Of a stretch of 64,000 nucleotides of DNA, positions 1 to 64,000 are shown piece by piece. Positions within the stretch are counted from its first letter, which is position 1. Every line of letters starts with the position of its first letter. Under the pieces are notes generated by a model. The model did no database searches. It was not told where the DNA came from and saw nothing but the letters and a program-made list of their open reading frames with translations. The stretch is from an uncultured Elusimicrobiales bacterium. Its GTDB lineage: Bacteria; Elusimicrobiota; Elusimicrobia; Elusimicrobiales; Elusimicrobiaceae. The DNA lies in NCBI GenBank assembly GCA_944327085.1, contig CALVGG010000002.1, positions 186,001 through 250,000 of the forward strand, given 5' to 3'. A program made the translations under genes and the position numbers.

Positions 1-2
1 TT

Positions 3-599
3 TTCACCCAAAAATTTTTTGATAAACGCCATACGCATCAAATTATGACTCCTGCCTGGTTGGACGAAGGCCTTGCCGTGTTGATGGAAGACCAGGCTTA
101 TAATGGCACGCAGGGTGGCCCGTGGGCGCAGGATTTTAAAACCTTAAATTTCCAGCGGGACCCGGCAAGCCGTATGTCTTTAGGTTGGAATTCCGCTCCC
201 ACCAATCAAATGCGCAAACCGGGCCGCACGCTTACGTTTATGCCGTTTGCCCAGTTTATGCAGGAAGGGTCTTTAAATATGATGGAATCCAACGGCCAAA
301 CGCAGGATTGGTATTTCCAGGCCTACACCATGGTTCGCTTTTTGCTTAACCCGGGTAATTCCTCTTATCCGTCCAAGCGCATGCAGTTTGAACAGTTTAC
401 TAAACTGCTGGCCCAGGGGGAGGCCGTGCGGGAGCCTTCCACCGGGTTTTTAAAGAAAGACGCTTCAGGCAAACAAATTTATGAGCCGTATTCCGTGGAG
501 AAAGCTTTAAAACGTGTTTATTATTACAATGATATGAACGCTTTTGAAGATGCTTTCTGGAAGTGGGCCTCCACCGGTGGAAGCGGGTATAGTTTTTAA
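3..599 (+). CDS. Putative exported/surface peptidase of the MA-like group (5' truncated)
   Basis: The reading frame is open from base 3, so the gene begins outside the window and only about 198 C-terminal residues are visible. The visible part starts just before a segment reading TPAWLDEGLAVLMED. This matches the usual sequence that follows the HExxH helix in gluzincin (peptidase MA-like) proteins, where the Glu of W-x-D-E-G is the third zinc ligand. The expected HExxH would lie upstream of the window edge. The rest is aromatic-rich with no clear domain. It ends before a strong terminator. The peptidase call rests on that short motif, so moderate confidence. Confidence 0.5.
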   Translation, partial: FTQKFFDKRHTHQIMTPAWLDEGLAVLMEDQAYNGTQGGPWAQDFKTLNFQRDPASRMSLGWNSAPTNQMRKPGRTLTFMPFAQFMQEGSLNMMESNGQTQDWYFQAYTMVRFLLNPGNSSYPSKRMQFEQFTKLLAQGEAVREPSTGFLKKDASGKQIYEPYSVEKALKRVYYYNDMNAFEDAFWKWASTGGSGYSF

Positions 600-634
600 T
601 TAAGCCCCGAGTAAATCATTTTTGAGCCCAAAGT

Positions 635-667
635 ATATCCCCCGGTTTAGCCGGGGGATATTTTTTG
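635..667 (+). terminator. Rho-independent terminator of the partial peptidase gene
   Basis: Perfect stem TATCCCCCGG / CCGGGGGATA around a TTTAG loop, followed by six T. Confidence 0.9.
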
Positions 668-796
668 TAGCTATTTTGCCCGTTTGGCGGGGGGATAAAA
701 TATTTATGCACGCGGCCTTGAATTGTTTTTAAGCACCGCCTTTTCAAGCAAACATAAAACCGCGTGTGCGTAGTTAAATTTAGGATATATTACGTT

Positions 797-826
797 AAAG
801 CCCCCGATAGAAACGGGGGCTTTTTA
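797..826 (-). terminator. Terminator of the MATE gene
   Basis: Stem AAAGCCCCCG / CGGGGGCTTT directly after the MATE stop codon on the minus strand. The flanking A and T tracts let it work in both directions. Confidence 0.85.
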
Positions 827-2212
827 TTAGCGGGCAGAATGTTTTTTGGAAAAGAAAAAGTTTTGTTGGTGGCGGTCAAAATAATTTTTAAGCAATTTTA
901 CCGCCAAAACAATGGATATGGCATCTGCAATGGGGGGAGAGAAGAAAACCCCGTTTAGGCCCAAAAACAGCGGCAGAATCAGCACCAGCGGTATTACCAG
1001 CAACACCTGGCGCGACAAGCTAAGAAAAGCCGCCTGCAAAGGCTTATTTACAGCCTGGAAGAAGCTGGTGGTCAGTATCTGCAAAGACACAAACGGCAGC
1101 ATAATGTTTAACACCCGCACCGCGTAAGCGGCCATGGTAATAAGCTGCTGATCAGAAGAGTTAAAGATAGACACCACCTGCCGGGCAAATATTTCAATTA
1201 AAACAAACCCGGCCGTAGTGATTACCGTGCCCCAGCGTATGGCCATTTTTAAGGTTTGAATGGATGTTTTGTATTTTTTGGCCCCGTGGTTGTAGCCGAT
1301 TAGCGGCTGCGCCCCCTGCGAAAGCCCCACCAGCGGCATGGTAATAATGGTGTTTATGCTGATGGCAATACCAATGGCGGATATGGCCACATTGCCGCCG
1401 TATTTTAATAAAGCGTGGTTTAAAATAACGTTTAACATACTGGAGGCCATTTGAAAAGCAAATTGGGAAAACCCAATCGTCATACTGGCCCAAACAATAT
1501 GCCATTTCAAACGGAAAAAGCGCCATTTTAAGCAATATTGGCTGTTTTTGTTGGTAAAGAATAAAATAATCCACGCAAAAGACACTGTCTGCCCGCACAC
1601 AGTGGCCAGTGCGGCGCCGCGCATGCCCCAGTCCAGCACAAAAATAAATAAGGGCCCCAGCACCAGGTTAATCCCGGCGCCTATAAGCTGCGTGCCCATG
1701 GCGGTTTTGGGGTTGCCGGAAGAGCGGATAAAGTTATTTAACCCCAAACTAATGCCAAATAAAAAATACCCCGGCATAACGGTTTGGGTGTAGGCGCGGG
1801 CGTAAAGCAGCACTTCTTGGTCTGCACCTAAAAAGCCGAGTACGGGATCCAAAAATATATAAGTGCCCAGGGTAACGGCGCCGGATAAAACAGCCAGCAG
1901 CACAAAGGCATTGCCTAAAATTTGTTGGGCTTCGTCAATCTTTTTTTCTCCCAGGCGTATGGAAAACAGTGCATTGGCCCCCACGCCTATTAATGCGCTA
2001 AAACCCACAAACAAAATACCCAGCGGGAACAATATGCTAATGCCCGCAATCCCTAAAGAACCGATATGCTGCCCCACAAAAATGCGGGAAATAATATTGT
2101 AAACGGCATTTACAAACATGCCGGCCACGGCCGGTGCGGAAAATTTAATTAATAATTGGGAAAGTGCTTTTGCTTTAAAGGGGTTTTTTTGCAGTACTTG
2201 CGCTTGCGCCAT
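827..2212 (-). CDS. MATE family multidrug/cation exporter
   Basis: A 461-residue integral membrane protein with about twelve hydrophobic segments arranged as two similar halves, the length and layout of MATE (NorM/DinF-type) exporters. The first half carries the usual N-terminal run 'LLIKFSAPAVAGMFVNAVYNIISRIFVGQ' style sequence (a Pro-containing first helix, then the N-x-x-D/R-x-I-F-V-G segment). The second half contains 'SIGFSQ...NHALLKYGG' and 'PLVGLSQGAQPLIGYNHGAK', typical of the repeat. Family members export cationic drugs or metabolites across the inner membrane using Na+ or H+. The substrate cannot be told from sequence. It is a single-gene unit with its own terminator. Confidence 0.88.
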   Translation of the reverse strand: MAQAQVLQKNPFKAKALSQLLIKFSAPAVAGMFVNAVYNIISRIFVGQHIGSLGIAGISILFPLGILFVGFSALIGVGANALFSIRLGEKKIDEAQQILGNAFVLLAVLSGAVTLGTYIFLDPVLGFLGADQEVLLYARAYTQTVMPGYFLFGISLGLNNFIRSSGNPKTAMGTQLIGAGINLVLGPLFIFVLDWGMRGAALATVCGQTVSFAWIILFFTNKNSQYCLKWRFFRLKWHIVWASMTIGFSQFAFQMASSMLNVILNHALLKYGGNVAISAIGIAISINTIITMPLVGLSQGAQPLIGYNHGAKKYKTSIQTLKMAIRWGTVITTAGFVLIEIFARQVVSIFNSSDQQLITMAAYAVRVLNIMLPFVSLQILTTSFFQAVNKPLQAAFLSLSRQVLLVIPLVLILPLFLGLNGVFFSPPIADAISIVLAVKLLKNYFDRHQQNFFFSKKHSAR

Positions 2213-2322
2213 AAATATGTATCCTTACCAAAAGCAAACCGCTGCCCAGGCCGGCGGCTGGCGGTTTGGTGCTACCTTACTATTTTACTAAATGTTGGGG
2301 TGGGCCCGCTTGGGCAGAAAAA

Positions 2323-2351
2323 TAAAACCCCGGTTTGGACCGGGGTTTTTG
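2323..2351 (-). terminator. Terminator of the SPFH gene
   Basis: Stem AAAACCCCGG / CCGGGGTTTT on the distal side of the SPFH stop codon, with T-rich tail on the minus strand. Confidence 0.85.
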
Positions 2352-2365
2352 TAAAGACAAAACAA

Positions 2366-3403
2366 TTATTTGCCGCCGTTTGGCGCAACAGGTGCGCCGC
2401 CGGTTAAGTCTTTAATGGCGGCCACGGCGCCCAACACATTGCTGGCTTCGTAAGGCATATAGATAATTTTGTTATCTTTGCCTTCGGTCATTTTGGTAAG
2501 CGCTTCAATGTATTTAAGCGAAATCATATAGCTGGCCGGGTTGGAAGACTGCGCCACCGTGCCTGCCACAATTTTTACGGATTCGGCCTCGGCCGTGGCT
2601 ACTTTAATTTTAGCCTGCGCAATACCTTCCGCCTGCAAAATGGCGGCCTGTTTGGAGCCTTCCGCCTTTTTGATTTCGGACTCGCGGATTGCTTCCGCTT
2701 TTAAAATTTGGGCGGTTTTGGTACCTTCCGCCTCGGTTACCATGGCGCGGCGGTCGCGTTCGGCCTTCATTTGTTTTTCCATGGCTTCGCGTATGGCGGC
2801 GGGGGGAATAATGTCCTGCAGTTCCACGCGGTTTACTTTTACGCCCCATTTGTTGGTGGCTTCGTCCAAAATTACCTGTAATTTGCTTTTGATAATTTCA
2901 CGCGAGGTTAATGTTTGGTCCAGGTCCATTTCGCCGATGATGTTTCTTAACGTGGTTTGGGTTAATTTTTCAATGGCGGTTGGTAAGGATTCCACCTGAT
3001 AGGCCGCTTTTAACGGGTCTGTAATTTGAAAGTACAGCAAAGCGTTAATTTCTATGCCTACATTGTCTTTGGTAATTACGCTTTGGCGGGGTAAATCGTA
3101 TACGGTTTCGCGCATATCAATTACGTCGCGCATACTGGTTTGCGGTATGGAGCACGTGCGGCCGGCACCGTCTTCATATTCGCGGTTTTCGCGCCATTCC
3201 ATCAGGTGTGGTTTATCCATAATGGGTATAATCCAGTTAATCCCGGGGTTCAGTATTTCCAAATATTTCCCGAAGCGTTCAATAATCATTACCTGGGCCT
3301 GTTTTACCACCACAATGCCTTTTGCAATCATAATAATTACAAACACGGCCAGTACAATTAAGAACGAAACTCCTAAAGAGCTTAAGGCTGCTGTTTCTTG
3401 CAT
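2366..3403 (-). CDS. SPFH/band 7 (stomatin-like, QmcA-type) membrane protein
   Basis: 345 residues: one N-terminal membrane segment (about 10-32), the SPFH domain (about 35-220, with 'QAQVMIIERFGKYLEILNPG' and 'SVITKDNVGIEINALLYF' hallmarks), then an Ala/Glu/Lys-rich coiled coil (about 205-275) of 'AEG..QA..LKAEA' repeats and a conserved 'YIEALTKM' tail. SPFH proteins form ring-shaped oligomers at membrane microdomains and are commonly paired with NfeD, as here (57 bases between the genes). The intergenic space holds a GC hairpin (3429-3450) that could modulate read-through from nfeD. Role in the cell is inferred only from the family. Confidence 0.88.
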   Translation of the reverse strand: MQETAALSSLGVSFLIVLAVFVIIMIAKGIVVVKQAQVMIIERFGKYLEILNPGINWIIPIMDKPHLMEWRENREYEDGAGRTCSIPQTSMRDVIDMRETVYDLPRQSVITKDNVGIEINALLYFQITDPLKAAYQVESLPTAIEKLTQTTLRNIIGEMDLDQTLTSREIIKSKLQVILDEATNKWGVKVNRVELQDIIPPAAIREAMEKQMKAERDRRAMVTEAEGTKTAQILKAEAIRESEIKKAEGSKQAAILQAEGIAQAKIKVATAEAESVKIVAGTVAQSSNPASYMISLKYIEALTKMTEGKDNKIIYMPYEASNVLGAVAAIKDLTGGAPVAPNGGK

Positions 3404-3427
3404 AGTTTCTCCTTATGTTTAAGAATA

Positions 3428-3451
3428 CCGCCCACAAAAGAGGGGCGGGCA
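3428..3451 (-). other. Intercistronic hairpin between nfeD and the SPFH gene
   Basis: Inverted repeat CCGCCC / GGGCGG separated by about nine bases. It lacks a good T tract, so it looks more like a partial terminator or mRNA stabiliser than a full stop. Confidence 0.4.
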
Positions 3452-3460
3452 CAACCCAAC

Positions 3461-3886
3461 TTAAATTTCTTTTACGGTAACGGTAACCCCGTCCAGCTTT
3501 TCCACCGTGCATTGGGTGCCGGCGGGCAGGGGTTTGGCGGCGGTGGCTTTCCAGCTTTCACCCCCGATTTTTACGCGGCCTTCCCCGGTTTGAGGGTTGA
3601 TGGGTTCTTCCACCAAGGCTGTTTTGCCAATTAAATCTTCGGCCGGGGTTTTAATATGTTTAACTTTGTCATACAAGTGGCGCAGGGCAAATGGGCGGAT
3701 GCCTATCCAGGCAATGGTGGCCACAACAATGAATAAGCCCACCTGCCACCACAAATTTAAACCCAGCCACGCGCCCAACCAGGCGCCCACCAGCCCTATC
3801 CCCACGCAGGAAAGGGAAAATTCCATCGTAAACATCTCGCCCACAAAGCATAACACCGCGGCGATTAAATAAATGTAATGAGGCAT
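3461..3886 (-). CDS. NfeD-family membrane protein with C-terminal OB fold
   Basis: 141 residues, the short form of NfeD: three hydrophobic segments in the first 70 residues, followed by a soluble part (about 85-141) reading 'LIGKTALVEEPINPQTGEGRVKIGGESWKA', which is the NfeD OB-fold signature (G-x-A-x-x-x-l-x-P-x-G-x-V-x-i-x-G-e-x-W-x-A). NfeD proteins partner SPFH proteins in the membrane, and the SPFH gene follows directly. It lies 12 bases downstream of the SirB1-like gene, so all three are probably co-transcribed. Confidence 0.85.
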   Translation of the reverse strand: MPHYIYLIAAVLCFVGEMFTMEFSLSCVGIGLVGAWLGAWLGLNLWWQVGLFIVVATIAWIGIRPFALRHLYDKVKHIKTPAEDLIGKTALVEEPINPQTGEGRVKIGGESWKATAAKPLPAGTQCTVEKLDGVTVTVKEI

Positions 3887-3898
3887 TGGCTCCTCCGT

Positions 3899-4744
3899 TT
3901 AGTTTTTGATGATTTCCAAATAAGTACGCAAATATTTCAGGCGGCGTTCGTCGCGCAGTTTGTTTAGCACGTAAATCATATTGGCAATGAAACGGCGTAT
4001 AATGGTGCGGGAGGACAGGGGGGAGAGAAATTCGTCATTCCATTTAATTTCACGCGCTAAAATATAGTCTTTGCAATCTTGTTCGGTTAAGATTTTGCCG
4101 TTGTCTAACGGGTCAATAAATAAAATTTGTTTTTTGGGCGTATCCTGCATGCATACCAAAATACGCCCTGCCAAATCCACCAGGCCGCTTTCCAGCCCAA
4201 AACGCTGGGCAATGGTTTGGTATAAACACGCCGTGCACAGGCTGGAGCCGCGCTTTTTAATTAAAAAACGCCCGAAGGAAATGTCTTTAATATCCAAATT
4301 GGCGGGAAGAGTAACAAAATGCAGGGTGGAAAAGAAATATTTGCCCATTAAATCCGCAATTTCATGCAGGTTTTTGGCGTTTAATAAAATGGGGCGCATG
4401 TCTTGGGCGATATGGTCCAGCTTTTGGGTAATTTCGCCCCGCTTGGCGGCGGGAGAAGCAAAAAGGGCCAAAATCCACAGGCCTTCTTCCAAATCCGGGT
4501 TGATTTTGCCCGCAAAAGCGGAAACCTGTTCGGACAAGTTCCCCCAGCAAATTTCTTCCAGCGTGTGGCGCACTTTAGGCGGCAAAGAGGTGGAAAATGT
4601 GCTGTCTATGGCTTGTTGTACGCGGGCCGGGTTCGCCTTGATGGCGGCGGCTAAATCCGGGCGGAGCATATCGGTGTATTCGTCCGTTTCGGTTTCAATT
4701 AATTTCAGCAGCGCTTTTAATTGTTCCGTACCCAAGATTTTCAT
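3899..4744 (-). CDS. SirB1-like (transglutaminase-like superfamily) protein
   Basis: 281 residues, soluble, no signal peptide. The central part (about 125-225) reads 'FGRFLIKKRGSSLCTACLYQTIAQRFGLESGLVDLAGRILV...FIDPLDNGKILT'. This fits the SirB1 / transglutaminase-like core family, in which a short helix with Cys or Ser is followed by '(A)xRLGLxxxxVxxPGHFLVR' and a 'DPFxxG' segment. The usual His of PGHF is replaced by Arg (AGRI), so catalytic activity is doubtful. The first 120 residues are helical and the C-terminus holds a short basic TPR-like stretch. An extended -10 box (TGCTATAAT) sits only two bases before the ATG. It is first in the cluster with nfeD and SPFH. Function unknown. Confidence 0.6.
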   Translation of the reverse strand: MKILGTEQLKALLKLIETETDEYTDMLRPDLAAAIKANPARVQQAIDSTFSTSLPPKVRHTLEEICWGNLSEQVSAFAGKINPDLEEGLWILALFASPAAKRGEITQKLDHIAQDMRPILLNAKNLHEIADLMGKYFFSTLHFVTLPANLDIKDISFGRFLIKKRGSSLCTACLYQTIAQRFGLESGLVDLAGRILVCMQDTPKKQILFIDPLDNGKILTEQDCKDYILAREIKWNDEFLSPLSSRTIIRRFIANMIYVLNKLRDERRLKYLRTYLEIIKN

Positions 4745-4818
4745 ATATTATAGCATAGCAAATTTAGCAAATACTTTAAACTATTTTTACGACTAAGAAA
4801 TTATCCTTTTAAAACAAC

Positions 4819-4850
4819 AAAAAACCGGGTTTTTAAACCCGGTTTTTTGC
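4819..4850 (-). terminator. Terminator of the glycine-zipper OmpA lipoprotein gene
   Basis: Stem AAAAAACCGGGTTT / AAACCCGGTTTTTT, near-perfect and flanked by A/T tracts. Confidence 0.88.
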
Positions 4851-4862
4851 GCTTGAAAAAAA

Positions 4863-5495
4863 TTACAGGTCTTTTTCGTTAGCGGTAATGGAAAGCACCA
4901 CGCGGCGGTTTTGGGCCCGGCCGGCAGCAGTGCTGTTGCTGGCGATGGGGTTGGCAGAACCGTAGCCGATATAAGTGATGCTTTTGGTTTTTAAACCGCT
5001 GCCGAGTAAGAAATCATACACGGCTTTGGCGCGTTCTTTAGACAGGCGGTTGTTGATAGCGTCCGTACCGGTGGAATCGGTATACCCTTGTACCACAATG
5101 CGGTTTTGCGGGTATTTTTTCAGAACGCGGTTCAAGTCCGTCAGCGTTTGCATGGAATCAGCGGTCAGTTCGCTGCTGTTGGTAGCAAAGAGAATATCGT
5201 TTTTCAAGAAAACTTGAATGCCGTTATCGCTTTTTACCACTTCGGCAATGGCGGCCAATTCTTTGGCTTGTTTGTCATAATAGTTCCCCAGCAAGCCGCC
5301 GGCTGCCAAACCGGCCAAAGCGCCGTATACGGCCCCTTGCCCGCTGCTGCCGCCCGTGGTGTGGGAAATAATAGCCCCGGCTGCGGCGCCAACGGCGGCC
5401 CCGCCCGCGGCACCCCAAGCGGTGCGTTTACCGGGGGTGGTGCAGGCTGCGGCCAAAAGCGCGCAGATGCTGCAAACTAGAATAGTTTTTTTCAT
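4863..5495 (-). CDS. OmpA-family outer-membrane lipoprotein with glycine zipper (YiaD-like)
   Basis: 210 residues. A lipoprotein signal peptide ends in LAAA-Cys18. Residues about 28-75 are a Gly/Ala-rich double hydrophobic segment (glycine zipper), and about 95-205 form an OmpA C-terminal domain ('ILFATNSSELT', 'VQGYTDSTGTDAINNRLSKERAKAV', 'AQNRRV'). That domain binds diaminopimelate in peptidoglycan, using the conserved Asp and Arg that are visible here. The protein should tether the outer membrane to the wall. Architecture matches E. coli YiaD. It stands alone, with an AT-rich upstream region and its own terminator. The neighbouring OmpA protein shares the domain but not the zipper. Confidence 0.88.
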   Translation of the reverse strand: MKKTILVCSICALLAAACTTPGKRTAWGAAGGAAVGAAAGAIISHTTGGSSGQGAVYGALAGLAAGGLLGNYYDKQAKELAAIAEVVKSDNGIQVFLKNDILFATNSSELTADSMQTLTDLNRVLKKYPQNRIVVQGYTDSTGTDAINNRLSKERAKAVYDFLLGSGLKTKSITYIGYGSANPIASNSTAAGRAQNRRVVLSITANEKDL

Positions 5496-5726
5496 CGGTT
5501 ACAACTCCTTCTTAAAAATATTACTGCTGTTATTATTTTACTTTAATTTATGGGTTAACGTATGATTTTATTTTAAATTCAAAAAATATCAAAATAAAAA
5601 ACCATATATTTTATGCGGATATCGGCAGGCAGGGGAAATGAATTTTAATTTTACCGTGTGGTGTGCGGCGCACAAACAAAATGGGCCGGGCATTATACAA
5701 TGTGCCAGCTTTACTCTTTCAATAAT

Positions 5727-5758
5727 AAAAAACCCCGGGCTATAAACCCGGGGTTTTA
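5727..5758 (-). terminator. Terminator of the second OmpA lipoprotein gene
   Basis: Stem AAAACCCCGGG / CCCGGGGTTTT with a short TATAAA-type loop. Confidence 0.88.
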
Positions 5759-5772
5759 AAGCGTGTAAACAC

Positions 5773-6429
5773 TTATTTGGCAGACAGTTCCAATTCCACG
5801 CGGCGGTTGGCGGCACGGCCTTTGGAAGTTTTGTTGGTTTTCACAAAGTTGGTGGCGCCCATACCTTTATAGGATACGTTCTGTTCCGGTACGCCTTTTC
5901 TAATCAAAGCGTCCGCCACCGCTTTGGCGCGGCGTTCGGACAGGTCTTGGTTATAAAGCGGGTCTCCGGTAGAGTCCGTATATCCTACCACGGTGATGTG
6001 GTGGTTGGGATATTTCTTTAAGATATTGGCCGTTTGGGTCAACTGTCTGTTGGAAGAGCGCAAAATGGTGTCGCTGTTCCAGGCAAAGCGGATGGGGTTT
6101 TTATAGTTTACCACTACTTTGCCGGTTTTGTGGCGGCGCACATTGGCCATTTGGGAAAAATCTTTTTCCTGCTGGGCGGCGGCGTTTTGGCGGGCCTGTT
6201 CAGCGGCCAAGCGTTCTTGTTCGGCCTTGCGCAGGGCTTCCTGTTCTTTTAATACGTTGCGGGCAGCTTCTTCGGCAACGGTTTTCATGCAGGGGCATTT
6301 GGCGCAATCTGCCTGGCATTTGGCTGCTTGCTGGGCGGCTTTGCGGCAGGGGATGCCGTTGGTGCGTCTTTCGCAGTGGCAGGCGGCCAAACAGAGGGAA
6401 ACAACTAACAGCAATACGGCTTTCTTCAT
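5773..6429 (-). CDS. OmpA-family lipoprotein with Cys-rich and coiled-coil N-terminus
   Basis: 218 residues. The signal peptide ends in the lipobox LAA-Cys17. The next 30 residues are unusually rich in Cys (C19, C28, C38, C42, C45, C47 region: 'CQADCAKCPC'). An Ala/Glu/Gln-rich coiled coil follows (about 50-95), then an OmpA C-terminal peptidoglycan-binding domain (about 108-216, 'VVGYTDSTGDPLYNQDLSERRAKAV', 'AANRRVEL'). Outer-membrane lipid anchor plus wall binding suggest a structural tether. The Cys cluster could bind metal or form disulphides, and it recalls other Cys-rich exported proteins in this window. It lies 33 bases after folK with a good ribosome site (AGGAG), so some read-through from the pteridine operon is possible. 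Confidence 0.85.
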   Translation of the reverse strand: MKKAVLLLVVSLCLAACHCERRTNGIPCRKAAQQAAKCQADCAKCPCMKTVAEEAARNVLKEQEALRKAEQERLAAEQARQNAAAQQEKDFSQMANVRRHKTGKVVVNYKNPIRFAWNSDTILRSSNRQLTQTANILKKYPNHHITVVGYTDSTGDPLYNQDLSERRAKAVADALIRKGVPEQNVSYKGMGATNFVKTNKTSKGRAANRRVELELSAK

Positions 6430-6462
6430 ACGTTTCTCCTTATTGGAAATGTTCCTTCTATT

Positions 6463-6960
6463 CTACAATATTTTACAGTCCGGTTTACCTTTGCGTTTCA
6501 TTAGCTCGCGGTAAAGCTGAACCACCGGCTTATGAAATTTGGGGTGTTCGTAATCGGACAATAAATAAGAAAGGGGTTTTAATACAAATTCCCGCTCGTG
6601 CAGGCGCGGATGGGGAATGATTAAAAAGTATTGGTCATCATCGTCAAAAAATTCAATATTATCGTAAAACAAAATATCCAGGTCAATCACCCGCGGGCCG
6701 TTTTTAAAGGTGGGCACACGGCCCAGTTTGGTTTCCAGCTCTTTTAATTTGCGCAAAAGGGCTTTGGGCTGATAGGGCGTGCTTAATATCACCACGGCGT
6801 TTACAAAATCGGGCTGGTTGGCAAAGCCTTCCGGCTTGGACAGAATATAGGGGGAAACTTCTTTCACGGTGCCCAGGTCCGTCAAGGCGGCTATGGCCCG
6901 GTCTATATTTTCTTTGGCGGGGGCAATATTGCTGCCCAGGCCCAGTACCGCTTGAGGCAT
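6463..6960 (-). CDS. folK: 2-amino-4-hydroxy-6-hydroxymethyldihydropteridine pyrophosphokinase
   Basis: FolK transfers pyrophosphate from ATP to 6-hydroxymethyl-dihydropterin in folate synthesis. The 165-residue protein shows the family signatures 'LGLGSNIAPAKENI' at the start, 'QPDFVNAVV', and 'GPRVIDLDILFYD' with the magnesium-binding D-x-D, followed by 'IPHPRLHEREFVL'. I place the start at 6960, although an ATG eight codons upstream is in frame. The strong ribosome site AAGGAG lies between the two ATGs, and the chosen start is one base after the stop of the preceding gene. Last gene of the pteridine operon. Confidence 0.93.
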   Translation of the reverse strand: MPQAVLGLGSNIAPAKENIDRAIAALTDLGTVKEVSPYILSKPEGFANQPDFVNAVVILSTPYQPKALLRKLKELETKLGRVPTFKNGPRVIDLDILFYDNIEFFDDDDQYFLIIPHPRLHEREFVLKPLSYLLSDYEHPKFHKPVVQLYRELMKRKGKPDCKIL

Positions 6961-6961
6961 A

Positions 6962-7312
6962 TTATTCTTCTCCTTTATAAACAATCCAGCGGTTGGGCTC
7001 TTCGGCCACTTTCACGCTGTATACATGGGGCAGGCATTGGCTTACCCGGTTGTAAATCCAAATGGCCAGGGCCTCGGTGGTGGGGTTTTTTAAAATAAGC
7101 CCCAGGTTGCTGCCTTCCAGGCGGCGGTCAATTTCCGTTTCCAACCATTGGGCCACGGGGCGGAAATCCAGCAAATATCCTTCCGCATTCAGCGGGCCGT
7201 GAAAAGTAACCTCATACGTAAAGTGATGGGGGTGTAAGGCCTCGTTTAAGGTGCCTTCGTGGCTGTGGGAGGCGGTAAATCCGCCGGTTTGGGTTTGGTA
7301 AACTTGGGTCAT
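6962..7312 (-). CDS. PTPS-family protein, probable PTPS-III replacing dihydroneopterin aldolase
   Basis: 116 residues of the 6-pyruvoyl-tetrahydropterin synthase / QueD fold: 'GFTASHSHEG', then 'NEALHPHHFTYEVTFHG', 'GYLLDFRPV' and 'NPTTEALA'. The zinc His residues are present (ASH and H-x-H). The catalytic Cys of QueD is absent: the position four before the HxH is Asn, and a Glu sits three before it (E-x-x-H-x-H). That spacing is the signature described for PTPS-III enzymes, which replace FolB (dihydroneopterin aldolase) in some bacteria and in Plasmodium. The usual Gly of HGH is Pro here. It sits between folP and folK, with no folB in view, supporting this role. Start 7312 gives an ATGA overlap with folP; a longer start at 7336 is less likely. 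Confidence 0.75.
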   Translation of the reverse strand: MTQVYQTQTGGFTASHSHEGTLNEALHPHHFTYEVTFHGPLNAEGYLLDFRPVAQWLETEIDRRLEGSNLGLILKNPTTEALAIWIYNRVSQCLPHVYSVKVAEEPNRWIVYKGEE

Positions 7313-8103
7313 TTGGTGTTTTGTAATTCCTGCCAAAAATTGATGATTTTACGCGTTTCTTTTACGTCGTGCACGCGCAGTATGTCCGCCCCGTTTTGCA
7401 GGGCTACCAAATTGGCGGCCAGGGTTTGCGCTTTGCGCTTGGGCGGTTTTTCGCACTGTTGGCTTAAGAAGGTCTTGCGCGAAAGGCCCGCCAGCACCCG
7501 CACGCCCAGCTCTTTAAACACGTTTAAGTGTTTAAGGAGCATATAATTCTGTTCGCGGTTTTTGGCAAAGCCAAAGCCGGGGTCAATAATTATTTGCTCT
7601 TTGGTTAAACCGCAGGCCAGGGCCTGGCTGATTTTGGCGGAAAGGAAATCCTTAATTTCACCCAGCAGGTCTTGATAATCGGTTAAGGATTGCATATTCT
7701 GCGGGTTGCCGCGCGCGTGCATAATAACAATTTGCGCGTTGTGTTCTTTTACCAGGGTAAACATTTGCGGGTCCGGCGTGCCGCTTACGTCGTTAATCAT
7801 ACTTACGCCGTTTTTTAAACCTTCTTGGGCTACGGGAATTTTAAAAGTATCCAAAGACACCGGAACCTGGGGATAGGCCTGGCGTACTTTTTTAATCAGC
7901 GGCAGTACGCGGGCCAGCTCTTCCTGCTCGCTTACGGGGGTGGCGCCGGGGCGGGTGGATTCCCCGCCAATGTCCAAAATATCGGCCCCGCTTTGCACGT
8001 AATCTTTACACTTGGCAAACAGGGTGGATAGATTATTTTGCGGGTCCCCGTCGTAAAAAGAATCAGGCGTGGCATTTACAATGCCCATTAGCTGCGGTGT
8101 CAT
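7309..8103 (-). CDS. folP: Dihydropteroate synthase
   Basis: FolP condenses 6-hydroxymethyl-dihydropterin pyrophosphate with p-aminobenzoate. The 264-residue TIM-barrel protein shows the signatures 'MGIVNATPDSFYDGD' at the N-terminus, 'GADILDIGGESTRPGATPV' (about 38-56), 'SLDTFK', 'INDVSG', 'IIIDPGFGFAKNREQN' and 'RVHDVKET'. These include the pterin and phosphate ligands. Length is normal. It overlaps the following PTPS gene by four bases (ATGA) and begins six bases after folE, so translation is probably coupled. Confidence 0.95.
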   Translation of the reverse strand: MTPQLMGIVNATPDSFYDGDPQNNLSTLFAKCKDYVQSGADILDIGGESTRPGATPVSEQEELARVLPLIKKVRQAYPQVPVSLDTFKIPVAQEGLKNGVSMINDVSGTPDPQMFTLVKEHNAQIVIMHARGNPQNMQSLTDYQDLLGEIKDFLSAKISQALACGLTKEQIIIDPGFGFAKNREQNYMLLKHLNVFKELGVRVLAGLSRKTFLSQQCEKPPKRKAQTLAANLVALQNGADILRVHDVKETRKIINFWQELQNTK

Positions 8104-8109
8104 AGGCGG

Positions 8110-8730
8110 TTATTTTATCATTTCCAAAAATTCGCTGCGCACTTCCATTTTTTTAAATGCGCCGCGTATGGCGCTGGTAACCATTACGGCGTTGTGTTTT
8201 TCAATCCCGCGGGAACTGATGCACATATGCTTGGCTTTGCACACCACCATTACGCCGTGCGGCTGGAGGGTTTCCATTAAACTGTCGGCAATTTGGGCCA
8301 CCAGTTTTTCCTGTATTTGCAGGCGGCGGGCGTACACTTCCACCAGGCGCGCCAGTTTGGAAATACCCAACACTTTGCCTTTGGGCAAATACCCGATACT
8401 AATGGTGCCGAAAAATGGCTGCAGGTGGTGTTCGCACGTAGAGTAAAATTCAATATCTTTCAGCACCACCATTTCTTCGCAGGAGCCTTCTTTAAAGGTT
8501 TTTAATACGTCCTGCGGGCGCATTTTGTAACCGCCGAATAATTTATCCCAGCTGCGTAAAATGCGGCGGGGGGTTTCCAGCAGGCCTTCCCGGTCCGGAT
8601 TATCGCCGATATAGGCCAAAATTTCCCGCAAATTGTTAAGGATTTTTTCTTCCGTTAACGTATGTGCGCCATTTTGTGCGTTTGCAGGCTTAAGCGCAGA
8701 AACGGATTTTGTTTTATTATTTTTACGCAT
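8110..8730 (-). CDS. folE: GTP cyclohydrolase I
   Basis: FolE converts GTP to dihydroneopterin triphosphate, the common precursor for folate and queuosine. The 206-residue protein shows 'DREGLLETPRRILRSW', 'FYSTCEHHLQPFFGTISIGYLP' (zinc-binding Cys-His and catalytic His), 'LGISKLARLVEVYARRLQIQE' and 'VVCKAKHMCISSRGI' with the second zinc Cys, so it is a type IA enzyme. The first 76 bases overlap the end of queE; no alternative downstream start codon precedes the conserved domain, so the overlap looks real. In the operon it sits exactly between the queuosine genes and the folate genes. Confidence 0.95.
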   Translation of the reverse strand: MRKNNKTKSVSALKPANAQNGAHTLTEEKILNNLREILAYIGDNPDREGLLETPRRILRSWDKLFGGYKMRPQDVLKTFKEGSCEEMVVLKDIEFYSTCEHHLQPFFGTISIGYLPKGKVLGISKLARLVEVYARRLQIQEKLVAQIADSLMETLQPHGVMVVCKAKHMCISSRGIEKHNAVMVTSAIRGAFKKMEVRSEFLEMIK

Positions 8731-9248
8731 AGGTCAATATTCTCCTGTAAGTTGCTTTGCGGCTGAAGATAAATTTGGGTTTTTGCGTTTTGATACGCAA
8801 AATATTTTTGCAAGTCTTCCAAATCGGTATCCTGGCCCACCACCAGTTTTATAACGTCCGCCTTGGCCAGCATTTGCGGGCTTACGTAACGCTTGGGGGA
8901 TACGGTTACAAAATCAATTAAAGACACGTCCGTATCTTTATAGCCGTTGGTTTCCATATGTATGGTGTAGCCGGCTTGCTTTAAGGTTTTAAGCAAAGGG
9001 GTTAAAGGTTGTTCGGTGGGTTCCCCGCCGGTGATGATGACGTTTTTGCAGGGGAATTGCTGCACTTGCTGCAAAATGGTTTGGGGCGTCATCAAGGTAA
9101 ATTGGGTGTGGGCGTATTGCGTGTCGCACCAGGGGCAGCGCATACTGCAGCCGCTTAAGCGTACAAACACGGCGGGCATGCCGGTGTGCTTGCCCTCCCC
9201 CTGGATGGAATAGAAAATTTCGTTAATCCTGAGCGACAGCTGCTGCAT
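8655..9248 (-). CDS. queE: 7-carboxy-7-deazaguanine synthase (radical SAM)
   Basis: QueE rearranges 6-carboxy-tetrahydropterin to 7-carboxy-7-deazaguanine using S-adenosylmethionine and a [4Fe-4S] cluster. The 197-residue protein starts with 'INEIFYSIQGEGKHTGMPAVFVRLSGCSMRCPWCDT', holding the cluster motif Cys-x3-Cys-x2-Cys. It continues with 'VIITGGEPTEQP' (SAM binding), 'METNG', 'VSPKR' and the terminal 'LSLQTHKMAHIR'. It overlaps queD upstream by 26 bases and folE downstream by 76 bases, indicating tight coupling. Confidence 0.94.
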   Translation of the reverse strand: MQQLSLRINEIFYSIQGEGKHTGMPAVFVRLSGCSMRCPWCDTQYAHTQFTLMTPQTILQQVQQFPCKNVIITGGEPTEQPLTPLLKTLKQAGYTIHMETNGYKDTDVSLIDFVTVSPKRYVSPQMLAKADVIKLVVGQDTDLEDLQKYFAYQNAKTQIYLQPQSNLQENIDLCVKIIKQNPFLRLSLQTHKMAHIR

Positions 9249-9567
9249 TTTCGCTCTCCCAAATTTCCAAACTTTTTAGTTTTAAATTCTCTTTTTTTAA
9301 CTTTTCCCCAATGGTTTTAAACAGGTGTTGGGCCAGCAGTTCGGCCGTGGGGTTGGGCAGGATATCGTTTAACAGTTGGTGGTCCGGCAGGTTGTCGTCC
9401 AGCAGTTTTTTGACGGTTTTAAAATCACACACCATGCCGTTGGGGGCAATTTCGCCCTCTATCACAAAAACGGCTTTCCAGGTATGTCCGTGCAGGTTGC
9501 GGCACGGACCGTTGTACCCCGGCAGATGATGGGCGGAACTGAAAGAACGAATTAATTTAATAAGCAT
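9223..9567 (-). CDS. queD: 6-carboxytetrahydropterin synthase
   Basis: QueD makes 6-carboxy-tetrahydropterin from dihydroneopterin triphosphate for queuosine. The 114-residue protein contains 'SFSSAHHLPGYNGPCRNLHGHTW': the first zinc His, the catalytic Cys, and the zinc pair HGH with canonical Cys-x3-HGH spacing. 'GMVCDFKTVKKLL', 'LNDILPNPTAELLAQHL' and 'WESENAAA' complete the family pattern. This contrasts with the second PTPS-family gene of the same operon, which lacks the Cys. Its ATG directly abuts the stop of the preceding DUF1189 gene. Confidence 0.94.
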   Translation of the reverse strand: MLIKLIRSFSSAHHLPGYNGPCRNLHGHTWKAVFVIEGEIAPNGMVCDFKTVKKLLDDNLPDHQLLNDILPNPTAELLAQHLFKTIGEKLKKENLKLKSLEIWESENAAAVAQD

Positions 9568-10308
9568 TTATTTGGCCTCCGGCAAAGTGTTAAAAATTTG
9601 CTGCATGTAAATGATGCACACGATAATCACCGCCAGCGTAAAAAGCGGCACGCCCACAAACAGGTGCACCAGCCACAGCGCGCTCAGCGGCCCCATTAAA
9701 AATACCGCCCACTTGGCCACTAACGAAAGCGGCACCAGCCGGCGGCTGAGCAGCCGAAACAGCAGCCCCGCCGTCATGGCGGAGCAGAAAAAGAATAAAA
9801 ACATTAGCGGCACGATAATAAAGGAACTCATAAACGCCATGGCGTTTACGGTGCCGGCTAAGGTGTCTTTATATTTATTTAAAAATTCCTGCGTGGTGGT
9901 AAAGCTGATTTTTTGCGGCCAGGGCTGTTGTTGCACGCCTGCGGCGGTGGGCATATATAAAGCGTTCGGCCCGGCCACGGCGGCCAGGTTTTGGTTGATA
10001 AAATCATTTTTGGAAGGGGGCGTTTGCAAATTGGCGTTAAATAATATGGAAAGCCCGCTTTGGGGAATACTAAACAAAGTAGGCTCTTGCGGGGCGGTCA
10101 GGCGGCCGTTTTCAAAAGTAATTTGCGGAAAGTTTTTAATCATCAGCGGCAGCTGCTCGCTTACATATTGGCCCACAAATAAGTTAATGCCCAGCAGGCA
10201 GATTAAAAATAAATATATCACAAACCACGCCATCTGCCATTTGGTGGCCAGTGCCAGGCGGTGGTAAAAAGAAAAGCTGAAAATGGTTTTTAAGTGCAGC
10301 CCTAACAT
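9568..10308 (-). CDS. DUF1189-family membrane protein
   Basis: 246 residues with an N-terminal membrane helix (about 28-48), a periplasmic loop of roughly 100 residues, and three or four helices in the second half. The loop reads 'FPQITFENGRLTAPQEPTLFSIPQSG' and the first helix is preceded by 'FYHRLALATKWQMAW'. Both match the DUF1189 family, which is predicted to sit in the inner membrane and has no established function. It is the first gene of the queuosine/folate operon. A TATAAT box ends seven bases before the ATG and no ribosome site is visible, so the mRNA is probably leaderless. Confidence 0.7.
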   Translation of the reverse strand: MLGLHLKTIFSFSFYHRLALATKWQMAWFVIYLFLICLLGINLFVGQYVSEQLPLMIKNFPQITFENGRLTAPQEPTLFSIPQSGLSILFNANLQTPPSKNDFINQNLAAVAGPNALYMPTAAGVQQQPWPQKISFTTTQEFLNKYKDTLAGTVNAMAFMSSFIIVPLMFLFFFCSAMTAGLLFRLLSRRLVPLSLVAKWAVFLMGPLSALWLVHLFVGVPLFTLAVIIVCIIYMQQIFNTLPEAK

Positions 10309-10320
10309 ATTGTTTATTAT
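10309..10320 (-). promoter_or_regulatory. Promoter of the pteridine operon, leaderless type
   Basis: TATAAT (minus strand, 10320-10315) followed by seven bases and the ATG of the DUF1189 gene. The expected transcription start falls on the ATG. Confidence 0.5.
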
Positions 10321-10441
10321 ACCAATTTATATAGTATAAAGCGGCTGTGTGCAATAGGGATAAAGGCTCCGTGGCGTAATGAAGTTAAAATAGGTACAAT
10401 GTTTCTATATGTTCCCAAAATATAAAGGGGAGGTTTACTCT

Positions 10442-13400
10442 GTGCGTGTGATGAACAAATGGATTTTTGCAGGGGTGTTGTTTGCCTTTGCTTTTGGCGG
10501 CATGCAAGCGGCCGCCGCAGATTTGAAAGTAGTGTCTGCCACGCCCAAAGGGCAGCAGACTTATATGGGGGGCAGAACCCCCGTTACGGTTACGTTTAAC
10601 CAGCCGGTGGCCAAGCTGGCGCAGGAAAGCGCTTTGGCGTCGTCCGAATGCCCGCTTTCCATTACGCCGGCCGTAAAAGGCACCTGCCGCTACAGCGGCA
10701 CCCAAAGCCTGATTTTTGAGCCGGCGCAGGACTGGCCCCTCGGCACGCAATATACCCTTAGCGTAAAAAAGGGTTTTGCCTCTGCCGTGAACGGGGCCAA
10801 ACTGACGGCGGACTACAGCTGGACGTTTACCACCCGGCGCATTATGGTGCAGTCCACCCGGCCCTATCAAAACGAGCGCTGGCTTTCTTTAAACCCCACC
10901 CTTTATATTGTTTTTAGCCAACAGCCGGACGTAAAACGCGCGGCTGAATTTTTGGAGCTTTCCTACCAGCAAGTGCCCGAAGAATCCGCCGTTTCCAAAT
11001 TATTATCCCACGTAAGCGGCAAAAAGGATGCCCAGCCTGAAACCAAAACCGTGCCCCTTTTGGTGCGCGAAATCGGCGCGGCCGAACACCAGCGGGACTT
11101 TTCCTGGGAAACCCGTGCCAACATTTTGGCCGTCAGCCCGGCTGAAACCTTGCCCAAAGGCGTAAAATATACGCTTACGGTAAAGGAAGGCTTCCCCGCC
11201 GTAAAAGGTACCCTGGGGCTGCAGCAGGCCTATAAGCTGGATTTTTATACTTACCCGCCGTTAAAAACCATGGGTGCGCAAACGCAGGGCTGCCTGCCTT
11301 ATGCGCCAACGGTGCAGTTTTCTTCCCCGGTGCGGTTAAAAGATTTGATGGCCGCCTCCACGGTGGTTCCGGCCAGTGCCAAGGGGGACTTGTCCGACGC
11401 GGATGAAAATGCCCTCGGGCAGGAAGTGTTGCCCGCCACGGGCGAAGCCGCCAACAAACCCGGTGCCGTAAAAGAAGCCTATTTTAATACGCCTTTGGCC
11501 TTCTTAAAATTGCAGCCCGGGCAAGAAGTAAAAGTTACTTTATCGCCCGATTTAAAAGACATTTACGGCAACAAACTGGGTAAAGAAGAAACCTTTACCT
11601 TTACCAACGAAGGCTACTGCCCGGCGGTGGATTACCAGGGCGGTACCGGCGTGTTGGAAAGTTATCTGCCGGCCCGTTTGCCCATTTCCGTTATGAACAT
11701 TAACGGTTTGGAAACGCAGGCGGCGGTATTTTCCAAAGAAAACATCATTCCTTTCCGCCAGCAAACCACGCCGTATTGCTCCAAGGCGGAGGTGCAAAAT
11801 GCCACTTTCTCGGGCAATTATGCGTTTAAAGCGCCCAAAAACAAAAGTGTGGATACGTATTTTGATTTGGAAAAATTTGCCCCTACTTCCCAAAACAGCA
11901 TTGTTTTTAGCCAGGTAAAAGTGCCCAGCAAAAACCGCAAGGAAGGTTACTGCTGGGTGCAGGCTTTGTCTAATATTACGGACTTGGGCGTCACTTTAAA
12001 AACTTCCCCCAAAGACATTTTGGTGTGGGTAACCTCTTTAAAAAATGCCGAGCCGATGCCCAACCTGGGCGTGGAACTGCGCGACCGCACCAATAAAGTA
12101 TTGTGGAGCGGTTCCACCGATATGAACGGCCTGGCCCATGCCCCCGGCTGGGAAAAGCTGGACGTGGAAAAACCCAACTGGGGCAAGCCGGAAATTTACG
12201 CGTTGGTTTCCAGCCCGGGCGGGGACGCCCTTTTAAGCAGTGAATGGACCGACGGCATGGAGCCCTGGCGCTTTAACATCAGTTACGATTATAACCCGCA
12301 GGAAACCCTCAGCCAAGTGCAAATGTTTTCCGACCGCGGCATCTACCGCCCCGGAGAAACCGTACATTTAAAAGGCGTTTTGCGCACGCTTAAAAACGGC
12401 GTGTGGACGCTGCCCGGCTTTGCCCGCGGCACGGTAAAAGTGTACAACTCCCGCGGGGAAGAAGCCCTCAGCAAAGAGGTGGAAGTTTCCTCCGCTTTCG
12501 GCACGTTTGATTTGGCGCTGGATATTCCTTCCGCCGCCGTTACCGGCAGTTGGGACGTGTCTTTTAAACCCCAAAGCGGGGAAGACGTACAAGGCGGGTT
12601 TTATTCTTTCCGCGTGGAAGCGGTAAAGCAGGCCGAGTTTAAAGTAAACCTGCGCGCGGGGGAAGAGGACTATACCCCGGGTGAAGACGCCAAATTCTTG
12701 GTGTCGGCCGATTATTTATTCGGTGCGCCGGTGGCTTCGGGCAAAGTGTCTTGGACGGTCCGCCAGTCTCCGCTGTATTCCATTGAAATGGACGGCTTTG
12801 ACGGATATGATTTTACCCCGTATTTCCTGCGCCCGGAAGGGGCGACGCAGTCCAAGGCCATTGCACGCGAAGAGGGCGAGCTGGACGCTTCCGGCTCCAA
12901 AACCCTCACGGTCATTATGCCCAAAGTATCCATGCCCATGGATATTTATGCCGAGGCCGGTGTGCAGTCTCCCTCCAACCAGGAACTGTTTGCCCGCACG
13001 TCCGTACGGCTGAACCCGGCGGGTTTCTATTTGGGCGTAAAGAATGACGAGTCCAACATAGAACTGGGCGAAAGCATAAAAGCCGTTGTGGCCGCCGTAA
13101 CGCCCAAAGGCGTGCGCACCAGCGCGCTGGTGCAGGCGCAGATACGCAAGGAAGAATGGTTCAGCGTGCGCAAAACGGGTCTTTCCGGCCGTTTGGAATG
13201 GGTGAGCGAAAAGAAAGTGACCGATTTCCCCGGTTCTTCCTTTACCTTACCGGCGGAAGGGTATAATTTTAGCTATACGCCTACCGAACCCGGCCAATAT
13301 TACGTTACTTTCTCCACGCAGGATTCCGCGGGTAGAAAGGTGTTGGGCGGATTTCAGTTTATGGTATTTGGCAAAGGCAAATCCTACTGGAAACGCAGCG

Positions 13401-16123
13401 ATGATGACGTATTGAATTTAAAGACGGATAAAGAATCTTACAAACCCGGCCAGACGGCCAAAATACAGGTGCAATCCCCGTATGATGAAGCCTTGGCCCT
13501 GGTAAGCGTGGAGCGCGAAGGCGTGCTGGACGCTTGGACCGCCACCGTAAAAGGCGGTGCCGATTATGTGGAAGTGCCCGTTAAGCCGCAATATCTGCCC
13601 AATGTGTACGTAAGCGTAACCTTGGTGCGCGGGCGCAGCGGTACCCAGTTTGACGAAAAAGGCCTGGACCTGGGCAAACCCCAGGGCAAACAGGGCTATA
13701 CCGTGCTGCAGGTTCAGCCGGATATGCGCAAAGTGCAAACCACGGTAAAAGCCGACGCCAAGGAGTACCGCCCCGGCGAAGAGGTTACCCTCTCCCTGCG
13801 CACCGAAGTAAACGGTAAAAACGTTCCGGCGGAAGTAACCGTTATGGCGGTGGACGAAGGCGTGCTGGCGCTTAGCGGTTATAAAACGCCCGATTTGTTT
13901 AAGGAGTTTTACGGCTCCCGTGCGTTGGCTGTATCCACGGCCGATAACCGCGCCTTTATTATCGGTCAACGCAACTTTGGCGAAAAGGGCGAAAACCGCG
14001 GAGGTGGCGGATCCGATATGAGCAAGCTGGGCGGGGTGGACCTGCGCGGCCGCTTTGAGTTTACGCCTTATTTTAACGCTTCCGTGGTGACGGACGCCAA
14101 AGGCCGCGCGGAAGTAACTTTTAAACTGCCCGATAATTTAACCACCTTCCGCATTATGGCGGTGGCGGTAACGGCGGCCGAGTTTGGCGCGGGGGAAACC
14201 TCAGTCAAAGTATCTAAACCCATTATGGTAACGGCCAATATGCCCCGCTTTGCGCGCAAAGGGGATAAATTCTCCTGCGGTGCGGTGGTGCATAATTACG
14301 AAGACAAAAAAGGCCAAATTACCGTAAACGCCGCGGCCGAAGGGGCCATTAAACTCACGCAGGAAGAAAAGGTAATTTCCGTACCCAAAGGTTCTTCCGC
14401 CGTGGTATATTGGGATTGTGAAGCCGTAGAAGACGGCTCCGCCCAGGTGGCTTTTACCGCCCAGGCCCGCAAAGAAAAAGACGGCGTAAAAGCAACCCTT
14501 AACGTCTCTTCCGTGGAAAAGGAAGAAACCCTTTCCACCTATTCTTCTACCCAAAATAAAGAAGAACAAACCCTTGAAAAACCCAAAAACTTAAACCCGC
14601 AGGCTAACAACCGGGTGGAAACGGCCTTGTCTTCCACCGCGTTGGTAAACTTAAAGGGTTCCATGCTCTACTTGCTTACGTATCCGTATGATTGTTTAGA
14701 GCAAAAAATGTCCAAAATTCTGCCGGTGGTGGAAGGGGCGGACTTAATTGACGCCTTTAAACTGGGCGATACGGCTGCCCTTCGCCAAAAAACGCAGGAT
14801 ATATTGGACGAAGTTTCCAAATATCAGTATCCCACCGGCGGCTACGCTTACTGGCCCGGTTCCCTGCCGGACCCGTATGTAACAGCCTACGCGCTGGAAG
14901 TAAACTACCTGGCCAAACAAAAAGGCTACCGGGTGGACGAAGCCTCCCTGCAAAAAGCCGTTAAATGGTTAACGGAAACATTTGGGGATAAAGCCCGCCA
15001 GGCTTACCCGTACACGCAGGCCGAAAAAGACGCCGCCCGTGCGTATGGCGTGTATGTGCTTTCTTTGTATGGACAAAAGCTGGATGCGCGCTTTAATACC
15101 TTGTATGTAAAACGCAATACTTTAACCCAGCCGGCAGTGGCTTATTTGTTAAAAGCGCAAAAAGCCGGCGGCTATGGGGACGACACCCAACGCCAGGAAC
15201 TGGCCCAAATGTTGCTCTCCGGTGCCGTTATGCTGCCGCAGACGCTTCACTTCCAGGAAGCGCAATCCCTGCCCTGGCTGCATTTTAACGACGTAAAAAC
15301 TACCGCCGTTATCTTGCAGGCCGCCCTGTATGCGGGGGTGGAAGTACCCCAGCCGTATAAAGCGGTAAACTGGCTTTTGGGCCAGTTAAACGCGCAGGGC
15401 AACTGGAACAACACCAGCGTAAACGCGGCGGTATTTGCCGCGCTGGATACGTATTACCGCACGATGGAAGCCCAGGAGCCTGATTTTACGGCCGAAGTAA
15501 AACTGGGCGCTGCCCAAAAGCTGGCTTACAGCTTTAAAGGGCGTGAACTTACCGTGCATACGGACAGCCTGCCCTTTGCCGATGTGTACGCCCAGAAAGA
15601 CACCGTGCAAGCCGTGTTTAATAAAAAAGGCACGGGTAACCTGTACTACAGCTTAAGCCAGGTGTATGCCCCTGCCCGTTTTGACAGCGCGGCCGATGCA
15701 GGCTTTAGCGTGGCGCGCACAATTACGCAGTTGGACGGCACCCCCGTACAGCAGTTTAAAGCCGGCCAGCGCTATAAAGTAACGCTGACGGTAAAGAACA
15801 CCACGTCCCGCTCGTTTGTAGTGCTGGAAGATTTTATCCCGGCCGGGTTTGAACTGGTTAATACCTCCCTGGCTACGGAAAGCGCCGAAGACGCCACCAG
15901 CCTGGATAACGCGGGTTGGGGTTCGTTCTTCCGCTCGGAACAGTATGATGACCGCATTGCCGCATTTGCCGATTATTTAACGGCGGGCGAGCATACATTC
16001 TCTTACCTGGTTTCCGCGCCGGTTCCCGGCCGTTATGCCTACCCCGCCGCGTGGGCGCAAATGATGTATGAACCGGCCGTATTCGGCCGCACCGCCACGC
16101 AAGAGGTAACGGTTGAGCCGTAA
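10442..16123 (+). CDS. Bacterial alpha-2-macroglobulin (YfhM-like)
   Basis: A very large exported protein (1893 residues) of the bacterial alpha-2-macroglobulin family, thought to trap foreign proteases in the periplasm. I chose the GTG at 10442: GGGGAGG lies eight bases before it, while the ATG at 10451 is too distant. A signal peptide ends near 'MQAAAADLK', with no lipobox, unlike E. coli YfhM. MG-type beta domains fill the first half. The thioester motif Cys-Leu-Glu-Gln is intact (Cys1418), inside 'TYPYDCLEQ', and the alpha/alpha toroid complement-like domain follows. The stop overlaps the start of pbpC by one base (TAATG). This pairing is the conserved arrangement in which PBP1C repairs the wall after damage. 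Confidence 0.93.
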   Translation: MRVMNKWIFAGVLFAFAFGGMQAAAADLKVVSATPKGQQTYMGGRTPVTVTFNQPVAKLAQESALASSECPLSITPAVKGTCRYSGTQSLIFEPAQDWPLGTQYTLSVKKGFASAVNGAKLTADYSWTFTTRRIMVQSTRPYQNERWLSLNPTLYIVFSQQPDVKRAAEFLELSYQQVPEESAVSKLLSHVSGKKDAQPETKTVPLLVREIGAAEHQRDFSWETRANILAVSPAETLPKGVKYTLTVKEGFPAVKGTLGLQQAYKLDFYTYPPLKTMGAQTQGCLPYAPTVQFSSPVRLKDLMAASTVVPASAKGDLSDADENALGQEVLPATGEAANKPGAVKEAYFNTPLAFLKLQPGQEVKVTLSPDLKDIYGNKLGKEETFTFTNEGYCPAVDYQGGTGVLESYLPARLPISVMNINGLETQAAVFSKENIIPFRQQTTPYCSKAEVQNATFSGNYAFKAPKNKSVDTYFDLEKFAPTSQNSIVFSQVKVPSKNRKEGYCWVQALSNITDLGVTLKTSPKDILVWVTSLKNAEPMPNLGVELRDRTNKVLWSGSTDMNGLAHAPGWEKLDVEKPNWGKPEIYALVSSPGGDALLSSEWTDGMEPWRFNISYDYNPQETLSQVQMFSDRGIYRPGETVHLKGVLRTLKNGVWTLPGFARGTVKVYNSRGEEALSKEVEVSSAFGTFDLALDIPSAAVTGSWDVSFKPQSGEDVQGGFYSFRVEAVKQAEFKVNLRAGEEDYTPGEDAKFLVSADYLFGAPVASGKVSWTVRQSPLYSIEMDGFDGYDFTPYFLRPEGATQSKAIAREEGELDASGSKTLTVIMPKVSMPMDIYAEAGVQSPSNQELFARTSVRLNPAGFYLGVKNDESNIELGESIKAVVAAVTPKGVRTSALVQAQIRKEEWFSVRKTGLSGRLEWVSEKKVTDFPGSSFTLPAEGYNFSYTPTEPGQYYVTFSTQDSAGRKVLGGFQFMVFGKGKSYWKRSDDDVLNLKTDKESYKPGQTAKIQVQSPYDEALALVSVEREGVLDAWTATVKGGADYVEVPVKPQYLPNVYVSVTLVRGRSGTQFDEKGLDLGKPQGKQGYTVLQVQPDMRKVQTTVKADAKEYRPGEEVTLSLRTEVNGKNVPAEVTVMAVDEGVLALSGYKTPDLFKEFYGSRALAVSTADNRAFIIGQRNFGEKGENRGGGGSDMSKLGGVDLRGRFEFTPYFNASVVTDAKGRAEVTFKLPDNLTTFRIMAVAVTAAEFGAGETSVKVSKPIMVTANMPRFARKGDKFSCGAVVHNYEDKKGQITVNAAAEGAIKLTQEEKVISVPKGSSAVVYWDCEAVEDGSAQVAFTAQARKEKDGVKATLNVSSVEKEETLSTYSSTQNKEEQTLEKPKNLNPQANNRVETALSSTALVNLKGSMLYLLTYPYDCLEQKMSKILPVVEGADLIDAFKLGDTAALRQKTQDILDEVSKYQYPTGGYAYWPGSLPDPYVTAYALEVNYLAKQKGYRVDEASLQKAVKWLTETFGDKARQAYPYTQAEKDAARAYGVYVLSLYGQKLDARFNTLYVKRNTLTQPAVAYLLKAQKAGGYGDDTQRQELAQMLLSGAVMLPQTLHFQEAQSLPWLHFNDVKTTAVILQAALYAGVEVPQPYKAVNWLLGQLNAQGNWNNTSVNAAVFAALDTYYRTMEAQEPDFTAEVKLGAAQKLAYSFKGRELTVHTDSLPFADVYAQKDTVQAVFNKKGTGNLYYSLSQVYAPARFDSAADAGFSVARTITQLDGTPVQQFKAGQRYKVTLTVKNTTSRSFVVLEDFIPAGFELVNTSLATESAEDATSLDNAGWGSFFRSEQYDDRIAAFADYLTAGEHTFSYLVSAPVPGRYAYPAAWAQMMYEPAVFGRTATQEVTVEP

Positions 16124-18237
16124 TGAAAAAACTGGCTTGTTTACTGATGGTTTTAATGCTTCTTCCCCGCCCGGTCGGCGGGGAAGAAGTTTCTTTGGCG
16201 CCTTCCCTGCAAATTTATGACCGCTACGGCGTGCCCGTTAGGGGCTATTTGTCCGCCAATCAAACATATTACCGCCCGGTGCCGCTGGCGCAGATATCGC
16301 CCTGGCTGGTGCTGGCGGCGGTAGCGGCGGAAGACAAACGCTTTTTTGTGCACTCCGGGGTGGATTATAAGGCCGTGCTGCGCGCCGCGTGGCAAAACGC
16401 GCTGGCGGGGGAGGTGGTGTCCGGCGCGTCCACCATTACGCAGCAGCTGGCGCGCGTGATAGAGCCGCGCCCGCGCACGTTATGGGGCAAAGCCAAAGAA
16501 GCCTGGAACGCGCTGATGCTGGAGCGCGGCAAAACCAAAGAAGAAATTTTGGAAGAGTATTTTAACTTGCTTGAATTTGGCAATCTGACCCAAGGCGCGC
16601 AGGCGGCGGCTAATTATTATTTCGGTTGTTCGGCGGCGGAACTATCCGTTGCGCAGGCGGCCACCCTGGCGGGGATGATTCAATCCCCCGTGCGTTTTGA
16701 CCCTTCCAAACACCCCCAGGCGGCCAAAAAACGCCGCAACGCCGTATTAAAATTAATGAAGGAAAACGGGTTTATAGACGATAATGTCTACCAAACTGCT
16801 TTAAAGGAACCGCTTACGGTGCAGCCTGCGGTGCGGCCTTTTTCGGCCCCGCATTTTACGCGCTATTTGTCTTCTCTTCTCCCGCCTGATACGGCCGACG
16901 TATACAGCACGCTGGACGCACGCCTGCAAACGCGCGCGGGGGAGATTATCCAAAACCAGCTGGCCAAACTGCAAAGCGAACACGTAACCAACGCCGCCGC
17001 CGTGGTGTTGGATAACCAAACTGGCGGGGTATTGGCTTATGTGGGCTCGGCCGATTTTTATGACCGGGAACATGCCGGGCAGGTGGACGGCGTGCGCTCT
17101 TTGCGCCAGCCGGGTTCCGCCCTAAAGCCCTTTGTATATGCCCTGGGTTTTGAAAAAGATTTTTACCCTTCCGTTTTAATTAAGGATGAGGACACCTTTT
17201 TTGCCGGCGGTTACCGTCCCAGAAATTACGACGGGTCTTTCCACGGTTTTGTAAGCGCGCGGGAGGCGCTGGCCTGCTCTTATAACATCCCCGTGGTAAA
17301 AGTGGCCGAGGCTGTGGGCGTGGCCAATATGCTGGCCGCTTTGCACGGGCTGGGGTTTGATTCTTTATCCCGCCAGGCTGATTTTTACGGGCTCGGGTTA
17401 TCTTTAGGGGCAGGAGAAGTGCGTTTACTGGAGCTGGCCAATGCCTATGCCACCTTGGCGCGCGGAGGGCTTAAAAAGCCCGTTTTGCTTGCGCAAAGCC
17501 CGGCTGTAAGCGGGCCGGGCACGCCCAAGCGGGTGTTTAGCGAGCAGGTGTCTTTTTTGGTAACCGATATTTTGGCCGATAATTCCGCCCGCGCGGCGGC
17601 GTTTGGGTTAAACTCGCCCCTTAACGTGCCGTTTGATATGGCGGCCAAGACGGGTACTTCCAAGGATTACCGCGATAATTTTGCCGTAGGCTATACCCCG
17701 CGCTGGACGATTGCCGTTTGGGCCGGTAATTTTGACGGCTCCCCCATGCGCCGCGTGTCGGGCGTAAGCGGGGCGGCCCCCATTTTGCATGATTTGGCGG
17801 TGTATATGCAGCAGCTCTATCCCAGCCCTTCTTTTAAACGGCCCGAGGGTATTAGCGCCGTTACGGTGTGCGCGCAAAGCGGCCTGCCCGCCGGCAAAAA
17901 TTGCACGCATACGCGGGTGGATTATTTTTTGGAGGGGAGTGTGCCCCCGCAAAAATGCGACGGCAAACACCAGGCTAAAGAGGGGGAAAAAGTAAAAATT
18001 ATTTCTCCTGCCCATAAAGATGTGTTTAAGCTGGATCCTTCCGTACCGCTGGAAAGCCAGCAACTGCATTTTAAGGTTTCGGCCCCGCAGGGCAATGCCT
18101 GCCGCTGGCAGTTAAACGGCCAAACACTTGCGGATACGGGGGCGGATATTTGGTGGCCCCTGCAGGCGGGTAAATTTAACCTGCGGGCGGATTGCCCGGG
18201 CGGGGGGGACAGTATTACTTTTGAAGTACTTCCTTAA
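16123..18237 (+). CDS. pbpC: Penicillin-binding protein 1C (bifunctional transglycosylase/transpeptidase)
   Basis: 704 residues. A signal peptide or anchor is followed by a GT51 glycosyltransferase domain ('VAAEDKRFFVHSGVDYKAVLRA', 'GASTITQQLAR', about 60-220). Next comes a transpeptidase domain with the active-site SALK (Ser332, Lys335), SYN (Ser386) and KTGT (Lys509), and a C-terminal BiPBP-type beta domain (about 620-704, 'IISPAHKDVFKLDP'). It polymerises and cross-links peptidoglycan. PBP1C is the usual partner of bacterial alpha-2-macroglobulin, and the one-base overlap here shows coupled translation. Confidence 0.94.
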   Translation: MKKLACLLMVLMLLPRPVGGEEVSLAPSLQIYDRYGVPVRGYLSANQTYYRPVPLAQISPWLVLAAVAAEDKRFFVHSGVDYKAVLRAAWQNALAGEVVSGASTITQQLARVIEPRPRTLWGKAKEAWNALMLERGKTKEEILEEYFNLLEFGNLTQGAQAAANYYFGCSAAELSVAQAATLAGMIQSPVRFDPSKHPQAAKKRRNAVLKLMKENGFIDDNVYQTALKEPLTVQPAVRPFSAPHFTRYLSSLLPPDTADVYSTLDARLQTRAGEIIQNQLAKLQSEHVTNAAAVVLDNQTGGVLAYVGSADFYDREHAGQVDGVRSLRQPGSALKPFVYALGFEKDFYPSVLIKDEDTFFAGGYRPRNYDGSFHGFVSAREALACSYNIPVVKVAEAVGVANMLAALHGLGFDSLSRQADFYGLGLSLGAGEVRLLELANAYATLARGGLKKPVLLAQSPAVSGPGTPKRVFSEQVSFLVTDILADNSARAAAFGLNSPLNVPFDMAAKTGTSKDYRDNFAVGYTPRWTIAVWAGNFDGSPMRRVSGVSGAAPILHDLAVYMQQLYPSPSFKRPEGISAVTVCAQSGLPAGKNCTHTRVDYFLEGSVPPQKCDGKHQAKEGEKVKIISPAHKDVFKLDPSVPLESQQLHFKVSAPQGNACRWQLNGQTLADTGADIWWPLQAGKFNLRADCPGGGDSITFEVLP

Positions 18238-18299
18238 GCCCGGCTGAATGAACGGATAAAAATATCCGCTTGCCGCCGGCCCGCGCGCGGACTAAAAAT

Positions 18300-18335
18300 A
18301 TAAAACCCCCGGTTTGTATGCCGGGGAATATTTAT
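18300..18335 (+). terminator. Terminator downstream of pbpC
   Basis: Stem CCCCCGG / CCGGGG with loop TTTGTATG and an AT-rich tail. It is slightly imperfect. Confidence 0.65.
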
Positions 18336-18367
18336 TCGTTGGGTAATCGGTCCTCTTTAAACTATGC

Positions 18368-18395
18368 TTGCTTTGTTTTTTTTTTTTGATATAGT
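18368..18395 (+). promoter_or_regulatory. Promoter with a twelve-T spacer upstream of pilin 1
   Basis: TTGCTT (18368-18373) and TATAGT (18390-18395) are separated by 16 bases, of which 18376-18387 are twelve consecutive T. The same arrangement recurs at 26269-26296. Confidence 0.55.
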
Positions 18396-18427
18396 GGGTT
18401 TTGTGTAAAGTATATGGGGGGATATTA

Positions 18428-18994
18428 ATGACGGAAAAAAACGCTGGATTTACGCTTATAGAACTGTTAGTGGTAGTTTTGATTATTGGTATCTTGGCTG
18501 CTATTGCTGTGCCGCAGTATGAAAGAGCGGTGGCCAAAAGCCGGGCCGGGGCTATGTTGCCTTTGGCAAAATCGGTATTAGATGCCCAGCAAGCATTTTT
18601 TATGGCAAACGGAAGATGGGCTACCACATGGGATGAACTAGATGTAGAAATGCCTACCCCTATCAGCACTACTCCGGTTAAGACTTCTTATGATATAGAA
18701 ACCAACTATTGGACCAATGTGAAAGTATATGACCACTTTCAAGCCGGGATACGTATGAATGATGATAAAATTGTGGGAATGGATTTTATTTTAATAGATC
18801 CTACTTATAAAAGTGAATACGGAGGGAAAGGCTTTCGGGTAGGGGTAAATGGCACGTGGGGAATTCCACAAGGCAAGTTGTATTGTTGGGAACATCACCT
18901 CAGTAAAACGCACGGCAGTTTTTGCGAAAAAATGCAAGGACTTAAAGACCCAATACAGCGTTCTTGGCATGGTACTTGGTGGTTAATGGATTAA
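18428..18994 (+). CDS. Type IV pilin-like protein (pilin 1)
   Basis: 188 residues. Leader MTEKNAG is cleaved before Phe by prepilin peptidase, and mature '[28 protein letters not shown]' carries Glu5 and the hydrophobic assembly helix. The globular part is distinct from the other pilins in the window and ends with a Cys pair ('YCWEHH...FCEKM') likely to form the D-region disulphide. I chose the ATG at 18428, with a GGGGG/GGAT ribosome site before it. It is monocistronic with its own promoter and terminator. Base composition is more AT-rich than the surrounding genes. Confidence 0.88.
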   Translation: MTEKNAGFTLIELLVVVLIIGILAAIAVPQYERAVAKSRAGAMLPLAKSVLDAQQAFFMANGRWATTWDELDVEMPTPISTTPVKTSYDIETNYWTNVKVYDHFQAGIRMNDDKIVGMDFILIDPTYKSEYGGKGFRVGVNGTWGIPQGKLYCWEHHLSKTHGSFCEKMQGLKDPIQRSWHGTWWLMD

Positions 18995-18996
18995 TT

Positions 18997-19036
18997 TAAA
19001 AACCCCCGGTTTGCATGCCGGGGGTTTTGGTTTTTC
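18997..19036. terminator. Bidirectional terminator between pilin 1 and glnA
   Basis: Perfect stem AAAACCCCCGG / CCGGGGGTTTT between convergent genes, with T tracts on both strands. Confidence 0.9.
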
Positions 19037-19047
19037 CAAGTCAAAAT

Positions 19048-20400
19048 TTACAGCACGGAAAGATAGCGTTCAATTTCGTAATTGGACACATGGGTGCGGT
19101 AATTATCCCATTCAATATCTTTGTTGGCTATAAACTTTTCAAACGTGTGTTTGCCCAAGGCTTTTTGCACCAGCTTGGAGTTGCGCGTTAAATTGACCGC
19201 TTCGTACAAATATGCAGGCAGGGTTTCTATGCCGCGCGCGGCGCGTTCCTCAGGCGTCATATGAAAGATATTGTCTTCCGTAATGGGCATAACGGGCAGT
19301 TTGTTTTTTATGCCGTCTAGCCCCGCCGCCAACATGACGGAAAATGCCAAATAGGGGTTGCAGGCCGGGTCCGGGAAGCGGCATTCCAAACGCGTGGCAT
19401 TGGGTTTGCCCGCTTTGGCCTGCGGAATGCGCACCAAGGCACTGCGGTTTTTGCGGCCCCAGGCAATATAGGCGGGGGCTTCATAACCCGGTACCAGGCG
19501 TTTGTAGGAGTTTACCCACTGATCCGTAACGGAGCATATTTCCCGCACGTGTTTTAAGATACCGGCAATGTAATGTTTTGCGGTGGAGGAGAGGAAAAGC
19601 TCGTCCTTAGGGTCAAAAAACGCGTTTTTACCGTTGGTAAATAAAGACTGGTGCACATGCATACCGCTGCCGTTTACGCCGGCTATGGGTTTGGGCATAA
19701 AGGTGGCATACATCCCGTTTTTTGCGGCTATTTGTTTTACTACGGTTTTGTAGGTGATTACCTGGTCCGCCATTTTAAGGGCTTCGGCGTAGCGCAGGTC
19801 AATTTCGTGCTGGGAGGGGGCTACCTCGTGGTGGGAATATTCCACGCGTATATTTAGTTTTTCCAGCATCAGCATGGTTTCGCGCCGAACGGCGTAGGAA
19901 GTGTCCAGCGGGATGGTGTCAAAATAGCCGCCGGCGTCCAGCGGGTCGGTATGTTTATCGTCGTGGAAATAAAAATATTCCAGCTCCGGCCCCACCATAA
20001 ACTGGTCAAAGCCGGCTTTTTTCATTTCGGCTAAGTTCTTTTTTAGAATGTAGCGCGGGTCCCCTTCAAACTGTTTGCCCGCCGTGGTTTTAATATCGCA
20101 AAAAAAGCGGGCGATGGGCGCGCCGGTTAAGTCCGGCGGGAAAATTTGAAAGGTGTCCAAATCCGGCAGGGCTACCAGGTCGGACTCATAAATGCGCGCG
20201 AAGCCTTCTACAGAGGAACCGTCAAACCCCATGCCTTCATTTAAAGCGTATTCAAATTCCCGGTGGGATAAAGAAAGGGATTTTAAATTGCCCAAAATAT
20301 CCACAAACCAAAGCTTAATAATTTGGATATTATTAGCATCTGCTTTGGCTAATATTTCTTTAATTTTTTCTTTTTCAGCAGCAGTTCTTTCTATAGGCAT
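19048..20400 (-). CDS. glnA: Glutamine synthetase, type I-alpha
   Basis: Makes glutamine from glutamate, ammonia and ATP. 450 residues, with 'FVDILGNLKSLSL' and 'MGFDGSSVEGFARIYESDL' in the N-terminal beta-grasp, 'VGPELEYFYF', 'HHEVAPSQHEIDL', 'KPIAGVNGSGMHVHQSL' (ATP region), 'APAYIAWGRKNRSALVRIP' and 'RLECRFPDPACNPYLAFS'. The length, and the absence of the insertion and adenylylation Tyr segment found in I-beta enzymes, indicate the I-alpha group, which is regulated by feedback rather than by adenylylation. Single gene with its own promoter; ribosome site AAAGGAGG. Confidence 0.95.
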   Translation of the reverse strand: MPIERTAAEKEKIKEILAKADANNIQIIKLWFVDILGNLKSLSLSHREFEYALNEGMGFDGSSVEGFARIYESDLVALPDLDTFQIFPPDLTGAPIARFFCDIKTTAGKQFEGDPRYILKKNLAEMKKAGFDQFMVGPELEYFYFHDDKHTDPLDAGGYFDTIPLDTSYAVRRETMLMLEKLNIRVEYSHHEVAPSQHEIDLRYAEALKMADQVITYKTVVKQIAAKNGMYATFMPKPIAGVNGSGMHVHQSLFTNGKNAFFDPKDELFLSSTAKHYIAGILKHVREICSVTDQWVNSYKRLVPGYEAPAYIAWGRKNRSALVRIPQAKAGKPNATRLECRFPDPACNPYLAFSVMLAAGLDGIKNKLPVMPITEDNIFHMTPEERAARGIETLPAYLYEAVNLTRNSKLVQKALGKHTFEKFIANKDIEWDNYRTHVSNYEIERYLSVL

Positions 20401-20455
20401 AAGGCCTCCTTTTATGATAGATAAGACGGGTACGTTTTAAAAATCACAAGTTTTT

Positions 20456-20485
20456 ATTATACATCTTTTTAAAAAATAGAGAAGC
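20456..20485 (-). promoter_or_regulatory. Likely glnA promoter
   Basis: Minus-strand TATAAT (20461-20456) preceded after 16 bases by TTCTCT. It is 56 bases before the glnA ATG. The -35 is weak. Confidence 0.45.
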
Positions 20486-20513
20486 ATTTTTTCTGGCTAT
20501 TTTTGCAAAAAAT

Positions 20514-20546
20514 AAAAACCCCCTGCCTAAGCAGAGGGTTTTTTAG
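20514..20546 (-). terminator. Terminator of the Cys-rich repeat protein gene
   Basis: AAAACCCCCTGC / GCAGAGGGTTTTTT stem with one mismatch. Confidence 0.8.
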
Positions 20547-20560
20547 ACGGTAAATAGGGT

Positions 20561-21472
20561 TTAGAAAACTTCGTTTGCGTGCGGGTCACCGCCGTGGTTG
20601 TTGTTTTCCACCGGCTGATATTTGGTTTCCTGTTTAGAAGAACTGCACAGCGTGTTGTAGCCGGTGGCCGCACAGTGCTGGCCAGGGCGTACTTCTTCGC
20701 CGCAGGCGGCGCATGCATTGGCGGCTTTGGCGGCGGCTTTGCATGCGTGTTTTACGCCGTGGTAGCGTTCATCAATGGATAAAGCTTTGCCGCATTTGGG
20801 GCAGACGGCGCTGTCTTCCTGCACATTCTGGGCGGCCGGTTCTTCGTTAGAGGCGCTGCACAAGGTGGTGTAACCGGTGGCCGCACAGTGCTGGCCGGCG
20901 GAGTGGATTTCTTCGCCGCAGGCGGCGCATACGTGGCCGGCGGCTTTGCATTCGTGTTTTACACCGTGGTAGCGTTCGTCAATGGATAAAGCTTTTCCGC
21001 ATTTGGGGCAGACGGCGCTGTCTTCCTGCACATTCTGGGCGGCCGGTTCTTCGTTAGAGGCACTGCACAAGGTGGTGTAACCGGTAGCCGCACAGTGTTG
21101 GCCGGCGGAGTGAATTTCTTCACCGCAGGCGGCGCATACGTGTTTTGCCTGATCTTTTACCGCGGCCACTTTGGCGTGCGGGTCTTTACCCGTGTAGGGA
21201 GAGGGATTGGCGGATTTTCTGGCCTGGGCCGGGGAGGCTTGGCAAATGCCGCCTTTGGCACATTCCTGATGATATTTATCTAAAATGGTTTCCCCGCATT
21301 TGTGGCATTTGGCTTTTTGCTGGGCGCGGGCCTGCATAATGCGTCTTTGCAATACTTTTTCAATTTGCGCATTATCTTTTTTATTGGTTTTCTGTAAAGC
21401 AACCTGGGCTTGGGCACAAACAGCCAGGGTTAACAAACAACACACAGCGATTAAAATTTTATTGGTTTTCAT
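20561..21472 (-). CDS. Exported Cys-rich protein with 69-residue zinc-ribbon-like repeats
   Basis: 303 residues. A signal peptide (about 1-22, ending AQA) is followed by multiple CxxC modules. One unit contains 'CPKCGKALSIDERYHGVKH' and 'CAACGEEIHSAGQHCAATG'. Two copies are almost identical, offset by exactly 69 residues, with diverged copies at both ends ('CHKCGETILDKYHQEC' near residue 57 and 'CAACGEEVRPGQHCAATG' near the C-terminus). Each unit has two CxxC pairs plus His and Cys, as in zinc ribbons. That is unusual for a protein predicted to leave the cytoplasm. A GGRCC box array lies upstream. I do not recognise a named family; metal binding is inferred. Confidence 0.65.
   Translation of the reverse strand: MKTNKILIAVCCLLTLAVCAQAQVALQKTNKKDNAQIEKVLQRRIMQARAQQKAKCHKCGETILDKYHQECAKGGICQASPAQARKSANPSPYTGKDPHAKVAAVKDQAKHVCAACGEEIHSAGQHCAATGYTTLCSASNEEPAAQNVQEDSAVCPKCGKALSIDERYHGVKHECKAAGHVCAACGEEIHSAGQHCAATGYTTLCSASNEEPAAQNVQEDSAVCPKCGKALSIDERYHGVKHACKAAAKAANACAACGEEVRPGQHCAATGYNTLCSSSKQETKYQPVENNNHGGDPHANEVF
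20740..21150. repeat. In-frame tandem duplication, 207-base unit
   Basis: The stretch from about 20747 recurs 207 bases later from 20954 with only scattered single-base differences (for example GCTTTGCCGC at 20784 against GCTTTTCCGC at 20991). The period equals 69 codons, so the duplication keeps the frame and looks recent. Confidence 0.9.
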
Positions 21473-21534
21473 ATAGCCTCCGTAATTTGGTACTGCTTAT
21501 ACCACTAATATAAATATTTGTTTGTTTTTTGTGT

Positions 21535-21590
21535 AGGGTCTTTGGGCCTAGGCCTTTTGGCATTTTGGACCTACTGCCAGGCTGGGCCCT
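21535..21590. promoter_or_regulatory. GGRCC box array 1 (long form), upstream of the Cys-rich protein gene
   Basis: Boxes begin at 21536 (GGGTC), 21544 (GGGCC), 21567 (GGACC) and 21584 (GGGCC), so spacing is 8, 23 and 17. The second and third boxes are followed by TA. It lies about 63-118 bases before the start of the Cys-rich gene. Confidence 0.6.
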
Positions 21591-21606
21591 GCCTAACCCC
21601 TATAAA

Positions 21607-21635
21607 TAAAAACCCCCGGTTTGTACCGGGGGGTG
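21607..21635 (-). terminator. Terminator of the GREG-repeat protein gene
   Basis: Stem CCCCCGG / CCGGGGG around TTTGTA, with A tract on the plus strand (T tract on the minus strand). Confidence 0.8.
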
Positions 21636-21637
21636 AA

Positions 21638-22147
21638 TTATAAAGCTTGCAAACGGCCGGGTTCGGAAAGGCGTTCTATGACGGATTTTTCTTTTTTGGG
21701 CTGGGGTTTTGCCGGCTGTTTCTTTTCTTCTTTTTTATTTTCTTTTACTTCTTGGCGTTTTTCTTTTAAGCTGTTTACGGTGTTGCCCAGCTGCATCATG
21801 TGGCCTTCTCTTCCCATTAAATAAAAGGGGACAACGCTGTCCTTCTTGGTTTGTTTAGGTTTGGCGGCCTGTTTTTTTACTTCTTGCTTTTTGGCCTCCA
21901 ACGCGCGGTGCTGTAGGATGGATTCGGTCAGTTTGCTCAGGTCCATCATGCGGCCTTCGCGCCCCTGCACATAAAAAGGCTGAGGCTGTTTGGAAGGGGA
22001 AGCGGAATCTTTAGTAATTTTAAAATCAGGCCATTTCAGTTCCATTTTGGAACCTTCCGGGCCGGGCACTCTTTGGGCAAAGGCGGCTTGCCCTGCCAAC
22101 AAGCATACGGCGGCGGATATGAGGGTAACGGCGGTTTTTAAGTTCAT
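21638..22147 (-). CDS. Exported basic protein with two GREG-MM repeats
   Basis: 169 residues with a signal peptide (about 1-24, ending AFA). Two repeats follow: 'PFYVQGREGRMMDLSKLTESI' and 'PFYLMGREGHMMQLGNTVNSL', each succeeded by a Lys/Glu/Gln-rich, probably coiled stretch. The very end is 'SVIERLSEPGRLQAL'. No family is recognised. The combination of a conserved 12-residue motif and low-complexity charged linkers suggests a scaffold or binding protein in the periplasm. It shares an upstream region, containing a GGRCC array, with the divergent clpP gene. Confidence 0.6.
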   Translation of the reverse strand: MNLKTAVTLISAAVCLLAGQAAFAQRVPGPEGSKMELKWPDFKITKDSASPSKQPQPFYVQGREGRMMDLSKLTESILQHRALEAKKQEVKKQAAKPKQTKKDSVVPFYLMGREGHMMQLGNTVNSLKEKRQEVKENKKEEKKQPAKPQPKKEKSVIERLSEPGRLQAL

Positions 22148-22206
22148 GTGTTCGTTTCTCCTTTCTTAATATATAAATACTTTAAAAGTTTTTTTAAATT
22201 TGCACC

Positions 22207-22238
22207 AGGGTCAAAAGGCCTAAGCTGATGCTGGGCCT
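22207..22238. promoter_or_regulatory. GGRCC box array 2 (short form), between the GREG gene and clpP
   Basis: Boxes begin at 22208 (GGGTC), 22216 (AGGCC, followed by TA) and 22233 (GGGCC), spacing 8 and 17. It ends three bases before a TTGATA that may be the clpP -35 box. Confidence 0.6.
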
Positions 22239-22240
22239 AT

Positions 22241-22271
22241 TTGATACATTGGATGTAAAATTTACTACAAT
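22241..22271 (+). promoter_or_regulatory. Probable clpP promoter, near-leaderless
   Basis: TTGATA (22241-22246) and TACAAT (22266-22271). The -10 box ends eight bases before the ATG and no ribosome site is visible. The 19-base spacer is long. Confidence 0.4.
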
Positions 22272-22279
22272 AAATACAT

Positions 22280-22870
22280 ATGATTATACCTACAATTATT
22301 GAAAAGAACGTCGGTTACGACATTTTTTCCCGCCTGCTTAAGGACCGTATTATCTTTGTGGGCGGGCGCGAAGGCGAAGTGGATACCGCCAGCGCGAATA
22401 TGATTATCGCCCAGCTTTTGTATTTGGACGCGGAAGACTCCCAGCGGGAAATTAACCTTTATATTAATTCCCCCGGCGGTATGGTAACGGCGGGCCTAGC
22501 TATTTATGATACCATGCAGTTTATCAAAGCCCCCATCACCACCATTTGCATGGGCCAAGCCATGAGCTTTGGCGCCGTGCTGTTGGCGGCCGGTTCCAAG
22601 GGGCGGCGCTATGCGCTGCCGCATTCGCGCATTATGATACACCAGCCGCTTATTTGGGGCGGCGGTATTTCCGGCCAGGTAACGGATATTGAAATTGAAG
22701 CACGTGAACTGCACGACAATAAAGAACACCTGTTGGATATTTTGGCCAAACACACCGGCCAGCCGAAAGAAAAAATCCGCCAGGACAGCGAACGCAACTA
22801 CTATCTTTCCGCCCAGGAAGCCAAAGAATACGGCATTATTGACGAAGTGCTTACCCTGCGCGATAAATAG
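22280..22870 (+). CDS. clpP: ATP-dependent Clp protease proteolytic subunit
   Basis: ClpP forms the 14-subunit proteolytic chamber used by ClpX/ClpA. 196 residues, normal length: '[32 protein letters not shown]', '[23 protein letters not shown]', the nucleophile Ser96 in '[15 protein letters not shown]', the catalytic His121 in 'RIMIHQPL', and an Asp near 169. The nucleophile elbow is MSF rather than the usual ASM/AAS. Lon follows after its own regulatory region, so two main cytoplasmic proteases are neighbours but separately transcribed. Confidence 0.95.
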
Positions 22871-22892
22871 TCCGTCCTTATCAACCCATTAC

Positions 22893-22925
22893 ACCCCGGC
22901 TTATATAAAAGGCCGGGGTTTTTTA
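22893..22925 (+). terminator. clpP terminator
   Basis: Stem ACCCCGGC / GCCGGGGT followed by T6, with a partly paired TTATATAAAA loop. Confidence 0.88.
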
Positions 22926-22935
22926 GGTCTAATGC

Positions 22936-22970
22936 AAAATTAGCAGGCTTGCCTTATGTTTGCTAATTTT
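22936..22970 (+). promoter_or_regulatory. CIRCE-shaped inverted repeat (operator candidate) at the lon promoter
   Basis: AAAATTAGCA (22936-22945) and TGCTAATTTT (22961-22970) are a perfect ten-base inverted repeat with 15 bases between. The core TTAGCA-N15-TGCTAA has exactly the geometry of CIRCE, the HrcA operator (TTAGCACTC-N9-GAGTGCTAA), but the inner CTC/GAG bases differ (GGC/GTT). The right arm overlaps the predicted -35 box. Confidence 0.6.
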
Positions 22971-22988
22971 ATGGGAATTTGATAAAAT
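22960..22988 (+). promoter_or_regulatory. lon promoter
   Basis: TTGCTA (22960-22965), 17-base spacer, TAAAAT (22983-22988). Start of transcription is expected near 22995, giving a leader of about 60 bases that contains a CCGCGCG / CGCGCGG hairpin (23003-23029). Confidence 0.6.
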
Positions 22989-23056
22989 GATTATGTAATC
23001 TCCCGCGCGTGGGGGTAAAACCGCGCGGTTTATGAAAGGTTTTATCAGGAGAAAAC

Positions 23057-25618
23057 ATGACAGAAGAAATGAAAAAACAAACTTTGTCTTTGCCTACGGT
23101 GGTTCCCGCCGTGGTAATACGGGACGTAGTGATGTTCCCGGGTATGAGTTTGCCTCTTTCCGTTGATAGAGAAAAATCTATCATTGCCGTAGAATTAGCT
23201 TTGGAAAGCGAAGGCCGCTATATTTTGGCCCTTTCCCAAAAAAACCCGGATGTGGATAACCCCGCCGAGAACGACATCTATCATTTTGGGGTACTGGCGG
23301 AAATTACGCAAAATTTAAAAATGCCGGACGGCTCTATCAAGGTCTTCTTGCAGGGCTTGGCCCGCGCCCGCGTGAAAAAGCTGGAAATGAACCCCGTCAC
23401 GAACACCTGGTTTGCTGCGGTGGAATATTTGGAGGAGAAGGACGATGACTCCCCGGTAGTGCAGGCTTTGATGCGCAAAGTGCTTGACGAGTTTGACCAC
23501 TACGCCCGCGTTTCAAAACGCATTGCGGTGGAGGGGGTGTCCTTCCTGCGCCAAATTAATGATCCGTCCAAACTGGCCGATACGGTAGCCTCCAACATGA
23601 TGGTAAAAACGGCGGACCGCCAAGCCATTTTGGAAGCGGTGGACATTAAAACCCGCCTGGAGAAAATTTTAAAACTCATCACCAGCGAAGTGGAAATTTT
23701 GGGCTTGGAAGAAAAAATCCACTCCAAGGTGCGCGCACAAATAGAAAAAAATCAAAAAGAATACTATTTGAACGAGCAGATGAAGGCCATTCAAAAGGAG
23801 CTTAGCCAGAAGGACGATTTCCAGAAAGAGCTGGACTCCATGAAAGCCAAAATTAAGAAAAACGGCCTGCCGCCGCACGCCAAAGAAGCGGCGGAAAAAG
23901 AGCTGGAACGCCTGGCCAAAATGGCGCCTTTTTCACCCGAGGCCACGGTTTCGCGTACGTATTTGGATTGGCTGCTTAATATGCCTTGGAATATTACCAC
24001 CAAGGACGTGCTGGACCTGAAAAAAGCCAAAGAAATTTTGGACGAAGACCACTACGGCCTGGAAAAACCCAAAGAACGTATTTTGGAATATTTGGCCGTT
24101 AGCAAATTAACCAAATCCCTGCGCGGGCCGGTGCTGTGCTTTGTGGGTGCGCCGGGCGTGGGTAAAACCTCGCTGGCAAAATCCATTGCGCGGGCTATTG
24201 GGCGTAAATATGTGCGTATGTCCTTGGGCGGCGTGCGGGACGAGAGCGAAATCCGCGGCCATCGCCGTACGTATATTGGCTCCATGCCGGGGCGCATTAT
24301 ACAGGGGTTAAGCAAGGCAAAAAGTTCCAACCCCGTTTTCTTGCTGGACGAAATTGACAAAATGGGGTCCGACTGGCGCGGTGACCCTGCCGCCGCTTTG
24401 CTGGAGCTTTTAGACCCGGAACAAAATAAAGACTTTGTAGACCACTTTTTGGATGTTCCGTATGACGTGTCTAAAGTAATGTTTATTACTACGGCCAACT
24501 CGCTGGCGGATATTCCCGTTACGCTGCGCGACCGTTTGGAAATTATTGAATTTTCCGGCTATACCGATTACGAAAAGCACGACATTGCCGCCAAATACTT
24601 AATCCCGCGGCAAATGAAACTGCACGGTATGAAGGAAGGCTCTCTGGAAATTACGCGCGACGCGGTAGCCCTGATTATGCGCGAATACGTGCGCGAAGCA
24701 GGCGTGCGCAACCTGGAGCGCGAGATTGCCACCCTGTGCCGCAAATCGGCCAAGCAGTTTGTGGAAAACGGCGGCAAGAAAATTGTTATTAACGCCAAGA
24801 ACCTGCACGAATATTTAGGCGTGCCGAAATATTCCAACTTCTCTACGGAAGAAAACTCCGTAGGGGTTGCCACCGGCTTGGCCTGGACCAGCGTGGGAGG
24901 GGAAACCCTGTCCATAGAAGCGGCCAAACTGCCCGGCAAAGGCCAGCTGATTTTGACGGGTATGTTGGGCACGGTGATGAAGGAATCCGTCCGCGCCGCT
25001 TTAACATACGCCCGCAGCCGCGGATACGGCTATGATGTGGATTTTGACCATACGGACTTTCACGTCCACTTCCCCGAAGGCGCCGTACCGAAGGACGGCC
25101 CTTCCGCCGGCAGCGTGATTACCACCGCCATTACCAGCTTGCTTACGGGCCTGCCCGTTAAAAAGCACCTGGCTATGACCGGCGAGGTAACCATCACCGG
25201 CCGTGTGCTTCCCGTGGGCGGCATTAAGGAAAAATTCCTAGCCGCTTACCGCGAAGGGGTAAAAACCATCCTCTACCCGCACACCAACGCCAAGGACGTG
25301 GCCGAATTGCCCGAACAGGTAAAGAAGGAATTAACTTTAATTCCTGTAAAAAGTATGGATGAGGTACTTCCCCTTGCTTTGGAAGGCTGGAAGGAATACG
25401 CCGCCAAACACGCCAAAGACTTTGCCAAAGCGTTGGCGGCCGTAGGCAAACAGCCCAAACATACCAAAGCCCCTTCCCGCAAAGGCAATAAAACAACCGT
25501 TAAAAAACATACGGTTAAAACGTCCGGCGGTAAAAAACGGCCGCAAACGGCCCGCGCAAAAGCGGCTGCGGCGGCCAAGCCCAAGGCCAACAAAGCCAAT
25601 GGCAAAAAACGTAAATAG
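23057..25618 (+). CDS. lon: Lon protease (ATP-dependent) with a basic C-terminal tail
   Basis: 853 residues. LAN substrate-binding domain (about 15-210), long coiled linker, AAA+ module with Walker A 'GAPGVGKTS' (Lys370) and Walker B '[10 protein letters not shown]', then the Ser/Lys protease domain with 'PKDGPSAGS' (Ser683) and '[10 protein letters not shown]' (catalytic Lys726). All catalytic residues are present. The last 60 or so residues are extra: a Lys/Ala/Arg-rich, low-complexity tail resembling histone-H1-like tails, absent from standard Lon of about 780-800 residues. It could aid DNA or polyphosphate binding (inference). Ribosome site AGGAG precedes the ATG, and the gene sits behind a CIRCE-like operator. 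Confidence 0.95.
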
Positions 25619-25628
25619 TTTGTATGTG

Positions 25629-25669
25629 CACAAAACCCCGGGGCCAGGTGCCTTCGGGGTTTTGTAATA
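25629..25669 (+). terminator. lon terminator
   Basis: ACAAAACCCCG / CGGGGTTTTGT stem with an inner GGCC..GGTGCC loop. Confidence 0.85.
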
Positions 25670-25752
25670 AAACAAACAGAATAGGTATTTTTTAAAAAAT
25701 TTGCTATGCTTATTCTAAAGCCTATTACTTCGTTTCTAGGAGGGGGACATAT

Positions 25753-26214
25753 ATGAAAAATAAAACAGCCGGTTTTACGCTTATAGAATTGCTGGTAGTG
25801 GTTTTAATTATTGGTATTTTAGCTTCTGTTGCGCTGCCGCAGTACGAAAAAGCGGTGGAAAAAGCCCGAGCGACGGAAGCGGTAACCATTTTAAAAAGTT
25901 TAAAAGACGCGCAGGAAGCTTATTATTTGGCCAACGGCACCTATGCCAACAGCTTGGATAAATTGGATATCCAGGTGCCCGCCACATTAAAAGATTATAA
26001 TTTGGAAACAGGTTCTTTGCAATCCGGCCGCTATGCATATAGGCACAAAACCAAAAATTATCATATTGCCGCCAGCGGGCAGTTTCGCAGCGGGGTATCG
26101 GCCACGGATAAAACGGATGTAATATATTGCTGCGGGGACGCTAAATTCTGTAAAGTGATCGGCACGGAACCTTTTAGTTTTTCGCATTGTTCAAGCGCTT
26201 ATATTATCCATTAA
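25753..26214 (+). CDS. Type IV pilin-like protein (pilin 2)
   Basis: 153 residues: leader MKNKTAG, then mature FTLIE with Glu5 and the helix '[27 protein letters not shown]'. The globular part carries '[25 protein letters not shown]...LDIQVP', closely similar to pilin 4, and a Cys-rich C-terminus ('[11 protein letters not shown]...SHCSS'). AGGAGGGGG gives a strong ribosome site. Monocistronic. It may form pili or minor pilin-like surface fibres; no assembly genes are nearby. Confidence 0.9.
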
Positions 26215-26241
26215 CATAACGCATAATGAGCTGGTTTACAG

Positions 26242-26288
26242 GTCAAGCAAGGGGTTTTTAAAACTTGCTTGACTTGTTTTTTTTTTTT
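26242..26288 (+). terminator. Terminator of pilin 2, overlapping the next promoter
   Basis: Perfect ten-base stem GTCAAGCAAG / CTTGCTTGAC followed by TTG and twelve T. The same bases also form the -35 box and spacer of the promoter at 26269-26296. Confidence 0.8.
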
Positions 26289-26296
26289 GATACAGT
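26269..26296 (+). promoter_or_regulatory. Promoter with a twelve-T spacer upstream of the Cys-rich exported protein
   Basis: TTGACT (26269-26274), 16-base spacer containing T12 (26277-26288), TACAGT (26291-26296). Layout is identical to the pilin 1 promoter at 18368-18395. Confidence 0.55.
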
Positions 26297-26304
26297 GGAG
26301 ATTA

Positions 26305-26349
26305 ACAGGCGAGGAGTTTTAAAAGTATCTCTTTATAAAAAACGCCTGT
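26305..26349 (+). promoter_or_regulatory. Leader hairpin shared by two paralogous exported-protein genes (copy 1)
   Basis: ACAGGCG (26305-26311) pairs with CGCCTGT (26343-26349). The 3' arm follows TTTATAAAAA and is followed by AATCGG, as in copy 2 before the next paralog. A GGCC/GGCC hairpin and the ribosome site AAGGAGG come after. Confidence 0.5.
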
Positions 26350-26385
26350 AATCGGCCAATAAGGGCCTTAAAAAGGAGGTCTGGT

Positions 26386-27657
26386 ATGTATCAAAAAATA
26401 CTGGCCGTCTTTGCGGTTTTTTTAAGTTTGCCCGCCTATGCGGCACAAACCAAAAACACCATGAAGATGGTGTCCTACTTTCCCGTACCGTATGTAGCGT
26501 ATGATACGGTATCGGCCAACAACGCCATGGATATTGGTATTTTAAACCAGTGTGCAATGGACATAAATAAAGGGTCCACCAATTTAGGTGGCAGTGCGTG
26601 CTCGTTGTACTTATATGGTAACGCAACGGGGGCGGACTTAAACCGCGGTTTGTTAAACGTAGCGGCCGGCAAGCTGGATTTAAACAGTGATGTAACCAAT
26701 GCGCGTATAGTAAGCAAGAAAGTGCAGTTGGGTACCTCGATGACGCCGGAAAACGGGTGGTTAGATATAGGTATTCCGTCCGGTAAGAATGACGAATATG
26801 ACGCGTTATACATCAGCAGTTTAAAGAACACGGGCAACAGCTTTAGACTTACGTCTAAGGAAAACGGGGCTAAAGTAAACAGTTTTCATATGTTTAACGA
26901 AATCAGCAACGATTTTCCCGGCTGTGCCGGTACGGTGACGTGGCAGGAGCTGGAATTAGCCGCCAATGTGAACAGCAATGAAACGTATACGGATATTTAC
27001 CTGGTATGCGGTGGAACGGCATCAGAGCCGGAAGAATGCCAAGCGCCGAATGGTAACAGTTATACGGAGAGCTGTCCGGATGGGCAGACAGGTACTATTA
27101 CGTATACTTGGAACCAAAGTGCGTGTAAGTACGATAAATTGGAGGAGTGTACCTCGTTAACTTGTGATGATTTTAGTTATAAAATGAACCATAAGTCAGA
27201 GTGCTGTCCTTCTGCTCCCTATACGGATTTGGCCTGTTATTATGAATGTCCGAAGTATCAGTGGACAGTGAATGGTTCCGGTAATTCTGGTTATCCTTCT
27301 ATCGTTTTTGGTTCTAACTGGGTAGAAAGAGCGTGCCGTCAAGGTAATCAAAGCTACAATGTTACTTGCAACAGTTCAGTAAGTGGAAATTGTTGGAATT
27401 TGAAAGCAATAGCTCCATCAAATGTAACAATTATATACAGCAACTATTCCTTAACGGATCCTTGCCTCCAATCAACCTGTTCTGCAAAGAATGAAGGAGA
27501 AATATGTTTGGTGGTGTCTAATGATCCAAACAATCCAGGGGAGAGTGTACGGTGCGGTTATGGCACCATGCCTAACCAATTTAGTTTCTTCGGAAATATT
27601 GTTGGCGTGAAATGCCAAAAGGATCCCAATTCATTATATTGTAAAAATGGTTGGTAG
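26386..27657 (+). CDS. Exported two-part protein: conserved N-terminal domain plus Cys-rich C-terminal extension
   Basis: 423 residues with a signal peptide (1-19, ending AYA). Residues about 20-208 are a clear paralog of the next gene, including 'AQTKNTMKMVSYFPVPYVAYDTV', 'SLYLYGNATGADLNRGLLNVAAGKLDLNS', 'NARIVSKKV', 'GWLDIGIPSGK' and 'VTWQELEL'. The first gene adds about 210 residues with some twenty Cys and many Asn/Ser, encoded by visibly more AT-rich DNA. The domain is not one I can name. It probably lies at the cell surface, perhaps with pilus-type structures because pilin 2 is adjacent (inference). Ribosome site AAGGAGG. Confidence 0.65.
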   Translation: MYQKILAVFAVFLSLPAYAAQTKNTMKMVSYFPVPYVAYDTVSANNAMDIGILNQCAMDINKGSTNLGGSACSLYLYGNATGADLNRGLLNVAAGKLDLNSDVTNARIVSKKVQLGTSMTPENGWLDIGIPSGKNDEYDALYISSLKNTGNSFRLTSKENGAKVNSFHMFNEISNDFPGCAGTVTWQELELAANVNSNETYTDIYLVCGGTASEPEECQAPNGNSYTESCPDGQTGTITYTWNQSACKYDKLEECTSLTCDDFSYKMNHKSECCPSAPYTDLACYYECPKYQWTVNGSGNSGYPSIVFGSNWVERACRQGNQSYNVTCNSSVSGNCWNLKAIAPSNVTIIYSNYSLTDPCLQSTCSAKNEGEICLVVSNDPNNPGESVRCGYGTMPNQFSFFGNIVGVKCQKDPNSLYCKNGW

Positions 27658-27702
27658 ATTTTACAAATTACCAGACCTCCCCGTTGGCAACCCCAACGAG
27701 GA

Positions 27703-27730
27703 CAGCCCCCCGGACACGGGGGGCTTTTTC
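27703..27730 (+). terminator. Terminator of the Cys-rich exported protein gene
   Basis: AGCCCCCCG / CGGGGGGCT stem and T5, preceded by a second hairpin CCGTTGG / CCAACG (27677-27702). Confidence 0.88.
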
Positions 27731-27770
27731 ATCTATATCCCTTTTTTACCCGGCGGTTAGGGCGGGGTGA

Positions 27771-27811
27771 ACAAGCGGTTTTATACGGCCGTGTTTTATA
27801 AAAAGACTTGT
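27771..27811 (+). promoter_or_regulatory. Leader hairpin shared by two paralogous exported-protein genes (copy 2)
   Basis: ACAAG (27771-27775) pairs with CTTGT (27807-27811), enclosing TTTTATAAAAA near the 3' arm and followed by AATCGG. Relative to copy 1 the G-C pair is replaced by A-T on both arms, a compensating change. Confidence 0.5.
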
Positions 27812-27854
27812 AATCGGGTAAAAAAAGCTTAACCTTAATATAGGGGTGAGGCTT

Positions 27855-28484
27855 ATGTATAAAAAACTATTAATAGGCTTGGCTTTTGCTTTGGCTTTGC
27901 CGGTTCATGCCGCGCAAACCAAAAACACCATGAAAATGGTAACTTATTTCCCCATTCCGTATGTGGCTTATGATACGGTAGTGGCTAATGACAGCTTGGA
28001 AATTGGCGGCTTAAAGCAATGCCAAATGGATGTGTATAAAGGTTCCAGCAATTTGGCCGGCAGTGCAAGCTCGCTTTATTTATATGGGGATGCCTCCGGC
28101 GCGGACCTAACCAGCGGTTTACTTAATGTTACCGCCGGCAAGCTGGATTTAAACAGCACGGTGCCCAATGCGCGTATCGTAAGCAAGAAGGTGCTAATCG
28201 GCAAAAATAATACGGCTTCAGGCGGGTGGCTGGATATAGGCCTTCCGTCCGGGAAAGATGCCTCTTTTGATGCCTTGTATATTAACTCTTTGGCCAACAG
28301 CGGCAACAGTTTGCGGGTAACCGCTAAAGAAAACGCAGCCAAGGTGGAAAGCTTCCATATGTTTGCGGAAATTGAAAATGATTTCCCTGCCTGCAATGGC
28401 ACCGTTACCTGGAAAGAGCTTGAATTGGGGGCGGATATAAACGGAAATACCACATTTGCCGATATTTTCTTGGTGTGTGAATAA
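27855..28484 (+). CDS. Exported paralog of the preceding protein, short form
   Basis: 209 residues: signal peptide (ending VHA), then the same domain as residues 20-208 of the preceding protein ('AQTKNTMKMVTYFPIPYVAYDTV', 'LNVTAGKLDLNS', 'GGWLDIGLPSGKD', 'VTWKELELGADI'), ending right after 'DIFLVCE' where the longer paralog continues into its Cys-rich part. I chose the ATG at 27855 with AGGGG before it; a GTG at 27846 lies inside the ribosome site. Function unknown. The short form shows that the N-terminal domain can stand alone. Confidence 0.65.
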   Translation: MYKKLLIGLAFALALPVHAAQTKNTMKMVTYFPIPYVAYDTVVANDSLEIGGLKQCQMDVYKGSSNLAGSASSLYLYGDASGADLTSGLLNVTAGKLDLNSTVPNARIVSKKVLIGKNNTASGGWLDIGLPSGKDASFDALYINSLANSGNSLRVTAKENAAKVESFHMFAEIENDFPACNGTVTWKELELGADINGNTTFADIFLVCE

Positions 28485-28573
28485 TAGTCTCCCGGGTTTG
28501 TTTCACCCGTTTACAAGCCGTTTTGTGCGGTTAATGGCTGTGATAATATACACCACCCCTTCAGCCAGACCTT

Positions 28574-28610
28574 AGGCCAAATGTCTGTTTATAGGCATTT
28601 GGCCTTTTTT
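28574..28610 (+). terminator. Terminator of the short paralog gene
   Basis: AGGCCAAATG / CATTTGGCCT perfect stem followed by T6. Confidence 0.9.
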
Positions 28611-28621
28611 CTGTACAATGA

Positions 28622-28740
28622 GGCGGTTTTTCACCGGGTGTGCAGTGTCTTGTATGGGGGCGTTTCTTGCCAAAAACCTCCCTAAACACAAGCTGTTTTT
28701 GCACACGCCGGTATGGCCCGCGCCGCGGGGCCGGGGAGCA
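28622..28740 (+). ncRNA. Candidate structured RNA in the convergent intergenic region
   Basis: An imperfect hairpin of about 80 bases: ACCGGGTGTGCA (28633-28644) with TGCACACGCCGGT (28700-28712), CTTGT (28649-28653) with ACAAG (28688-28692), and GGGGG (28656-28660) with CTCCC (28678-28682), separated by internal loops. TGTACAAT at 28613-28619 could be its -10 box, and the hairpin at 28742-28770 its terminator. The fold was worked out by eye only. Confidence 0.3.
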
Positions 28741-28741
28741 A

Positions 28742-28770
28742 TAAAAAACCCCGCTTGGGCGGGGTTTTAA
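28742..28770. terminator. Terminator of the DUF374 acyltransferase gene (bidirectional)
   Basis: AAAACCCCGC / GCGGGGTTTT stem on the distal side of the minus-strand gene. Confidence 0.88.
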
Positions 28771-28773
28771 ATA

Positions 28774-29478
28774 TTAAGAATGACGGCTTTTTTTGGGGGG
28801 GATTGTTTTATCAAAATGTTTGTGGTTAATGAACATTTCGGATTTATCGGTAGCTTCGTTTAATTCTTTTTCCAGTTCTTCGGCCGCGCGGGGCATATCC
28901 TGCTCGCTGTGTACATATACGGCTTTGCCGTAGGTAAGGGCGGTTTTGCCAAACGGCAGCGGCACGCGCATGCGGTCCCACGAGCCTACGGTAAATTTAT
29001 GGCTTAAAGCAGTGCCCACCGGTATAATAGGCCAACCGGTTTTTTTGGCCAAAAACAAAATACCCGGCTGCACTTTATAAATGGGGCCGCGGGGGCCGTC
29101 GGGCGTAAGCATGGGGCGGTAGCCGCTGCGGGCGGCTTGCAATAAATGGATTAAGGCCCTGGCCCCGCCGCGGGTGGTGGAGCCTCTTACCGCCAGCATG
29201 CCAAATTTGGGCAGCAGGCGGGCGATGTATTCCCCGTCACTGCTTTGGCTGATAAGCGGCGCAATTTTTTGCCCTTTATACGGGTAGAGCAAAAACAGTT
29301 GTTGGTTGTGCCATACGGCGTAAATAAGGCCTTTGCCTTCATTTTCAATTTGTTGGGCTTCAGGTGTTTTAAACCAGTAGATGCGGGTAGTCCATCCCAA
29401 AAATACGGTATACCAATAGGCCAGGGTGGAGCCTAAAAAATGTTTCCACGAATGGGAATAAGCAGAGGTTGCGGGCAT
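28774..29478 (-). CDS. DUF374 lysophospholipid acyltransferase-like protein
   Basis: 234 residues with one N-terminal membrane segment. 'IYAVWHNQQLFLLYPY' holds the acyltransferase H-x-x-x-x motif variant. It is followed by 'LISQSSDGEYIARLLPKFGMLAVRGSTTRGGARAL', 'LTPDGPRGPIYKVQPGILFLAKKTGWPIIPVG' and a C-terminal 'FGKTALTYGKAV'. These are the signatures of the DUF374 branch of the LPLAT superfamily, which includes lipid A and lipoprotein-type acyltransferases. It probably acylates an envelope lipid; the substrate is unknown. It follows the next gene with two bases between, so the two are co-transcribed. Confidence 0.85.
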   Translation of the reverse strand: MPATSAYSHSWKHFLGSTLAYWYTVFLGWTTRIYWFKTPEAQQIENEGKGLIYAVWHNQQLFLLYPYKGQKIAPLISQSSDGEYIARLLPKFGMLAVRGSTTRGGARALIHLLQAARSGYRPMLTPDGPRGPIYKVQPGILFLAKKTGWPIIPVGTALSHKFTVGSWDRMRVPLPFGKTALTYGKAVYVHSEQDMPRAAEELEKELNEATDKSEMFINHKHFDKTIPPKKSRHS

Positions 29479-29480
29479 AA

Positions 29481-30113
29481 TTATTTTTTTCCTTTTTTCT
29501 TTCTTTTTTGCCAGGGGATTAAAAATACTGCGGTGGCTTTGGGGGTTATTTCCGTGTTTTGCAGGGCCACGTCAATCTTGGCAGAATTTAATTTTTCCAG
29601 TAATACGGGCAAAGTTTTCTCGGCCAGGTCTTTATCCAGGCGCGGGGCCTCACGCAGCATTTTTGGTTCCGCCGCCACGCCAAGCGCGGGGGAATATACC
29701 AGCTGCATATCCAAAATGTCGCATTCTTCTTTAGCGGCCTGTTCTTTTACCAGTTCGGTTACAAATAATATGGCAATGCGTAAAAATTCATATAAAGCGG
29801 TATTGGCCAAAATAAGGCGCTGGGGATTGTCTATCTGTGCCAAAAAACGCTCCACTTTATCCCCCAGTGTAACGGCGCAGGCGCTGAACATTTCTTTGGG
29901 TATAAGGGTGGCCGCGTCCAGCTCCCAGTGGGCGTCTTGGTTAAATTCGTAAACGGTTCCCGGGTCCAGCTCTTTTGCCAGGGCGGCAATAAAGCGCGCC
30001 AGGGCGGTTTCGTCTTCAAACCCGGCCTGTTTTAAATCCTGTGCGGTGCGCAGCAGTTTGCGCAAAATTTCTTTTTGCCGCGTGGCTATTTTAAAACGTT
30101 TTATTTTCCTCAT
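29481..30113 (-). CDS. Protein of unknown function, co-transcribed with the DUF374 gene
   Basis: 210 residues, cytoplasmic (no signal or membrane segment), mostly helical by composition. It begins with a basic stretch ('MRKIKRFKIATRQKEILRKLLRTAQDL') and ends in a run of Lys/Arg ('WQKRKKKGKK'). The middle has 'ALARFIAALAKELDPGTVYEF' and 'LILANTALYEFLRIAILFVTELVKEQ'. I recognise no family. The two-base gap to the acyltransferase suggests a linked role in lipid or envelope work. Confidence 0.6.
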   Translation of the reverse strand: MRKIKRFKIATRQKEILRKLLRTAQDLKQAGFEDETALARFIAALAKELDPGTVYEFNQDAHWELDAATLIPKEMFSACAVTLGDKVERFLAQIDNPQRLILANTALYEFLRIAILFVTELVKEQAAKEECDILDMQLVYSPALGVAAEPKMLREAPRLDKDLAEKTLPVLLEKLNSAKIDVALQNTEITPKATAVFLIPWQKRKKKGKK

Positions 30114-30175
30114 ATTACAAACCGTTTTAGTAAAAGCTCTTATAAAAAACGTTTGCCAAAACCGTTTGATATACT

Positions 30176-30208
30176 AAACCCGCGCCCCGGGTAAACAGGG
30201 CGCGGGTG
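30176..30208 (-). terminator. secF terminator
   Basis: CCCGCGCCC / GGGCGCGGG stem followed on the minus strand by TTTAG. The T tract is short. Confidence 0.7.
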
Positions 30209-30218
30209 ATGGTAAAAC

Positions 30219-31244
30219 TTATTTTTGTTTGTTTCTGCGCGTGCGTTTAATTTTGGTTACGGTCTTTTTAGGGGCCGCAGCGGCAGGCGCATCTTGGTGT
30301 TGCTCTTTCACGGCAATTTTTGCCGCCTCTTTTTTAGGGGTGGCGTAGCCGCGGTCCTGGTCAGAAAGTTGGCCTTTCTGCCATACGTACACCAAAGGCG
30401 TGCTGAGTGCGATGGTGGAATACACACCGCTTATACAGCCCACCAGCATGGCAAACGCGAAAGAGTTTAACACTTCCCCGCCCATAAAATACAAAATGAA
30501 CAGGGCAAAAATAACCGTAAGAGAGGTGATAATCGTGCGGGACAAGGTCTCGTTGATAGACAGGTTAATCAGCTCTCTCATGCTCATTTTGGGGTGCAGG
30601 CGGATGTTTTCGCGCATGCGGTCAAAGATAACGATGGTATCGTTAATAGAGAAACCGGCCACCGTTAAAAATGCCGCCACCACTACCAGGTCAATTTCCC
30701 GCTGGGTGAGTGAGAAGGCCAGCGCCATGACCCACAAATCGTGGAACAGGGCCACCACGCCGGAAATACCCCACAGGATATTGCTGAAGCGAAACGCCAC
30801 ATAAATGATGATAAACACCAAGGACAGCAAAATAGCCCACATGGCGCGTTCGGTCATGTCGCTCCCCACGGCGGGGCCTACGGAGTTGGTTTGCTGTATG
30901 GTAAAGGGGACGTTTAACGTTTCCAGGGCTTTTTCAATACGGCCTTGCACTACGCCCACTTCGTTAGAGGTGCTCTTTTCGCGGATGGCGAAGGTGTTAT
31001 CCCCGTAAGACTGGATGGCCGAATTTTCACCCGTTTCATCCAGCGCGGCGCGTATATCTGCCATATCTACCGGTTTGTCAAATTTAACCTGCACCATGGT
31101 GCCGCCGGTAAAGTCTATCCCCAGGTTAAAACCTTTGGTGGCAAAGCAGATAACGCCGGCCAATAATACCAACGCGAACAAAATAAAATACACGTTGCGG
31201 TATTTAAGGAAATCAATATTTGTTTTAGGTAATAAGTGCATCAT
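30219..31244 (-). CDS. secF: Protein translocase subunit SecF
   Basis: SecF, with SecD, uses the proton gradient to pull exported proteins through SecYEG. 341 residues, six predicted membrane helices: 'NLGIDFTGGTMVQVKF' after helix 1, then 'SVGPAVGSDMTERAMWAILLSL', 'VMALAFSLTQREIDLVVVAAFLTVAGFSINDTIVIFDRMREN' and 'FMGGEVLNSFAFAMLVGCISGVYSTI'. A charged Lys-rich tail of about 45 residues ends the protein. It overlaps secD by four bases (ATGA). Confidence 0.95.
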   Translation of the reverse strand: MMHLLPKTNIDFLKYRNVYFILFALVLLAGVICFATKGFNLGIDFTGGTMVQVKFDKPVDMADIRAALDETGENSAIQSYGDNTFAIREKSTSNEVGVVQGRIEKALETLNVPFTIQQTNSVGPAVGSDMTERAMWAILLSLVFIIIYVAFRFSNILWGISGVVALFHDLWVMALAFSLTQREIDLVVVAAFLTVAGFSINDTIVIFDRMRENIRLHPKMSMRELINLSINETLSRTIITSLTVIFALFILYFMGGEVLNSFAFAMLVGCISGVYSTIALSTPLVYVWQKGQLSDQDRGYATPKKEAAKIAVKEQHQDAPAAAAPKKTVTKIKRTRRNKQK

Positions 31245-32656
31245 AAGCTGATCTCCTTGGGGTTAGAGGTTAAAATCAACTCGTAAATGGCGCGGGTTAC
31301 AAACACGGCCGTAAACAAGCTGACCGTAAGGCCGATAATGAGCGTTACGGCAAAACCTTTTACCGGGCCGGTGCCAAACTGCAACAAACACGCACCCACA
31401 ATGATGGTGGTGATGTTGGAGTCAAAAATGGCGGACCAGGCTTTATCGTACCCCAGGTTGATAACTTCGTATATCGGTTTGCCCAGGAGGGTTTCTTCAC
31501 GCATGCGTTCAATAATCAGCACGTTTGCGTCAATGGCCATAGCCAAAGATAAGATGATACCCGCAATGCCGGGCAGGGTTAACGTGGCGGAGAAGTAGCT
31601 CATCACCGCTGTTAACAAAACCAGGTTTAAGATAAGGGCAATGTCGGCAATAAAACCGGCGCCTTTATAGTAAACGGCCATAAATACCAAGATGAGCAGC
31701 AGCCCGTAGAAAGAAGCCGTCAAGCCGGACTTAATGGAGTCTTCGCCCAAGGTTGGCCCGATGGTTTTCTTTTCAATAATTTTTACGGGGGCGGGCAGCG
31801 CACCGGCTTTAAGCACGATGGTAAGCTGTCTGGCTTCGTCTAACGTAAACGTGCCGGAGATGCGGCCGTCTTTGGTAATGCGGCTTTGCACGGTAGGGGC
31901 GGATTGCACGGTGTTATCCAGTACAATAGCCAGGCGTTTGCCGATGTTGGCACCCGTTAATTTACCGAATTTTTTGCTTCCTTCGGCATTGAAGCTGAAG
32001 GACACTTCCGGGTAGCCGTTTTCGCCATACATGGTTAAGCGGGCGTCGTCCAAATCGGCACCGGTTACGGTAACGTCTTTGGTAACAACCAGGTAGCCGC
32101 CTTCTTTATTGCGCATAATTTGCACATCGTCGGGCAGTAATTTGGCAATGGAAGGAATCAGCAGGCCGTTATCGTCAAACGGATTTTCGGTTTCTTCCAG
32201 CTTTTCAATGGCTTTGGAGTACGCGTCCGTATTTTCTTTTACGATGCGGAACTCCAGCATAGCCGTTTTGCCAATCAGCTCTTCGGCCCGTTGCGGGTTG
32301 GCCACGCCGGGCAGCTGCACCATAATCCATTTATCGCCCTGGCGGGTGATTTGGGTTTCGGCCAAGCCGTACTGGTCAATGCGGTTGCGGATAATTTCAA
32401 TCGCGCGTGCCATGGCTTCGTTCAGGGGCTCTTTTTTATCCAGTTTGGCTACTTCCAGTTCCAAAAGCAGGCTGGAGCCGCCTCTTAAATCCAAGCCCAG
32501 GTTGAGCATCCGTTTCGGGCGCTCACCCATAGAATCCAGCGTTTCCCGTTCGGCAAGCGGTTTGGAGTACCACTTGTAGTTCGGGTAAATCAGATAGAGG
32601 GAGCCCAACAATATGGCAATGATGAAGCCCCACTTCCAAGCTAGTCTGTTAGACAT
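31241..32656 (-). CDS. secD: Protein translocase subunit SecD
   Basis: 471 residues: one N-terminal helix, then the periplasmic head with 'LNLGLDLRGGSSLLLELE', 'RNRIDQYGLAETQITRQGDKWIMVQLPG' and 'NAEGSKKFGKLTGANIGKRLAIVLDNTVQSAP'. A five-helix membrane domain follows with 'LGEDSIKSGLTASFYGLLLILVFMAVYYK' and 'ATLTLPGIAGIILSLAMAIDANVLIIERMREE'. The Asp in AIDANV is conserved for proton coupling. It lies between yajC and secF in the standard order. Confidence 0.95.
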   Translation of the reverse strand: MSNRLAWKWGFIIAILLGSLYLIYPNYKWYSKPLAERETLDSMGERPKRMLNLGLDLRGGSSLLLELEVAKLDKKEPLNEAMARAIEIIRNRIDQYGLAETQITRQGDKWIMVQLPGVANPQRAEELIGKTAMLEFRIVKENTDAYSKAIEKLEETENPFDDNGLLIPSIAKLLPDDVQIMRNKEGGYLVVTKDVTVTGADLDDARLTMYGENGYPEVSFSFNAEGSKKFGKLTGANIGKRLAIVLDNTVQSAPTVQSRITKDGRISGTFTLDEARQLTIVLKAGALPAPVKIIEKKTIGPTLGEDSIKSGLTASFYGLLLILVFMAVYYKGAGFIADIALILNLVLLTAVMSYFSATLTLPGIAGIILSLAMAIDANVLIIERMREETLLGKPIYEVINLGYDKAWSAIFDSNITTIIVGACLLQFGTGPVKGFAVTLIIGLTVSLFTAVFVTRAIYELILTSNPKEISL

Positions 32657-32973
32657 TATTTTGCATCTCCTTGTTGTTTAACGGGTTGCATTTCGTTTAC
32701 AAATCCAATCACCGCCGTTTTTAAAACGGTCAGTTTTACGTTTTCTGCAATTTTTACTTCTAACATATTGTCTTTAAAGCCGGCCACCGTGCCCACAATG
32801 CCGCCGGAGAGGATAACCCCGTCCCCTTTCTGCAATGCGTCCACTTTGGTTTGGCGTTCTTGTTCACGTTTCTTTTGCCCCCGGCCGCTCCACAACATCA
32901 GCACGACCATTGCCAGCAGAAACAAAAACAATATCATATTTGCGCCGCCTTGCGCGGCTGCGGTTGTTTCCAT
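32656..32973 (-). CDS. yajC: Preprotein translocase subunit YajC
   Basis: 105 residues: a single membrane helix (about 12-30), then a small soluble domain with the family pattern 'RGQKKREQERQTKVDALQKGDGVILSGGIVGTVAGFKDNMLEVKIAENVKLTVLKTAV'. YajC associates with SecDF. The stop codon overlaps the secD start by one base. First gene of the yajC-secD-secF operon, with AGGAG before the ATG. Confidence 0.93.
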   Translation of the reverse strand: METTAAAQGGANMILFLFLLAMVVLMLWSGRGQKKREQERQTKVDALQKGDGVILSGGIVGTVAGFKDNMLEVKIAENVKLTVLKTAVIGFVNEMQPVKQQGDAK

Positions 32974-33046
32974 GTACGTCCTCCTGATTAAAGAGTTAAA
33001 TATACACTGCTATTTTAGCATATTTACGGCGGCCCGTCCCCCTGTG

Positions 33047-34777
33047 TTAGGGCTGCGGAAAAGTGGTTAACATTTCCAGCAGGGGCCTGTCTTTTTTGGC
33101 GGAAGAATTTAAAGGCGTTATTTTTACCCCTTGGGGGGTGGTAACTGCCACGTAATCTTCTTTTACGTCAAAAATGGTGCGGGGTTCATCGGCAAATAAA
33201 CTGTGGCCGAAGAACGCCTGCGGCGGTTCTATATTCATTAAATCCAGTATGGTGGGGGCAATATCCAACTGGGAGACCAGCGCGTCCGGGTCTATTTTTT
33301 GCGTCAGCGGGGTTTTGGTTAAAATAACAAAGGGCAAATCGTCATATTTAGGCGGATGGGGGGAAAACAGCGCGTTGGTGGGCGTATCGGGGTAGGCGGG
33401 GTGATCGGCCGTTAAAATAATCAGGGTGTCGTCATCCCACAGGCCGCGGGTTTGCAAATCATGCAAAAAGTGTTCTATATCCTGCCCCAGGCGCGCAAAT
33501 GCGCGCGGCATGGTGGGGCTGTCGTAAAAAGGGGCGTCAATTTCCTGGTATTTTTCGCCCAAATAATCGCTGCGGCCCAGCGGCACGTGGGAGTCCACCG
33601 TCAGCAAGGTTAAAAACACGGGTTCGTTTTTATGTTCCTGCAAATATTCGGCCGCGTATTGAAAGAGCTTGCGGTCCAGCAGGCCCCACCAGTCAATAAA
33701 GGGGGCGTAATCGGGGCGGGTTTCAAAATAGTTGCTGCCGATGACTTCCTCAAACCCGGCCTGTTCAAAAAGCAGGTTTTCGTCCATATATTTTTCATTG
33801 GCGCCGCGCATAAAAGCGGTGTGGTAGCCGCGGTCCTTCAGCATACGCACAAAGGAGGTGGGGTAGCCGTTTTCATAAGCCAGTTTTACATACGGGTGCG
33901 AAGTAAAAATGACGGACAGCCCGTATAATGTGGAAAGCGTTACGTGCTTTAACGCGGCGGAGGGGTAAGTTTCAAACAGTTTGTCCACCTCTTGGCTGGC
34001 CTGGGGCGGAATTTTGGGATTAAAGCGGTGCAGATATTTGACGGAAAAAGACTCCGCCGCTATCAATACCACCCGTTTATATTGTTTCCCGATGCCGGTA
34101 TTTTTGGCGTTCCACACATTATATTGTTTGGCCGTTTCCTGCGCTTGGGCGGAGGGTTGGCCAATGTGCGCCGCAGGCTGTTTGGCCAAAACAGCCTTTA
34201 ATGTATACACCGGCGAGGGAGAAAGCAAATATTTGGCGTAAAAATCCTGCGGGGAAGGCAGCAGCGCCAAAGGGTTTGTAATCCATAAAATAAACAGGCC
34301 GGCCGCGCAGTATACCAGCCTCCTGGCCGCCACCAGCCGTTTAGCCGGCACAAAACCGCGGGAGGCAAATATACAAAAAGCCACCACCAAAAGAAAATAA
34401 GTAATTACGCGCCAATCGGTTAAGAATGCGTAATCGCCGCCTTCCATGGTTTGCAGGTATTTTGCGCCAAAACGCTCTTTAAAATACCACAAAAGCACCA
34501 TATCGGCGGTTAACGCCAGGTAATACAAAAAGGAAAGCCCCGCCATAAACCAGCGGTTCTTAATGCCTATTAACTGGCAGACGGAAAGCAGGACACCCAA
34601 AAATAAAAATTCACAAAATATTTTGGCGCCCAGTGCCGCCGCGGCGGTGCCGGGGGTAAGTGTGCCCAGCTGGTGCAGGCCAAAAAGGCATAAAGCCAGC
34701 GCGGGAACGGATAAAATAAGCAAAAATTTATAATCGTTTTTAAAAGCGGAAATAAAGTGTTCTTTTAACTGCTGCAT
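33047..34777 (-). CDS. LTA-synthase-like membrane sulfatase-family enzyme
   Basis: 576 residues: about five membrane helices in the first 190, then a periplasmic alkaline-phosphatase/sulfatase fold. Visible are 'RVVLIAAESFS' (first metal-binding Glu), 'KHVTLSTLYGLSVI' (nucleophile region), 'TAFMRGANEKYMDE', 'VFLTLLTVDSHVPLG' and 'DTLIILTADHPAYPDTP' (metal-binding D-H). Relatives transfer phosphoglycerol or phosphoethanolamine onto glycans or lipid A. For an outer-membrane organism I favour phosphoglycerol or phosphoethanolamine addition to an envelope glycan, but this is inference. Single gene, divergent from thrS. Confidence 0.82.
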   Translation of the reverse strand: MQQLKEHFISAFKNDYKFLLILSVPALALCLFGLHQLGTLTPGTAAAALGAKIFCEFLFLGVLLSVCQLIGIKNRWFMAGLSFLYYLALTADMVLLWYFKERFGAKYLQTMEGGDYAFLTDWRVITYFLLVVAFCIFASRGFVPAKRLVAARRLVYCAAGLFILWITNPLALLPSPQDFYAKYLLSPSPVYTLKAVLAKQPAAHIGQPSAQAQETAKQYNVWNAKNTGIGKQYKRVVLIAAESFSVKYLHRFNPKIPPQASQEVDKLFETYPSAALKHVTLSTLYGLSVIFTSHPYVKLAYENGYPTSFVRMLKDRGYHTAFMRGANEKYMDENLLFEQAGFEEVIGSNYFETRPDYAPFIDWWGLLDRKLFQYAAEYLQEHKNEPVFLTLLTVDSHVPLGRSDYLGEKYQEIDAPFYDSPTMPRAFARLGQDIEHFLHDLQTRGLWDDDTLIILTADHPAYPDTPTNALFSPHPPKYDDLPFVILTKTPLTQKIDPDALVSQLDIAPTILDLMNIEPPQAFFGHSLFADEPRTIFDVKEDYVAVTTPQGVKITPLNSSAKKDRPLLEMLTTFPQP

Positions 34778-34839
34778 GTAGGTGCGTGCCCCTGTTAGAT
34801 TTTGATATAATTATTATATCTTATTGTGAGGCTTTGCCG

Positions 34840-34868
34840 CCTGGCCCGGTCTTTGTGGCCGGCAGGAG
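34840..34868 (+). promoter_or_regulatory. Leader hairpin that partly covers the thrS ribosome site
   Basis: CCTGGCC (34840-34846) pairs with GGCC-bulge-AGG (34857-34866), involving part of the AGGAG ribosome site at 34864-34868. The site lies 15 bases before the ATG, farther than usual. Confidence 0.35.
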
Positions 34869-34883
34869 CAAAGTAAAGCGAAC

Positions 34884-36635
34884 ATGGAAAAACAAGAATT
34901 AGAAACCATGCGTCATTCGTGCGCACACGTAATGGCGCAAGCAGTACAGCAGTTATTCCCCGGTACAAAGTTGGGTATCGGCCCCGCCATTGAAAATGGC
35001 TTTTATTATGATTTTGACTGCCCCACCCAATTCACCCCGGAAGACCTGAAAAAAATTGAGACCAAGATGAAAGAAATCATCAAGGCCCGCCAGCCGTTTG
35101 AACGCAAGGAAATGTCCAAGGCCGCGGCCAAGGAATTTTTTACCAAACGCGGCGAAACGTATAAATTGGAACTTTTGGACGAACTGGAAGACGGCACCAT
35201 TACCGTATACATCAATGGGGACTATGCGGACCTGTGCCGCGGCCCGCACGTGGAACACACGGGCAAAATTACCAATTTTAAACTTTCCTCCATTGCCGGC
35301 GCTTATTGGCGCGGGGACGAAAAACGCCCCATGCTCCAGCGCATTTACGGCTTATGTTTTGAAAATAAAGACGCTTTAAACGCCTACGTAAAACAACAGG
35401 AAGAAGCCGCCAAGCGCGACCACCGCAAACTGGGCCCGGAGCTGGATTTGTTTACCATTAACGATAACGTAGGCCCCGGCCTCATTTTATTCCAGCCCAA
35501 AGGCGGCATGCTACGCCGTATTTTGGAAGACTGGATTAAAGACGAAAACTTAAAACGCGGTTATGATTTGGTGGTAAGCCCGCATATTGCCCGCCTGCAC
35601 CTGTTTGAAGTAAGCGGACACGCCGGCTTCTATTCAGAAAGTATGTTTCACCCGATGGAAGTGGACGGTGAAAAATACCAAATTAAACCGATGAACTGCC
35701 CCTTCCACGTGGAGATTTACCGCTCCCACCTGCGCAGCTACCGCGATTTGCCGCTGCGCTTTTCCGAGCTGGGCACGGTATACCGCTATGAACGCTCCGG
35801 TGCTTTGCACGGGCTTTTGCGCGTGCGCGGTTTTACGCAGGACGATGCACACATTTTCTGCACGCCCGAACAGGTGGAAGACGAAGTAAAACAATGTTTT
35901 GAATTTGCCATGCACATTTTTAAAACATTCGGTTTTGAAAAATACTCGGTGGAACTTTCCACGCGGGACCCGCAACACCCGGAACATTTCACCGGCGACG
36001 TGAAAGACTGGGACCGCGCCGAAAACGCCCTCAAACACGTATTGGAAACCAACGACATCCCCTACACCACCCACGCGGGGGAAGCGGCTTTCTACGGGCC
36101 TAAAATTGATATTAAGGTAATGGACGCGATCGGCCGCCTGTGGCAGTTATCCACCATCCAGTTTGACTTTAACCTGCCCCAGCGCTTTAACTTGGAATAC
36201 GTCTCTTCCAACGGGCGCGAACGCCCCATCATGGTGCACCGCGCCATGTTTGGCAGTATAGAGCGTTTTATCGGCGTGATTATTGAGCACTATGCAGGGT
36301 GGTTCCCGCTGTGGCTGGCCCCGGTGCAGATAAAGCTCTTAACGCTGACGGACGCCCAAATCCCTGCCGCCAAGGCCACTGCCGATAAAATGCGTGCGGC
36401 TGGTTTGCGCGTGGAAGTGGATAGCCGCCCCGAAAAACTGGGCCTTAAAATCCGTGAAGCCCACCTGGAACGCATTGCCTATACGGGCATTGTGGGCGCC
36501 AAAGAGGCCGAAAACGGCACCCTTACCATCCGTTTAAAAGACGGCAAAAACCTGGAAGGCCTGCCGGTGGACGAAGTGATTGCCAAAATGCAGCAGGAAG
36601 TAAAAGAGCGCAGTTTGGTGAATTTACTGGCCTAA
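34884..36635 (+). CDS. thrS: Threonyl-tRNA synthetase lacking the TGS domain
   Basis: 583 residues. The protein starts directly in the editing domain ('MRHSCAHVMAQAVQQLFPGTKLGIGPAIENGFYYDF', with H-x3-H, and 'YADLCRGPHVEHTG'). It continues into the class II catalytic core ('EVSGHAGFYSESMF', 'MNCPFHVEIY', 'RYERSGALHGLLRVRGFTQDDAHIF', 'AAFYGPKIDIK', 'HRAMFGSIERFIGV') and the anticodon-binding domain (about 480-580). The N-terminal TGS domain, about 60 residues in E. coli ThrRS, is absent, and there is no room for it before the divergent gene. Editing and catalytic residues are intact. Confidence 0.95.
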   Translation: MEKQELETMRHSCAHVMAQAVQQLFPGTKLGIGPAIENGFYYDFDCPTQFTPEDLKKIETKMKEIIKARQPFERKEMSKAAAKEFFTKRGETYKLELLDELEDGTITVYINGDYADLCRGPHVEHTGKITNFKLSSIAGAYWRGDEKRPMLQRIYGLCFENKDALNAYVKQQEEAAKRDHRKLGPELDLFTINDNVGPGLILFQPKGGMLRRILEDWIKDENLKRGYDLVVSPHIARLHLFEVSGHAGFYSESMFHPMEVDGEKYQIKPMNCPFHVEIYRSHLRSYRDLPLRFSELGTVYRYERSGALHGLLRVRGFTQDDAHIFCTPEQVEDEVKQCFEFAMHIFKTFGFEKYSVELSTRDPQHPEHFTGDVKDWDRAENALKHVLETNDIPYTTHAGEAAFYGPKIDIKVMDAIGRLWQLSTIQFDFNLPQRFNLEYVSSNGRERPIMVHRAMFGSIERFIGVIIEHYAGWFPLWLAPVQIKLLTLTDAQIPAAKATADKMRAAGLRVEVDSRPEKLGLKIREAHLERIAYTGIVGAKEAENGTLTIRLKDGKNLEGLPVDEVIAKMQQEVKERSLVNLLA

Positions 36636-36649
36636 TTTACAGACAGCAT

Positions 36650-36684
36650 AAACGCCCCGGGGTGGAAAACCGGGGCGTTTTTTA
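36650..36684 (+). terminator. thrS terminator
   Basis: AACGCCCCGG / CCGGGGCGTT stem, followed by T6. Confidence 0.9.
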
Positions 36685-36722
36685 TTATACTGTAAATATA
36701 TTTTACGACGAAAGGAGAAACA

Positions 36723-37259
36723 ATGAAACAGGGTTTTACCTTAATAGAACTGCTGGTAGTGGTGTTGATTATCGGCATTTTGGCGGCCATTGCCATGCCG
36801 CAGTATCAAACGGCTATTTTAAAATCCCGCCTGGGGGCGGCCATTCCGGTGGCTACGGCCATTAAACTGGCTGCGGAAATGGACTATGCCGAAAACCGCA
36901 CCGTTACCGATTCTACCGCCGATTTGGCCATCAACCCGCCCGCCAACTGCGGTACGGACAGCGTTGGCCAGGTTACCTGCCCCAATATGTTTATTGATTT
37001 GCTTACCGCCGGGGTAAGCGGAACGGGCACCCGGGCCGATGTGGCGGTATTGGTCCCTAATAAAGCCGATGCCGAGGTGGGTTTCCGCGTGTATTTGAAT
37101 ATTCCGCCCAATGAAGTGGCTGGCGTGGCAGGCAAACGGGAATGCTGGGCCGAAACCGGCAACACGCGTGCGGCGGCTGTATGCAAAAGCTTAAGCGGCA
37201 AAACTTCGCCTTCCGGTACTACTTCCTATTCCAAAAATTGGGAAATATACGATATGTAA
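36723..37259 (+). CDS. Type IV pilin-like protein (pilin 3)
   Basis: 178 residues: short leader MKQG, mature FTLIE with Glu5, helix '[27 protein letters not shown]'. The head is Ala/Thr/Val-rich with two Cys pairs ('NCGTDSVGQVTCP' and 'ECWAETGNTRAAAVCKSLSG'). The ending 'Cys-x(n)-CKSLxG' is shared with pilin 4. AAAGGAGA ribosome site; own terminators. Likely a major- or minor-pilin-like subunit exported by a type II/IV system encoded elsewhere. Confidence 0.9.
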   Translation: MKQGFTLIELLVVVLIIGILAAIAMPQYQTAILKSRLGAAIPVATAIKLAAEMDYAENRTVTDSTADLAINPPANCGTDSVGQVTCPNMFIDLLTAGVSGTGTRADVAVLVPNKADAEVGFRVYLNIPPNEVAGVAGKRECWAETGNTRAAAVCKSLSGKTSPSGTTSYSKNWEIYDM

Positions 37260-37263
37260 ACAG

Positions 37264-37312
37264 TGTGCCGCACTGCTGTTTTTTATACCCCGGGTTGGCC
37301 CGGGGTTTTTTA
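37264..37312 (+). terminator. Double terminator of pilin 3
   Basis: First hairpin CAGTG/CACTG with T6, second CCCCGGG / CCCGGGG with T6. Confidence 0.8.
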
Positions 37313-37402
37313 TGCGTAAAAAGACGGGTTTATGTAGCCCAAAATACTTAATAAAATTTGTAGATTAAAGTAAATTTTGATATAATATGTCAAGGGTTTT
37401 TT

Positions 37403-38110
37403 ATGTGCAGAGAAAAAATTTTAACGGATAATTTAGACCGGGTAGAAAAAATAATTTCTCTGGCCAGCCAAAAGGCCGTTCCTCTCGCGGGGCCGGTTAC
37501 TTTAATGGCTGTTACCAAATATGCCAAAGATCAAGACGTGCTGACGCTGCTGGCCGCAGGCCGGCTGCACCACGTGGGGGAATCCCGCGTGCAGCAGGCA
37601 TATGCACGCTGGACAAGCCCCGTTTTTGCAAAATATCCCGTAGTAAAACACTTTATTGGTCATTTGCAAAAAAATAAAGCCGCCAAAGCGGCCGCGTTAT
37701 TTGATTTTATTGATTCCGTGGACAGTTTAACTTTGGCCGAAACGCTAAGCCATTGTGCCGTAAAACTGGGCAAAACGTTAAAAGTGCTGGTACAGGTAAA
37801 ACTGACGGATAAGGATACCCAATCCGGCCTGCCGCTTGGGCAGGCGCGGGTTTTGGCCAAACAAATAGCGGCATTACCGGGGTTAGCGGTGTGCGGTTAT
37901 ATGGCCATAGCCCCGCAGGTGCAGGACGCGCAGCAGCTGCGCGGGTCATTCCATATGCTGCGTCAGGCATTTGAGGAAGACTTCCCGGCAGGTAAAGAAC
38001 GCTGGCTTTCTTTGGGTATGAGTGCAGATTTTGCCGTGGCGGTGGAGGAGGGTTCCACTTTGCCGCGGATTGGAAGCGATATTTTTGCCAGGAATTTGGA
38101 GGATTTATGA
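37403..38110 (+). CDS. YggS-family pyridoxal phosphate homeostasis protein
   Basis: 235 residues of the alanine-racemase-like PLP-binding barrel. 'LMAVTKYAKDQDVLTLLAAG' carries the PLP Lys. 'VGESRVQQAYARW' corresponds to the GENRVQE motif (Asn replaced by Ser), and 'HFIGHLQKNKAAKA', 'DSVDSLTLAETL', 'VLVQVKLTDKDTQSG' and 'LSLGMSADFAVAVEEGST' follow the family order. These proteins buffer PLP and affect amino-acid pools. It overlaps the downstream DUF167 gene by four bases, an association (yggS-yggU) seen in many bacteria. A TATAAT box lies about 16 bases before the ATG. Confidence 0.9.
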   Translation: MCREKILTDNLDRVEKIISLASQKAVPLAGPVTLMAVTKYAKDQDVLTLLAAGRLHHVGESRVQQAYARWTSPVFAKYPVVKHFIGHLQKNKAAKAAALFDFIDSVDSLTLAETLSHCAVKLGKTLKVLVQVKLTDKDTQSGLPLGQARVLAKQIAALPGLAVCGYMAIAPQVQDAQQLRGSFHMLRQAFEEDFPAGKERWLSLGMSADFAVAVEEGSTLPRIGSDIFARNLEDL

Positions 38111-38373
38111 TTATAAAGGTACGTGTAATCCCCACGGCGGGAAATAACGAAGTGGTAAGCCGCATTGGCAGCGTGCTTCGTATGAAAATTAAAAATAAAA
38201 AAGTAGATGATGACGCCGCTAACGCAATTATGAAATCCTTCCTGGCGGATTTCTTTGCGGTGAAAGACGAAAGCATTATCATTGTAAAGGGTGCAAAGGG
38301 TAAAGAAAAAACGGTGGAAGTGCGCGACAAAAGCGAAGAAGAACTGCGCAAAATAATGGATTCTATCCCGTAG
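38107..38373 (+). CDS. DUF167 / YggU-family protein
   Basis: 88 residues matching the small DUF167 fold: 'IIKVRVIPTAGNNEVV', 'LRMKIKNKKVDDDAANAIMKSFLADFF', 'ESIIIVKGAKGKEKTVEV'. The family has no established function. Translation is coupled to yggS by an ATGA overlap. Confidence 0.85.
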   Translation: MIIKVRVIPTAGNNEVVSRIGSVLRMKIKNKKVDDDAANAIMKSFLADFFAVKDESIIIVKGAKGKEKTVEVRDKSEEELRKIMDSIP

Positions 38374-38389
38374 GTTTAACCGTATTTAC

Positions 38390-38417
38390 AAAAGCAAGCT
38401 GCGGCTTGCTTTTTTTA
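38390..38417 (+). terminator. Terminator of the yggS-yggU unit
   Basis: AAAGCAAGC / GCTTGCTTT with TGCG loop and seven T. Confidence 0.9.
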
Positions 38418-38486
38418 TGTATAAATCAGTTGTGTTTTGGGTGCATTATAGGCTAAAATAAAAAGAGTTCACCCGTGGAGGAAATT

Positions 38487-38972
38487 ATGAAAAAAGGTTT
38501 TACTTTAATTGAACTGTTGGTGGTGGTGTTGATTATCGGCATTTTGGCGGCTGTTGCCTTGCCCCAATATGAACGCGCCGTAGCCAAGGCCCGCGTAACG
38601 GAAGCTTTGGTAGCCTTAAAATCCATTACGGACGCGCAGGAACTTTATTATATGGCTTATGACCGCTACACCGGCAACTTAGCAGAATTGGACATTCAAG
38701 TCCCTACCGGCAAATATTATACTTACGATTGTTCCTCCGGCCGCACGTGTTTTGCCCGCCCCACTATTGCCGGCTACCCCATCATAGAATTTCACATGGC
38801 CCAAAAAACCTCTGGCGCTAATGACAACTATTTGGGTAAACATTGGTGTCAGTTTGCCGGTATGACCGGGGATACCACCATGGCGGCCGGTATTTGCAAA
38901 TCCTTAGGGCCGGAAGACAAGACCATGACAGCCGGTAAATACTATATGATTGGTGCCGTGTACGAAAAATAA
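38487..38972 (+). CDS. Type IV pilin-like protein (pilin 4)
   Basis: 161 residues: leader MKKG, mature FTLIE with Glu5, helix '[27 protein letters not shown]'. The head starts 'VTEALVALKSITDAQELYYMAYDRYTGNLAELDIQVPTG', close to pilin 2, and ends with 'WCQFAGM...GICKSLG' like pilin 3. I chose ATG 38487, six bases after GGAGG; a GTG at 38475 overlaps the ribosome site. Own terminator. Confidence 0.9.
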   Translation: MKKGFTLIELLVVVLIIGILAAVALPQYERAVAKARVTEALVALKSITDAQELYYMAYDRYTGNLAELDIQVPTGKYYTYDCSSGRTCFARPTIAGYPIIEFHMAQKTSGANDNYLGKHWCQFAGMTGDTTMAAGICKSLGPEDKTMTAGKYYMIGAVYEK

Positions 38973-38992
38973 CCCCGCTGTTTCATATTTTA

Positions 38993-39023
38993 TAAAAGGC
39001 GCTTTCGGGCGCCTTTTATTTTT
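38993..39023 (+). terminator. Terminator of pilin 4
   Basis: AAAAGGCGC / GCGCCTTTT-type stem with T-rich tail. Confidence 0.85.
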
Positions 39024-39041
39024 CCCGGGCCGGGTATTTAC

Positions 39042-39053
39042 TATAATATATAT
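39042..39053 (+). promoter_or_regulatory. Leaderless-type promoter of the MFS transporter gene
   Basis: TATAAT (39042-39047) ends six bases before the ATG at 39054, with no ribosome site between. Confidence 0.5.
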
Positions 39054-40298
39054 ATGAAAAACCAAACCCGGCGCGGCATGATTATTATTGCCATAGCCAA
39101 CGGGCTGTTACTGTTTGGGTACGGCCTGTCCCTCCCGTTTTTTACCATTTATTTAATATCCCAGCGCGGCCTGTCTGCCAGTATGGCGGGGTTGGTCATT
39201 GCGTTGGCGGGTTTGTCGCGCTGTGTGTCTAGCGCCATCAGCGGGGAACTGGCCGACGTGTTTGGCCGTAAAACCGTGATGATGTGGGGGTTGTTTAACC
39301 AAATTGTAGCCATGCTGGGCTTGGGGCTTTGTATTGAGTTTAAAGTACAAGTGGGCTGGATGCTGTTGTGTTACTTTTTAACCACTTTTTTGGGGGCGTT
39401 TTTCCGCCCCGCCTCCAACGCCTGGGTAACCGATAATACCACCCCGCAGCAGCGCGTGCAGGCGTTTGGCATTATACGTATTGGGCTCAATATCGGCTGG
39501 GCGTTAGGGCCGGCCGTGGGCGGTTTTTTGGTGCGGTATTCTTACAGTATGGCTTTTTATTTTACGGGTTTATTATACGCCATCAGTATTTTGTATTTAA
39601 GCCGTTTGGTGCAGGATAACCATGTTCCGTGCAAATCCCGCAAGCCCAGTTTTGTGTCTACGCTGCTGTCTTTAAAAGATACGCGCCTGGCCAAAATTTG
39701 TTTTTACGTGGTGCTGATTACGGCGGTGAACTCTCAGCTGGTGGTGGGGCTTTCCATCCATTGCAACCGGTATTTGCATATGCCGGAGTATTATATAGGG
39801 TGGTTTTTTACCATTAACGGGTTGGTAATTGTGTTCTTGCAGTATTGGGCCAGCAAATTGGCGGCCAAGGTGCGGCTTTCCACCGGTATGCTGATTGGGT
39901 GTTTGCTGTATGCGGCGGGGTTTGGCTCGGTAGGGTTTTTTGATACGTTTTTATTAATTGCCCTGGGGGTGTTTTTGGCGGGGCTGGGGGAAATGGTGGT
40001 GTCCCCCGGGGAGCAGACACTGGCCTCCAACATTGCCTCGCGCGAAACCCGCGGGCGTTATTTGGGTATGTTGATGGTTTTTTATAATTTAGGTTCAGCC
40101 GTGGGCTTTTTTGGTGCCGGGGTATTGGGGGATTATGTGGCCCCGCATTATTTGCCCGGCCCGTGGCTGATTGTGGGCAGTATAGCCGTGCTGGCGGGGG
40201 TAGGTTTCTGGCGCCTGCGCTACAGTTTAACGGATGAGGAAGACGGCAAAATGACGGCCCCTATTCCCATTAAAAAAGATACCATTACTTTACACTAA
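39054..40298 (+). CDS. Major facilitator superfamily transporter
   Basis: 414 residues with twelve predicted membrane helices. Between helices 2 and 3 it has 'GELADVFGRKTVMMWG', the MFS loop motif G-x-x-x-D-x-x-G-R-K/R. A second copy of the motif region appears as 'ASRETRGRYLGMLMVFYNLGSAVGFFGAGVLGDYV' in the second half. This resembles drug/metabolite exporters (MdtH-like DHA1 group); substrate unknown. It starts a run of four plus-strand genes with short gaps (DUF4321, maf, trxB). Confidence 0.85.
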   Translation: MKNQTRRGMIIIAIANGLLLFGYGLSLPFFTIYLISQRGLSASMAGLVIALAGLSRCVSSAISGELADVFGRKTVMMWGLFNQIVAMLGLGLCIEFKVQVGWMLLCYFLTTFLGAFFRPASNAWVTDNTTPQQRVQAFGIIRIGLNIGWALGPAVGGFLVRYSYSMAFYFTGLLYAISILYLSRLVQDNHVPCKSRKPSFVSTLLSLKDTRLAKICFYVVLITAVNSQLVVGLSIHCNRYLHMPEYYIGWFFTINGLVIVFLQYWASKLAAKVRLSTGMLIGCLLYAAGFGSVGFFDTFLLIALGVFLAGLGEMVVSPGEQTLASNIASRETRGRYLGMLMVFYNLGSAVGFFGAGVLGDYVAPHYLPGPWLIVGSIAVLAGVGFWRLRYSLTDEEDGKMTAPIPIKKDTITLH

Positions 40299-40318
40299 CT
40301 ACAAAGGAGTTGTTTATT

Positions 40319-40537
40319 ATGAGAGGACTTATTTTTGTTGTACTAACGCTTATTTTGGGCGGAGTGTTGGGCATTGGGCTGGAAAAACTGGCCTCTTTCC
40401 TGCCGTTGGAAATGGCTTCCGCCTTAACGCGTTTGTATACCATTGGCATTCATCCTTTGGCGCTGCGGGTTACCATTTGCGGCGTGCTGGGGCTGATTAT
40501 CGGTTATGTGGTTGTTTCTAAATTTGTAAAAAAATAA
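40319..40537 (+). CDS. Small membrane protein, DUF4321-like
   Basis: 72 residues, with two membrane helices separated by 'EKLASFLPLEMASALTRLYTIGIHP'. Size, two-helix layout and position directly before maf fit the DUF4321 family, which has no known function. ATG at 40319 is nine bases after AAGGAG. Confidence 0.65.
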   Translation: MRGLIFVVLTLILGGVLGIGLEKLASFLPLEMASALTRLYTIGIHPLALRVTICGVLGLIIGYVVVSKFVKK

Positions 40538-40538
40538 T

Positions 40539-41093
40539 ATGCTGATACTTGCCTCCAAATCACCCCGGCGCATAGAACTGTTAAAAAGCCTGGGGTTTAC
40601 GTTTGAAATTATTCCGTCCCAAAGCCCGGAAAAGACCCCCTATAAACGCCCCGGGTATAAAGTGCGGGATTTGGCCGTTAAAAAAGCTTTTGACGTGGGC
40701 AAAAAATATCCCGGCGCCACGGTGATTGGGGCGGATACGCTGGTTTTTTGCAAAGGGCGGGTAATCGGCAAACCCAAGGACGAAAAAGACGCCCTGCGCA
40801 TTTTGCGTTTGCTGAACGGCTCTTGGCAGTCCGTCTATACCGGGGTGTGCATATTAAATTTAGACGCAAAAAAAATGCTTTACGGGGTGGAAGTTTCCAA
40901 GTGCAAAGCGCGCCGCCTGCCGGAAGAAGAACTAAAAAAGATGGCCGGCAAACATTTGGATAAAGCCGGCGCTTACGCCGTGCAGGACGAGGACGACCAC
41001 TTTATCGAAAAAATTGTGGGCAGCCGCACCAATGTGGTGGGTTTCCCCGTAGAGTTTTTTGAACAATTGTACAAGGAGTTTACCGCTTTATGA
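40539..41093 (+). CDS. maf: Maf-like nucleotide pyrophosphatase
   Basis: 184 residues. 'LILASKSPRRIELLKSLGFTFEIIPS' is the Maf N-terminal signature. 'VIGADTLVFCKGRVIGKPKDEKDALRILRLLNG' holds the metal-binding Asp and substrate Lys, and 'KAGAYAVQDEDDHFIEKIVGSRTNVVGFPVE' the C-terminal signature. Maf proteins hydrolyse dTTP/UTP or modified nucleotides, preventing their incorporation, and were linked to septum formation. It overlaps trxB by four bases (ATGA). Confidence 0.92.
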   Translation: MLILASKSPRRIELLKSLGFTFEIIPSQSPEKTPYKRPGYKVRDLAVKKAFDVGKKYPGATVIGADTLVFCKGRVIGKPKDEKDALRILRLLNGSWQSVYTGVCILNLDAKKMLYGVEVSKCKARRLPEEELKKMAGKHLDKAGAYAVQDEDDHFIEKIVGSRTNVVGFPVEFFEQLYKEFTAL

Positions 41094-42028
41094 ATAAAAT
41101 AGAATTATTGGTTATTGGCGCGGGCCCGGCGGGTTGTTCGGCCGCTATTTATGCCGTGCGCGCGGGCGTGCAGACCGTTATTGCCGGGGGCGCCGTGCCC
41201 GGCGGCCAGCTTTTGCAAACCAGCGAAATTGAAAACTACGCCGGCTTTGTGGATCCCGTCGGCGGGTTTGATTTAATGGACCGCATGCACAAACAATGCA
41301 AACGCCTGGGGGTGGAAATCCTTTCGGACGAAGTAACCTCTATTAAGGGGGAACAGTCCCCGTATACGGTTACCTTGGCTAGCGGTAAAGAGTATGAAGT
41401 TTCGGCCATTGTAATTGCTTCCGGCGCCAAGGCGCGCTGGCTGGGCCTGGAGGGGGAAGACAAATACAAAGGGCACGGCCTTTCCGCCTGTGCCACGTGC
41501 GACGGGTTTTTTATGCGCGGCAAAGAGGTGTGCATTGTGGGCGGCGGCAATACCGCGTTTGAAGATGCTTTATTTCTGGCGCAGTTTTGCACGAAGGTAA
41601 ACCTTATTCACCGGCGCGATGCTTTCCGCGCGGACCAAGTAACCGTGCAGCAAGCGCAGGCCAACCCCAAAATTAATATGGTGCTTAACAGCGTGGTGGA
41701 AGAAATTTTGGGTGATGGCAAAGTGGAAGGCGTAAAAGTGAAAAATGTAAAAACGGGCGAAGTTTCCCAAATTGCCTGCAGCGGTTTGTTTGTGGCGGTG
41801 GGCGCTGTGCCGCAAACGGAATTTTTAAAAAGCTCTCTGGTGGCCCTGGCCGATAACGGCCTGGTGCTGGCTGACGAGCGCACCCACACCACCCTGCCCG
41901 GCATTTTTGCCGCGGGGGACTGTGCGGACAAATACTACCGCCAGGCCATTATTGCCGCGGGTTCCGGCGCTAAGGCGGGTATAGAAGCGGCTGCTTTTGT
42001 AAACCTGCACCGCCCGGCCGCCAAATAA
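41090..42028 (+). CDS. trxB: Thioredoxin reductase
   Basis: 312 residues. FAD site 'VIGAGPAGCSAAIYAVRAG', active disulphide 'CATCDG' (Cys-Ala-Thr-Cys), NADPH site 'VCIVGGGNTAFEDALFLAQF', and C-terminal FAD contact 'GIFAAGDCADKYYRQAIIAAGSGAKAGIEA'. It reduces thioredoxin with NADPH. The NADPH segment 'HRRDAFRADQV' has the arginines expected for NADPH preference. Translation is coupled to maf. Confidence 0.94.
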   Translation: MNKIELLVIGAGPAGCSAAIYAVRAGVQTVIAGGAVPGGQLLQTSEIENYAGFVDPVGGFDLMDRMHKQCKRLGVEILSDEVTSIKGEQSPYTVTLASGKEYEVSAIVIASGAKARWLGLEGEDKYKGHGLSACATCDGFFMRGKEVCIVGGGNTAFEDALFLAQFCTKVNLIHRRDAFRADQVTVQQAQANPKINMVLNSVVEEILGDGKVEGVKVKNVKTGEVSQIACSGLFVAVGAVPQTEFLKSSLVALADNGLVLADERTHTTLPGIFAAGDCADKYYRQAIIAAGSGAKAGIEAAAFVNLHRPAAK

Positions 42029-42046
42029 AAACAAAAGCTATTTTCC

Positions 42047-42079
42047 CCGCACCGCCGGCCCAAGGCGGTGCGGTTTTTT
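42047..42079 (+). terminator. trxB terminator
   Basis: CCGCACCGCC / GGCGGTGCGG perfect stem and T6. Confidence 0.92.
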
Positions 42080-42155
42080 ATGTAAAAAGGGGAAATGGCA
42101 GGACAAAAACGGGCTTCTCTTCATAAAAAACTTATTTGAGAATAAGATTTTTTGT

Positions 42156-42276
42156 TATAATAATGAGGTAAGCAAATCTTGCTTCAATCTGCCGTTATAA
42201 AAGAATACTCTTACGGAACTTTCTAATCGAGGGAGCGCCCAGGCGGGAAGCCAGCGCCGGGAAGTAAAAGTAAGAG
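42156..42276 (+). promoter_or_regulatory. Promoter and structured leader of the GlpT/UhpT-type transporter gene
   Basis: An extended -10 (TGTTATAAT, ending 42161) predicts a leader of about 140 bases. In it, CTCTTAC (42208-42214) pairs with GTAAGAG (42270-42276), enclosing nested stems GCGC (42235-42238) / GCGC (42254-42257) and GGC / GCC (42242-42244 / 42250-42252). I could not match it to a known riboswitch class. Confidence 0.4.
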
Positions 42277-42307
42277 CATCTTTTTGCACTCAAAATTAGG
42301 AGAATGT

Positions 42308-43642
42308 ATGTTCGCAAAGTTGATTAACTTTATGAAGCCGTTGCCGGACGCTCCCCGCATTACGGACGAGCAACTAATCAAAAAATTATATAAAAGTTGG
42401 CGTATCCGCATGTTTTTTGGTATGTATTTTGGATACATCTTCTTTTATTTCTGCCGCAAAAATATTTCCTTCGTGGCTCCGTCTTTGATGGATGAAGGCG
42501 GTTTAACCACCATTCAATACGGTATTTTGGGTTCCACCCTGTATGTTACGTACGGTATCGGTAAATTCGTAAGCGGTATGTTGGCTGATAAATGCAACAT
42601 CCGCGCTTTTATGTCTACGGGTTTGCTGGGTTCCGCCATCGTCAGCTTGTTCTTCCCGTTCTTGCCTTCTTTTTATTTAATGGCCTTTTTCTGGGGTTTA
42701 AACGGTGTGTTTCAGTCTGCCGGTTTCCCGCCTGTAGCCAAAGGCTTGGTGTACTGGTTTGCCCCTAAAGAAAGAGCCACCAAATGGACTTTGTGGTCCT
42801 CTTCCCATACGGTAGGTACTGCGGCCGTGGGCGTATTGGCCTGGGCCTGTTTGAAATTCGGTACGTGGCAGATGGTGTTTTATGTGCCCGGTTTAATCGG
42901 GTTGGTATTCTCCCTGTGCATGTTCAAAATTTTAACCGATAAACCTGCCGCCGTGGGTCTGCCCCCCATTGAAGATTATATGAACGACGTGCTGCCCGTT
43001 AAAAAAGAAAGCGGGCTTTCCACCTGGCAGATTTTAAAGAAATACGTATTTGCCAACCCGTTCCTGTGGTCTTTGGCTATTGCGTATATTTTCATTTACT
43101 TCATCCGCTTCGCCACGCTGGACTGGAGCGCTAAGTTTATGGTGGACCGCGGTATCGAAGAAGCTACTTCCGCCGGCTTGCTCACCATTATGCCGCTTAT
43201 CGGCACCTTGGGCGGTATTTCCTCCGGCTGGATGGCGGACCGCTTCTTTAACGGCCGCTGCACGCCCATCAACATTGGTTTCTTGACCTTGCTGATTTTC
43301 AGCTTGTGGGGTGCTTATCACTTTACCGGCACGGGCAGCTACTGGCTGACGGCTTTCTTCTTGGCTGCGGTAGGTTTCTTTGTGGACGGCCCGCAAAACC
43401 TGGTGGGCGGTGTGCAGACTTCCCGCATTACCGTGCAGGAATCCGTTTCCGCTGCTTGCGGTTTTACCGGTATGTTTGGTTATTTAGGCGCCTTCCTCTC
43501 CGGTTGGGGCGGCGGCGTTATTTTGCACAACTGGGGCTGGTATGGTATTTATTTAACCTGCGGCATTTGCTGCGTAATTGCCATGTTCTTTGTGGGCCTC
43601 ACCTGGAAGAAAGAAGCTTCCTGCGCTAGCTGCAAAAAATAA
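42308..43642 (+). CDS. Organophosphate:phosphate antiporter family transporter (GlpT/UhpT-like)
   Basis: 444 residues, twelve helices. 'YFGYIFFYFCRKNISFVAPSL' near the start and 'GKFVSGMLADKCNIRAFMSTGLLGSAIV' match the OPA subfamily of MFS, as do 'GLNGVFQSAGFPPVAKGLVYWFAPKERATKWTLWSSSHTVGTA' and 'GPQNLVGGVQTSRITVQESVSAACGFTGMFGYLGAF'. Family members exchange glycerol-3-phosphate, hexose-phosphate or phosphoglycerate for inorganic phosphate; UhpC is a sensor version. Substrate not resolved. Start at ATG 42308, six bases after TTAGGAG. Codon use looks like a highly expressed gene. A structured leader precedes it. Confidence 0.88.
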   Translation: MFAKLINFMKPLPDAPRITDEQLIKKLYKSWRIRMFFGMYFGYIFFYFCRKNISFVAPSLMDEGGLTTIQYGILGSTLYVTYGIGKFVSGMLADKCNIRAFMSTGLLGSAIVSLFFPFLPSFYLMAFFWGLNGVFQSAGFPPVAKGLVYWFAPKERATKWTLWSSSHTVGTAAVGVLAWACLKFGTWQMVFYVPGLIGLVFSLCMFKILTDKPAAVGLPPIEDYMNDVLPVKKESGLSTWQILKKYVFANPFLWSLAIAYIFIYFIRFATLDWSAKFMVDRGIEEATSAGLLTIMPLIGTLGGISSGWMADRFFNGRCTPINIGFLTLLIFSLWGAYHFTGTGSYWLTAFFLAAVGFFVDGPQNLVGGVQTSRITVQESVSAACGFTGMFGYLGAFLSGWGGGVILHNWGWYGIYLTCGICCVIAMFFVGLTWKKEASCASCKK

Positions 43643-43656
43643 CTAACCGTATTTTT

Positions 43657-43690
43657 TTAAAACCCCCGGTCTTATGGCCGGGGGTTTTTG
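43657..43690 (+). terminator. Terminator of the GlpT/UhpT-like gene
   Basis: AAAACCCCCGG / CCGGGGGTTTT stem. Confidence 0.9.
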
Positions 43691-43783
43691 CTTGGGGGTA
43701 AAAGCGTCGGGCGGGGGGCGTGGTTCTTGCCCTTGAAAGTTGGTAAAAGTATAATAAACTAAATAGATAGAGGAAAAAGGGTT

Positions 43784-44290
43784 ATGAAAGAACTAGCTTA
43801 TAATGCAGAAGCCAGCCGCAAGCTGGATATACTTTCCAAGGGGGCTTTTTTAACTACTTACGCGGACGGGAAAGTGAATACCATGGTGATTGGGTGGGGC
43901 AGCATAGGGTATATGTGGCGTTTGCCGGTGTTTACCGCGCTGGTGCGCCAGAACCGCTTTACCCATGAACTGTTGGAAAAAACGGGCGAATTTACCGTAA
44001 CTTTGCCCTATGTGGATTTGCCGGAAGCCATTTCCATTTGCGGTACCAAATCGGGCCGCAATATGGATAAACTGGCCGCCAGCGGGCTGAGGGCGGTGCC
44101 TTCGCGCAAAATAGCGGTTCCTCATTTGGGGGTACCCGGCTTTCATTATGAGTGCAAGGTGTTGTATAAAACCACTATGTCTTCGGAAAATTTGGACAAA
44201 GCCATTAAAGAACTTTGGTACGAAAAAGAACCCGGGGATTACCACACCCTGTACTTTGGGGAAATTGTGGACAGTTACGAAACCAAATAA
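43784..44290 (+). CDS. Flavin reductase-like FMN-binding protein
   Basis: 168 residues with the split-barrel layout of the flavin reductase-like domain: 'GAFLTTYADGKVNTMVIGWGSIGYMWRLPVFTALVRQNRFTHELLEKTGEFTVTLPY', 'ISICGTKSGRNMDK' and 'FHYECKVLYKTTM'. Anaerobes have many such FMN-binding proteins with unknown redox partners. Monocistronic, directly before the GGGtGRT module. A TATAAT box and GAGGAAAAAG ribosome site precede the ATG. Confidence 0.82.
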   Translation: MKELAYNAEASRKLDILSKGAFLTTYADGKVNTMVIGWGSIGYMWRLPVFTALVRQNRFTHELLEKTGEFTVTLPYVDLPEAISICGTKSGRNMDKLAASGLRAVPSRKIAVPHLGVPGFHYECKVLYKTTMSSENLDKAIKELWYEKEPGDYHTLYFGEIVDSYETK

Positions 44291-44307
44291 AGTTTGTTTT
44301 ATTTTTG

Positions 44308-44338
44308 CCCCGCACCAGCCAGGTGCGGGGTTTTGGTT
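44308..44338 (+). terminator. Terminator of the flavin reductase-like gene
   Basis: CCCCGCACC / GGTGCGGGG stem and TTTTGG tail. Confidence 0.88.
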
Positions 44339-44444
44339 TGCCTAGAGGGGAAAATAATGCAAAAATACTGCAGGAAAGCTGTTTTTGCCCCGTGCGGATT
44401 TGGTAAAATATATTGAAAGATTTATTTTTATATAGGAGACTCTC

Positions 44445-45146
44445 ATGAGCTGCGAAAAATGCACCCCTGAAGTACAGAATATGTGCTGCGTCTGCAAAGG
44501 CGCCAAGCATGATCCGGCCCCGATTCCTGAAGAAGGCAAATGGGTCAAAGCTAAACAAATTACCGATATTAGCGGTCTTACCCACGGTGTGGGTTGGTGT
44601 GCCCCTCAGCAGGGCGCCTGCAAATTGACGTTAAACGTCAAAAACGGCGTCATTAAAGAAGCGCTGGTGGAAACGTTGGGCTGCTCCGGCATGACGCACT
44701 CCGCCGCCATGGCCGCCGAAATTCTGCCCGGCAAAACCATTTTGGAAGCCTTAAACTCCGACCTCGTGTGCGACGCCATCAATACCGCCATGCGCGAACT
44801 GTTCCTGCAAATTGTATACGGCCGCACGCAGAGCGCGTTTTCCGATGACGGCTTGCCGATAGGCGCCGGTATGGAAGACTTGGGCAAAGGCCACCGCAGC
44901 CAGATCGGCACCATGTACGGTACCGAAGCCAAAGGCGCCCGCTACCTGGAAATGGCCGAAGGGTATGTGTTGGAAATCGGTTTGGATAAAAACAGCGAAA
45001 TCATCGGCTACAAATTCGTCAACCTGGGCAAAATGATGGATGCCATTAAGAAAGGCGAAGATCCGAAAGCCGCGTTTGAAAAGAACGTCAACACCTACGG
45101 CCGCTTTAACGAAGCCGTCAAGAAAATTGACCCCCGCAAAGAGTAA
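44445..45146 (+). CDS. NifU-like iron-sulfur scaffold protein, partner of the GGGtGRT protein
   Basis: 233 residues. The N-terminus is Cys-rich ('MSCEKCTPEVQNMCCVCKGAK'). The rest has the NifU/IscU-type core: 'LTLNVKNGVIKEALVETLGCSGMTHSAAMAAEILPGKTILEAL' contains the L-G-C-x-G conserved Cys and 'ALNSDLVCDAINTAMRELFLQIVYGRTQSAF' a second one. This version occurs next to GGGtGRT proteins in anaerobes and is annotated as an iron-sulfur assembly scaffold. It could deliver a cluster to its partner (inference). The gap to the next gene is 18 bases with an AGGAG site; codon use suggests high expression. Confidence 0.82.
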   Translation: MSCEKCTPEVQNMCCVCKGAKHDPAPIPEEGKWVKAKQITDISGLTHGVGWCAPQQGACKLTLNVKNGVIKEALVETLGCSGMTHSAAMAAEILPGKTILEALNSDLVCDAINTAMRELFLQIVYGRTQSAFSDDGLPIGAGMEDLGKGHRSQIGTMYGTEAKGARYLEMAEGYVLEIGLDKNSEIIGYKFVNLGKMMDAIKKGEDPKAAFEKNVNTYGRFNEAVKKIDPRKE

Positions 45147-45164
45147 GCCCAGGAGAATATTATT

Positions 45165-46160
45165 ATGATTACGTTTGAAGGATACGAAAGAAGAATTGAT
45201 AAAATCAACTCCGTTTTGAAAGAAAACGGTATTGCTTCTTTGGAAGAAGCCAAAGAAATTTGCAACAAAAAAGGCATTGACGTTGAAAAAATCGTGCGCG
45301 GCATTCAGCCCATCGCTTTTGACAACGCCGTCTGGGCCTACACCGTGGGCGCCGCCATTGCCATTAAATCCGGCGTAAAAACCGCAGCTGAAGCGGCCGA
45401 AAAAATCGGCGTGGGCTTGCAGAGCTTCTGCATTCCCGGCTCCGTGGCCGATCAGCGCGCCGTGGGCTTGGGCCATGGTAATTTGGGCGCTATGTTATTG
45501 TCCGAAAATACCAAATGCTTCTGCTTCTTGGCCGGGCACGAAAGCTTTGCCGCGGCCGAAGGCGCCATCGGCATTGCCCGCACTGCCAACAAAGTGCGCA
45601 AAACCCCGCTTCGCGTTATCTTGAACGGTTTGGGTAAAGACGCCGCTTACATCATCTCCCGCATCAACGGTTTCACCTCCGTGGAAACGGAATACAACTA
45701 TAAAACGGGCGAACTGAAAATCGTGAGCGAAAAAGCTTTCTCCGACGGGGACCGCGCTAAAGTAAAATGCTACGGTGCTGACGACGTGAACGAAGGCGTA
45801 GCCATTATGCGCCACGAAGGGGTGGACGTATCCATTACCGGTAACTCCACTAACCCCACCCGCTTCCAGCATCCGGTTGCCGGTACCTATAAGAAATGGG
45901 CTACCGAAAACGGCAAAAAATATTTCTCCGTGGCTTCCGGCGGCGGCACCGGCCGCACCCTGCACCCGGACAATATGGCCGCCGGCCCTGCCTCCTACGG
46001 TATGACCGACACCATGGGCCGCATGCACAGTGATGCCCAGTTTGCCGGTTCTTCCTCCGTGCCTGCGCACGTGGAAATGATGGGCCTTATCGGCATGGGT
46101 AACAACCCGATGGTCGGCGCGACGGTAGCCGTTGCGGTGGCCGTAGCCGAAGCCAAATAA
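45165..46160 (+). CDS. GGGtGRT family protein
   Basis: 331 residues. Named for the motif seen here as 'ASGGGTGRTLHPDNMAAGPASYG' (about residues 260-282). Other conserved stretches are 'GIQPIAFDNAVWAYTVGAAIAIK', 'FCIPGSVADQRAVGLGHGNLGAMLLSENTKCFCFLAGHESFAAAEGAIGIARTANKVRK' and 'VSITGNSTNPTRFQHPVAGTYKKWA'. There is no signal peptide. The family is widespread in anaerobes but has no proven activity. The fixed pairing with a NifU-like protein suggests an iron-sulfur or redox enzyme. Codon use is strongly biased, as for an abundant protein. Confidence 0.88.
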   Translation: MITFEGYERRIDKINSVLKENGIASLEEAKEICNKKGIDVEKIVRGIQPIAFDNAVWAYTVGAAIAIKSGVKTAAEAAEKIGVGLQSFCIPGSVADQRAVGLGHGNLGAMLLSENTKCFCFLAGHESFAAAEGAIGIARTANKVRKTPLRVILNGLGKDAAYIISRINGFTSVETEYNYKTGELKIVSEKAFSDGDRAKVKCYGADDVNEGVAIMRHEGVDVSITGNSTNPTRFQHPVAGTYKKWATENGKKYFSVASGGGTGRTLHPDNMAAGPASYGMTDTMGRMHSDAQFAGSSSVPAHVEMMGLIGMGNNPMVGATVAVAVAVAEAK

Positions 46161-46179
46161 AAGTTGTTTTATTTGTTTG

Positions 46180-46212
46180 CAAGCCGCTCCGCAAGGGGCG
46201 GCTTGTTTTTTA
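46180..46212 (+). terminator. Terminator of the GGGtGRT module
   Basis: CAAGCCGC / GCGGCTTG stem followed by T6. Confidence 0.9.
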
Positions 46213-46225
46213 TGTCTCTTTCAAA

Positions 46226-46249
46226 AGGGCCTATGTGCGGGTTGGGCCT
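46226..46249. promoter_or_regulatory. GGRCC box array 3 (minimal form), upstream of the exported-protein locus
   Basis: GGGCC-TA at 46227 and GGGCC at 46244, spacing 17 with nine bases between TA and TGGGCC. The upstream 8-base-spaced box is missing. The two boxes also form an imperfect hairpin. Confidence 0.5.
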
Positions 46250-46316
46250 TTTGACTCTTGCCCGCTCTCCATGGGATTTATATAGTATTTTTATATATTG
46301 CTATAAGGAGAGTTAC

Positions 46317-47249
46317 GTGAACAAAACCCTATTTATGCTTGTAGCCTCTTTGCTGCTGTTTCCCAATATGCTTTTTGGGCAAAAAGCAAAAGCTGTGCAA
46401 AAATTATTAAAATCCTGCCAGAACAAAGCCTATTGTTCTGCCGAACAAATGCAGCAGGCCCATGCCCAGGTGGAAAAAGCGGTGCAGCAGGCCATTGCCA
46501 AAAAAGCGCGCCAACAAGCCGCCAAATCCGCCAGCGTGAACTGGGAGTTGGGGGACTTCTTCCACACCCGTTATATTGAAACCACCGGCTTTGTTTTTCC
46601 TTTCGGAAAAATTGATTGGAGAAAAGCCGTTTTGAAATTTGGCGAGAAAAATTTTAAACAAGTGTTTGCCCGGGGATTGGAGGAATTATACCCTTCCGGC
46701 CGTTTTACTTTAATGCTCGTGCCGGAGTTGGAGCAAGTGCAGGAAATTTTTAAAACGCTTTGGTATAAAAACGGGCAAGAAGCCTCTGCCGCCGTGCAAA
46801 AGTTTTTGGACGATAAAACCTGGTACGGGCGCGATTATATTACCGTAAACGGTTATATTGTGGCCGTGGTGGACGGAAAGCAGCGCCCAATAAAAGATGT
46901 ATTATTTTTGGATTTAAAAAATAAAAAGTGGTGGTCTGTCAATCATAGCGTCAGCCGCGCAAACGCCATGAGACACCAAAACAAGTTAAACCTAATCAAA
47001 GAATATCACCCGGATACATGGGAAGAGTTAAATACGGTAGGTTTTGTATTGGATACCCGCCGCCAGGAAGTTTCTTATGACGGTATTCATTGGGTTCCCG
47101 TTTCTGCCCCTATGTTAAAGCAGTTAAAAGAATGGCAGAGAAAGAACAACTTTGTTTTGTTTACCCATAAAGGCTTGGCCGTAAAACGCGTGTTTAAAAA
47201 CCGCGCCGCTTACGAAGCCTGGAAGAAAGACCTGCGCAACGGAAAATAA
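46317..47249 (+). CDS. Exported protein of unknown function, family A member 1
   Basis: 310 residues from a GTG start at 46317, which follows AAGGAGAG by seven bases and begins a clean signal peptide (ending LFG). Mature N-terminus is helical (Gln/Ala/Lys-rich), then 'LEELYPSGRFTLMLVPE', 'VNGYIVAVVDGKQRPIKDVLFLDLKNKKWWSVN' and 'LNTVGFVLDTRRQEVSYDGIHWVPVSA'. The last two motifs recur in the next two exported proteins, defining a small paralogous family (D-x-L-x-L-D-hydrophobic, and G-F-hydrophobic..DGI-x-W). No known family is recognised. The gap to member 2 is 21 bases, so they form an operon. Confidence 0.6.
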   Translation: MNKTLFMLVASLLLFPNMLFGQKAKAVQKLLKSCQNKAYCSAEQMQQAHAQVEKAVQQAIAKKARQQAAKSASVNWELGDFFHTRYIETTGFVFPFGKIDWRKAVLKFGEKNFKQVFARGLEELYPSGRFTLMLVPELEQVQEIFKTLWYKNGQEASAAVQKFLDDKTWYGRDYITVNGYIVAVVDGKQRPIKDVLFLDLKNKKWWSVNHSVSRANAMRHQNKLNLIKEYHPDTWEELNTVGFVLDTRRQEVSYDGIHWVPVSAPMLKQLKEWQRKNNFVLFTHKGLAVKRVFKNRAAYEAWKKDLRNGK

Positions 47250-47270
47250 AATAAGGATTAAAGAGAAAAA

Positions 47271-48224
47271 ATGTTTCATAAAAAGAATTGGTTTATTTTG
47301 GTTTTAATTGTGTGCACACTGCCGGTATACGGGCAGGGAAATTTATTAAAAAACGGGATAAAAACCGTCTTGCCCAGGCAGCGGGCGGAAATTTCCCCGG
47401 CGATGGGCTTTGCCGCTGTGGACAATAAAACCCAGCGGGCCGTTTTGCAGGATTTACACGGTTTGGACGGCATTTTAAAAGGCTGCGCCAGTGGCTGCCT
47501 GTTGGACTGGCGGCTGGATAATTATGAAGGCAAATCCTTTTGGCTGATGGACAGCGCCCTGCCCGGTTTTGAAATGGATTGGACCGTTGCCCTGGAACAA
47601 TATGCCCAAAACCATGACGGCAGAAATTTTTTTGAAGATATGATGCCTGTTTTGCAATCCATATACCCCGGTGCGCGTTTTACGCCGCAGTATGCAGGCT
47701 CGTTTGCAGATGTGCTGGCTTTTTCCCGCCAGCCCGGGCACACGGGTGTGCGTTTAGGCAAAGCGCTTTTAAAAGCATGGCAAAACGCCAACCTGCCGGA
47801 GCATATGCCCGGTTTTGCCGTGGTGCGGGTGGAAGGAAAAGGCAACCGCCCCAAAGACGTATTAATACTGGATATTGCGCAGGAGAAGGCCTTTTCCCTC
47901 TTTAAAAGCCAAGGCTTTGCCGTGGCGCAGGAGTACAATTCCATCCGCAAATCCTGGGCCCGCTGGCATAAAAAAGCGGCCCTCCGTTTAAAAGAACAGG
48001 GTTTTGTGATTAACGAAAGAAAAAACTTAATCAGCAAAGACGGCGTTATCTGGGCGGATTTAAACACTTTGCCCAATAAACAAGCCCTGTTATATGCCTG
48101 GAAAAACGGCTTTCATGTGCGTTTTGAGCGTAGTGGCTGGAGCGGGAAAGCCGATTACAGCACGGCCTACCCCAAACCGCAAAAGCCTGCGCCCTCCGGG
48201 CAGTTAAAAGTATTGAAAAAATAA
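47271..48224 (+). CDS. Exported protein of unknown function, family A member 2
   Basis: 317 residues. Signal peptide 1-21 (ending VYG). Shared family motifs: 'FFEDMMPVLQSIYPGARFTPQYAGSFADVLAF' (about 124-155), 'VVRVEGKGNRPKDVLILDIAQEKAFSLFKSQGFAVAQ' (about 187-224), and 'LKEQGFVINERKNLISKDGVIWADLNTLPNKQALLYAWKNGFHVRFERSGW' (about 243-293). No catalytic signature is visible. Second gene of the 46.3 kb operon. Confidence 0.6.
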   Translation: MFHKKNWFILVLIVCTLPVYGQGNLLKNGIKTVLPRQRAEISPAMGFAAVDNKTQRAVLQDLHGLDGILKGCASGCLLDWRLDNYEGKSFWLMDSALPGFEMDWTVALEQYAQNHDGRNFFEDMMPVLQSIYPGARFTPQYAGSFADVLAFSRQPGHTGVRLGKALLKAWQNANLPEHMPGFAVVRVEGKGNRPKDVLILDIAQEKAFSLFKSQGFAVAQEYNSIRKSWARWHKKAALRLKEQGFVINERKNLISKDGVIWADLNTLPNKQALLYAWKNGFHVRFERSGWSGKADYSTAYPKPQKPAPSGQLKVLKK

Positions 48225-48293
48225 AAAACTGTGTGTGGCTTAGCGGTTGACGTTATTAAGCCTTTTTAAGTTGTATTAAACGCAGTGTATCCA

Positions 48294-48331
48294 AAGCCGT
48301 TGCAGCTTGTAAAGCCAGACGGCTTTTTTTT
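48294..48331 (+). terminator. Terminator of the family A member 1-2 operon
   Basis: AAGCCGT / ACGGCTT stem followed by T8. Confidence 0.8.
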
Positions 48332-48366
48332 AAAATAAAAATAACTTTCGTGTGCAAGGAGTGAAT

Positions 48367-49338
48367 ATGATGCCGGCTAAAAAAAGTTTTTTTGTTTTGT
48401 TGTTTGTTATGATGTGCAGCGGCCTTCTTTCTGCCCAGGGGCTGGCCGTAAGCCAGGGGGCCAAGCGTTTGGGTGCCAAAGCGGCCCGGCAGGCGGCGGC
48501 GCTGCCTAAAGCCGGCAAAGCGGCGCTCTCTAACCCGCAGCACCGGCAATTGCTGCGCCGAAATGAACGCTTGGAACAGGTTTTGGATAAAAAAGCCCGC
48601 TCCGCCCGTATGAAAACCAACGGCCATTTGGCGGGGGGATTATACCCCAACACGGCGGGCGGCTGGAATAAACTGGAAACGGATATCCCCGGTTTTGTGC
48701 GCAGCTGGCCCAAAGCGTTGGATAACTATGCCAAACAGCATAACGGGGCTGATTTTTTTGAAGACGTACAAAGCCAAATTTTAGCCATGTATCCCAAGGC
48801 TAAATTTTCGGCGGCGTTTGTGGCCTCATTTGACGAAGTTCTTTTGCTGGGGCGTGCGGTGCGCATGCCGTCCGTTTCTTTGCCGCAGGCTATTGAAAAT
48901 AATTTGGATAAGCTGTCTGCCTTGCATATGCCGGGGTACGCCGCCGTTATGGTGGATATGGGCGCCGGCAAACTGCGTGATATTTTAATTTTGGATATTA
49001 AAAACGAACGTATTATTTCCCTTAACCAAAGCCAGGGCCGCGCCTTGGCGCGTTTGGCGGCCAAACGCCGCCAGGCCTGGCGTGAGGAACACCCCAAATT
49101 GGCCGCCCGTTTGGATAAACAAGGCTTTGCCTTAGACGCCAAACACGTGTTAATTACCAAAGACGGCATCACCTGGGCGCCTTTGCCCCACGGGGAAATA
49201 CGCCGCAACCTGGTTTACGCCTGGGAATGGGGCTGGTATGTACAGTTCAAACACGGCAGCTGGCAGGTGGAAGGCTTTGCCGAAACCAAAGGCGCCCCTT
49301 TGCAGCAAACGGTTCCGCCGTTAAGGGCAGTGTTTTAA
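48367..49338 (+). CDS. Exported protein of unknown function, family A member 3
   Basis: 323 residues, signal peptide ending about 'GLLSAQG'. Same motifs as member 2 in the same order: 'FFEDVQSQILAMYPKAKFSAAFVASFDEVLLL', 'VMVDMGAGKLRDILILDIKNERIISLNQSQGRALARL', and 'LDKQGFALDAKHVLITKDGITWAPLPHGEIRRNLVYAWEWGWYVQFKHGSW'. An Ala/Lys/Arg-rich helical stretch precedes them. Start at ATG 48367, six bases after AAGGAG. The terminator upstream separates it from members 1 and 2. Confidence 0.6.
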   Translation: MMPAKKSFFVLLFVMMCSGLLSAQGLAVSQGAKRLGAKAARQAAALPKAGKAALSNPQHRQLLRRNERLEQVLDKKARSARMKTNGHLAGGLYPNTAGGWNKLETDIPGFVRSWPKALDNYAKQHNGADFFEDVQSQILAMYPKAKFSAAFVASFDEVLLLGRAVRMPSVSLPQAIENNLDKLSALHMPGYAAVMVDMGAGKLRDILILDIKNERIISLNQSQGRALARLAAKRRQAWREEHPKLAARLDKQGFALDAKHVLITKDGITWAPLPHGEIRRNLVYAWEWGWYVQFKHGSWQVEGFAETKGAPLQQTVPPLRAVF

Positions 49339-49377
49339 GGGGATTGTAAAGTAGGCAAAAAGGGTTAAACTTATAGT

Positions 49378-49971
49378 ATGAAAAAATTTATTTTATTATG
49401 TTTTGCAGTGGCGGTATCGTTGGCGGCAGGGGCACAGCAGGTGGAGGTAAAAACTCCGCACGAGGGCCCGGTGGCCGTTTCCAACGATATGGCCGTTTTA
49501 TTAAAACAGGTAGATAAAAATTTTGACGCGCGCGAACGCCTGTTTGAAGGCGGCCGCACCAAATGGCGCACCCAAATGGCCAAAGACGCCATTAACCACG
49601 CGTTTGATATGCCGGGCGCCTGTGAAGAATATTTAAAGATGGACGTGCTGGCACAGCGTTTGCAGGATATGCAGGAGACGGAAATTTCCGCACGTATGCT
49701 GGTGGTGCTGTATCCGGGCAAAAAACTGCAGCCGGCCCTTAAAAAATTATTGAACGACCCTAACAAGCAGGCCGATGTTTTTATTTGGGCGGATATGGCT
49801 TATGTAGAGGCGTGCAGTGTGCTTTCGGCCGTGCCGGTGGCAAACCCGCCGCAGGAAGAAAAAGATTTTGCACAGCTGTATATGCAGCGGGCGCAGTGGC
49901 TGGCTGGGTTAACTGATAAAAATTTAAAAGTGGCTTTAAAAGCGGCCCGTGAACGCTTGAACGAATTTTAA
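49378..49971 (+). CDS. Exported protein of unknown function
   Basis: 197 residues with a signal peptide (1-19, ending AGA). Mature part is helical and charged, with 'GGRTKWRTQMAKDAINHAFDMPGACEEYLKMDVLAQRL'. No family recognised. TATAGT directly abuts the ATG, and the only ribosome-site-like run (AGGG) is 13 bases away. It is followed after eight bases by the zincin gene, so the two are co-transcribed. Confidence 0.55.
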   Translation: MKKFILLCFAVAVSLAAGAQQVEVKTPHEGPVAVSNDMAVLLKQVDKNFDARERLFEGGRTKWRTQMAKDAINHAFDMPGACEEYLKMDVLAQRLQDMQETEISARMLVVLYPGKKLQPALKKLLNDPNKQADVFIWADMAYVEACSVLSAVPVANPPQEEKDFAQLYMQRAQWLAGLTDKNLKVALKAARERLNEF

Positions 49972-49979
49972 GAGGATAT

Positions 49980-51233
49980 ATGATGAAACGTCTGTTACTG
50001 GCAATGGTTTTGGCCGGGTTTTCTTTACCGGCGTGGGCGTGGGCTTTTTTGGATGCGGCAAACCCCACCGCCGGCGGCTGGCTGTTGCCTAAAATACTGT
50101 CCGGGCGCCCCGTGCGGGTATGTGTGGATGTGCTTTCCCGCCGGGTAGATGAGGCCACCCGCCGCCGCCAAACCGTGCCCTACCGGGGGGAGCATTTAGC
50201 GGATTATTATCAGCAGTCCGCTGCCGTGGTGCAAACGGCTTACCGGGCTTGGTTTGACGGGTTGGAATCTCAAATTCGTCAAGCCAAACGCAAAAAAGAA
50301 TTTAAAGATTTGCTTGCACTTACTGAGCGGCCTGCGTCTTTTATATTTATAAACGGCCCGCAAAGTGCGCAGCCCTATGCGCCGTGTGAAGAATTGCAGA
50401 ATATTGATTTGCGCGTGCGCGCCACCCTGTTTAAACAATCTTCCGGCGGGCATGCCGTGCAGCAGGGGCGGGCCTCTTTTACTTTTTGGCTTCAGCCTCA
50501 AAACACCGGTATTGACGAGCCGGACGAGCCCCAATTTGTAATGGGGGAACGCTCCTCTTTGCAAATAGCCCTGCACGAAGTGGGCCATACTTTGGGCTTG
50601 GGGGATTTGTACGCCGGCGATAATAACCCGGAAAACAGCCCCGTGTATACTTTGGCTTCTTTTTATCCGTCCAAAGCCGTTTCTTCGGTTATGAATAACG
50701 CGGCCGAACTAACGTGCGACGATGCCGACGGACTGGCCAATTTGTTGGACTTTTTTGCCCCGTCCTCTTCTTCCCGCCGCACCAAAGGGTGGGTGAGCCT
50801 GTGCCCGCAGCGCATGCTGGCCTATGCCGAGGGGCTGCCTTTTCAAATCACTGCCACGCAGCAACAGCAGCTGCTGGCTTTTGCCCAAAGCGGTTGGAAA
50901 GGGGCCAGCCCGGTGCAAACGCAAATAGAGGCTGCCCGGCAGGCGGCCTTAACGGCCAGCCAAAACCAAGCCCAAACCCGGGCCCGCAGCCGGCAGGCGG
51001 CCCAAACATTAAAACAATCCTTAAATGCTGCCCAACCGGCCCCAAAGGCCTATAAAGCGCATACTTGCGCTTTGTGCGGTAAGGAAATTGATGAAGACGG
51101 CGCCGTCCGTTTATCTTACGCCAAAAAAGGCGTTTGGGCGTTTTTGCATAAAGAGTGCAACGCCAAACGCAAACAGCAAGGGGTAAAAATTCCCCCGGCC
51201 AATTTGCTTAAATACGGGGAACCGATTAAATAG
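49980..51233 (+). CDS. Exported zincin metalloprotease with C-terminal zinc-ribbon-like module
   Basis: 417 residues: signal peptide (1-20, ending AWA). The central part holds the metzincin active site HEVGHTLGLGD (H-E-x-x-H-x-x-G-x-x-D, about residue 199) and a Met-turn candidate 'SSVMNN' 40 residues later. A long Gln/Ala-rich helical linker follows (about 285-355), then 'CALCGKEIDEDGAV...FLHKEC', a C-x-x-C plus H-x-x-C zinc-ribbon-like module. The catalytic Glu and zinc ligands are present, so it should be an active peptidase in the periplasm or outside. The third ligand is Asp, as in some matrixin relatives. The ribbon recalls the Cys-rich protein at 20.6 kb. AGAGGA ribosome site. Confidence 0.8.
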   Translation: MMKRLLLAMVLAGFSLPAWAWAFLDAANPTAGGWLLPKILSGRPVRVCVDVLSRRVDEATRRRQTVPYRGEHLADYYQQSAAVVQTAYRAWFDGLESQIRQAKRKKEFKDLLALTERPASFIFINGPQSAQPYAPCEELQNIDLRVRATLFKQSSGGHAVQQGRASFTFWLQPQNTGIDEPDEPQFVMGERSSLQIALHEVGHTLGLGDLYAGDNNPENSPVYTLASFYPSKAVSSVMNNAAELTCDDADGLANLLDFFAPSSSSRRTKGWVSLCPQRMLAYAEGLPFQITATQQQQLLAFAQSGWKGASPVQTQIEAARQAALTASQNQAQTRARSRQAAQTLKQSLNAAQPAPKAYKAHTCALCGKEIDEDGAVRLSYAKKGVWAFLHKECNAKRKQQGVKIPPANLLKYGEPIK

Positions 51234-51239
51234 TTTTTC

Positions 51240-51266
51240 AGCCCGGTCAAAAGCCGGGTTTTTTGT
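51240..51266 (+). terminator. Terminator of the zincin gene
   Basis: AGCCCGG / CCGGGTT stem and T6. Confidence 0.85.
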
Positions 51267-51345
51267 GTATAGGTACTAGTGCGTTTTATTGCTTGAAAAA
51301 GCCTGCTATCTTTTCCATACTATTAGTAGGGGTAAGGAGGATTTT

Positions 51346-51897
51346 ATGAAGAAAAAAATTTTATTGAGTGCTTTGCTTTTGGTGGGTATTTTGGCCGTTA
51401 CGCTGCCATTAACCACGGCACCTGCCTTTGATGCCAAGTCTTTTAAAGCACAGCAAATTGCCGCCCCGGCCAATCTGGATATGCTGCGGGAGCGGCTGGA
51501 TAAATTGGGAGGGGAAAACTTAAGCCTGGCGTTTGTGTTGGGGGTAAAATCCAAAGAGGCGCTGGCGTTTTCCAGCTCGGTTTTGGCTTATCAGGATTAT
51601 TCCCAAAAACGTTCCCTGGGTATTTTGATGGGGGCGGCCATTCAAAATGCGTCCAACCCTTTGGCTATGCAGCGGGTGCGGGATTCGGAATATAAAAAAC
51701 TGTTGGCTTCTGCCCCGCAGGAACAATACGGGGTAGAGACCACTTTTCAAACCCTAAACGAACTGATTAAAATGAACGATGAGGCCTTATCTGGCGTGGT
51801 GGGGTTAGCTAAACGCCTGAACCCGCAGGACCGTGCCTTAGACCAAACCAAAAAAGCCTTAAAGCAGGCCGCACGCACAGCAGCCAAACAAAAATAA
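51346..51897 (+). CDS. Exported helical protein of unknown function
   Basis: 183 residues, start at ATG 51346 behind AAGGAGG. The signal peptide is long and hydrophobic, ending near 'TTAPAFDAK'. The mature part is predicted helical with no Cys and a basic Ala/Lys-rich end ('DQTKKALKQAARTAAKQK'). No family recognised. Monocistronic. Confidence 0.55.
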   Translation: MKKKILLSALLLVGILAVTLPLTTAPAFDAKSFKAQQIAAPANLDMLRERLDKLGGENLSLAFVLGVKSKEALAFSSSVLAYQDYSQKRSLGILMGAAIQNASNPLAMQRVRDSEYKKLLASAPQEQYGVETTFQTLNELIKMNDEALSGVVGLAKRLNPQDRALDQTKKALKQAARTAAKQK

Positions 51898-51904
51898 ACT
51901 TTTC

Positions 51905-51931
51905 ATACCCCCGTAACAGGGGGTATTTTTA
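51905..51931 (+). terminator. Terminator of the helical exported protein gene
   Basis: TACCCCC / GGGGGTA stem and T5. Confidence 0.88.
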
Positions 51932-51943
51932 TGTTTAAATAAG

Positions 51944-52025
51944 CCTGTGCACGCATACTGCCCATGCGCCGCTAATCGGCCTATAGCGGGTGTTAACGTG
52001 CGGCGGCGTATATATGCGGTGCAGG
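51944..52025. ncRNA. Candidate long hairpin RNA or palindromic element in a convergent intergenic region
   Basis: Outer stem GTGCACGCATA (51948-51957 region) with TATGCGGTGCA (52013-52023) and inner stem CGCCGC (51967-51972) with GCGGCG (52000-52005), separated by an internal loop. It is bounded by terminators of both convergent genes. No promoter stands out, and strand cannot be decided. Confidence 0.28.
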
Positions 52026-52028
52026 ACA

Positions 52029-52058
52029 TAAAAAACCCCGCTTTGGGCGCGGGGTTAC
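52029..52058 (-). terminator. Terminator of the small polytopic membrane protein gene
   Basis: AACCCCGC / GCGGGGTT stem with T6 on the minus strand. Confidence 0.85.
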
Positions 52059-52077
52059 CGGTACAAACTGGGAAAAG

Positions 52078-52716
52078 TTAAAAAGAGATAAAGGCCGTTT
52101 TCCATAAATATCCGGCCCACAGGCAGCCGCCCGCCAACAGGGAAACGCCTGCCGGTATAATGTCTGTTATTTGAAAAAGGTTTGGCACTTCTTTGCCTGT
52201 CAATGCGTTTAACCGGTATTGCAACCGGGCCGCAACAGCGGCAAAAATGGCCAAGCAAACCAGTTTATACCACCCGGGTAAGATAATTGAGCCGGCGACG
52301 CAAATAATCCATACAGTGCCGGAAAACCACGCCGCCATGGAAGGGCGTTTGTGCATATAAAGGCAAGTGCGGTTGATAATACCCGCCAGTTGGTAAAAAG
52401 TAACAGCACCAAACAAAGCCCGCCATACAGGCCAGCCTTTAAGCGGCTGGCGTGCGGTGTTTAAGTAGCCTTTGGCGACGGATTTCCATTGTTTGTACAG
52501 CCAGTAAAATGCATATATGCCGCCTGTACAAAAAATATAAATAAATAATTTCCACGCGCCGGTAAAGTAATAGGCATTGCTTAAACCTTGGCGTTTAAGT
52601 TCGTCTTTTTGGGCGCGGCGTTTGGCTTCGGTGGTGTAATCCCAGCGGCGCAAAGTAAAAAAATAAATGGCGTATAAACCGCCAAACACAACTACAAAAT
52701 CAAGCCATCTTTCCAT
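52078..52716 (-). CDS. Polytopic membrane protein of unknown function
   Basis: 212 residues with about five membrane helices ('FVVVFGGLYAIYFFTL', 'LFIYIFCTGGIYAFYWLYKQWK', 'FSGTVWIICVAGSIILPGWYKLVCLAIFA', 'IIPAGVSLLAGGCLWAGYL'). The motif G-G-I-Y-x-F-Y-W-x-Y-K-Q-W recalls DUF4234/DUF898-type membrane proteins, but the match is weak. I set the start at 52716 because TGCTATAAT ends six bases before this ATG with no ribosome site; upstream in-frame codons overlap that promoter. Its promoter lies within the end of the next minus-strand gene. Confidence 0.6.
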   Translation of the reverse strand: MERWLDFVVVFGGLYAIYFFTLRRWDYTTEAKRRAQKDELKRQGLSNAYYFTGAWKLFIYIFCTGGIYAFYWLYKQWKSVAKGYLNTARQPLKGWPVWRALFGAVTFYQLAGIINRTCLYMHKRPSMAAWFSGTVWIICVAGSIILPGWYKLVCLAIFAAVAARLQYRLNALTGKEVPNLFQITDIIPAGVSLLAGGCLWAGYLWKTAFISF

Positions 52717-52731
52717 AGGGTTATTATAGCA
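52717..52731 (-). promoter_or_regulatory. Leaderless-type promoter (extended -10)
   Basis: TTGCTATAAT followed by six bases and ATG on the minus strand. The arrangement is the same as before rbfA at 63730. Confidence 0.55.
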
Positions 52732-52732
52732 A

Positions 52733-53434
52733 TTACGGGGCGGGTTGTAAGTCGGCAAAAATCAGGCGGGATACAAAATCCACCTTTATTTTTAACCAAA
52801 GGCCCTGGGCTTGTGCGGGGGCAAACCACAGGGTGGCTTCTTTGGGGGATACTTGCAGTTTGGCAGGTTCAAAAGGCCAATTTTTTAAAGCGCCGTACGG
52901 GGTGCGTTGTTCAAACAGACGGCCAAGAATATCTTTCATATCTGCCGTATAGGGGCTGGAGGGGGCAATTTTAAAGCGCTCGTCGCTATACAATACATGG
53001 CGAGTGGGGCGGAAAGTATAGGCCTGAAGCGCGGGGTTTTTATCCAGTTTTAACTGGTAAAAACGCAGCGGTTCCCTTAAGCGGCGTAAGTGGCGCTGTT
53101 TAAAAATATCCTGTTCTTCCTGTGTATAGGTGGAGGGAATTAAGCCGTTTATTTGGTCCAACATATTTTGCACGCCGGGGGAAGCGGGCCCCATAGCCTT
53201 TTGAGCATAACGCAGGCTTACGATGTCTTTTTCCACCAGTTTTTTTAATTCTTCTTTTATTTTAAGGCGTGTTTCAGTGGGCTTTTGGGCAAAGAAATTT
53301 TGCAAAAATTGGTATTTGGGGCGTTCCTGCCGGCTCTCCCAAAAGGGCCCAGCCCAACCGGGGGTATATAAAATAACCCCCATTAAAAAAGCCGCCAGGC
53401 CTTTTGGGATAAACAATATAAGCCTATTTTTCAT
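52733..53434 (-). CDS. Exported protein of unknown function, family B member 2
   Basis: 233 residues with a signal peptide (ending WAG). The second half, 'NPALQAYTFRPTRHVLYSDERF...TPYGALKN...LWFAPAQAQGLWLKIKVDFVSRLIFADL', lines up with the neighbouring exported protein ('LPALNSYALTVQHPADLYSVSTEE...TPYRALQ...VVLSFKTNQSQEIHLAFKPQENILKIAVGD'), so the two are probably diverged paralogs. The gene overlaps that neighbour by 11 bases. No known family. Confidence 0.55.
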   Translation of the reverse strand: MKNRLILFIPKGLAAFLMGVILYTPGWAGPFWESRQERPKYQFLQNFFAQKPTETRLKIKEELKKLVEKDIVSLRYAQKAMGPASPGVQNMLDQINGLIPSTYTQEEQDIFKQRHLRRLREPLRFYQLKLDKNPALQAYTFRPTRHVLYSDERFKIAPSSPYTADMKDILGRLFEQRTPYGALKNWPFEPAKLQVSPKEATLWFAPAQAQGLWLKIKVDFVSRLIFADLQPAP

Positions 53435-54035
53435 TTAGTTCTTGGGGGAAAGGGCCAAATTCCTGTTGGGAGATGGGAAAATCCCCCACGGCAATTTTTA
53501 AAATATTTTCCTGGGGTTTAAATGCCAGGTGTATTTCTTGGCTTTGGTTGGTTTTAAACGAAAGGACCACCGCGCCGGATTCAAACTGTAATGCCCGGTA
53601 AGGGGTAGGAGACGGCTCTTTAGACTGCTTTGTAAAAGAAGCAAAAACCTGGTCCAGCAGGGCTATTTCCTCGGTGGAAACAGAGTATAAATCAGCCGGG
53701 TGCTGAACGGTTAAAGCATAGCTGTTTAAAGCGGGCAGCGCGTGCAGGCGGGTATAAATATGCCGGTAATTTTGCATAATGCGCTGTTGGGCTGCGGCAG
53801 ACGGATAAAATTGTTTTACGGTAAGCAAAAATGCGTCCTGCGCTTGCTGTTGCTGGCGCGTGGCGGACTGACTGCCCGTTTGCTGGGAAGAAAGCACATT
53901 GTTTTTTATTTCTTTAATGGTTTGCGCCGCCTTGGTTTTTTGCAATACGATGCTTTGCCAGTTTTGGGCATAAAGCGGGGCAGAAGCAAACAGAAAAATA
54001 AAAATAAAATACCCGGCGGTATTCAGTGCACGCAT
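53424..54035 (-). CDS. Exported protein of unknown function, family B member 1
   Basis: 203 residues from ATG 54035, nine bases after AAGGAG; an earlier ATG at 54056 overlaps the ribosome site. Signal peptide ends 'LYAQN'. A Gln/Ser-rich segment ('SSQQTGSQSATRQQQQAQ') follows, then the part shared with family B member 2. Predicted periplasmic or outer-membrane associated. GGRCC array 4 lies 50-80 bases before the start. Confidence 0.55.
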   Translation of the reverse strand: MRALNTAGYFIFIFLFASAPLYAQNWQSIVLQKTKAAQTIKEIKNNVLSSQQTGSQSATRQQQQAQDAFLLTVKQFYPSAAAQQRIMQNYRHIYTRLHALPALNSYALTVQHPADLYSVSTEEIALLDQVFASFTKQSKEPSPTPYRALQFESGAVVLSFKTNQSQEIHLAFKPQENILKIAVGDFPISQQEFGPFPQELNEK

Positions 54036-54084
54036 AAATAAAATCTCCTTAACCACAGGATAAAAATTTTTATTGCCCCGCGCC

Positions 54085-54116
54085 AGGGCCTTTGGGCCTA
54101 CATTTCAGGTGGGCCC
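54085..54116. promoter_or_regulatory. GGRCC box array 4 (short form), upstream of family B
   Basis: Boxes GGGCC at 54086, 54094 (followed by TA) and 54111, spacing 8 and 17. Confidence 0.6.
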
Positions 54117-54145
54117 CCGGGCGGGGAAAGACGCAGGCAATAAAT

Positions 54146-54177
54146 AAGCCCCGCATATAAAAGCGGGGCTTTTATAA
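54146..54177 (-). terminator. Terminator of the 54.2 kb exported-protein gene
   Basis: AAGCCCCGC / GCGGGGCTT stem. Confidence 0.88.
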
Positions 54178-54188
54178 GTTAAAATAAC

Positions 54189-54737
54189 TTAATATTTAAT
54201 ACCGTATTTACCGGTATTTTCCAGACTTTTCATCCACAGTTTAAAAAACTTTTTGGTGCGTTGGGCTTTGGCGTCTTTTACGGCCTGGCGCATTTTGTTA
54301 AGCTGCACCTGCACCAAATACAGATGGTGGTTATTATCGGCATTAAATACAATTCCGTCTTTTTCCAATAATTCACCGGCGGCTTTAAACGCTTTTAAAA
54401 GTTCCCGGTTGCGGCTTTGCATTCTTTTATAGTTGGAACGCGCGAGCATACTTTCGGACAAACGCATCATGGCAAATTCTTCCGTGCCTTGCAAGAAAGG
54501 GTTTTGTTTGGCTAAAGCATCGGCGGCGGAATTTAAAGTGCTTTGGGCGTTAGTTTCTAAAATGTCTTTTACGGCTTTGTATAAGTCAGAAAAAGTATAG
54601 CCTTGGGGCAAAGTTTTGCTGGCTTGTTGGGCCGCTTGTTTAAGAGGGTTCAGTTCGGCCGATACGGGGGCAGGCTGAGCCATGGCGGCACAAGTAAAAA
54701 ACAGCATGCTTAACACGGCGAATAGTTGCTTTTTCAT
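54189..54737 (-). CDS. Exported helical protein of unknown function
   Basis: 182 residues, signal peptide (1-20, ending AMA). The mature part is nearly all helical and basic, with 'LNPLKQAAQQASKTLPQGYTFSDLYKAVKDIL' and a Lys-rich end. No Cys, no recognised domain. GGRCC array 5 lies in the shared upstream region with typA. Confidence 0.55.
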   Translation of the reverse strand: MKKQLFAVLSMLFFTCAAMAQPAPVSAELNPLKQAAQQASKTLPQGYTFSDLYKAVKDILETNAQSTLNSAADALAKQNPFLQGTEEFAMMRLSESMLARSNYKRMQSRNRELLKAFKAAGELLEKDGIVFNADNNHHLYLVQVQLNKMRQAVKDAKAQRTKKFFKLWMKSLENTGKYGIKY

Positions 54738-54794
54738 AGAAGCTCCTTGTTCTTAAAATAACGACTGTATTCCCTTATTTAATATTTTTACCGT

Positions 54795-54859
54795 AGGGCC
54801 AGAAAGGGCCAAAGGACCTATTTTTTTCTGTTTTTTGGGCCTATGTTTTTCCTGGGCCC
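54795..54859. promoter_or_regulatory. GGRCC box array 5 (long form, most complete), between an exported-protein gene and typA
   Basis: Boxes begin at 54796, 54806, 54814 (GGACC), 54837 and 54854, the rest GGGCC. The last four have spacing 8, 23 and 17. The third and fourth are followed by TA. Confidence 0.65.
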
Positions 54860-54961
54860 TGTGAGAGAGGCCCCAAAAAATACTAAAATATAAATATCCT
54901 TTCATACAGGTTTATACTAAACCCGTGTGAAAAAATTTTTTAGGACATTTAATTACTTAAT

Positions 54962-56800
54962 ATGAATAATACCCGTCAGGACGTAAGAAACGTGGCCATT
55001 ATTGCCCACGTAGACCACGGCAAAACCACCATTGTGGATGCTTTGTTAAAATTTGCAGGCCAGTTTAACGTAAAAGAAGGCCAGGCGCAGGAAACGGTGC
55101 TGGATTCCAACCCGTTGGAGCGCGAACGCGGCATTACCATTTTGGCCAAATGCACTTCCATTGAATATAAAAACCATACCATTAATATTGTAGACACCCC
55201 CGGCCATGCCGATTTCGGCAGCGAGGTGGAACGCGTATTGCGCATGGTGGACGGCGCCATCCTGATGGTGGACGCGGTGGAAGGCCCCATGCCGCAAACC
55301 CGCTTTGTGCTTCGCAAAGCGTTGGCTTTGGGCCTGCGCCCGATTGTGGTCATTAACAAAATGGACCGCGACCATATCCGCCCCAGCGAAGTGGTGGACG
55401 AAGTTTTCAACCTGTTTATGGAGCTGGGCGCTACGGATGAACAATTGGATTTCCCTATTATTTACGCTTCCGGCCGCGCCGGCTGGGCCAGCTTAAAAAT
55501 GGAAGAACGCGGCAAGGATATTGCCCCGGTGCTGGATACGATTTTGGAACATGTGCCCGCCCCGGTGGCCATGCCGGATGCACCCCTGCAAATGCAGGTA
55601 ACCATGCTGGACTATAACAACTTTTTGGGCCACGTGGGTATTGGCCGCATTTTGGCGGGCAAAGTAACCCGCGGGCAAAATGTGGTGCTGATTCATCACG
55701 ACGGGTCCACCACTCCGGCCAAAGCTGTTAAGATTGAACGTTTTATGGGCCTTGGCAAGCAGGATTTGGAAAGCGCCAGCGCGGGGGACATTGTGTCCAT
55801 CGCCGGCCTGGAAGGCGTGGACGTGGGAGATACCATCTGCCAGCCGGACGCTTTAAAACCGCTTCCGCCCCTGGCTATTGACGAGCCCACCATGTCTATG
55901 GACTTCCTGGTGAACGACAGCCCCTTTGCCGGCAGAGAAGGCAAATTTGTTACCAGCCGCCACTTGAAAAACCGTTTGGAAAAAGAAGCCCAAACCAACG
56001 TGGGGTTGAAAGTGGAACAGCTGGAAGGGGAAGGCCGCTTTAAAGTATACGGCCGCGGGGAATTGCATTTAACCATTTTAATTGAAAATATGCGCCGCGA
56101 AGGCTTTGAGCTGGCGGTATCCTCCCCCGAAGTAATTTATAAAGAGGAAAACGGCCAAATCCTGGAACCTATGGAATACCTTATTTTGGATATCCGCAGT
56201 GAATTCCAAGGCGCCGTTTTTACCATGTTGGGCACCCGCGCCGCCAAGCTGGAAAATATGGTGGCCGAAGGCGAAGACCGCCTGCGCCTGGAATATTTAA
56301 TTCCGTCCCGCGCGCTGATTGGTTTTAAAAACGAATTTTTAACCAATACTCGCGGCACCGGTATTATGCACCACAGCTTTAAAGGTTTTTACCCCAAGGT
56401 AAACCTGCCGCCCCTGCGCCACAACGGCGTGCTGATTGCCAAGGAAGACGGCGAAACCACGCCTTATGCTTTGTTTGCGCTGGAAAATAACGGCGAGCTG
56501 TTCCTGGGCCCCAACGTAAAAGTGTACGCGGGGGAAATTGTGGGCCAAAACTCCCGCGATAATGACTTGGTGGTAAACCCCTGCAAGGCCAAACACTTAA
56601 GCAATATGCGCAGTAAAGCAAGTGATGAGTCCTACACCCTTACCCCGCCCCGCATTATGAGCTTGGAACAAGCCGTGGAATACATCGCGCCGGACGAATT
56701 GGTGGAAATTACCCCCACATCTTTGCGTTTGCGTAAGAAGATTCTTTCCCACTTGCTTCGCAAACGTACCGAACGCGCCAACGAGGAAGAAGAAGCTTAA
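54962..56800 (+). CDS. typA: Ribosome-associated GTPase TypA/BipA
   Basis: 612 residues, normal length. GTPase domain with G1 'AHVDHGKTT', 'RERGITI' (switch I), 'DTPGHADF' and 'NKMD'. Then come EF-G-like domains II, III and V and the TypA C-terminal domain ('GQILEPMEYLILDIRSEFQGAVFTMLGTRAAKLENM', 'RALIGFKNEFLTNTRGTGIMHHSFKGFYP'). It assists 50S ribosome assembly under stress or cold. Its long upstream region contains GGRCC array 5 and a TATACT box near 54914; no close ribosome site is seen. Confidence 0.95.
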   Translation: MNNTRQDVRNVAIIAHVDHGKTTIVDALLKFAGQFNVKEGQAQETVLDSNPLERERGITILAKCTSIEYKNHTINIVDTPGHADFGSEVERVLRMVDGAILMVDAVEGPMPQTRFVLRKALALGLRPIVVINKMDRDHIRPSEVVDEVFNLFMELGATDEQLDFPIIYASGRAGWASLKMEERGKDIAPVLDTILEHVPAPVAMPDAPLQMQVTMLDYNNFLGHVGIGRILAGKVTRGQNVVLIHHDGSTTPAKAVKIERFMGLGKQDLESASAGDIVSIAGLEGVDVGDTICQPDALKPLPPLAIDEPTMSMDFLVNDSPFAGREGKFVTSRHLKNRLEKEAQTNVGLKVEQLEGEGRFKVYGRGELHLTILIENMRREGFELAVSSPEVIYKEENGQILEPMEYLILDIRSEFQGAVFTMLGTRAAKLENMVAEGEDRLRLEYLIPSRALIGFKNEFLTNTRGTGIMHHSFKGFYPKVNLPPLRHNGVLIAKEDGETTPYALFALENNGELFLGPNVKVYAGEIVGQNSRDNDLVVNPCKAKHLSNMRSKASDESYTLTPPRIMSLEQAVEYIAPDELVEITPTSLRLRKKILSHLLRKRTERANEEEEA

Positions 56801-56820
56801 TTCTTCTCCCGCCATACTTT

Positions 56821-56856
56821 TAACCCGGGCCTGCTTATGCGGGCCCGGGTTTTATT
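56821..56856 (+). terminator. typA terminator
   Basis: AACCCGGGCC / GGCCCGGGTT stem with T-rich tail. Confidence 0.9.
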
Positions 56857-56954
56857 TTGTTTAAAAGCAGTCTCCTCCCGCTGTATGCGGTTGGGGGAAA
56901 AATCCATAAAAATCTTTTCTCTGTCATCTTTGGGGCCCGTTTAAAAGGACAACA

Positions 56955-56983
56955 AAAACCCCGCTTAAGCGGGGCTTTTATAA
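56955..56983 (-). terminator. Terminator of the deacetylase-like/glycosyltransferase operon
   Basis: AACCCCGC-TTAA-GCGGGG stem with A tract on the plus strand. Confidence 0.85.
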
Positions 56984-57016
56984 AAGCCTGTAATATGGGC
57001 CGTGCTTAAAATACGG

Positions 57017-57808
57017 TTATGCGCGGGTGATTTTTGCACGCAGGCGCCACAGCCCCATATGTTGGGCAGGCAGGGTTTTTAGCGGCATTTGCAGGGGGTG
57101 GGTTAAGCGGTTTACGCCTTTTTTTAGAGAGAATGTAACCCCAAAAGCCTGGGCTACTGCTTGCGCCGTTTGCGCGGTGGGGGCCCGGTAAGGAAAGCAA
57201 AACGCGTTTACGGATAGTTTATACAACTTTTCCAGGCGGTGTTGGCTTTCGGCGGCCTGTTGTGCGGCCTGGTCAGGCGGCAAAGTGTTTAAATCCAGGT
57301 AAGAAAGCCCGTGCGCGGCAAAACTGACGTATTTGCTCTTTTTCATTTCTGCCAGTTCGGCCTCGCTCAGCGTGTTTTGCCAGGGTTCTTTATCCGGGTT
57401 TTGCCAGGCGTTATATTGGCCGATATGCTGGGCGCATAAACACACGCAGGCTTTTATTTCCCGCGCTTGCAGCAGGGGAAAAACCTGCTTATAAAAGCTT
57501 TCCAACCCGTATTGAAATAATAAAATGATCGGGCGCGGGGGCAGTTGCACGCCCTGGTTTGCGGCCAGTATGTCTTCCGGCGTGATGGGGGTAAAACCCA
57601 GTTTTAAAACCCAGTCAATTTTTTGGGCCAGCTGCTTGGGGGTAATCCATTCGTTTTTAAAGGAGGAATGTTTTGGCGCAACCCCTACTTTGCCAAAACA
57701 CAGCACTGGCAAAAGCGGGGTTTTTTTCTTCCAAAACGGAAAATAGCACGCACACCAAATGCCTGCGCACACCAGCAATACGGCCAAAACAATAACGGCG
57801 TAAATCAT
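57017..57808 (-). CDS. Degenerate polysaccharide deacetylase (NodB-fold)-like membrane-anchored protein
   Basis: 263 residues with an N-terminal membrane anchor (about 3-23). The rest follows the NodB/PgaB order: 'PITPEDILAANQGVQLPPRPIILLFQYGLESFYKQVFPLLQAREIKACVCLCAQHIG', then 'KSKYVSFAAHGLSYLDLNTL' and 'NAFCFPYRAPTAQTAQAVAQAFGVTFSL'. The canonical FDDG metal-binding motif is replaced by FQYG, and SHTxxH by AAHGLSY, so catalysis is unlikely. It overlaps the glycosyltransferase upstream by four bases. Perhaps a binding or scaffold role in envelope glycan synthesis (inference). Confidence 0.65.
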   Translation of the reverse strand: MIYAVIVLAVLLVCAGIWCACYFPFWKKKTPLLPVLCFGKVGVAPKHSSFKNEWITPKQLAQKIDWVLKLGFTPITPEDILAANQGVQLPPRPIILLFQYGLESFYKQVFPLLQAREIKACVCLCAQHIGQYNAWQNPDKEPWQNTLSEAELAEMKKSKYVSFAAHGLSYLDLNTLPPDQAAQQAAESQHRLEKLYKLSVNAFCFPYRAPTAQTAQAVAQAFGVTFSLKKGVNRLTHPLQMPLKTLPAQHMGLWRLRAKITRA

Positions 57809-58572
57809 TTATTATTACCCCGCGTGTTTAACAGCCAAAGCTTCATGTATTTTACAAAGATGTAAAACGCGGAGAATGCCGCCCAAAGAAACCCGCGCAC
57901 GCCGTCCAAAAAGCCGAGTTTCAGCACGTAACGGCGCAAAAATTCAAACGGTACAATAAACAGCACCGCCATAAAGCTGCGTTTTTTGCCTTTTTCATAC
58001 ATGGTTTGAGCGGCCAGGGTGGTGTATTTGTTAAATTTTTCAAAATAGGTTTCTATGTCATTATAAGAATAATGCATAAAAACATTTTTTAAGCGGGCGG
58101 TGGGGCCCTGTACGCAAAGTTTTTCGTGCACCAGGCCGCCTTCATAGCGGGCTTTTTCGGTGCGTACCAGGCGCAGGATATGCTCTTTTTTAAGGCCGCC
58201 GTGCAGCATGCGCTGGCCTAAAAAACAGTTTACGCGGGTCAGTTCAAACCCGTCGTAAGCAGTGTTTTGTACGGCTTGGCGGATTTCCTGTGCCAGCTCG
58301 GGGGTAAGCACTTCATCGGCATCTAAAGAAAGCGCCCACGGCGTTTTTACCTGGCTGAGGGCAAAATTCTTTTGGGCGGTAAAACCTTCAAAGGGGTGCG
58401 TGTATACGCGGGCGCCAAATTGCTTGGCAATGGCGGCGGTATCGTCGGTAGAATCATCCACCAGTACAATTTCGTCCACCGTGTCTTTGGCGCTGGAGAG
58501 GCATTTTGCAATTTTGTCTGCCTCGTTGCGGGCAATGATAAAAAGGGTAATTTGCGTCGTCATATGTTTCAT
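57805..58572 (-). CDS. Family 2 glycosyltransferase (WaaE/KdtX-like)
   Basis: 255 residues: 'ITLFIIARNEADKIAKCLSSAKDTVDEIVLVDDSTDDTAAIAKQFGARVYTHPFEGFTAQKNFALSQVKTPWALSLDADEVLTPEL' is a full GT-A nucleotide-sugar domain with D-D and D-A-D motifs. 'HGGLKKEHILRLVRTEKARYEGGLVHEKL' matches the LPS core glucosyltransferase WaaE group, and a C-terminal hydrophobic region follows. It probably adds a sugar to lipooligosaccharide core. Start could be 58572 or the second ATG at 58563; neither has a ribosome site. Confidence 0.85.
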   Translation of the reverse strand: MKHMTTQITLFIIARNEADKIAKCLSSAKDTVDEIVLVDDSTDDTAAIAKQFGARVYTHPFEGFTAQKNFALSQVKTPWALSLDADEVLTPELAQEIRQAVQNTAYDGFELTRVNCFLGQRMLHGGLKKEHILRLVRTEKARYEGGLVHEKLCVQGPTARLKNVFMHYSYNDIETYFEKFNKYTTLAAQTMYEKGKKRSFMAVLFIVPFEFLRRYVLKLGFLDGVRGFLWAAFSAFYIFVKYMKLWLLNTRGNNK

Positions 58573-58617
58573 TTTATCATTTACCCCGCATAAAGGAAAT
58601 ACACCGGTTAAAAAGGA

Positions 58618-58652
58618 AACCCCTCTGGCAGGGTTTGGGACCAGAGGGGTTT
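58618..58652. other. Orphan terminator-like hairpin in the divergent region
   Basis: AAACCCCTCTGG / CCAGAGGGGTTT perfect stem with an 11-base loop. It lies between two divergent genes, where no upstream gene needs a terminator. Confidence 0.45.
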
Positions 58653-58719
58653 GGGGGATTAAATTGAAATTTAGCTTCTTGCTATATTATTAGAATATAA
58701 CTTTTAATTTGTTGTAAAC

Positions 58720-58773
58720 AGGGCCATTGGACCCAAAATAAAAAATATTTTGTACCTAGAAGCATTTGGGCCT
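58720..58773. promoter_or_regulatory. GGRCC box array 6 (long form), upstream of the TPR lipoprotein
   Basis: Boxes begin at 58721 (GGGCC), 58729 (GGACC), 58752 (GTACC, followed by TA) and 58768 (GGGCC), spacing 8, 23 and 16. A TATAAT box follows at 58781-58786. Confidence 0.58.
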
Positions 58774-58817
58774 TTTGTTGTATAATTTGTTAGGCCTTTT
58801 TAGAGGAGGTATTGTGT

Positions 58818-59420
58818 ATGAAAAAACATTTTTTGCTGTTATGTGCTTGCGCGCTGGCGGCGGCGTGCCAAACGTTGCCCACGTCTTCTGAATATTTGGT
58901 GCGGGGGGACGGATATTTTAAAGACGGTAAAATAGAACAGGCCTTAAAAGCTTATGATAAAGCCCTAAAATTAAACCCGGACAGGACAGATATTTACGCG
59001 TCGCGCGGCTCGGCCTATTTTTTTAAGGGGGATTATGCCGCCGCGGAAAACGATTTTTTAACCGTGGTTGAAAAAAACCCCTTTCAGGCGGACGCTTACA
59101 CGGCACTTGGTTCTGCTTTGGCTGCCCAGGGGGATTATGACAATGCTTTAAAAATGTTTAGCATTTCTTTAAGTTTAAACCCGGGCAAGCCGGAAACTTT
59201 CTTCTCCCGCGGGGGCGTATATTTTATGAAGGAAGATTATGATAAAGCCATTGCGGATTATTCTTCCGTTATTTTGCTGGCCCCGGCAGGGGAAGTGTAT
59301 AACGCCCGCGGCGCGGCTTATTTAAAAAAGGGGGATAAAGAAAAAGCCCAGGCTGATTTTAATACAGCCCAAGGGGGGCGTTTCCCGGAAAAACTGAACG
59401 AATATTCCATGATAGATTAG
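58818..59420 (+). CDS. TPR-repeat lipoprotein
   Basis: 200 residues from ATG 58818, eight bases after AGAGGAGG. Lipoprotein signal with Cys in 'ALAAACQTLP'. About four TPR units follow ('SEYLVRGDGYFKDGKIEQALKAYDKALKLNP', 'TDIYASRGSAYFFKGDYAAAENDFLTVVEKNP', 'ADAYTALGSALAAQGDYDNALKMFSISLSLNP', 'PETFFSRGGVYFMKEDYDKAIADYSSVILL'). It should be anchored in the outer or inner membrane and mediate protein contacts, as PilF/NlpI-type lipoproteins do; with several pilins in the window a pilotin-like role is possible but unproven. Confidence 0.82.
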   Translation: MKKHFLLLCACALAAACQTLPTSSEYLVRGDGYFKDGKIEQALKAYDKALKLNPDRTDIYASRGSAYFFKGDYAAAENDFLTVVEKNPFQADAYTALGSALAAQGDYDNALKMFSISLSLNPGKPETFFSRGGVYFMKEDYDKAIADYSSVILLAPAGEVYNARGAAYLKKGDKEKAQADFNTAQGGRFPEKLNEYSMID

Positions 59421-59446
59421 ACGCTTCCGACGGAAATGAAAATTTC

Positions 59447-59476
59447 TTGCGCAGGCAACGCTTGTTTTGGTATAAT
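59447..59476 (+). promoter_or_regulatory. tRNA promoter
   Basis: TTGCGC (59447-59452), 18-base spacer, TATAAT (59471-59476), 17 bases before the tRNA 5' end. Confidence 0.65.
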
Positions 59477-59493
59477 ATTTTTGTTGAATTTAA

Positions 59494-59567
59494 GTCACCG
59501 TAGCTCAGCTGGTTAGAGCGAGCGTTTCATAAGCGCTAGGTCGGTGGTTCGAGCCCACCCGGTGACA
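59494..59567 (+). tRNA. tRNA with CAU anticodon (elongator tRNA-Met or tRNA-Ile2)
   Basis: A full cloverleaf of 74 bases. Acceptor GTCACCG pairs with CGGTGAC, D arm GCTC/GAGC, anticodon arm AGCGT/GCGCT with loop TTCATAA (anticodon CAT), T arm GGTGG/CCACC with TTCGAGC loop, discriminator A. CCA is not encoded. The perfect first pair G1-C72 shows it is not the initiator tRNA. Met versus lysidine-modified Ile cannot be settled by eye. Confidence 0.93.
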
Positions 59568-59573
59568 TTTTTT

Positions 59574-59602
59574 ACCCCTCGCTTCAGGCGGGGGTTTTTT
59601 AT
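59574..59602 (+). terminator. tRNA gene terminator
   Basis: CCCCTCGC / GGCGGGGG stem followed by T6. Confidence 0.8.
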
Positions 59603-59686
59603 TGCCCGCCTGGGCTGCAACGGCGCAAAAACCAGTGCAAAAAAACAAAAAATGTATTATATTATATATAGTACGGAGAATTTTTT

Positions 59687-60364
59687 ATGAAAAAACTTAC
59701 TGTCCTTTTTTTATTGTTAGCCGCCGGCGCGCCCTTATGCGCCGAATCTACCTGTGAAACACGGGTGGACCGCAATTTGGATAAAACCACCATGCAAAAA
59801 GTGCATTATTGCTTAACGCCCGAGGCCGAGCCTGACCCGGGGCCCGAGCCGCAGGTGGTGTATTTTGCGGCCTATGATTCCCGTGCCCCGCGCCCGGTGA
59901 AACATAAAATCCCTATGGAAATCGTCCAGCCGGAAAATGCCATTTATCACGAAGAAGCCCTTTCTAAAAACCGAGAATACTGGGAAGCCAAAAATTACCC
60001 GCTGTTTACCAACGATATTCCATCTTCTGAAGATGAACGGGAAGTAAACTGTGCGGTGATGGAATTGTTCCCCGGTTCCGTCTTGGTGCCGCCGCCCACG
60101 GCAACGCGCATTATTATGTACCGCAACGGGAAGGACGGCTCTTACAACGGGCCGCTTACGGTGCTGTATGGCGGTAAAGAAGTGGCCTTGCGTGATAATG
60201 GGGACGGAACCTTCTCTATCCCCGGGGTGGAGGACGCAAACGGCCAGCCTTTAACCGGTTATTTTGCTTATGACCCTACCGGTGCCAAAAATAAAGAAAA
60301 CGAAGCATATCAAAAGCCGTCCGTGAGCTTAAGTACCACCAGAGGCAACCCATATTTTGACTAA
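59687..60364 (+). CDS. Exported protein of unknown function
   Basis: 225 residues, signal peptide (ending LCA). Mature part has a Pro/Glu spacer ('TPEAEPDPGPEPQ'), then 'NREYWEAKNYPLFTNDIPSSEDEREVNCAVMELFPGSVLVPPPTATRIIMYRNGK', probably a beta-rich domain. The end 'QKPSVSLSTTRGNPYFD' is polar. No family recognised. The downstream membrane-protein gene follows after 17 bases. Confidence 0.55.
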   Translation: MKKLTVLFLLLAAGAPLCAESTCETRVDRNLDKTTMQKVHYCLTPEAEPDPGPEPQVVYFAAYDSRAPRPVKHKIPMEIVQPENAIYHEEALSKNREYWEAKNYPLFTNDIPSSEDEREVNCAVMELFPGSVLVPPPTATRIIMYRNGKDGSYNGPLTVLYGGKEVALRDNGDGTFSIPGVEDANGQPLTGYFAYDPTGAKNKENEAYQKPSVSLSTTRGNPYFD

Positions 60365-60381
60365 AGGAGCAACGCCCCGTA

Positions 60382-60672
60382 TTGGCGAAACAAATGCTTA
60401 TGCAAAAAATTGTAACGTATTTAAAAAAACCGTTTGAAGCCAAAGGTTTGTTTATTGGCGTGGTGGATACCTGTTTAAAAGCTGTTACGGTATTTGTATG
60501 GGGATATTTAACGGTGGTGTTGTGCTCCCTGTTTTTTACGTCGTTAATGGTGGATTATAACCCGTTAACCAAATTGTGGTGGTTTTCTTACTGCTTTTTT
60601 ATCTTTTTCGGGGCCACGTTACTGGCATATATTTTGCTGTTTGTGCGCTCTTACGACGAAGAAGACGCATAA
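60382..60672 (+). CDS. Small two-helix membrane protein
   Basis: 96 residues from a TTG start 12 bases after AAAGGAG; ATGs at 60394 and 60400 are farther from the ribosome site but possible. Two membrane helices ('VVDTCLKAVTVFVWGYLTVVLCSLFFTSLM' and 'LWWFSYCFFIFFGATLLAYILLFV') and an acidic tail. Unknown function, probably co-transcribed with the preceding exported protein. Confidence 0.5.
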   Translation: MAKQMLMQKIVTYLKKPFEAKGLFIGVVDTCLKAVTVFVWGYLTVVLCSLFFTSLMVDYNPLTKLWWFSYCFFIFFGATLLAYILLFVRSYDEEDA

Positions 60673-60692
60673 CCGCAGTTTACCAGTTTTTC

Positions 60693-60727
60693 CCGGCGCA
60701 AGGTTTTGGCTTTGCGCCGGTTTTTTT
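60693..60727 (+). terminator. Terminator of the 59.7 kb unit
   Basis: CCGGCGCAAAG-type stem: CCGGCGCAA / TTTGCGCCGG, with T7. Confidence 0.9.
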
Positions 60728-60765
60728 ATATGTTGTAAGGAGATATGGGCATAACCCCGGCCGTT

Positions 60766-61665
60766 TTAGTCTGCCAGGCGGCTTAAAATGCGGCGGGCTT
60801 CGGTGCGGTCTTTTTTAAGTTGGGCCACCAGCGCGTTTAAACCGTTAAATTTGGTTTCATTGCGCAGTTTGTCATAAAAATAGACGGTAATTTGCTTGCC
60901 GTAAATATCCTGGTTAAAATCAAAAATATTTACTTCTACCAGCGGTATGGAGGATTGGATGGTGTTTACCGTGGGCCTAAAACCAATATTGCAAAAACCT
61001 TGGTACATTTTCCCTTCCACGGCTACTTTTACGGCAAAAACGCCTAAAGGCAGTATTTTATAAATGCCGGTGTCTAAATTGGCGGTGGGGAAACCCAGTG
61101 TGCGCCCCAGCTTGTTGCCTACAATCACGGTGCCGGTTACTTCATACGGGCGGCCCAAAAAGGCGTTGGCTTGGGCAATGTCTCCCGCGGCCAGCGTTTT
61201 GCGGATAAGAGAGGAGGATATTTTTTGCTCCCGGCTGGATAAAAAATCCAGCACTTCAAAAGGTATATCCCGTTTTAAACATTCCGTGCGCAAAAACTCG
61301 GCCGAGCCCTGGCGGTCTTTGCCAAAGGCAAAATCTTTGCCAATCAGCAAGCCTCCCATTTGATAGCGGTTGATCAGTTCGTTAAAAAATTCCTGAGGGG
61401 TTTGGTTGTGTATTTTTTCAAAATCCAGCGCCACGGTGTTGGCGGCGCTGGCCTGCTGCAAAAGGGCCTGCTTTTCCTGCGGGGTGGTTAGGACCGTCAT
61501 CTCCGGGTGCTTAGCCAGCAGGGTTTTGGGCGGGAGGGGAAAATACAATACCATAGGCTGCTGCAAATGCTGCACGGCCAGTACATTCAAACGGTTAAAT
61601 AAAAAACGGTGCCCGGCGTGTACGCCGTCAAACGTGCCGATGGTAATAAAATGTTTGGTTTTCAT
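60766..61665 (-). CDS. ribF: Bifunctional riboflavin kinase / FAD synthetase
   Basis: RibF makes FMN and then FAD. 299 residues. N-terminal nucleotidyltransferase domain 'ITIGTFDGVHAGHRFLFNRL' (G-x-F-D-G-V-H-x-G-H), with 'GKDFAFGKDRQGSAEFL' and 'SSSLIRKTLAAGDIAQANAFLGRPY'. The C-terminal kinase domain has 'GRTLGFPTANLD' and 'VEVNIFDFNQDIYGKQITVYFYDKLRNETKF'. Last gene of the rbfA-nrnA-truB-ribF operon; overlaps truB by four bases. The truB-ribF pair is common. Confidence 0.95.
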   Translation of the reverse strand: MKTKHFITIGTFDGVHAGHRFLFNRLNVLAVQHLQQPMVLYFPLPPKTLLAKHPEMTVLTTPQEKQALLQQASAANTVALDFEKIHNQTPQEFFNELINRYQMGGLLIGKDFAFGKDRQGSAEFLRTECLKRDIPFEVLDFLSSREQKISSSLIRKTLAAGDIAQANAFLGRPYEVTGTVIVGNKLGRTLGFPTANLDTGIYKILPLGVFAVKVAVEGKMYQGFCNIGFRPTVNTIQSSIPLVEVNIFDFNQDIYGKQITVYFYDKLRNETKFNGLNALVAQLKKDRTEARRILSRLAD

Positions 61666-62408
61666 AAAGAAGGCTCCGCCTGGGGGTGGGCTTTGGGAAC
61701 GGCTATAAAGCGGGAATAAATGGCGCCGGGGGTACTGTCTTTAATCAGGGCGCCGTCAAAAGCGTCTTTTACGTCCAAATCCCCAATACGGGTGCGGCGC
61801 AGTGCGCAAATATGCCCGACGGTACCCAGTTTTTGCGCCAGCAGCCAGCCCATGGCGCGTACATAGGTTCCGCAGGAACAGGTAAGCGTAAAGGCAATTT
61901 GATTTCCGGGCAGGATGCGCACATCGCTCCAGCTTAAAATATTTACGGTATTATAGCGCCGTTCCAGTTCGTGCCCGTTGCGCATTAAGTCGTACATTCG
62001 TTCCCCGCCTATTTTTTTGGCGCTAAAAAACGGAATGGGCTGTTTTACTTCACCGGTAAGGCTTTGTGTGGCGTTAAGTACGTCCTGCAAAGTAAAGGGG
62101 GGAACGGGCTGTGTTTGGGTTTCTTCGCCATAGGCGTCCCAGGTGTCAGTTTCCACGCCCAGTTGCAGGGTGGCTTCGTAAGTTTTGGTTTGTTTTAAAA
62201 AATAGTCTTGCTGTTTGGTGGCTTCCCGCCCGACCAAAAGCAACAACAGGCCGGAGGCCATAGGGTCCAGCGTGCCGCTGTGGCCGATGGTTTTTACGTG
62301 CAAGGCTTTGCGCGTCAAAATAATAATATCGTGGGACGCGTAATCTTTTGGCTTATCCACCAAAAACAGCCCGCTGATGAGCGGCTTACCGAATTTCTTT
62401 GACGACAT
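61662..62408 (-). CDS. truB: tRNA pseudouridine-55 synthase
   Basis: TruB isomerises U55 in the tRNA T loop. 248 residues: 'GLFLVDKPKDYASHDIIILTRKAL', catalytic Asp in 'TIGHSGTLDPMASGLLLLLVGREATK', 'KTYEATLQLGVETDTWDAYGEE', 'QPIPFFSAKKIGGERMYDLMRNG' and 'CSCGTYVRAMGWLLAQKLG'. The C-terminal PUA domain is reduced or missing. Overlaps the preceding DHH gene by 23 bases. Confidence 0.95.
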   Translation of the reverse strand: MSSKKFGKPLISGLFLVDKPKDYASHDIIILTRKALHVKTIGHSGTLDPMASGLLLLLVGREATKQQDYFLKQTKTYEATLQLGVETDTWDAYGEETQTQPVPPFTLQDVLNATQSLTGEVKQPIPFFSAKKIGGERMYDLMRNGHELERRYNTVNILSWSDVRILPGNQIAFTLTCSCGTYVRAMGWLLAQKLGTVGHICALRRTRIGDLDVKDAFDGALIKDSTPGAIYSRFIAVPKAHPQAEPSL

Positions 62409-63384
62409 TTTTCACAACTTCGGCCAGTTCGCTTGTAACGTCTTCCAGCGGTTTGCCTGTTACTTTAAAGCCGGATGCCCGCGCATGCCCGCCGCCGCCG
62501 AATTTTTGGGCAATTTGGCTTACGTCCACCGCGTTGCGTGCGCGCAGGTTGACGGATACTTTATCGGCTTCTTCTTTAATCAGGGCGGAAACTTCCACCC
62601 CCGGTATCATGGTGGGTTGGCTTACAATACCCTGCGTTTGCGCCGGGGTGGCGCCCAGGGCTTCAAAATCGCGCCGGGTGAGCACTATTTGGCTGTATTT
62701 ATTGTCAAAACGCAGTTCCATTTTTTCCAGTGCGCGGCCCAGCAGTTTTAATTCAATATAAGGCTTGGTAAAATAAATCACCTGGTTAATTTGGGCAATA
62801 TCGGCCCCCAAGGCTACCAGGGCAGAGGCTACACGCAGCGCTTCGGCCGTAGTGTTGCTGTGCAAAAAGCGGCCGGTGTCCGTCTCCAGGCCGGTGTACA
62901 GGCAGGTGGCTTCGTCCGGCGAGGGGAGAAGGCCCTCTTCGTTTGCTTCAAAAAGCTGGAATATAATTTCCGCCGTAGAGCTGGCGGATGAATCTATATA
63001 ATTGATGTGTCCGTATTCGTCGCTAATTAAGTGGTGGTCTATATTAATAATGGTTTTTGCGTTTTTTAATACGCTTTCCAAATCGCCCCCGCGGGTGCGG
63101 TCGGAACATTCCAGGAGGATAACGGTGTCAAAAGCGGGGTTTTGCGGCAATTGATTGACGTGAATATTGTTTAAACCGGGCAAAAATTGCAAGTCCGCCC
63201 CTATAGCCGGTGTGGCGTAAGCATAAGGATTTTTGCCCAGCCGGCTTAGCAGAGAAACCATGGTAAGCGTGCAGCCGAGGGAGTCCCCGTCCGGGTTTTG
63301 GTGCCCGGCAATAAAAAAGTTTTTGCCGTCTTTTATGGCCTGCCAAATGGAGGCAAAGGTGGTTTCTCTAATTTGCTGATTCAT
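62386..63384 (-). CDS. nrnA: DHH-family phosphoesterase (NrnA-like oligoribonuclease / pAp phosphatase)
   Basis: 332 residues: 'FIAGHQNPDGDSLGCTLTMVSLLSRLGK' (D-x-D metal motif), 'VILLECSDRTRGGD', 'IINIDHHLISDEYGHINYID' (the D-H-H motif), and a C-terminal DHHA1 domain ending 'FGGGGHARASGFKVTG'. NrnA degrades nanoRNAs and may dephosphorylate pAp. It sits between rbfA and truB, its usual place in many bacteria. Overlaps rbfA by 17 bases. Confidence 0.93.
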   Translation of the reverse strand: MNQQIRETTFASIWQAIKDGKNFFIAGHQNPDGDSLGCTLTMVSLLSRLGKNPYAYATPAIGADLQFLPGLNNIHVNQLPQNPAFDTVILLECSDRTRGGDLESVLKNAKTIINIDHHLISDEYGHINYIDSSASSTAEIIFQLFEANEEGLLPSPDEATCLYTGLETDTGRFLHSNTTAEALRVASALVALGADIAQINQVIYFTKPYIELKLLGRALEKMELRFDNKYSQIVLTRRDFEALGATPAQTQGIVSQPTMIPGVEVSALIKEEADKVSVNLRARNAVDVSQIAQKFGGGGHARASGFKVTGKPLEDVTSELAEVVKNVVKEIR

Positions 63385-63730
63385 TTTTTTCCTTCTCTAT
63401 AATTTGGAAAATGGATTCCACCCGGGAGGCTTTTTCCGGGGTGTTGTCATACTCAAAGCTAAAAGAAGGAATGCGTTTTAAATGCAGGCGGTGGCGCAGC
63501 AGGGCGCCGATTTCTTTACGCAGCAGGGATAACGCTTCCTGGGTTTTCTTTTTGTCTTCCGGGCTGCCAAATACGGAAAAGTATACTTTGGCGGAAGACA
63601 AATCTTTAGATACATGCACCGCGGTAATGGTTACAAAGCCGCCCAACTCTCCATTGGCCGACATTTTGGTTACATGCGTGTTTATTTCTTCTAAAAAAAG
63701 GGTTTCCAAACGTTTTATTCTGTCAATCAT
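63368..63730 (-). CDS. rbfA: Ribosome-binding factor A
   Basis: RbfA assists 16S rRNA maturation in the 30S subunit. 120 residues: 'RIKRLETLFLEEINTHVTKMSA...GFVTITAVHVSKDLSSAKVYFSVFGS', 'ALSLLRKEIGALLRHRLHLKRIPSFSFEYDNTPEKASRVESIFQIIE'. I set the start at 63730 because TGCTATAAT ends six bases before this ATG; the ATG two codons upstream overlaps the promoter itself. First gene of the operon, predicted leaderless. Confidence 0.93.
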   Translation of the reverse strand: MIDRIKRLETLFLEEINTHVTKMSANGELGGFVTITAVHVSKDLSSAKVYFSVFGSPEDKKKTQEALSLLRKEIGALLRHRLHLKRIPSFSFEYDNTPEKASRVESIFQIIEKEKNESAN

Positions 63731-63745
63731 ACACACATTATAGCA
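63731..63745 (-). promoter_or_regulatory. Leaderless-type promoter of the rbfA operon
   Basis: TGCTATAAT (minus strand), six bases, ATG. No ribosome site between. Confidence 0.6.
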
Positions 63746-63890
63746 TTTTAGCCAAGGGCTTTTGGGTAAATAAAACCTTGTTTTTTAGAGTAAACTAAAG
63801 TATATTATTTATAGGGAGGGTTGCCGGTTGGCGGCTCTTTCGGGCTGGTTTGGCAGCTTGTTTAATTTACGTTAGATTAGGAGAATATTT

Positions 63891-64000
63891 ATGAATACGA
63901 AAGGTTTTACCTTAATTGAGTTGCTGGTGGTGGTGCTCATCATTGGTATTTTGGCCAGTGTGGCTTTGCCCCAGTATACCAAAGCGGTGGAAAAATCCCG
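63891..64000 (+). CDS. Type IV pilin-like protein (pilin 5), 3' truncated by the window end
   Basis: Only 36 codons are visible. Leader MNTKG, then mature FTLIE with Glu5 and the helix '[26 protein letters not shown]'. TTAGGAGA gives the ribosome site. The first 90 coding bases are very close to those of the other four pilins. Confidence 0.9.

What the first reader, a model, noticed from the sequence alone, without database searches (positions are those of the whole stretch)
18368..18395. Two promoters with an identical twelve-T spacer drive a pilin and a surface-type protein
At 18368-18395 (pilin 1) and 26269-26296 (Cys-rich exported protein) the -35 and -10 boxes are 16 bases apart and the spacer contains exactly twelve T at the same offset. 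Homopolymer tracts between promoter boxes are a known cause of phase variation in other bacteria because slippage changes spacer length. Here the two genes encode surface or exported proteins, which fits. No other pilin promoter in the window has this tract.
Basis: partly seen in the sequence, partly recalled or inferred. Interest (0 to 1): 0.6.

Follow-up and report, generated by a model that had tools for sequence, protein, structure and literature searches.

The report
Slippery T12 promoters of pilin genes
In a little-studied group of gut bacteria, many genes for pilus-type proteins share a promoter whose spacer is a run of about twelve T, and the run changes length between otherwise near-identical copies, so each gene may be switched on or off at random.

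Summary
Confirmed, and larger than reported. Both promoters read TTGNNTTG-T12-GATAYAGTGG (none in 100 shuffles). They belong to a promoter family. In this genome all 17 runs of 10 or more T lie in such promoters, 14 of them exactly T12; with T8-T9 copies there are 21 sites, before 19 pilin-like and 2 exported-type genes. The motif occurs in 43 of 66 genomes of the genus, never in the reversed control.

Yet 12 is the mode (79 of 132 sites in five genomes surveyed without requiring 12), and pilin frames behind off-length tracts are open (40 of 41).

Best reading: slippage in the promoter spacer switches many pilin-like genes, as described for Mycoplasma hyorhinis vlp. Length change and the set point are shown; the effect on transcription and reversibility are inferred.

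The parts
18368..18395 (+). promoter 1 (TTGCTT, 16-nt spacer, TATAGT) of the pilin-like gene
   Evidence: same motif at 21 sites in the genome
18376..18387 (+). T12 tract in the spacer of promoter 1
18428..18994 (+). pilin-like gene (188 aa, prepilin N terminus [17 protein letters not shown])
   Evidence: N_methyl PF07963 33.5 bits over its cut-off
26269..26296 (+). promoter 2 (TTGACT, 16-nt spacer, TACAGT) of the exported-type gene
26277..26288 (+). T12 tract in the spacer of promoter 2; its counterpart in genome G064 is also T12 with flanks about 75% identical
26386..27657 (+). 423-aa Cys-rich protein with a signal-peptide-like start (by eye), no Pfam family at E 0.01

Best explanation
The T12 run is the spacer of a sigma-70-type promoter (TTGNNT, then YG-T12-GA, then TANANT, with a TG just before the -10 box) shared by a large family of pilin-like genes and a few exported-protein genes. 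Polymerase slippage adds or removes T. At 12 T the boxes are 16 nt apart, the working set point; at most other lengths the gene would be weakly expressed or silent. Each gene would switch on its own, so cells of one clone would carry different sets of pilins. Shown here: the promoter family, its clients, tract change that outruns change of the flanks, and a conserved set point of 12. Inferred: that length controls transcription, and that switching is reversible and useful.
For: All 17 runs of at least 10 T in the genome lie in these promoters, 14 exactly T12, none longer. 43 of 66 genomes of the genus carry the motif, reversed control 0. 289 of 308 sites keep TANANT. 7 of 9 cross-genome pairs with at least 98% identical 250-nt flanks differ in T number, 6 of 7 if pairs are grouped by family; 9 versus 12 T with 1,398 of 1,400 flanking bases the same and no gap. 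12 is the mode at 79 of 132 sites in five genomes surveyed without requiring 12 T, and 9 of 14 own sites and their best G064 partner are both T12 at 74-88% flank identity, 5 differ. Pilin frames are open for at least 100 codons behind 40 of 41 off-length and 137 of 138 T12 tracts with enough sequence held. Tracts are uninterrupted at 274 of 279 sites (partly biased towards pure T).
Against: No read-level, strain-level or transcript evidence. Tract lengths come from assemblies of metagenomes, where differences of one T may be noise. T13, which gives the textbook spacer of 17, is no commoner than T11 (21 and 22 of 308). The TG before the -10 box could make the -35 distance matter less. The strict promoter scan misses promoter 1.
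Confidence: 0.68

Rival explanations
1. The T12 is a fixed structural element, a stiff A-tract that sets spacer geometry or is read by a regulator. Slippage is unavoidable noise that selection removes, and it serves no switching purpose.
For: One length, 12, is the commonest in 13 of the 14 genomes with five or more sites by a wide margin and has the largest share in all 14; tracts are nearly always pure; the tract of promoter 2 stays 12 while its flanks drift to about 75% identity.
Against: 53 of 132 sites in the five broadly surveyed genomes are off-length, with open pilin frames behind 40 of 41 off-length sites that could be judged. Whether those copies are expressed is unknown, so this rival is not excluded.
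Confidence: 0.24
2. The shared T12 reflects only recent copying: promoter-plus-leader cassettes spread among pilin genes by recombination, without selection on the tract.
For: The 5' part of the window's pilin gene resembles paralogues (82% to the C5 copy over query 136-325) while the syntenic G064 gene has an unrelated upstream region.
Against: T12 recurs with two different downstream contexts (78 of 100 and 131 of 178 sites) and differing NN bases, and is kept in partners at 74-88% flank identity, although tracts can change with hardly any flank change.
Confidence: 0.06
3. Chance or assembly artefact.
For: A bare T12 is not rare in dinucleotide shuffles; differences of one T can be assembly noise.
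Against: The composite motif is absent from shuffles and present in many independent assemblies with reversed control 0; three of the seven length differences are of two or three T.
Confidence: 0.02

Closest known systems
[quoted passage not shown]
   Same: A multigene family of surface proteins in which every member has a homopolymer in the promoter region, and expression switches with insertions or deletions in it.
   Different: There lipoproteins, an A tract and about seven genes (passage of PMC4198240), with switching demonstrated; here pilin-like proteins, a T tract, 21 sites in this genome and up to 54 matches in another, one set point of 12, and no expression data.
Helicobacter pylori sabA promoter poly-T (passages of PMC2715451)
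   Different: A single gene, tract lengths 13-19 in two strains; its transcriptional effect was left open in that paper.
Neisseria meningitidis opc poly-C promoter tract (passages of PMC6389960); Bordetella fim C tracts (recalled, from no call)
   Same: Promoter homopolymer length tunes expression of a surface protein.
   Different: C tracts and few genes. The same paper found no phase variation for a 5-6 A tract at nspA, so a promoter homopolymer alone is no proof.

Membership tests
Promoter-spacer simple-repeat phase variation (vlp type) | homopolymer between the -35 and -10 boxes | tested here: met
   TTGNNT / TANANT on either side of the tract, 289 of 308 sites with TANANT; boxes are sequence-based, no start site mapped
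Promoter-spacer simple-repeat phase variation (vlp type) | same tract in a family of surface-protein genes | tested here: met
   19 pilin-like and 2 exported-type genes in this genome; surface location itself not tested
Promoter-spacer simple-repeat phase variation (vlp type) | tract length changes much faster than the flanks | tested here: met
   7 of 9 pairs with at least 98% identical flanks differ; across genomes only
Promoter-spacer simple-repeat phase variation (vlp type) | variants coexist within one clone or strain | not testable with these tools
   no reads or strain series at hand
Promoter-spacer simple-repeat phase variation (vlp type) | length determines transcription, reversibly | not testable with these tools
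   no expression data
Fixed A-tract promoter element (no switching) | one length kept at copies whose gene is still open | tested here: not met
   53 of 132 sites off-length; pilin frame open behind 40 of 41 off-length sites that could be judged

The most novel reading that the evidence does not exclude
A combinatorial pilus code: genomes of this genus carry from a few to over 50 promoters that slip independently around one common set point of 12 T, so a single clone could hold a very large number of pilin sets, while promoter-plus-leader cassettes are also exchanged between pilin genes. It would be the largest promoter phase-variation repertoire built on one motif that I know of (recalled comparison), in an uncultured gut lineage rather than a classic pathogen.
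Probability: 0.35. Interest if true: 0.8.

Novelty: new variant of a known kind. Interest (0 to 1): 0.62.

Why it matters
It offers a concrete reason why these bacteria keep scores of pilin-like genes: a chance subset may be used at a time. It would extend promoter-slippage switching to a phylum for which the literature searches returned no such report (an open-licence library, listings only). It can be tested with long-read gut metagenomes and simple reporters, and the natural copies with near-identical flanks and different T number form a ready-made length series.

Tried and rejected
Terminator reading of the T run: rejected. The hairpin upstream of promoter 1 ends 50 nt before the tract, and the motif is tied to pilin start codons.

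Sigma-54 or sigma-28 promoter: the boxes do not fit the recalled consensuses, while TANANT with a conserved last T fits sigma-70.

Dedicated sigma factor: a 364-aa sigma gene follows the T9 pilin gene on C5, but a hairpin with a T tail (by eye) lies between them; not pursued.

Loss of mismatch repair as the cause: one MutS gene is present; MutL was not searched.

Copies in viral contigs: none for two patterns.

Counts that were replaced or are biased. One search merged identical sites of different genomes and so dropped same-length pairs; one search replaced it. Many loci were found with a pattern that requires 12 T, so 222 T12 of 308 is inflated; 79 of 132 comes from five genomes surveyed from T7 or T8 upwards, where a few T8 sites may be chance matches (for example L310 and the T8 of L174). 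The frame count leaves out 95 sites on loci too short to judge (35 off-length, 60 T12) and 34 without a pilin motif within 220 nt, several of which proved to be pilin-like or exported-type genes on a closer look. Purity shares the pure-T bias; in the own genome, where pilins were also found by Pfam, one tract has an edge G (L047) and one is hard to align (L295). My regex recovered 47 pilin starts against 52 Pfam hits. In one search, 15 own sites had a G064 match; I left out L046, whose partner is the better partner of L028, and synteny was checked only for the two window loci.

Full report
What is there. The two sites are as described: TTGCTT-TG-T12-GA-TATAGT at 18368-18395 and TTGACT-TG-T12-GA-TACAGT at 26269-26296. 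The spacer is 16 nt, the tract has the same offset, and GG follows in both. The composite motif was found in none of 100 shuffles, although a bare T12 is not unusual under that model (25 of 100 shuffles had two or more). The first promoter precedes a pilin-like gene (18428-18994; N_methyl PF07963), the second a 423-aa Cys-rich protein with a signal-like start and no Pfam family (26386-27657). The other four N_methyl genes of the window lack the tract. A strict sigma-70 scan lists promoter 2 and not promoter 1.

The family in this genome. The window lies in contig C2 of a 1.67-Mb assembly of 12 contigs. All 17 runs of at least 10 T in it sit in this kind of promoter; 14 are exactly 12 long, none is longer. 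One of them (L052, T10) has a shortened upstream half. With runs of 8 and 9 there are 21 sites: 14 T12, one T11, two T10, one T9, three T8. Nineteen stand before pilin-like genes, two before exported-type genes. The other 28 of 47 pilin starts recovered have different upstream regions. One T8 copy (L292) precedes a frame of only 49 aa.

The family in relatives. With a pattern that allows 9 to 21 positions between TTGNNTTG and GATA, 43 of 66 genomes of the genus match, at most 54 times, and the reversed pattern never does. In the order, 44 of 149 genomes match a slightly stricter pattern: 42 of this genus and 2 of 18 of another genus of the family. A contig of Candidatus Avelusimicrobium excrementipullorum has the same length as a contig of G006, so the genus is probably Avelusimicrobium (inference). 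Two patterns gave no match in the viral contigs.

What the promoter looks like. Of 308 distinct sites in 53 genomes, 289 keep TANANT. At 274 uninterrupted sites the sixth base of the first box, free to be C or T in the regex, is T in 97-99%, and the last base of the second box is T in 98-99%. The G after the tract makes a TG just before the -10 box. The tract is uninterrupted at 274 of 279 sites found with a regex that allows interruptions; the regex gave 4 sites on reversed sequence. Sites were partly collected with pure-T patterns, so purity is somewhat inflated.

Does the length vary? Yes. I compared sites by their flanks alone (90 nt upstream, 160 nt downstream). Of 9 pairs from different genomes with at least 98% identity, 7 differ in T number: 10/12, 9/12, 8/10, 12/13 and three times 11/12; two are 12/12. 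Some pairs share a member; by family it is 6 of 7. In the longest comparison 1,398 of 1,400 flanking bases agree, without a gap, while the tracts are 9 and 12. Other pairs are less alike further out, so some are probably exchanged segments. Pairs between 95% and 98% differ in 2 of 9 cases, between 90% and 95% in 2 of 5, between 85% and 90% in 9 of 42 and between 80% and 85% in 11 of 23: length does not simply drift with divergence. Differences of one T could be assembly noise; those of two or three are hard to explain so.

Is 12 a set point? In the five genomes surveyed without asking for 12 T, 79 of 132 sites have exactly 12: 14 of 21, 15 of 23, 18 of 35, 12 of 25 and 20 of 28. Against G064, the genome with the best match to the window locus, 9 of 14 own sites and their best partner are both T12 at 74-88% identity and 5 differ, counted by eye. 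The second promoter of the window is one of the nine: its counterpart on the same G064 contig as the pilin locus has flanks about 75% identical and is still T12. The first promoter is not conserved: the syntenic G064 gene has an unrelated upstream region and no tract, and its frame ends after 69 aa in that assembly.

Are off-length copies dead? Pilin frames are open for at least 100 codons behind 40 of 41 off-length tracts that could be judged, against 137 of 138 behind T12, and the boxes keep their consensus. This fits a reversible off state better than decay; recent loss cannot be excluded.

Mechanism. Slippage of the T tract changes the distance between two promoter boxes. At T12 it is 16; a stiff A-tract with slightly tighter twist may make 16 behave nearly like 17 (general knowledge and inference). 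Other lengths should lower initiation. With 21 such switches here and more in some relatives, cells could carry differing pilin sets. The step from length to transcription is inferred. MutS is present, so slippage is not due to its loss.

Against this reading.

Comparison with what is known. The closest system is vlp of Mycoplasma hyorhinis, whose genes all carry an adenine tract in the promoter region that gains or loses bases as expression switches (passages of PMC10502178). H. pylori sabA has a promoter poly-T with several lengths in one strain (passages of PMC2715451). Neisseria opc uses a C tract, while a short A tract at nspA showed no phase variation in the test (passages of PMC6389960). 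A review of phase variation (passages of PMC11868660) notes that mutation-prone homopolymers should not be called phase-variable before reversibility is shown, which applies here. In the open-licence library the searches returned no paper on pilin phase variation in this phylum (listings only); a genome paper on Elusimicrobium minutum that I recalled is not held.

Verdict. Observation confirmed. New variant of a known kind, set apart by scale and by the common set point.

Noticed in passing
L048, L050, L059, L307, L320 and similar sites, just after the T tract: One large sub-class of these promoters (178 of 308 sites by its -10 context) often continues as an inverted repeat, TTTTTGATAAATTTTG ... 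CAAAATTTATCAAAAA, that includes the 3' part of the T tract (by eye). In G008 and G059 the right arm appears to encode the start of the pilin leader, with the ATG close to the expected transcription start, which would mean a nearly leaderless mRNA.
   Followed up: partly
window 18335-18524 against L243: Promoter plus leader of the window's pilin gene resembles paralogues, while the syntenic G064 gene has another upstream region and leader: 5' cassettes seem to be exchanged between pilin genes.
   Followed up: partly
genus-wide: 22 to at least 105 N_methyl genes per genome of about 0.9-1.8 Mb (105 is the scoring cap). Several genomes with many pilins lack the T12 motif; their promoters were not studied.
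   Followed up: no
L051 142-1236 (-): A second RpoD-type sigma factor gene (364 aa) directly follows the pilin gene with the T9 promoter, separated by a hairpin with a T tail.
   Followed up: partly
L002, L124, L195, L168: Exported-type proteins recur as clients of the promoter; the one behind L195 matches the window protein over 96 aa at 34% identity.
   Followed up: partly
L139: A Helicobacter contig has the same kind of motif with T13 and GATATAATG; the longest frame found starts 399 nt downstream. Chance or a separate poly-T promoter.
   Followed up: no
G000 contig starts of C1 and C5 (L295, L047); G064 C22 end (L407): Contigs end inside or shortly after genes with these promoters, so repeated 5' ends probably break assemblies and hide further copies.
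   Followed up: no

What the first reader, a model, noticed from the sequence alone, without database searches (positions are those of the whole stretch)
46317..54737. A nearly continuous 8 kb locus of exported proteins of unknown function
Ten genes in a row: family A (three), a helical protein, a zincin, another helical protein, a membrane protein, family B (two) and a further helical protein. Nine have clear signal peptides, and apart from the zincin none matches a family I know. Three GGRCC arrays (46.2, 54.1 and 54.8 kb) lie at the edges or within. This could be an undescribed secreted or periplasmic system with a protease as its only recognisable enzyme.
Basis: partly seen in the sequence, partly recalled or inferred. 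Interest (0 to 1): 0.62.

Follow-up and report, generated by a model that had tools for sequence, protein, structure and literature searches.

The report
Co-regulated island of exported proteins
An 8 kb stretch of a gut bacterium's genome carries fast-changing exported proteins of unknown function and one protease, and most of its exported genes appear to be switched on through a promoter element shared with dozens of other exported-protein genes across the genus.

Summary
The ten genes are real: reading frames are conserved in relatives under purifying selection (dN/dS 0.10-0.36), and 9 of 10 pass a simple signal-peptide test. No curated Pfam or NCBIfam cut-off is met. The enzyme is a metzincin-like protease; its motif is invariant in 9 of 9 homologues. 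Confident models of families A and B match no solved fold.

It is not one conserved machine. The space between two near-invariant genes (GGGtGRT and TypA) runs from 202 to 8,805 bp in 39 genomes, with changing cargo; this window holds the largest.

The three 'GGRCC arrays' are promoter elements: a dyad (GGRCCYA-N9-TRGGYC) and a downstream box (TRGGYCYWWWGRCYCT) ending at a -35-like position, with a -10 hexamer at fixed spacing. The box occurs 31 times exactly in this genome and in 66 of 66 genus genomes. Of 30 own-genome sites, 24 face a signal-peptide gene starting within 100 bp, against 3 of 30 facing the other way. I read this as an undescribed regulon of exported proteins. The regulator and the proteins' functions remain unknown.

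The parts
45165..46160 (+). left fixed flank, GGGtGRT-type gene (name recalled from its sequence motif)
   Evidence: 98.8% identical in G005; found in 54 of 66 genus genomes at E<=1e-100
46179..46206 (+). terminator-like hairpin after the left flank gene
46227..46249 (+). dyad GGRCCYA-N9-TRGGYC, upstream of A1
   Evidence: orthologous conservation
46243..46258 (+). box TRGGYCYWWWGRCYCT reading toward A1
46258..46286 (+). promoter TTGCCC-17-TATAGT abutting the box
46317..47249 (+). A1, exported, family A
   Evidence: GTG start
47271..48224 (+). A2, exported, family A
48311..48326 (+). terminator-like hairpin between A2 and A3
48367..49338 (+). A3, exported, family A; AF2 mean pLDDT 83.6
49378..49971 (+). 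H1, exported helical protein
49980..51233 (+). exported metzincin-like protease with C-terminal Cys/His motif
51240..51260 (+). terminator-like hairpin after the zincin
51346..51897 (+). H2, exported helical protein; no box upstream
51905..51926 (+). terminator-like hairpin between convergent H2 and TM
52078..52716 (-). TM, resident membrane protein, weak DUF4234 similarity
52733..53434 (-). B1, exported; AF2 mean pLDDT 84.1
53424..54035 (-). B2, exported; overlaps B1 start
54085..54100 (-). box reading toward B2
54094..54116 (.). dyad upstream of B2
54189..54737 (-). H3, exported helical protein
54805..54820 (-). box reading toward H3
54837..54859 (.). dyad upstream of H3
54962..56800 (+). 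right fixed flank, TypA/BipA-type GTPase (name recalled from sequence)
   Evidence: 98% identical in G005

Best explanation
The locus is a lineage-variable cargo site. Between two fixed housekeeping genes lies a resident membrane-protein gene (TM), next to which species of this gut Elusimicrobiota genus gain, lose and rapidly diverge genes for Sec-exported proteins. In this genome the cargo is three family A proteins, H1, a metzincin-like protease, H2, B1, B2 and H3. Three promoters (before A1, B2 and H3) carry the same element: a 7-9-7 dyad and a box ending at the -35 position, with a sigma70-like -10 at fixed spacing. I infer that one dimeric DNA-binding regulator, most likely an activator because of where it sits, binds there and switches on these operons together with about 30 (exact matches) to 65 (one mismatch) sites in the genome, most of those examined before exported-protein genes. 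The products would pass the inner membrane by Sec, be cut by signal peptidase I (often exposing Gln), and act in the periplasm or at the surface, with the metzincin cutting or maturing proteins there. Shown by computation: genes, selection, cargo variation, the element, its position, orientation and genus-wide link to exported genes. Inferred: the regulator, activation, final location and biological role.
For: Interval 202-8,805 bp in 39 genomes with both flanks and changing gene families. Flanks 98-99% identical while cargo is 57-81% identical in G005. dN/dS 0.10-0.36. Orthologous intergenic DNA keeps the GGNCC blocks while its surroundings drift. Dyad 308 against 28 control in 66 genomes. 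Of 67 dyad sites examined, 58 have an exported-protein start within 150 bp; controls 80 of 600 random positions and 23 of 46 gene-upstream positions, p=2.8e-5 for the latter. Box: 24 of 30 own sites face a signal-peptide gene within 100 bp, 3 of 30 in the opposite orientation, 217 of 2,100 random positions. -10 hexamer at a fixed 22-nt offset: T 0.75, A 0.75, final T 0.88. Box in 66 of 66 genus genomes, 5-38 copies each, control mostly 0. In the 150.5 kb of intervals scanned, 26 boxes were found; 24 could be assigned and all 24 face an exported cargo gene, none the resident TM, H2 or pilin-like genes.
Against: No regulator gene was found. The signal-peptide test is crude and lenient: 21 of 47 other window genes also pass in the same test, so the enrichment over gene starts is about twofold (p=0.002); it is stronger by orientation and against random positions. 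6 of 30 own sites and 9 of 67 genus sites have no such gene nearby; one window box (58720-58735) precedes a glycosyltransferase-like gene. A3, H1, zincin and H2 have no box of their own, and a terminator-like hairpin lies between A2 and A3, so co-transcription of A3-zincin with A1 is uncertain. Neither expression nor binding data exist here.
Confidence: 0.7

Rival explanations
1. The ten genes form one dedicated secreted or periplasmic machine, with the protease as its enzyme.
For: Same gene order in the window genome and G076, near-complete in G005, reduced in G070 and G072; nine exported products.
Against: Genes come and go singly across 50 genomes: zincin without A in G025, G033, G068 and G028; A without zincin in G074, G063 and G073; H2+TM alone in G024 and G086. 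H2 lacks the shared element. Zincins also occur in a six-gene tandem array elsewhere (G003).
Confidence: 0.12
2. The GGRCC elements are repeats of another kind: DNA-uptake sequences, REP-like or mobile intergenic palindromes, or methylation sites.
For: GGNCC is a palindromic core of a type that restriction-modification enzymes recognise (recalled); many sites are near-perfect dyads.
Against: Only 31 exact box copies in 1.67 Mb, strongly oriented (24 against 3 of 30) and at fixed spacing to a -10 hexamer; plain GGNCC is not enriched.
Confidence: 0.08
3. The element is part of the core promoter recognised by an alternative sigma factor rather than an operator for a separate regulator.
For: The box end coincides with the -35 position and has fixed spacing to the -10.
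Against: The upstream part is a symmetric dyad, and in some promoters it lies further upstream of the box, as expected of a separate dimeric regulator; the -10 is ordinary TANNNT.
Confidence: 0.12

Closest known systems
Regulons defined by a shared operator next to the -35 element (class II activator arrangement; general knowledge)
   Same: Dyad plus box directly upstream of a sigma70-like promoter, repeated before many genes of one functional class
   Different: Regulator unknown; element not matched to a known one; most targets examined are undescribed exported proteins; at full strength only in this genus and genus g12
Metzincins of MEROPS families M6, M7 (snapalysin), M66 and M10 (serralysin, matrixin)
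   Same: HExxHxxGxxD/H zinc motif, downstream Met and CDD stretch; weak profile hits to snapalysin and serralysin and to M66/M6 models
   Different: Below every curated cut-off; own N-terminal part and a C-terminal CxxC...HxxxC motif in most of the nine homologues
Bacteroidetes Q-rule (PMC5837995, PMC10653852; seen: search listing, start of abstract and matched passages)
   Same: Gln right after the predicted signal-peptide cleavage site in 23 of 25 own regulon proteins and 30 of 44 in the genus set, by a rule that prefers Gln; 6 of 24 controls
   Different: Another phylum; the word Elusimicrob occurs 0 times in both papers; glutaminyl cyclase not looked for
Variable gene cargo between conserved flanks (chromosomal hotspots; general knowledge)
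   Same: Fixed flanks, empty to full intervals, different gene families
   Different: No integrase, adjacent tRNA or phage family at the site

Membership tests
metzincin metalloprotease | HExxHxxGxx(H/D) zinc-binding motif | tested here: met
   invariant H199, E200, H203, G206, D209 in 9 of 9 sequences
metzincin metalloprotease | Met-turn after the zinc motif | tested here: inconclusive
   Met238 invariant in 9 of 9, but no structure of the zincin was predicted
MEROPS M66 or M6 (as curated models) | curated family cut-off (Pfam M66, NCBIfam M6 domain) | tested here: not met
   M66 18.7 bits of 20.6; M6 domain 20.4 of 110.8
bacterial regulon with shared operator | same element upstream of many genes, oriented and spaced relative to the promoter | tested here: met
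bacterial regulon with shared operator | functionally coherent targets | tested here: met
   24 of 30 own sites and 58 of 67 genus sites before exported proteins; lenient test, controls given
bacterial regulon with shared operator | identified regulator that binds the element | not tested
   no candidate found; binding needs an experiment
DNA-uptake sequence | highly over-represented short word spread over coding and intergenic DNA | tested here: not met
   31 exact copies, promoter-positioned; plain GGNCC not enriched
mobile genomic island or prophage | integrase, tRNA target or phage proteins | tested here: not met
   no PHROG hit for 10 proteins, no Pfam integrase at cut-off, only tRNA of the window 4.7 kb away
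dedicated secretion system | export ATPase or outer-membrane channel in the locus | tested here: not met
   no such family among the ten proteins
solved folds (families A and B) | significant structural match | tested here: inconclusive
   no Foldseek hit at E<=0.001; best re-aligned Z 4.8 and 4.0

The most novel reading that the evidence does not exclude
One undescribed regulator runs a genus-wide exportome regulon in gut Elusimicrobiota: 30-65 promoters in this genome driving rapidly evolving exported protein families without recognised folds, which share a leader style (signal peptide, exposed Gln, and in this species a basic Ala-rich helix) and are swapped at fixed chromosomal sites. It would act as a surface or host-interaction programme specific to these bacteria.
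Probability: 0.45. Interest if true: 0.75.

Novelty: new variant of a known kind. Interest (0 to 1): 0.6.

Why it matters
Gut Elusimicrobiota are known mostly from assembled genomes, and a large share of their small genomes codes for exported proteins nobody can name. A promoter element that marks most of one class of them gives a way to list, order and test these proteins as a programme instead of one by one, and gives bait to find the regulator. The fixed-flank site shows where species differ in what they send outside, which is where adaptation to host or neighbours would be expected.

Tried and rejected
GGNCC abundance as the signal: rejected, not enriched.

One B family: direct profile comparison of B1 and B2 failed; a weak link through a third family remains. 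A against B: no link beyond the leader.

Known folds: sequence search of solved structures with profiles of A, B, H2 and zincin gave only metzincin hits worth naming, for the zincin. Foldseek and the second look gave for A3 only long-helix and RuBisCO-small-subunit-like rows (best Z 4.8 and 4.2) and for B1 RelE- and NTF2-like rows (Z up to 4.0); all too weak to name.

Prophage or mobile origin: no PHROG hit. Regulator: only looked for by eye among genes next to sites; none found. Basic N-terminal helix as a genus-wide mark: clear in the own genome (mean net charge 4.4 against 0.8, p=1e-4) but weak in the wider genus set (0.9 against -0.4, p=0.03), so not claimed genus-wide.

Literature: the searches (Elusimicrobi with regulon/palindrom; Elusimicrobiota secreted proteins gut; Elusimicrobium minutum pilin; Elusimicrobia gut-associated protein families; Avelusimicrobium; Elusimicrobiaceae genome gut) listed nothing on such an element; only listings and starts of abstracts were seen.

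Rows dropped before counts: one search entered 50 of the 54 genomes with the left flank (G003, G013, G022, G089 left out for short or unfetched pieces); one search used 67 of 70 loci (two at contig edges, one duplicate); one search used 25 of 30 sites (two without an ORF, three with a non-exported or doubtful one), and its control set contains one protein (L163_5214) that is also the regulon protein L265; the 40 extra loci came from six genomes chosen for having many sites. Differing counts for the same 30 sites: one search gave 22 with its own start rule, flags 26 at distances up to 420 bp (one of them a doubtful 76-residue ORF), one search gives 24 within 100 bp; I quote because its controls used the same rule.

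Full report
Setting. The window lies on contig C2 (186001-250000) of a 1.67 Mb genome assembly.

Observation. In relative G005 the nine shared genes keep their frames at 57-81% amino-acid identity with dN/dS 0.14-0.36; A2, compared with G076, gives 0.23; the flanking GGGtGRT and TypA genes are 98-99% identical with dN/dS 0.03-0.05. Nine of ten pass my signal-peptide test. None of the ten reaches a curated Pfam or NCBIfam cut-off and none has a PHROG hit.

The protease. It has HEVGHTLGLGDLY, a downstream Met and CDD; these residues are invariant in nine homologues, its own included. The best sequence hits among solved structures are snapalysin (E 0.007), serralysins and matrix metalloproteases. 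It is metzincin-like but below the cut-offs of M66 and M6. Homologues occur in 33 of 37 genus genomes and 0 of 24 other genomes of the order searched, sometimes as tandem arrays (six in G003).

The other families. Family A: the three window copies plus relatives align over a common domain. With a profile, hits occur in 33 of 149 genomes of the order, all in this genus; a few of these cover only the N-terminal part. Models of A3 (mean pLDDT 83.6, core mostly above 90) and B1 (84.1) find no solved structure at Foldseek E<=0.001, and the second look gives best Z 4.8 and 4.0, which the tool warns is common. So the folds are unrecognised, not proven new.

Not one machine but a cargo site. I took the DNA after GGGtGRT in 50 genomes. 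In 39 TypA follows on the same piece, always in the same orientation, 202 to 8,805 bp away; the window has the largest gap. The profile of the membrane gene TM matches in 30 of the 50, family A in 24 proteins, H2 in 13, zincin in 9; type IV pilin-like genes form a cluster of 18, and other exported families appear. The full ten-gene set is seen only in the window genome and G076. This is a fixed site with changing exported cargo, not a conserved ten-part system. No integrase or adjacent tRNA marks it.

The element. Four places in the window match GGNCCTA-N9-TNGGNC: 21567, 46227, 54094 and 54837, the last three before A1, B2 and H3. In orthologous intergenic DNA of up to four relatives these blocks are the conserved part. 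The dyad GGRCCTA-N9-TRGGYC occurs 308 times in 66 genus genomes, both strands counted (so symmetric sites count twice), against 28 for the reversed control. Seventy sites were fetched; 67 were usable, and 58 have an exported-protein start within 150 bp, against 80 of 600 random window positions and 23 of 46 positions upstream of other window genes.

In the direction of transcription the dyad is followed by a second box, TRGGYCYWWWGRCYCT. This 16-mer occurs 31 times exactly (control 0) and 65 times with up to one mismatch (control 3) in the own genome. Of the 30 exact sites returned as loci, 24 have a signal-peptide gene starting within 100 bp downstream; read in the opposite direction only 3 do; random positions give 217 of 2,100; positions 50 bp upstream of other window genes give 21 of 47, which shows both that the test is lenient and that this genome is rich in exported and membrane proteins. 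The downstream sequences align without gaps to show T(0.75)A(0.75)NNN T(0.88) at 22 nt after the box, so the end of the box falls at the -35 position with a 17-nt spacer; for A1 this is TTGCCC-17-TATAGT. Across the order the box occurs 5-38 times in each of 66 genus genomes and 20-21 times in each of three g12 genomes, but only 0-8 times in each of the other genomes, most of them with larger chromosomes.

Back at the locus. Across the intervals scanned (150.5 kb) there are 26 boxes at up to one mismatch, in 18 genomes; from the own-genome control rate about 0.3 would be expected (my estimate). 24 could be assigned to a gene and all 24 face an exported cargo gene: A, B2, B1-like, H3, a zincin or other families. 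None faces the resident TM, H2 or pilin-like genes. The other two were unassigned because the simple gene caller missed the ORF; one search lists an exported start downstream for both. The box therefore travels with one class of exported cargo, not with the site.

Leader. Of the 25 own regulon proteins examined, 23 have Gln directly after the predicted cleavage site, against 6 of 24 control proteins, and their first 40 mature residues carry net charge +4.4 against +0.8 (p=1e-4). The cleavage rule favours Gln in both sets, and the control set is impure. In the genus set Gln is found in 30 of 44, while the charge effect is weak. This resembles the Q-rule of Bacteroidetes (PMC5837995, PMC10653852; listing, start of abstract and matched passages seen), which the 2018 abstract calls specific to that phylum.

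Mechanism, step by step. Shown by computation: real genes, export signals (crude test), changing cargo, shared promoter element, its orientation and fixed spacing. Inferred: a dimeric regulator binds dyad and box and activates; products act outside the inner membrane; the metzincin processes proteins there. The regulator was not found. A3, H1 and the zincin may be read from the A1 promoter or from their own, since a terminator-like hairpin lies between A2 and A3.

Verdict. The locus itself is a lineage-specific exported-protein site of moderate interest. The promoter element that ties it to dozens of other exported-protein genes is the more valuable result, and it makes a previously shapeless set of proteins testable as one regulon.

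Noticed in passing
window 20561-22222: Two further exported-protein genes on the - strand (20561-21472 and 21638-22147), each with a box upstream (21535-21550 and 22207-22222).
   Followed up: partly
window 58720-58735: A box upstream of a glycosyltransferase-like gene on the - strand, the one clear non-exported target in the window.
   Followed up: no
L109 (G003:C37) 3720-11574: Six zincin paralogues in tandem in another species of the genus.
   Followed up: no
L267 (G000:C10:10583): A second zincin-like gene in the own genome, also with a box 52 bp upstream.
   Followed up: partly
GGGtGRT-TypA interval in 50 genus genomes: Eighteen type IV pilin-like genes ([17 protein letters not shown]) sit in this interval in other species, without the box.
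   Followed up: partly
own-genome regulon proteins L238, L248, L260, L261; L240, L241; L239, L245: Several further paralogous families of exported proteins among the box targets (BLAST E 8e-5 to 2e-29).
   Followed up: no
window 54189-54737 (H3): H3 matches the family A profile weakly (E 2e-4), perhaps only through the leader region.
   Followed up: no
signal peptides of the genus: Gln directly after the cleavage site is common, like the Bacteroidetes Q-rule, in another phylum.
   Followed up: partly
window 52078-52716 (TM): The membrane protein is the most constant gene of the interval (30 of 50 genomes by profile) and has only weak DUF4234 similarity.
   Followed up: no

What the first reader, a model, noticed from the sequence alone, without database searches (positions are those of the whole stretch)
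54795..54859. A spaced array of GGRCC boxes recurs at six intergenic sites beside genes for exported proteins of unknown function
Seen directly: box starts (5-mer GGRCC or one change) are 21536/21544/21567/21584; 22208/22216/22233; 46227/46244; 54086/54094/54111; 54806/54814/54837/54854; 58721/58729/58752/58768. Spacing is 8, then in the long form 23, then 17 (16 once). The fine pattern is also kept: A before the first box, three A/T bases between boxes 1 and 2, TA after the box that precedes the last one, nine (once eight) bases, then T before the final GGGCC. The bases between boxes are otherwise unlike, so this is not a copied repeat. Each site lies within about 30-130 bases upstream of an exported-protein gene. 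Fixed spacing with variable filler suggests a protein-binding array, and so a regulon. All six have the same chromosomal orientation although the genes point both ways, which leaves open a strand-oriented chromosome motif.
Basis: seen in the sequence. Interest (0 to 1): 0.82.

Follow-up and report, generated by a model that had tools for sequence, protein, structure and literature searches.

The report
Promoter array controlling exported proteins
In gut bacteria of the phylum Elusimicrobiota, about 57 promoters per genome share a spaced GGCC-box array just upstream of the RNA-polymerase site, almost all of them drive genes for exported proteins, and a matched change in protein and DNA in one relative points to a single DNA-binding response regulator as the switch.

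Summary
The six arrays are real and belong to a genome-wide regulon. Read on the strand of the target gene, each is an upstream activator site fused to a promoter: TRGGYC-YWWW-GRCCC abutting the -35, then 17 bp, then TANNNT, centred near -42.5. In 51 of 59 promoters a phased half-site or second copy lies 22-25 bp upstream (shuffles: 0.4). The genome holds 57 such promoters (E<=0.01); by inspection 52 precede signal-peptide genes, mostly unrelated to one another; about half look leaderless. Site 46227 points the other way, so orientation follows the gene, not the chromosome. All sampled congeners carry the motif, as do three other genera of the family and one genus elsewhere in the class. The box matches the DevR/OsdR box (AGGGCC-N4-GGCCCT). 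A widely conserved NarL/FixJ response regulator ("b") has the DevR-type K-K-N contact residues. One relative (G148) has the same architecture with GTAC replacing GGYC (61 matches, control 5), and its b is the only one of 29 aligned with K changed to N at the first contact residue; the second NarL-type regulator keeps its helix. I conclude that b, probably phosphorylated, activates an exported-protein regulon. No wet-lab evidence exists.

The parts
54775..54859 (-). Regulon promoter (long form): upstream half-sites 54837-54859, proximal palindrome TAGGTCCTTTGGCCC, -35 region and -10; target gene 54189-54737
   Evidence: R2 hit 54775-54822 E 7.7e-5; R1 partial hits 54804-54826 and 54835-54859
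54189..54737 (-). Target gene, exported 182-aa protein MKKQLFAVLSMLFFTCAAMAQ..., no family
54056..54116 (-). Regulon promoter (short form): GGCCCA-N9-TAGGCCC-AAA-GGCCCTGG ... TATCCT
   Evidence: R1 26.5 bits; R2 E 6e-6
53424..54035 (-). Target gene, exported 203-aa protein MRALNTAGYFIFIFLFASAPLYAQ..., no family
22174..22238 (-). Regulon promoter (short form); target gene 21638-22147
   Evidence: R1 23.9 bits; R2 E 1.1e-5
21638..22147 (-). Target gene, exported 169-aa protein MNLKTAVTLISAAVCLLAGQAAFAQ...
21503..21589 (-). Regulon promoter (long form); target gene 20561-21472
   Evidence: R2 E 6.3e-4; R1 partial hits 21535-21551 and 21565-21589
20561..21472 (-). Target gene, exported 303-aa protein with repeated zinc-ribbon-like CxxC motifs
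46227..46291 (+). Regulon promoter (short form) on the + strand: GGGCCTATGTGCGGGTTGGGCCTTTTGACTCTTG ...
   Evidence: R1 46227-46260 + 19.3 bits; R2 46242-46291 + E 2.1e-4
46317..47249 (+). Target gene (GTG start), exported 310-aa protein
58687..58772 (-). Regulon promoter (long form) with no ORF directly downstream
   Evidence: R2 58687-58737 - E 2.2e-6; R1 14.3 bits
58609..58685 (-). Predicted short transcript (about 75 nt) from that promoter, ending in a strong terminator hairpin: candidate small RNA
   Evidence: fold -24.9 kcal/mol, z -3.8; sequence
58818..59420 (+). Exported-protein gene MKKHFLLLCACAL... divergent from the preceding promoter; has its own TATAAT at 58781-58786; whether it shares the half-sites is unresolved
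   Evidence: sequence; ORF

Best explanation
The array is the operator of class II activator promoters. A dimer of a NarL/FixJ-family response regulator (called b here; 229 aa, own genome G000:C5 42230-42916, minus strand, outside the window) binds the palindrome GGYC-N4-GRCC centred about 42.5 bp before the start of transcription, overlapping a poor -35. A second dimer binds the phased half-site or copy 22-25 bp further upstream, probably cooperatively. Together they recruit the housekeeping RNA polymerase to a TANNNT -10. The regulon is about 57 promoters, nearly all for exported proteins of mostly unknown function, many with leaderless mRNAs. Shown here: the motif, its position, the gene enrichment, the conservation, and the matched change of motif and b helix. 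Inferred: that b binds it, that it activates, that phosphorylation is the signal, and that the sigma factor is the housekeeping one.
For: 57 sites at E<=0.01; fixed geometry of box, 17-bp spacer and -10 in 44 aligned promoters; phased upstream half-site in 51/59 against 0.4 in shuffles; 49/57 signal peptides against 30/99; same motif in all congeners searched and in other genera, again before exported-protein genes. b has KTIKN aligned with DevR K179/K182/N183 (roles from PMC5999986); OsdR box AGGGCCGATCGGCCCT (PMC5069765); DevR promoters have tandem boxes with the proximal one overlapping the -35 (PMC3029386; PMC5360333). G148: GTAC replaces GGYC (61 matches against 5 in control), same spacing and mostly exported genes, and its b, confirmed by neighbouring genes, is the only one of 29 with K to N at the first contact residue, while regulator a is unchanged there. 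G105 has the motif and b as its only GerE protein.
Against: No binding, expression or start-site data. The covariation is one event, and G148's b differs from the others at further positions. b is also present in f2 and G150, where R2 finds few or no sites. b itself has no site of this kind within the stretch held. Closest full-length PDB match of b is VraR, not DevR. G245 has the motif but no b ortholog was found in its 90% complete assembly. The signal-peptide rule is crude and the start sites are predicted.
Confidence: 0.77

Rival explanations
1. The operator is real but bound by another factor, such as the second NarL-type regulator 'a' (G000:C3 127108-127752, minus strand, next to a soluble HisKA_3 kinase) or a family not searched for.
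For: a occurs in the f1 genomes examined, the family in which the regulon is largest; only two DNA-binding families were searched for.
Against: a's recognition helix (SLNTVHVHRNNIMRKL) is the same in G148 (GTAC motif) and E. minutum-like G071 (GGYC motif), and lacks the K-K-N residues. G105 has the motif and no a.
Confidence: 0.15
2. The box is an extended -35 read directly by an alternative sigma factor, with no separate activator.
For: Fixed distance of box to -10.
Against: The -10 and +1 look like housekeeping promoters; the core is a palindrome and is repeated 22-25 bp upstream in 51/59 promoters, which a sigma factor does not need; the match to the DevR/OsdR box would be coincidence.
Confidence: 0.04
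3. The arrays are copies of a promoter cassette spread by gene duplication, or a mobile repeat, without current regulatory meaning.
For: Some targets are paralogs: one cluster of 6 and one of 5.
Against: 35 clusters among 50 targets; bases between boxes unrelated while boxes and spacing are kept across genera and families.
Confidence: 0.02
4. Strand-oriented chromosome motif, or an RNA hairpin/terminator.
For: Intergenic, GC-palindromic boxes in an AT-rich setting.
Against: No strand bias and orientation towards the gene; boxes lie upstream of the predicted +1 at a fixed distance from the -10; no Rfam match there.
Confidence: 0.01

Closest known systems
DosR/DevR regulon of Mycobacterium tuberculosis and OsdR of Streptomyces
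   Same: Nearly the same box (OsdR AGGGCC-GATC-GGCCCT, PMC5069765); tandem boxes, the proximal one overlapping the -35 (PMC3029386, PMC5360333); NarL/FixJ regulator with K-K-N contact residues; about 50 genes
   Different: Targets are exported proteins, not dormancy genes; AT-only centre of the box; phylum Elusimicrobiota; b is not shown to be an ortholog (best PDB match is VraR); neighbouring kinase is a receiver-HisKA protein, not a haem GAF sensor; frequent leaderless mRNAs
VraR/LiaR-type response regulators
   Same: Best full-length PDB match to b (E 4e-39); an envelope-related role would fit an exported-protein regulon
   Different: VraR has KTVKTH, without Asn at the third contact position; from general knowledge its sites are not GGCC boxes
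Class II activator promoters of the Crp/FNR type
   Same: Palindromic site centred near -41.5/-42.5 overlapping the -35; FNR-like 5-N4-5 geometry (own knowledge)
   Different: Different half-site; no Crp-type helix-turn-helix protein above cut-off in the genus

Membership tests
NarL/FixJ (LuxR-type) response regulators | Receiver domain plus GerE helix-turn-helix in the candidate regulator b | tested here: met
   Response_reg E 3e-29 and GerE E 1e-17
DosR/DevR-type regulon | Box GGGNC-N4-GNCCC | tested here: met
   TRGGYC-YWWW-GRCCC in 44 aligned promoters; OsdR consensus in PMC5069765
DosR/DevR-type regulon | Tandem boxes, the proximal one overlapping the -35 | tested here: met
   DevR arrangement from PMC3029386
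DosR/DevR-type regulon | Contact residues K179, K182, N183 | tested here: met
DosR/DevR-type regulon | b is an ortholog of DevR | tested here: inconclusive
   DevR E 4e-31 but VraR E 4e-39; no tree was built
DosR/DevR-type regulon | Haem-binding GAF sensor kinase partner | tested here: inconclusive
   Neighbouring kinase is receiver-HisKA-HATPase without GAF; the true partner is unknown
DosR/DevR-type regulon | Targets are dormancy and hypoxia genes such as universal stress proteins | tested here: not met
   Targets are exported proteins; no USP family among 50 scanned (NCBIfam list shows the first 25 of 62 families)
DosR/DevR-type regulon | Binding of the regulator to the box | not testable with these tools
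   Indirect only: motif and b helix changed together in G148
Crp/FNR regulons | Crp-type helix-turn-helix protein in the genome | tested here: not met
   No PF13545 match above cut-off in own genome or the 24 congeners searched; the weak hits inspected are LexA-like and ArsR-like

The most novel reading that the evidence does not exclude
Class Elusimicrobia uses one ancient response regulator as a dedicated switch for much of its exported proteome, with leaderless mRNAs, and one lineage (G148) has changed both the regulator's recognition helix (K to N) and dozens of operators (GGYC to GTAC): a traceable natural switch of DNA-binding specificity across a whole regulon.
Probability: 0.5. Interest if true: 0.82.

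Novelty: new variant of a known kind. Interest (0 to 1): 0.72.

Why it matters
No regulon described for Elusimicrobiota turned up in the literature searched, and most exported proteins of these gut bacteria have no known function. This gives a promoter signature that predicts co-regulated exported proteins across the class, a named candidate regulator, and a concrete hypothesis for a cultured species (E. minutum). The G148 case is a rare whole-regulon rewiring in which a specific residue change can be matched to a specific operator change.

Tried and rejected
Chromosome strand motif: rejected, orientation follows genes. RNA hairpin/terminator: rejected, the boxes lie upstream of +1. Crp-family regulator: none above cut-off in the genus; the weak hits inspected are LexA-like and ArsR-like. 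Regulator 'a': helix unchanged where the motif changes. Paralogous promoter copies: 35 clusters among 50 targets, filler unrelated. G243 as a second covariation case: 109 kb sampled, no motif found, left open. Literature searches for a known Elusimicrobiota regulon found nothing relevant (only the held open-access library was searched).

Full report
What is in the sequence. The six box groups exist at the stated places. A short pattern built on them, AGGRYCWWWGGRCCTAN9TGGGCC with up to 3 mismatches, has 17 matches in the 1.67-Mb genome and none when read backwards. Read on the other strand, nearly every match points at a gene that begins shortly downstream and encodes a protein with a signal peptide. 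Window site 46227 is mis-oriented in the finding: its third box (GACTCTTG) and its -10 (TATAGT) lie on the + strand, towards the + gene at 46317.

The unified anatomy. A sequence model of 17 sites (R1) led to further partial matches, and lining these up gave one architecture: TRGGYC-YWWW-GRCCC, directly followed by TTG or TGG plus three bases, 17 bp, TANNNT, six bases, then the likely +1. In 44 aligned promoters the two G of the left half and the last C of the right half are invariant, the predicted +1 is A in 40/44 and -1 is T in 34/44. The box core is a palindrome, GGYC-N4-GRCC, centred about -42.5. The 'spaced array' of the finding arises because a second copy or a half-site lies upstream at fixed phase: TRGGYC starts 22-25 bp upstream (peak 23), or GRCCYA starts 13-15 bp upstream. 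51 of 59 promoters have one or the other; shuffled upstream sequences give 0.4 on average, at most 2.

How many and beside what. The model of proximal box plus -10 (R2) finds 57 sites at E<=0.01 in the genome, exactly six of them in the window. With a crude signal-peptide rule 49 of the 57 first downstream genes qualify, against 30 of 99 genes in random stretches (Fisher p 7e-12); by eye 52 qualify. The model was built from these sites, so the count is not independent, but the choice of sites used sequence only. Of 50 target proteins 35 BLAST clusters result, so this is not one expanded family. Pfam names few: trypsin-like peptidases (5), weak ChaN-like matches (2), receiver domains (2), SpoIID, M20 peptidase, HEAT repeats. 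In 30 of 60 targets the start codon lies within about 6 nt of the end of the model match, next to the predicted +1, which suggests leaderless mRNAs; 22 of 60 have a -10 at the leaderless position and no Shine-Dalgarno, against 20 of 149 background genes.

Conservation. All 24 congeners searched have 12-46 sites. Among 295 genomes of the phylum, all listed congeners, three other genera of the same family and one genus (g22) of another family in the class have many sites; the sister family f2 has 0-3, and up to 5 at E<=0.02 in the six f2 genomes looked at again. Most sites inspected in f2 and f7 also precede exported-protein genes, and many keep an upstream copy. One genome, G071, is a single contig of 1,643,562 bases, which by my own knowledge is the size of Elusimicrobium minutum Pei191; it has 33 hits at E<=0.02. 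A named search puts relatives of the window's regulator among uncultured Elusimicrobiales/Elusimicrobiaceae, with Candidatus Avelusimicrobium at 92% identity.

Which protein. The box is nearly the DevR/OsdR box of actinobacteria: AGGGCC-GATC-GGCCCT (PMC5069765). DevR promoters also carry tandem boxes with the proximal one overlapping the -35 (PMC3029386; PMC5360333). That predicted a NarL/FixJ response regulator. An ortholog of b was found in every genome in which it was looked for, except G245, whose assembly is 90% complete. In the own genome, the G071 genome and G148 it lies next to a receiver-histidine-kinase gene and pseudopilin-like genes. In G105, which has the regulon, b is the only GerE protein.

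The natural experiment. G148, of the same family, had no convincing R2 hits. A weak hit showed the same architecture with GTAC in place of GGYC. A search for TAGTACTWWWGTACCTTG with up to 3 mismatches gave 61 matches in G148 against 5 for the reversed control, and only 3-7 in three other family genomes. Several copies lie 24 bp apart, the -10 follows after 17 bp, and the downstream genes are mostly exported. The b ortholog of G148, confirmed by neighbours, is the only one of 29 with N instead of K at the first contact residue; the other two contacts are unchanged. Regulator a has the same helix in G148 as in G071. So operator and b changed together while a did not. It is one event, and G148's b differs at other positions too, so this is strong but not conclusive.

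Mechanism. Most likely b, probably phosphorylated by a kinase (perhaps the neighbouring one), binds the proximal palindrome and, cooperatively, the upstream copy, and recruits housekeeping RNA polymerase at a promoter with a poor -35. Shown: motif, geometry, targets, conservation, covariation. Inferred: binding, activation, phosphorylation, sigma factor. The biological signal is unknown.

What remains open. Window site 58721 drives no ORF on its own strand; within about 75 nt there is a strong terminator hairpin, so it may make a small RNA, while the + gene at 58818 may or may not share the half-sites. The regulon looks small in f2 although b is present. G243 has a diverged b and its motif was not found.

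Noticed in passing
58609-58685 (-): A strong regulon promoter (E 2.2e-6) with no ORF; about 75 nt downstream a strong terminator hairpin (z -3.8): candidate small RNA in the regulon.
   Followed up: partly
G000:C1:328204-328251 (+): Another good regulon promoter with no ORF downstream; possibly a second small RNA.
   Followed up: no
L009:231-1457 (-) and L074:2280-3464 (+): Two regulon targets have a signal peptide and a C-terminal receiver domain (E 1.5e-12 and 2.3e-8): apparently exported response-regulator domains, which is odd.
   Followed up: partly
20561-21472 (-): Exported 303-aa protein with tandem near-identical zinc-ribbon-like CxxC repeats.
   Followed up: no
L205:2609-4368 (-): A second NarL-type two-component pair: regulator a and a soluble HisKA_3 kinase with a Cys-rich N-terminus, present in the f1 genomes examined; its regulon is unknown.
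   Followed up: partly
regulon promoters, own genome: About half of the regulon genes look leaderless (start codon at the predicted +1); 15% of background genes also have a -10 at that position against 11% in shuffles.
   Followed up: partly
G243, L410: Genome of genus g11 with a diverged b helix (SIKTVKNHLNKIFGKLNV) and a single R2 hit: possibly a second case of changed specificity.
   Followed up: partly
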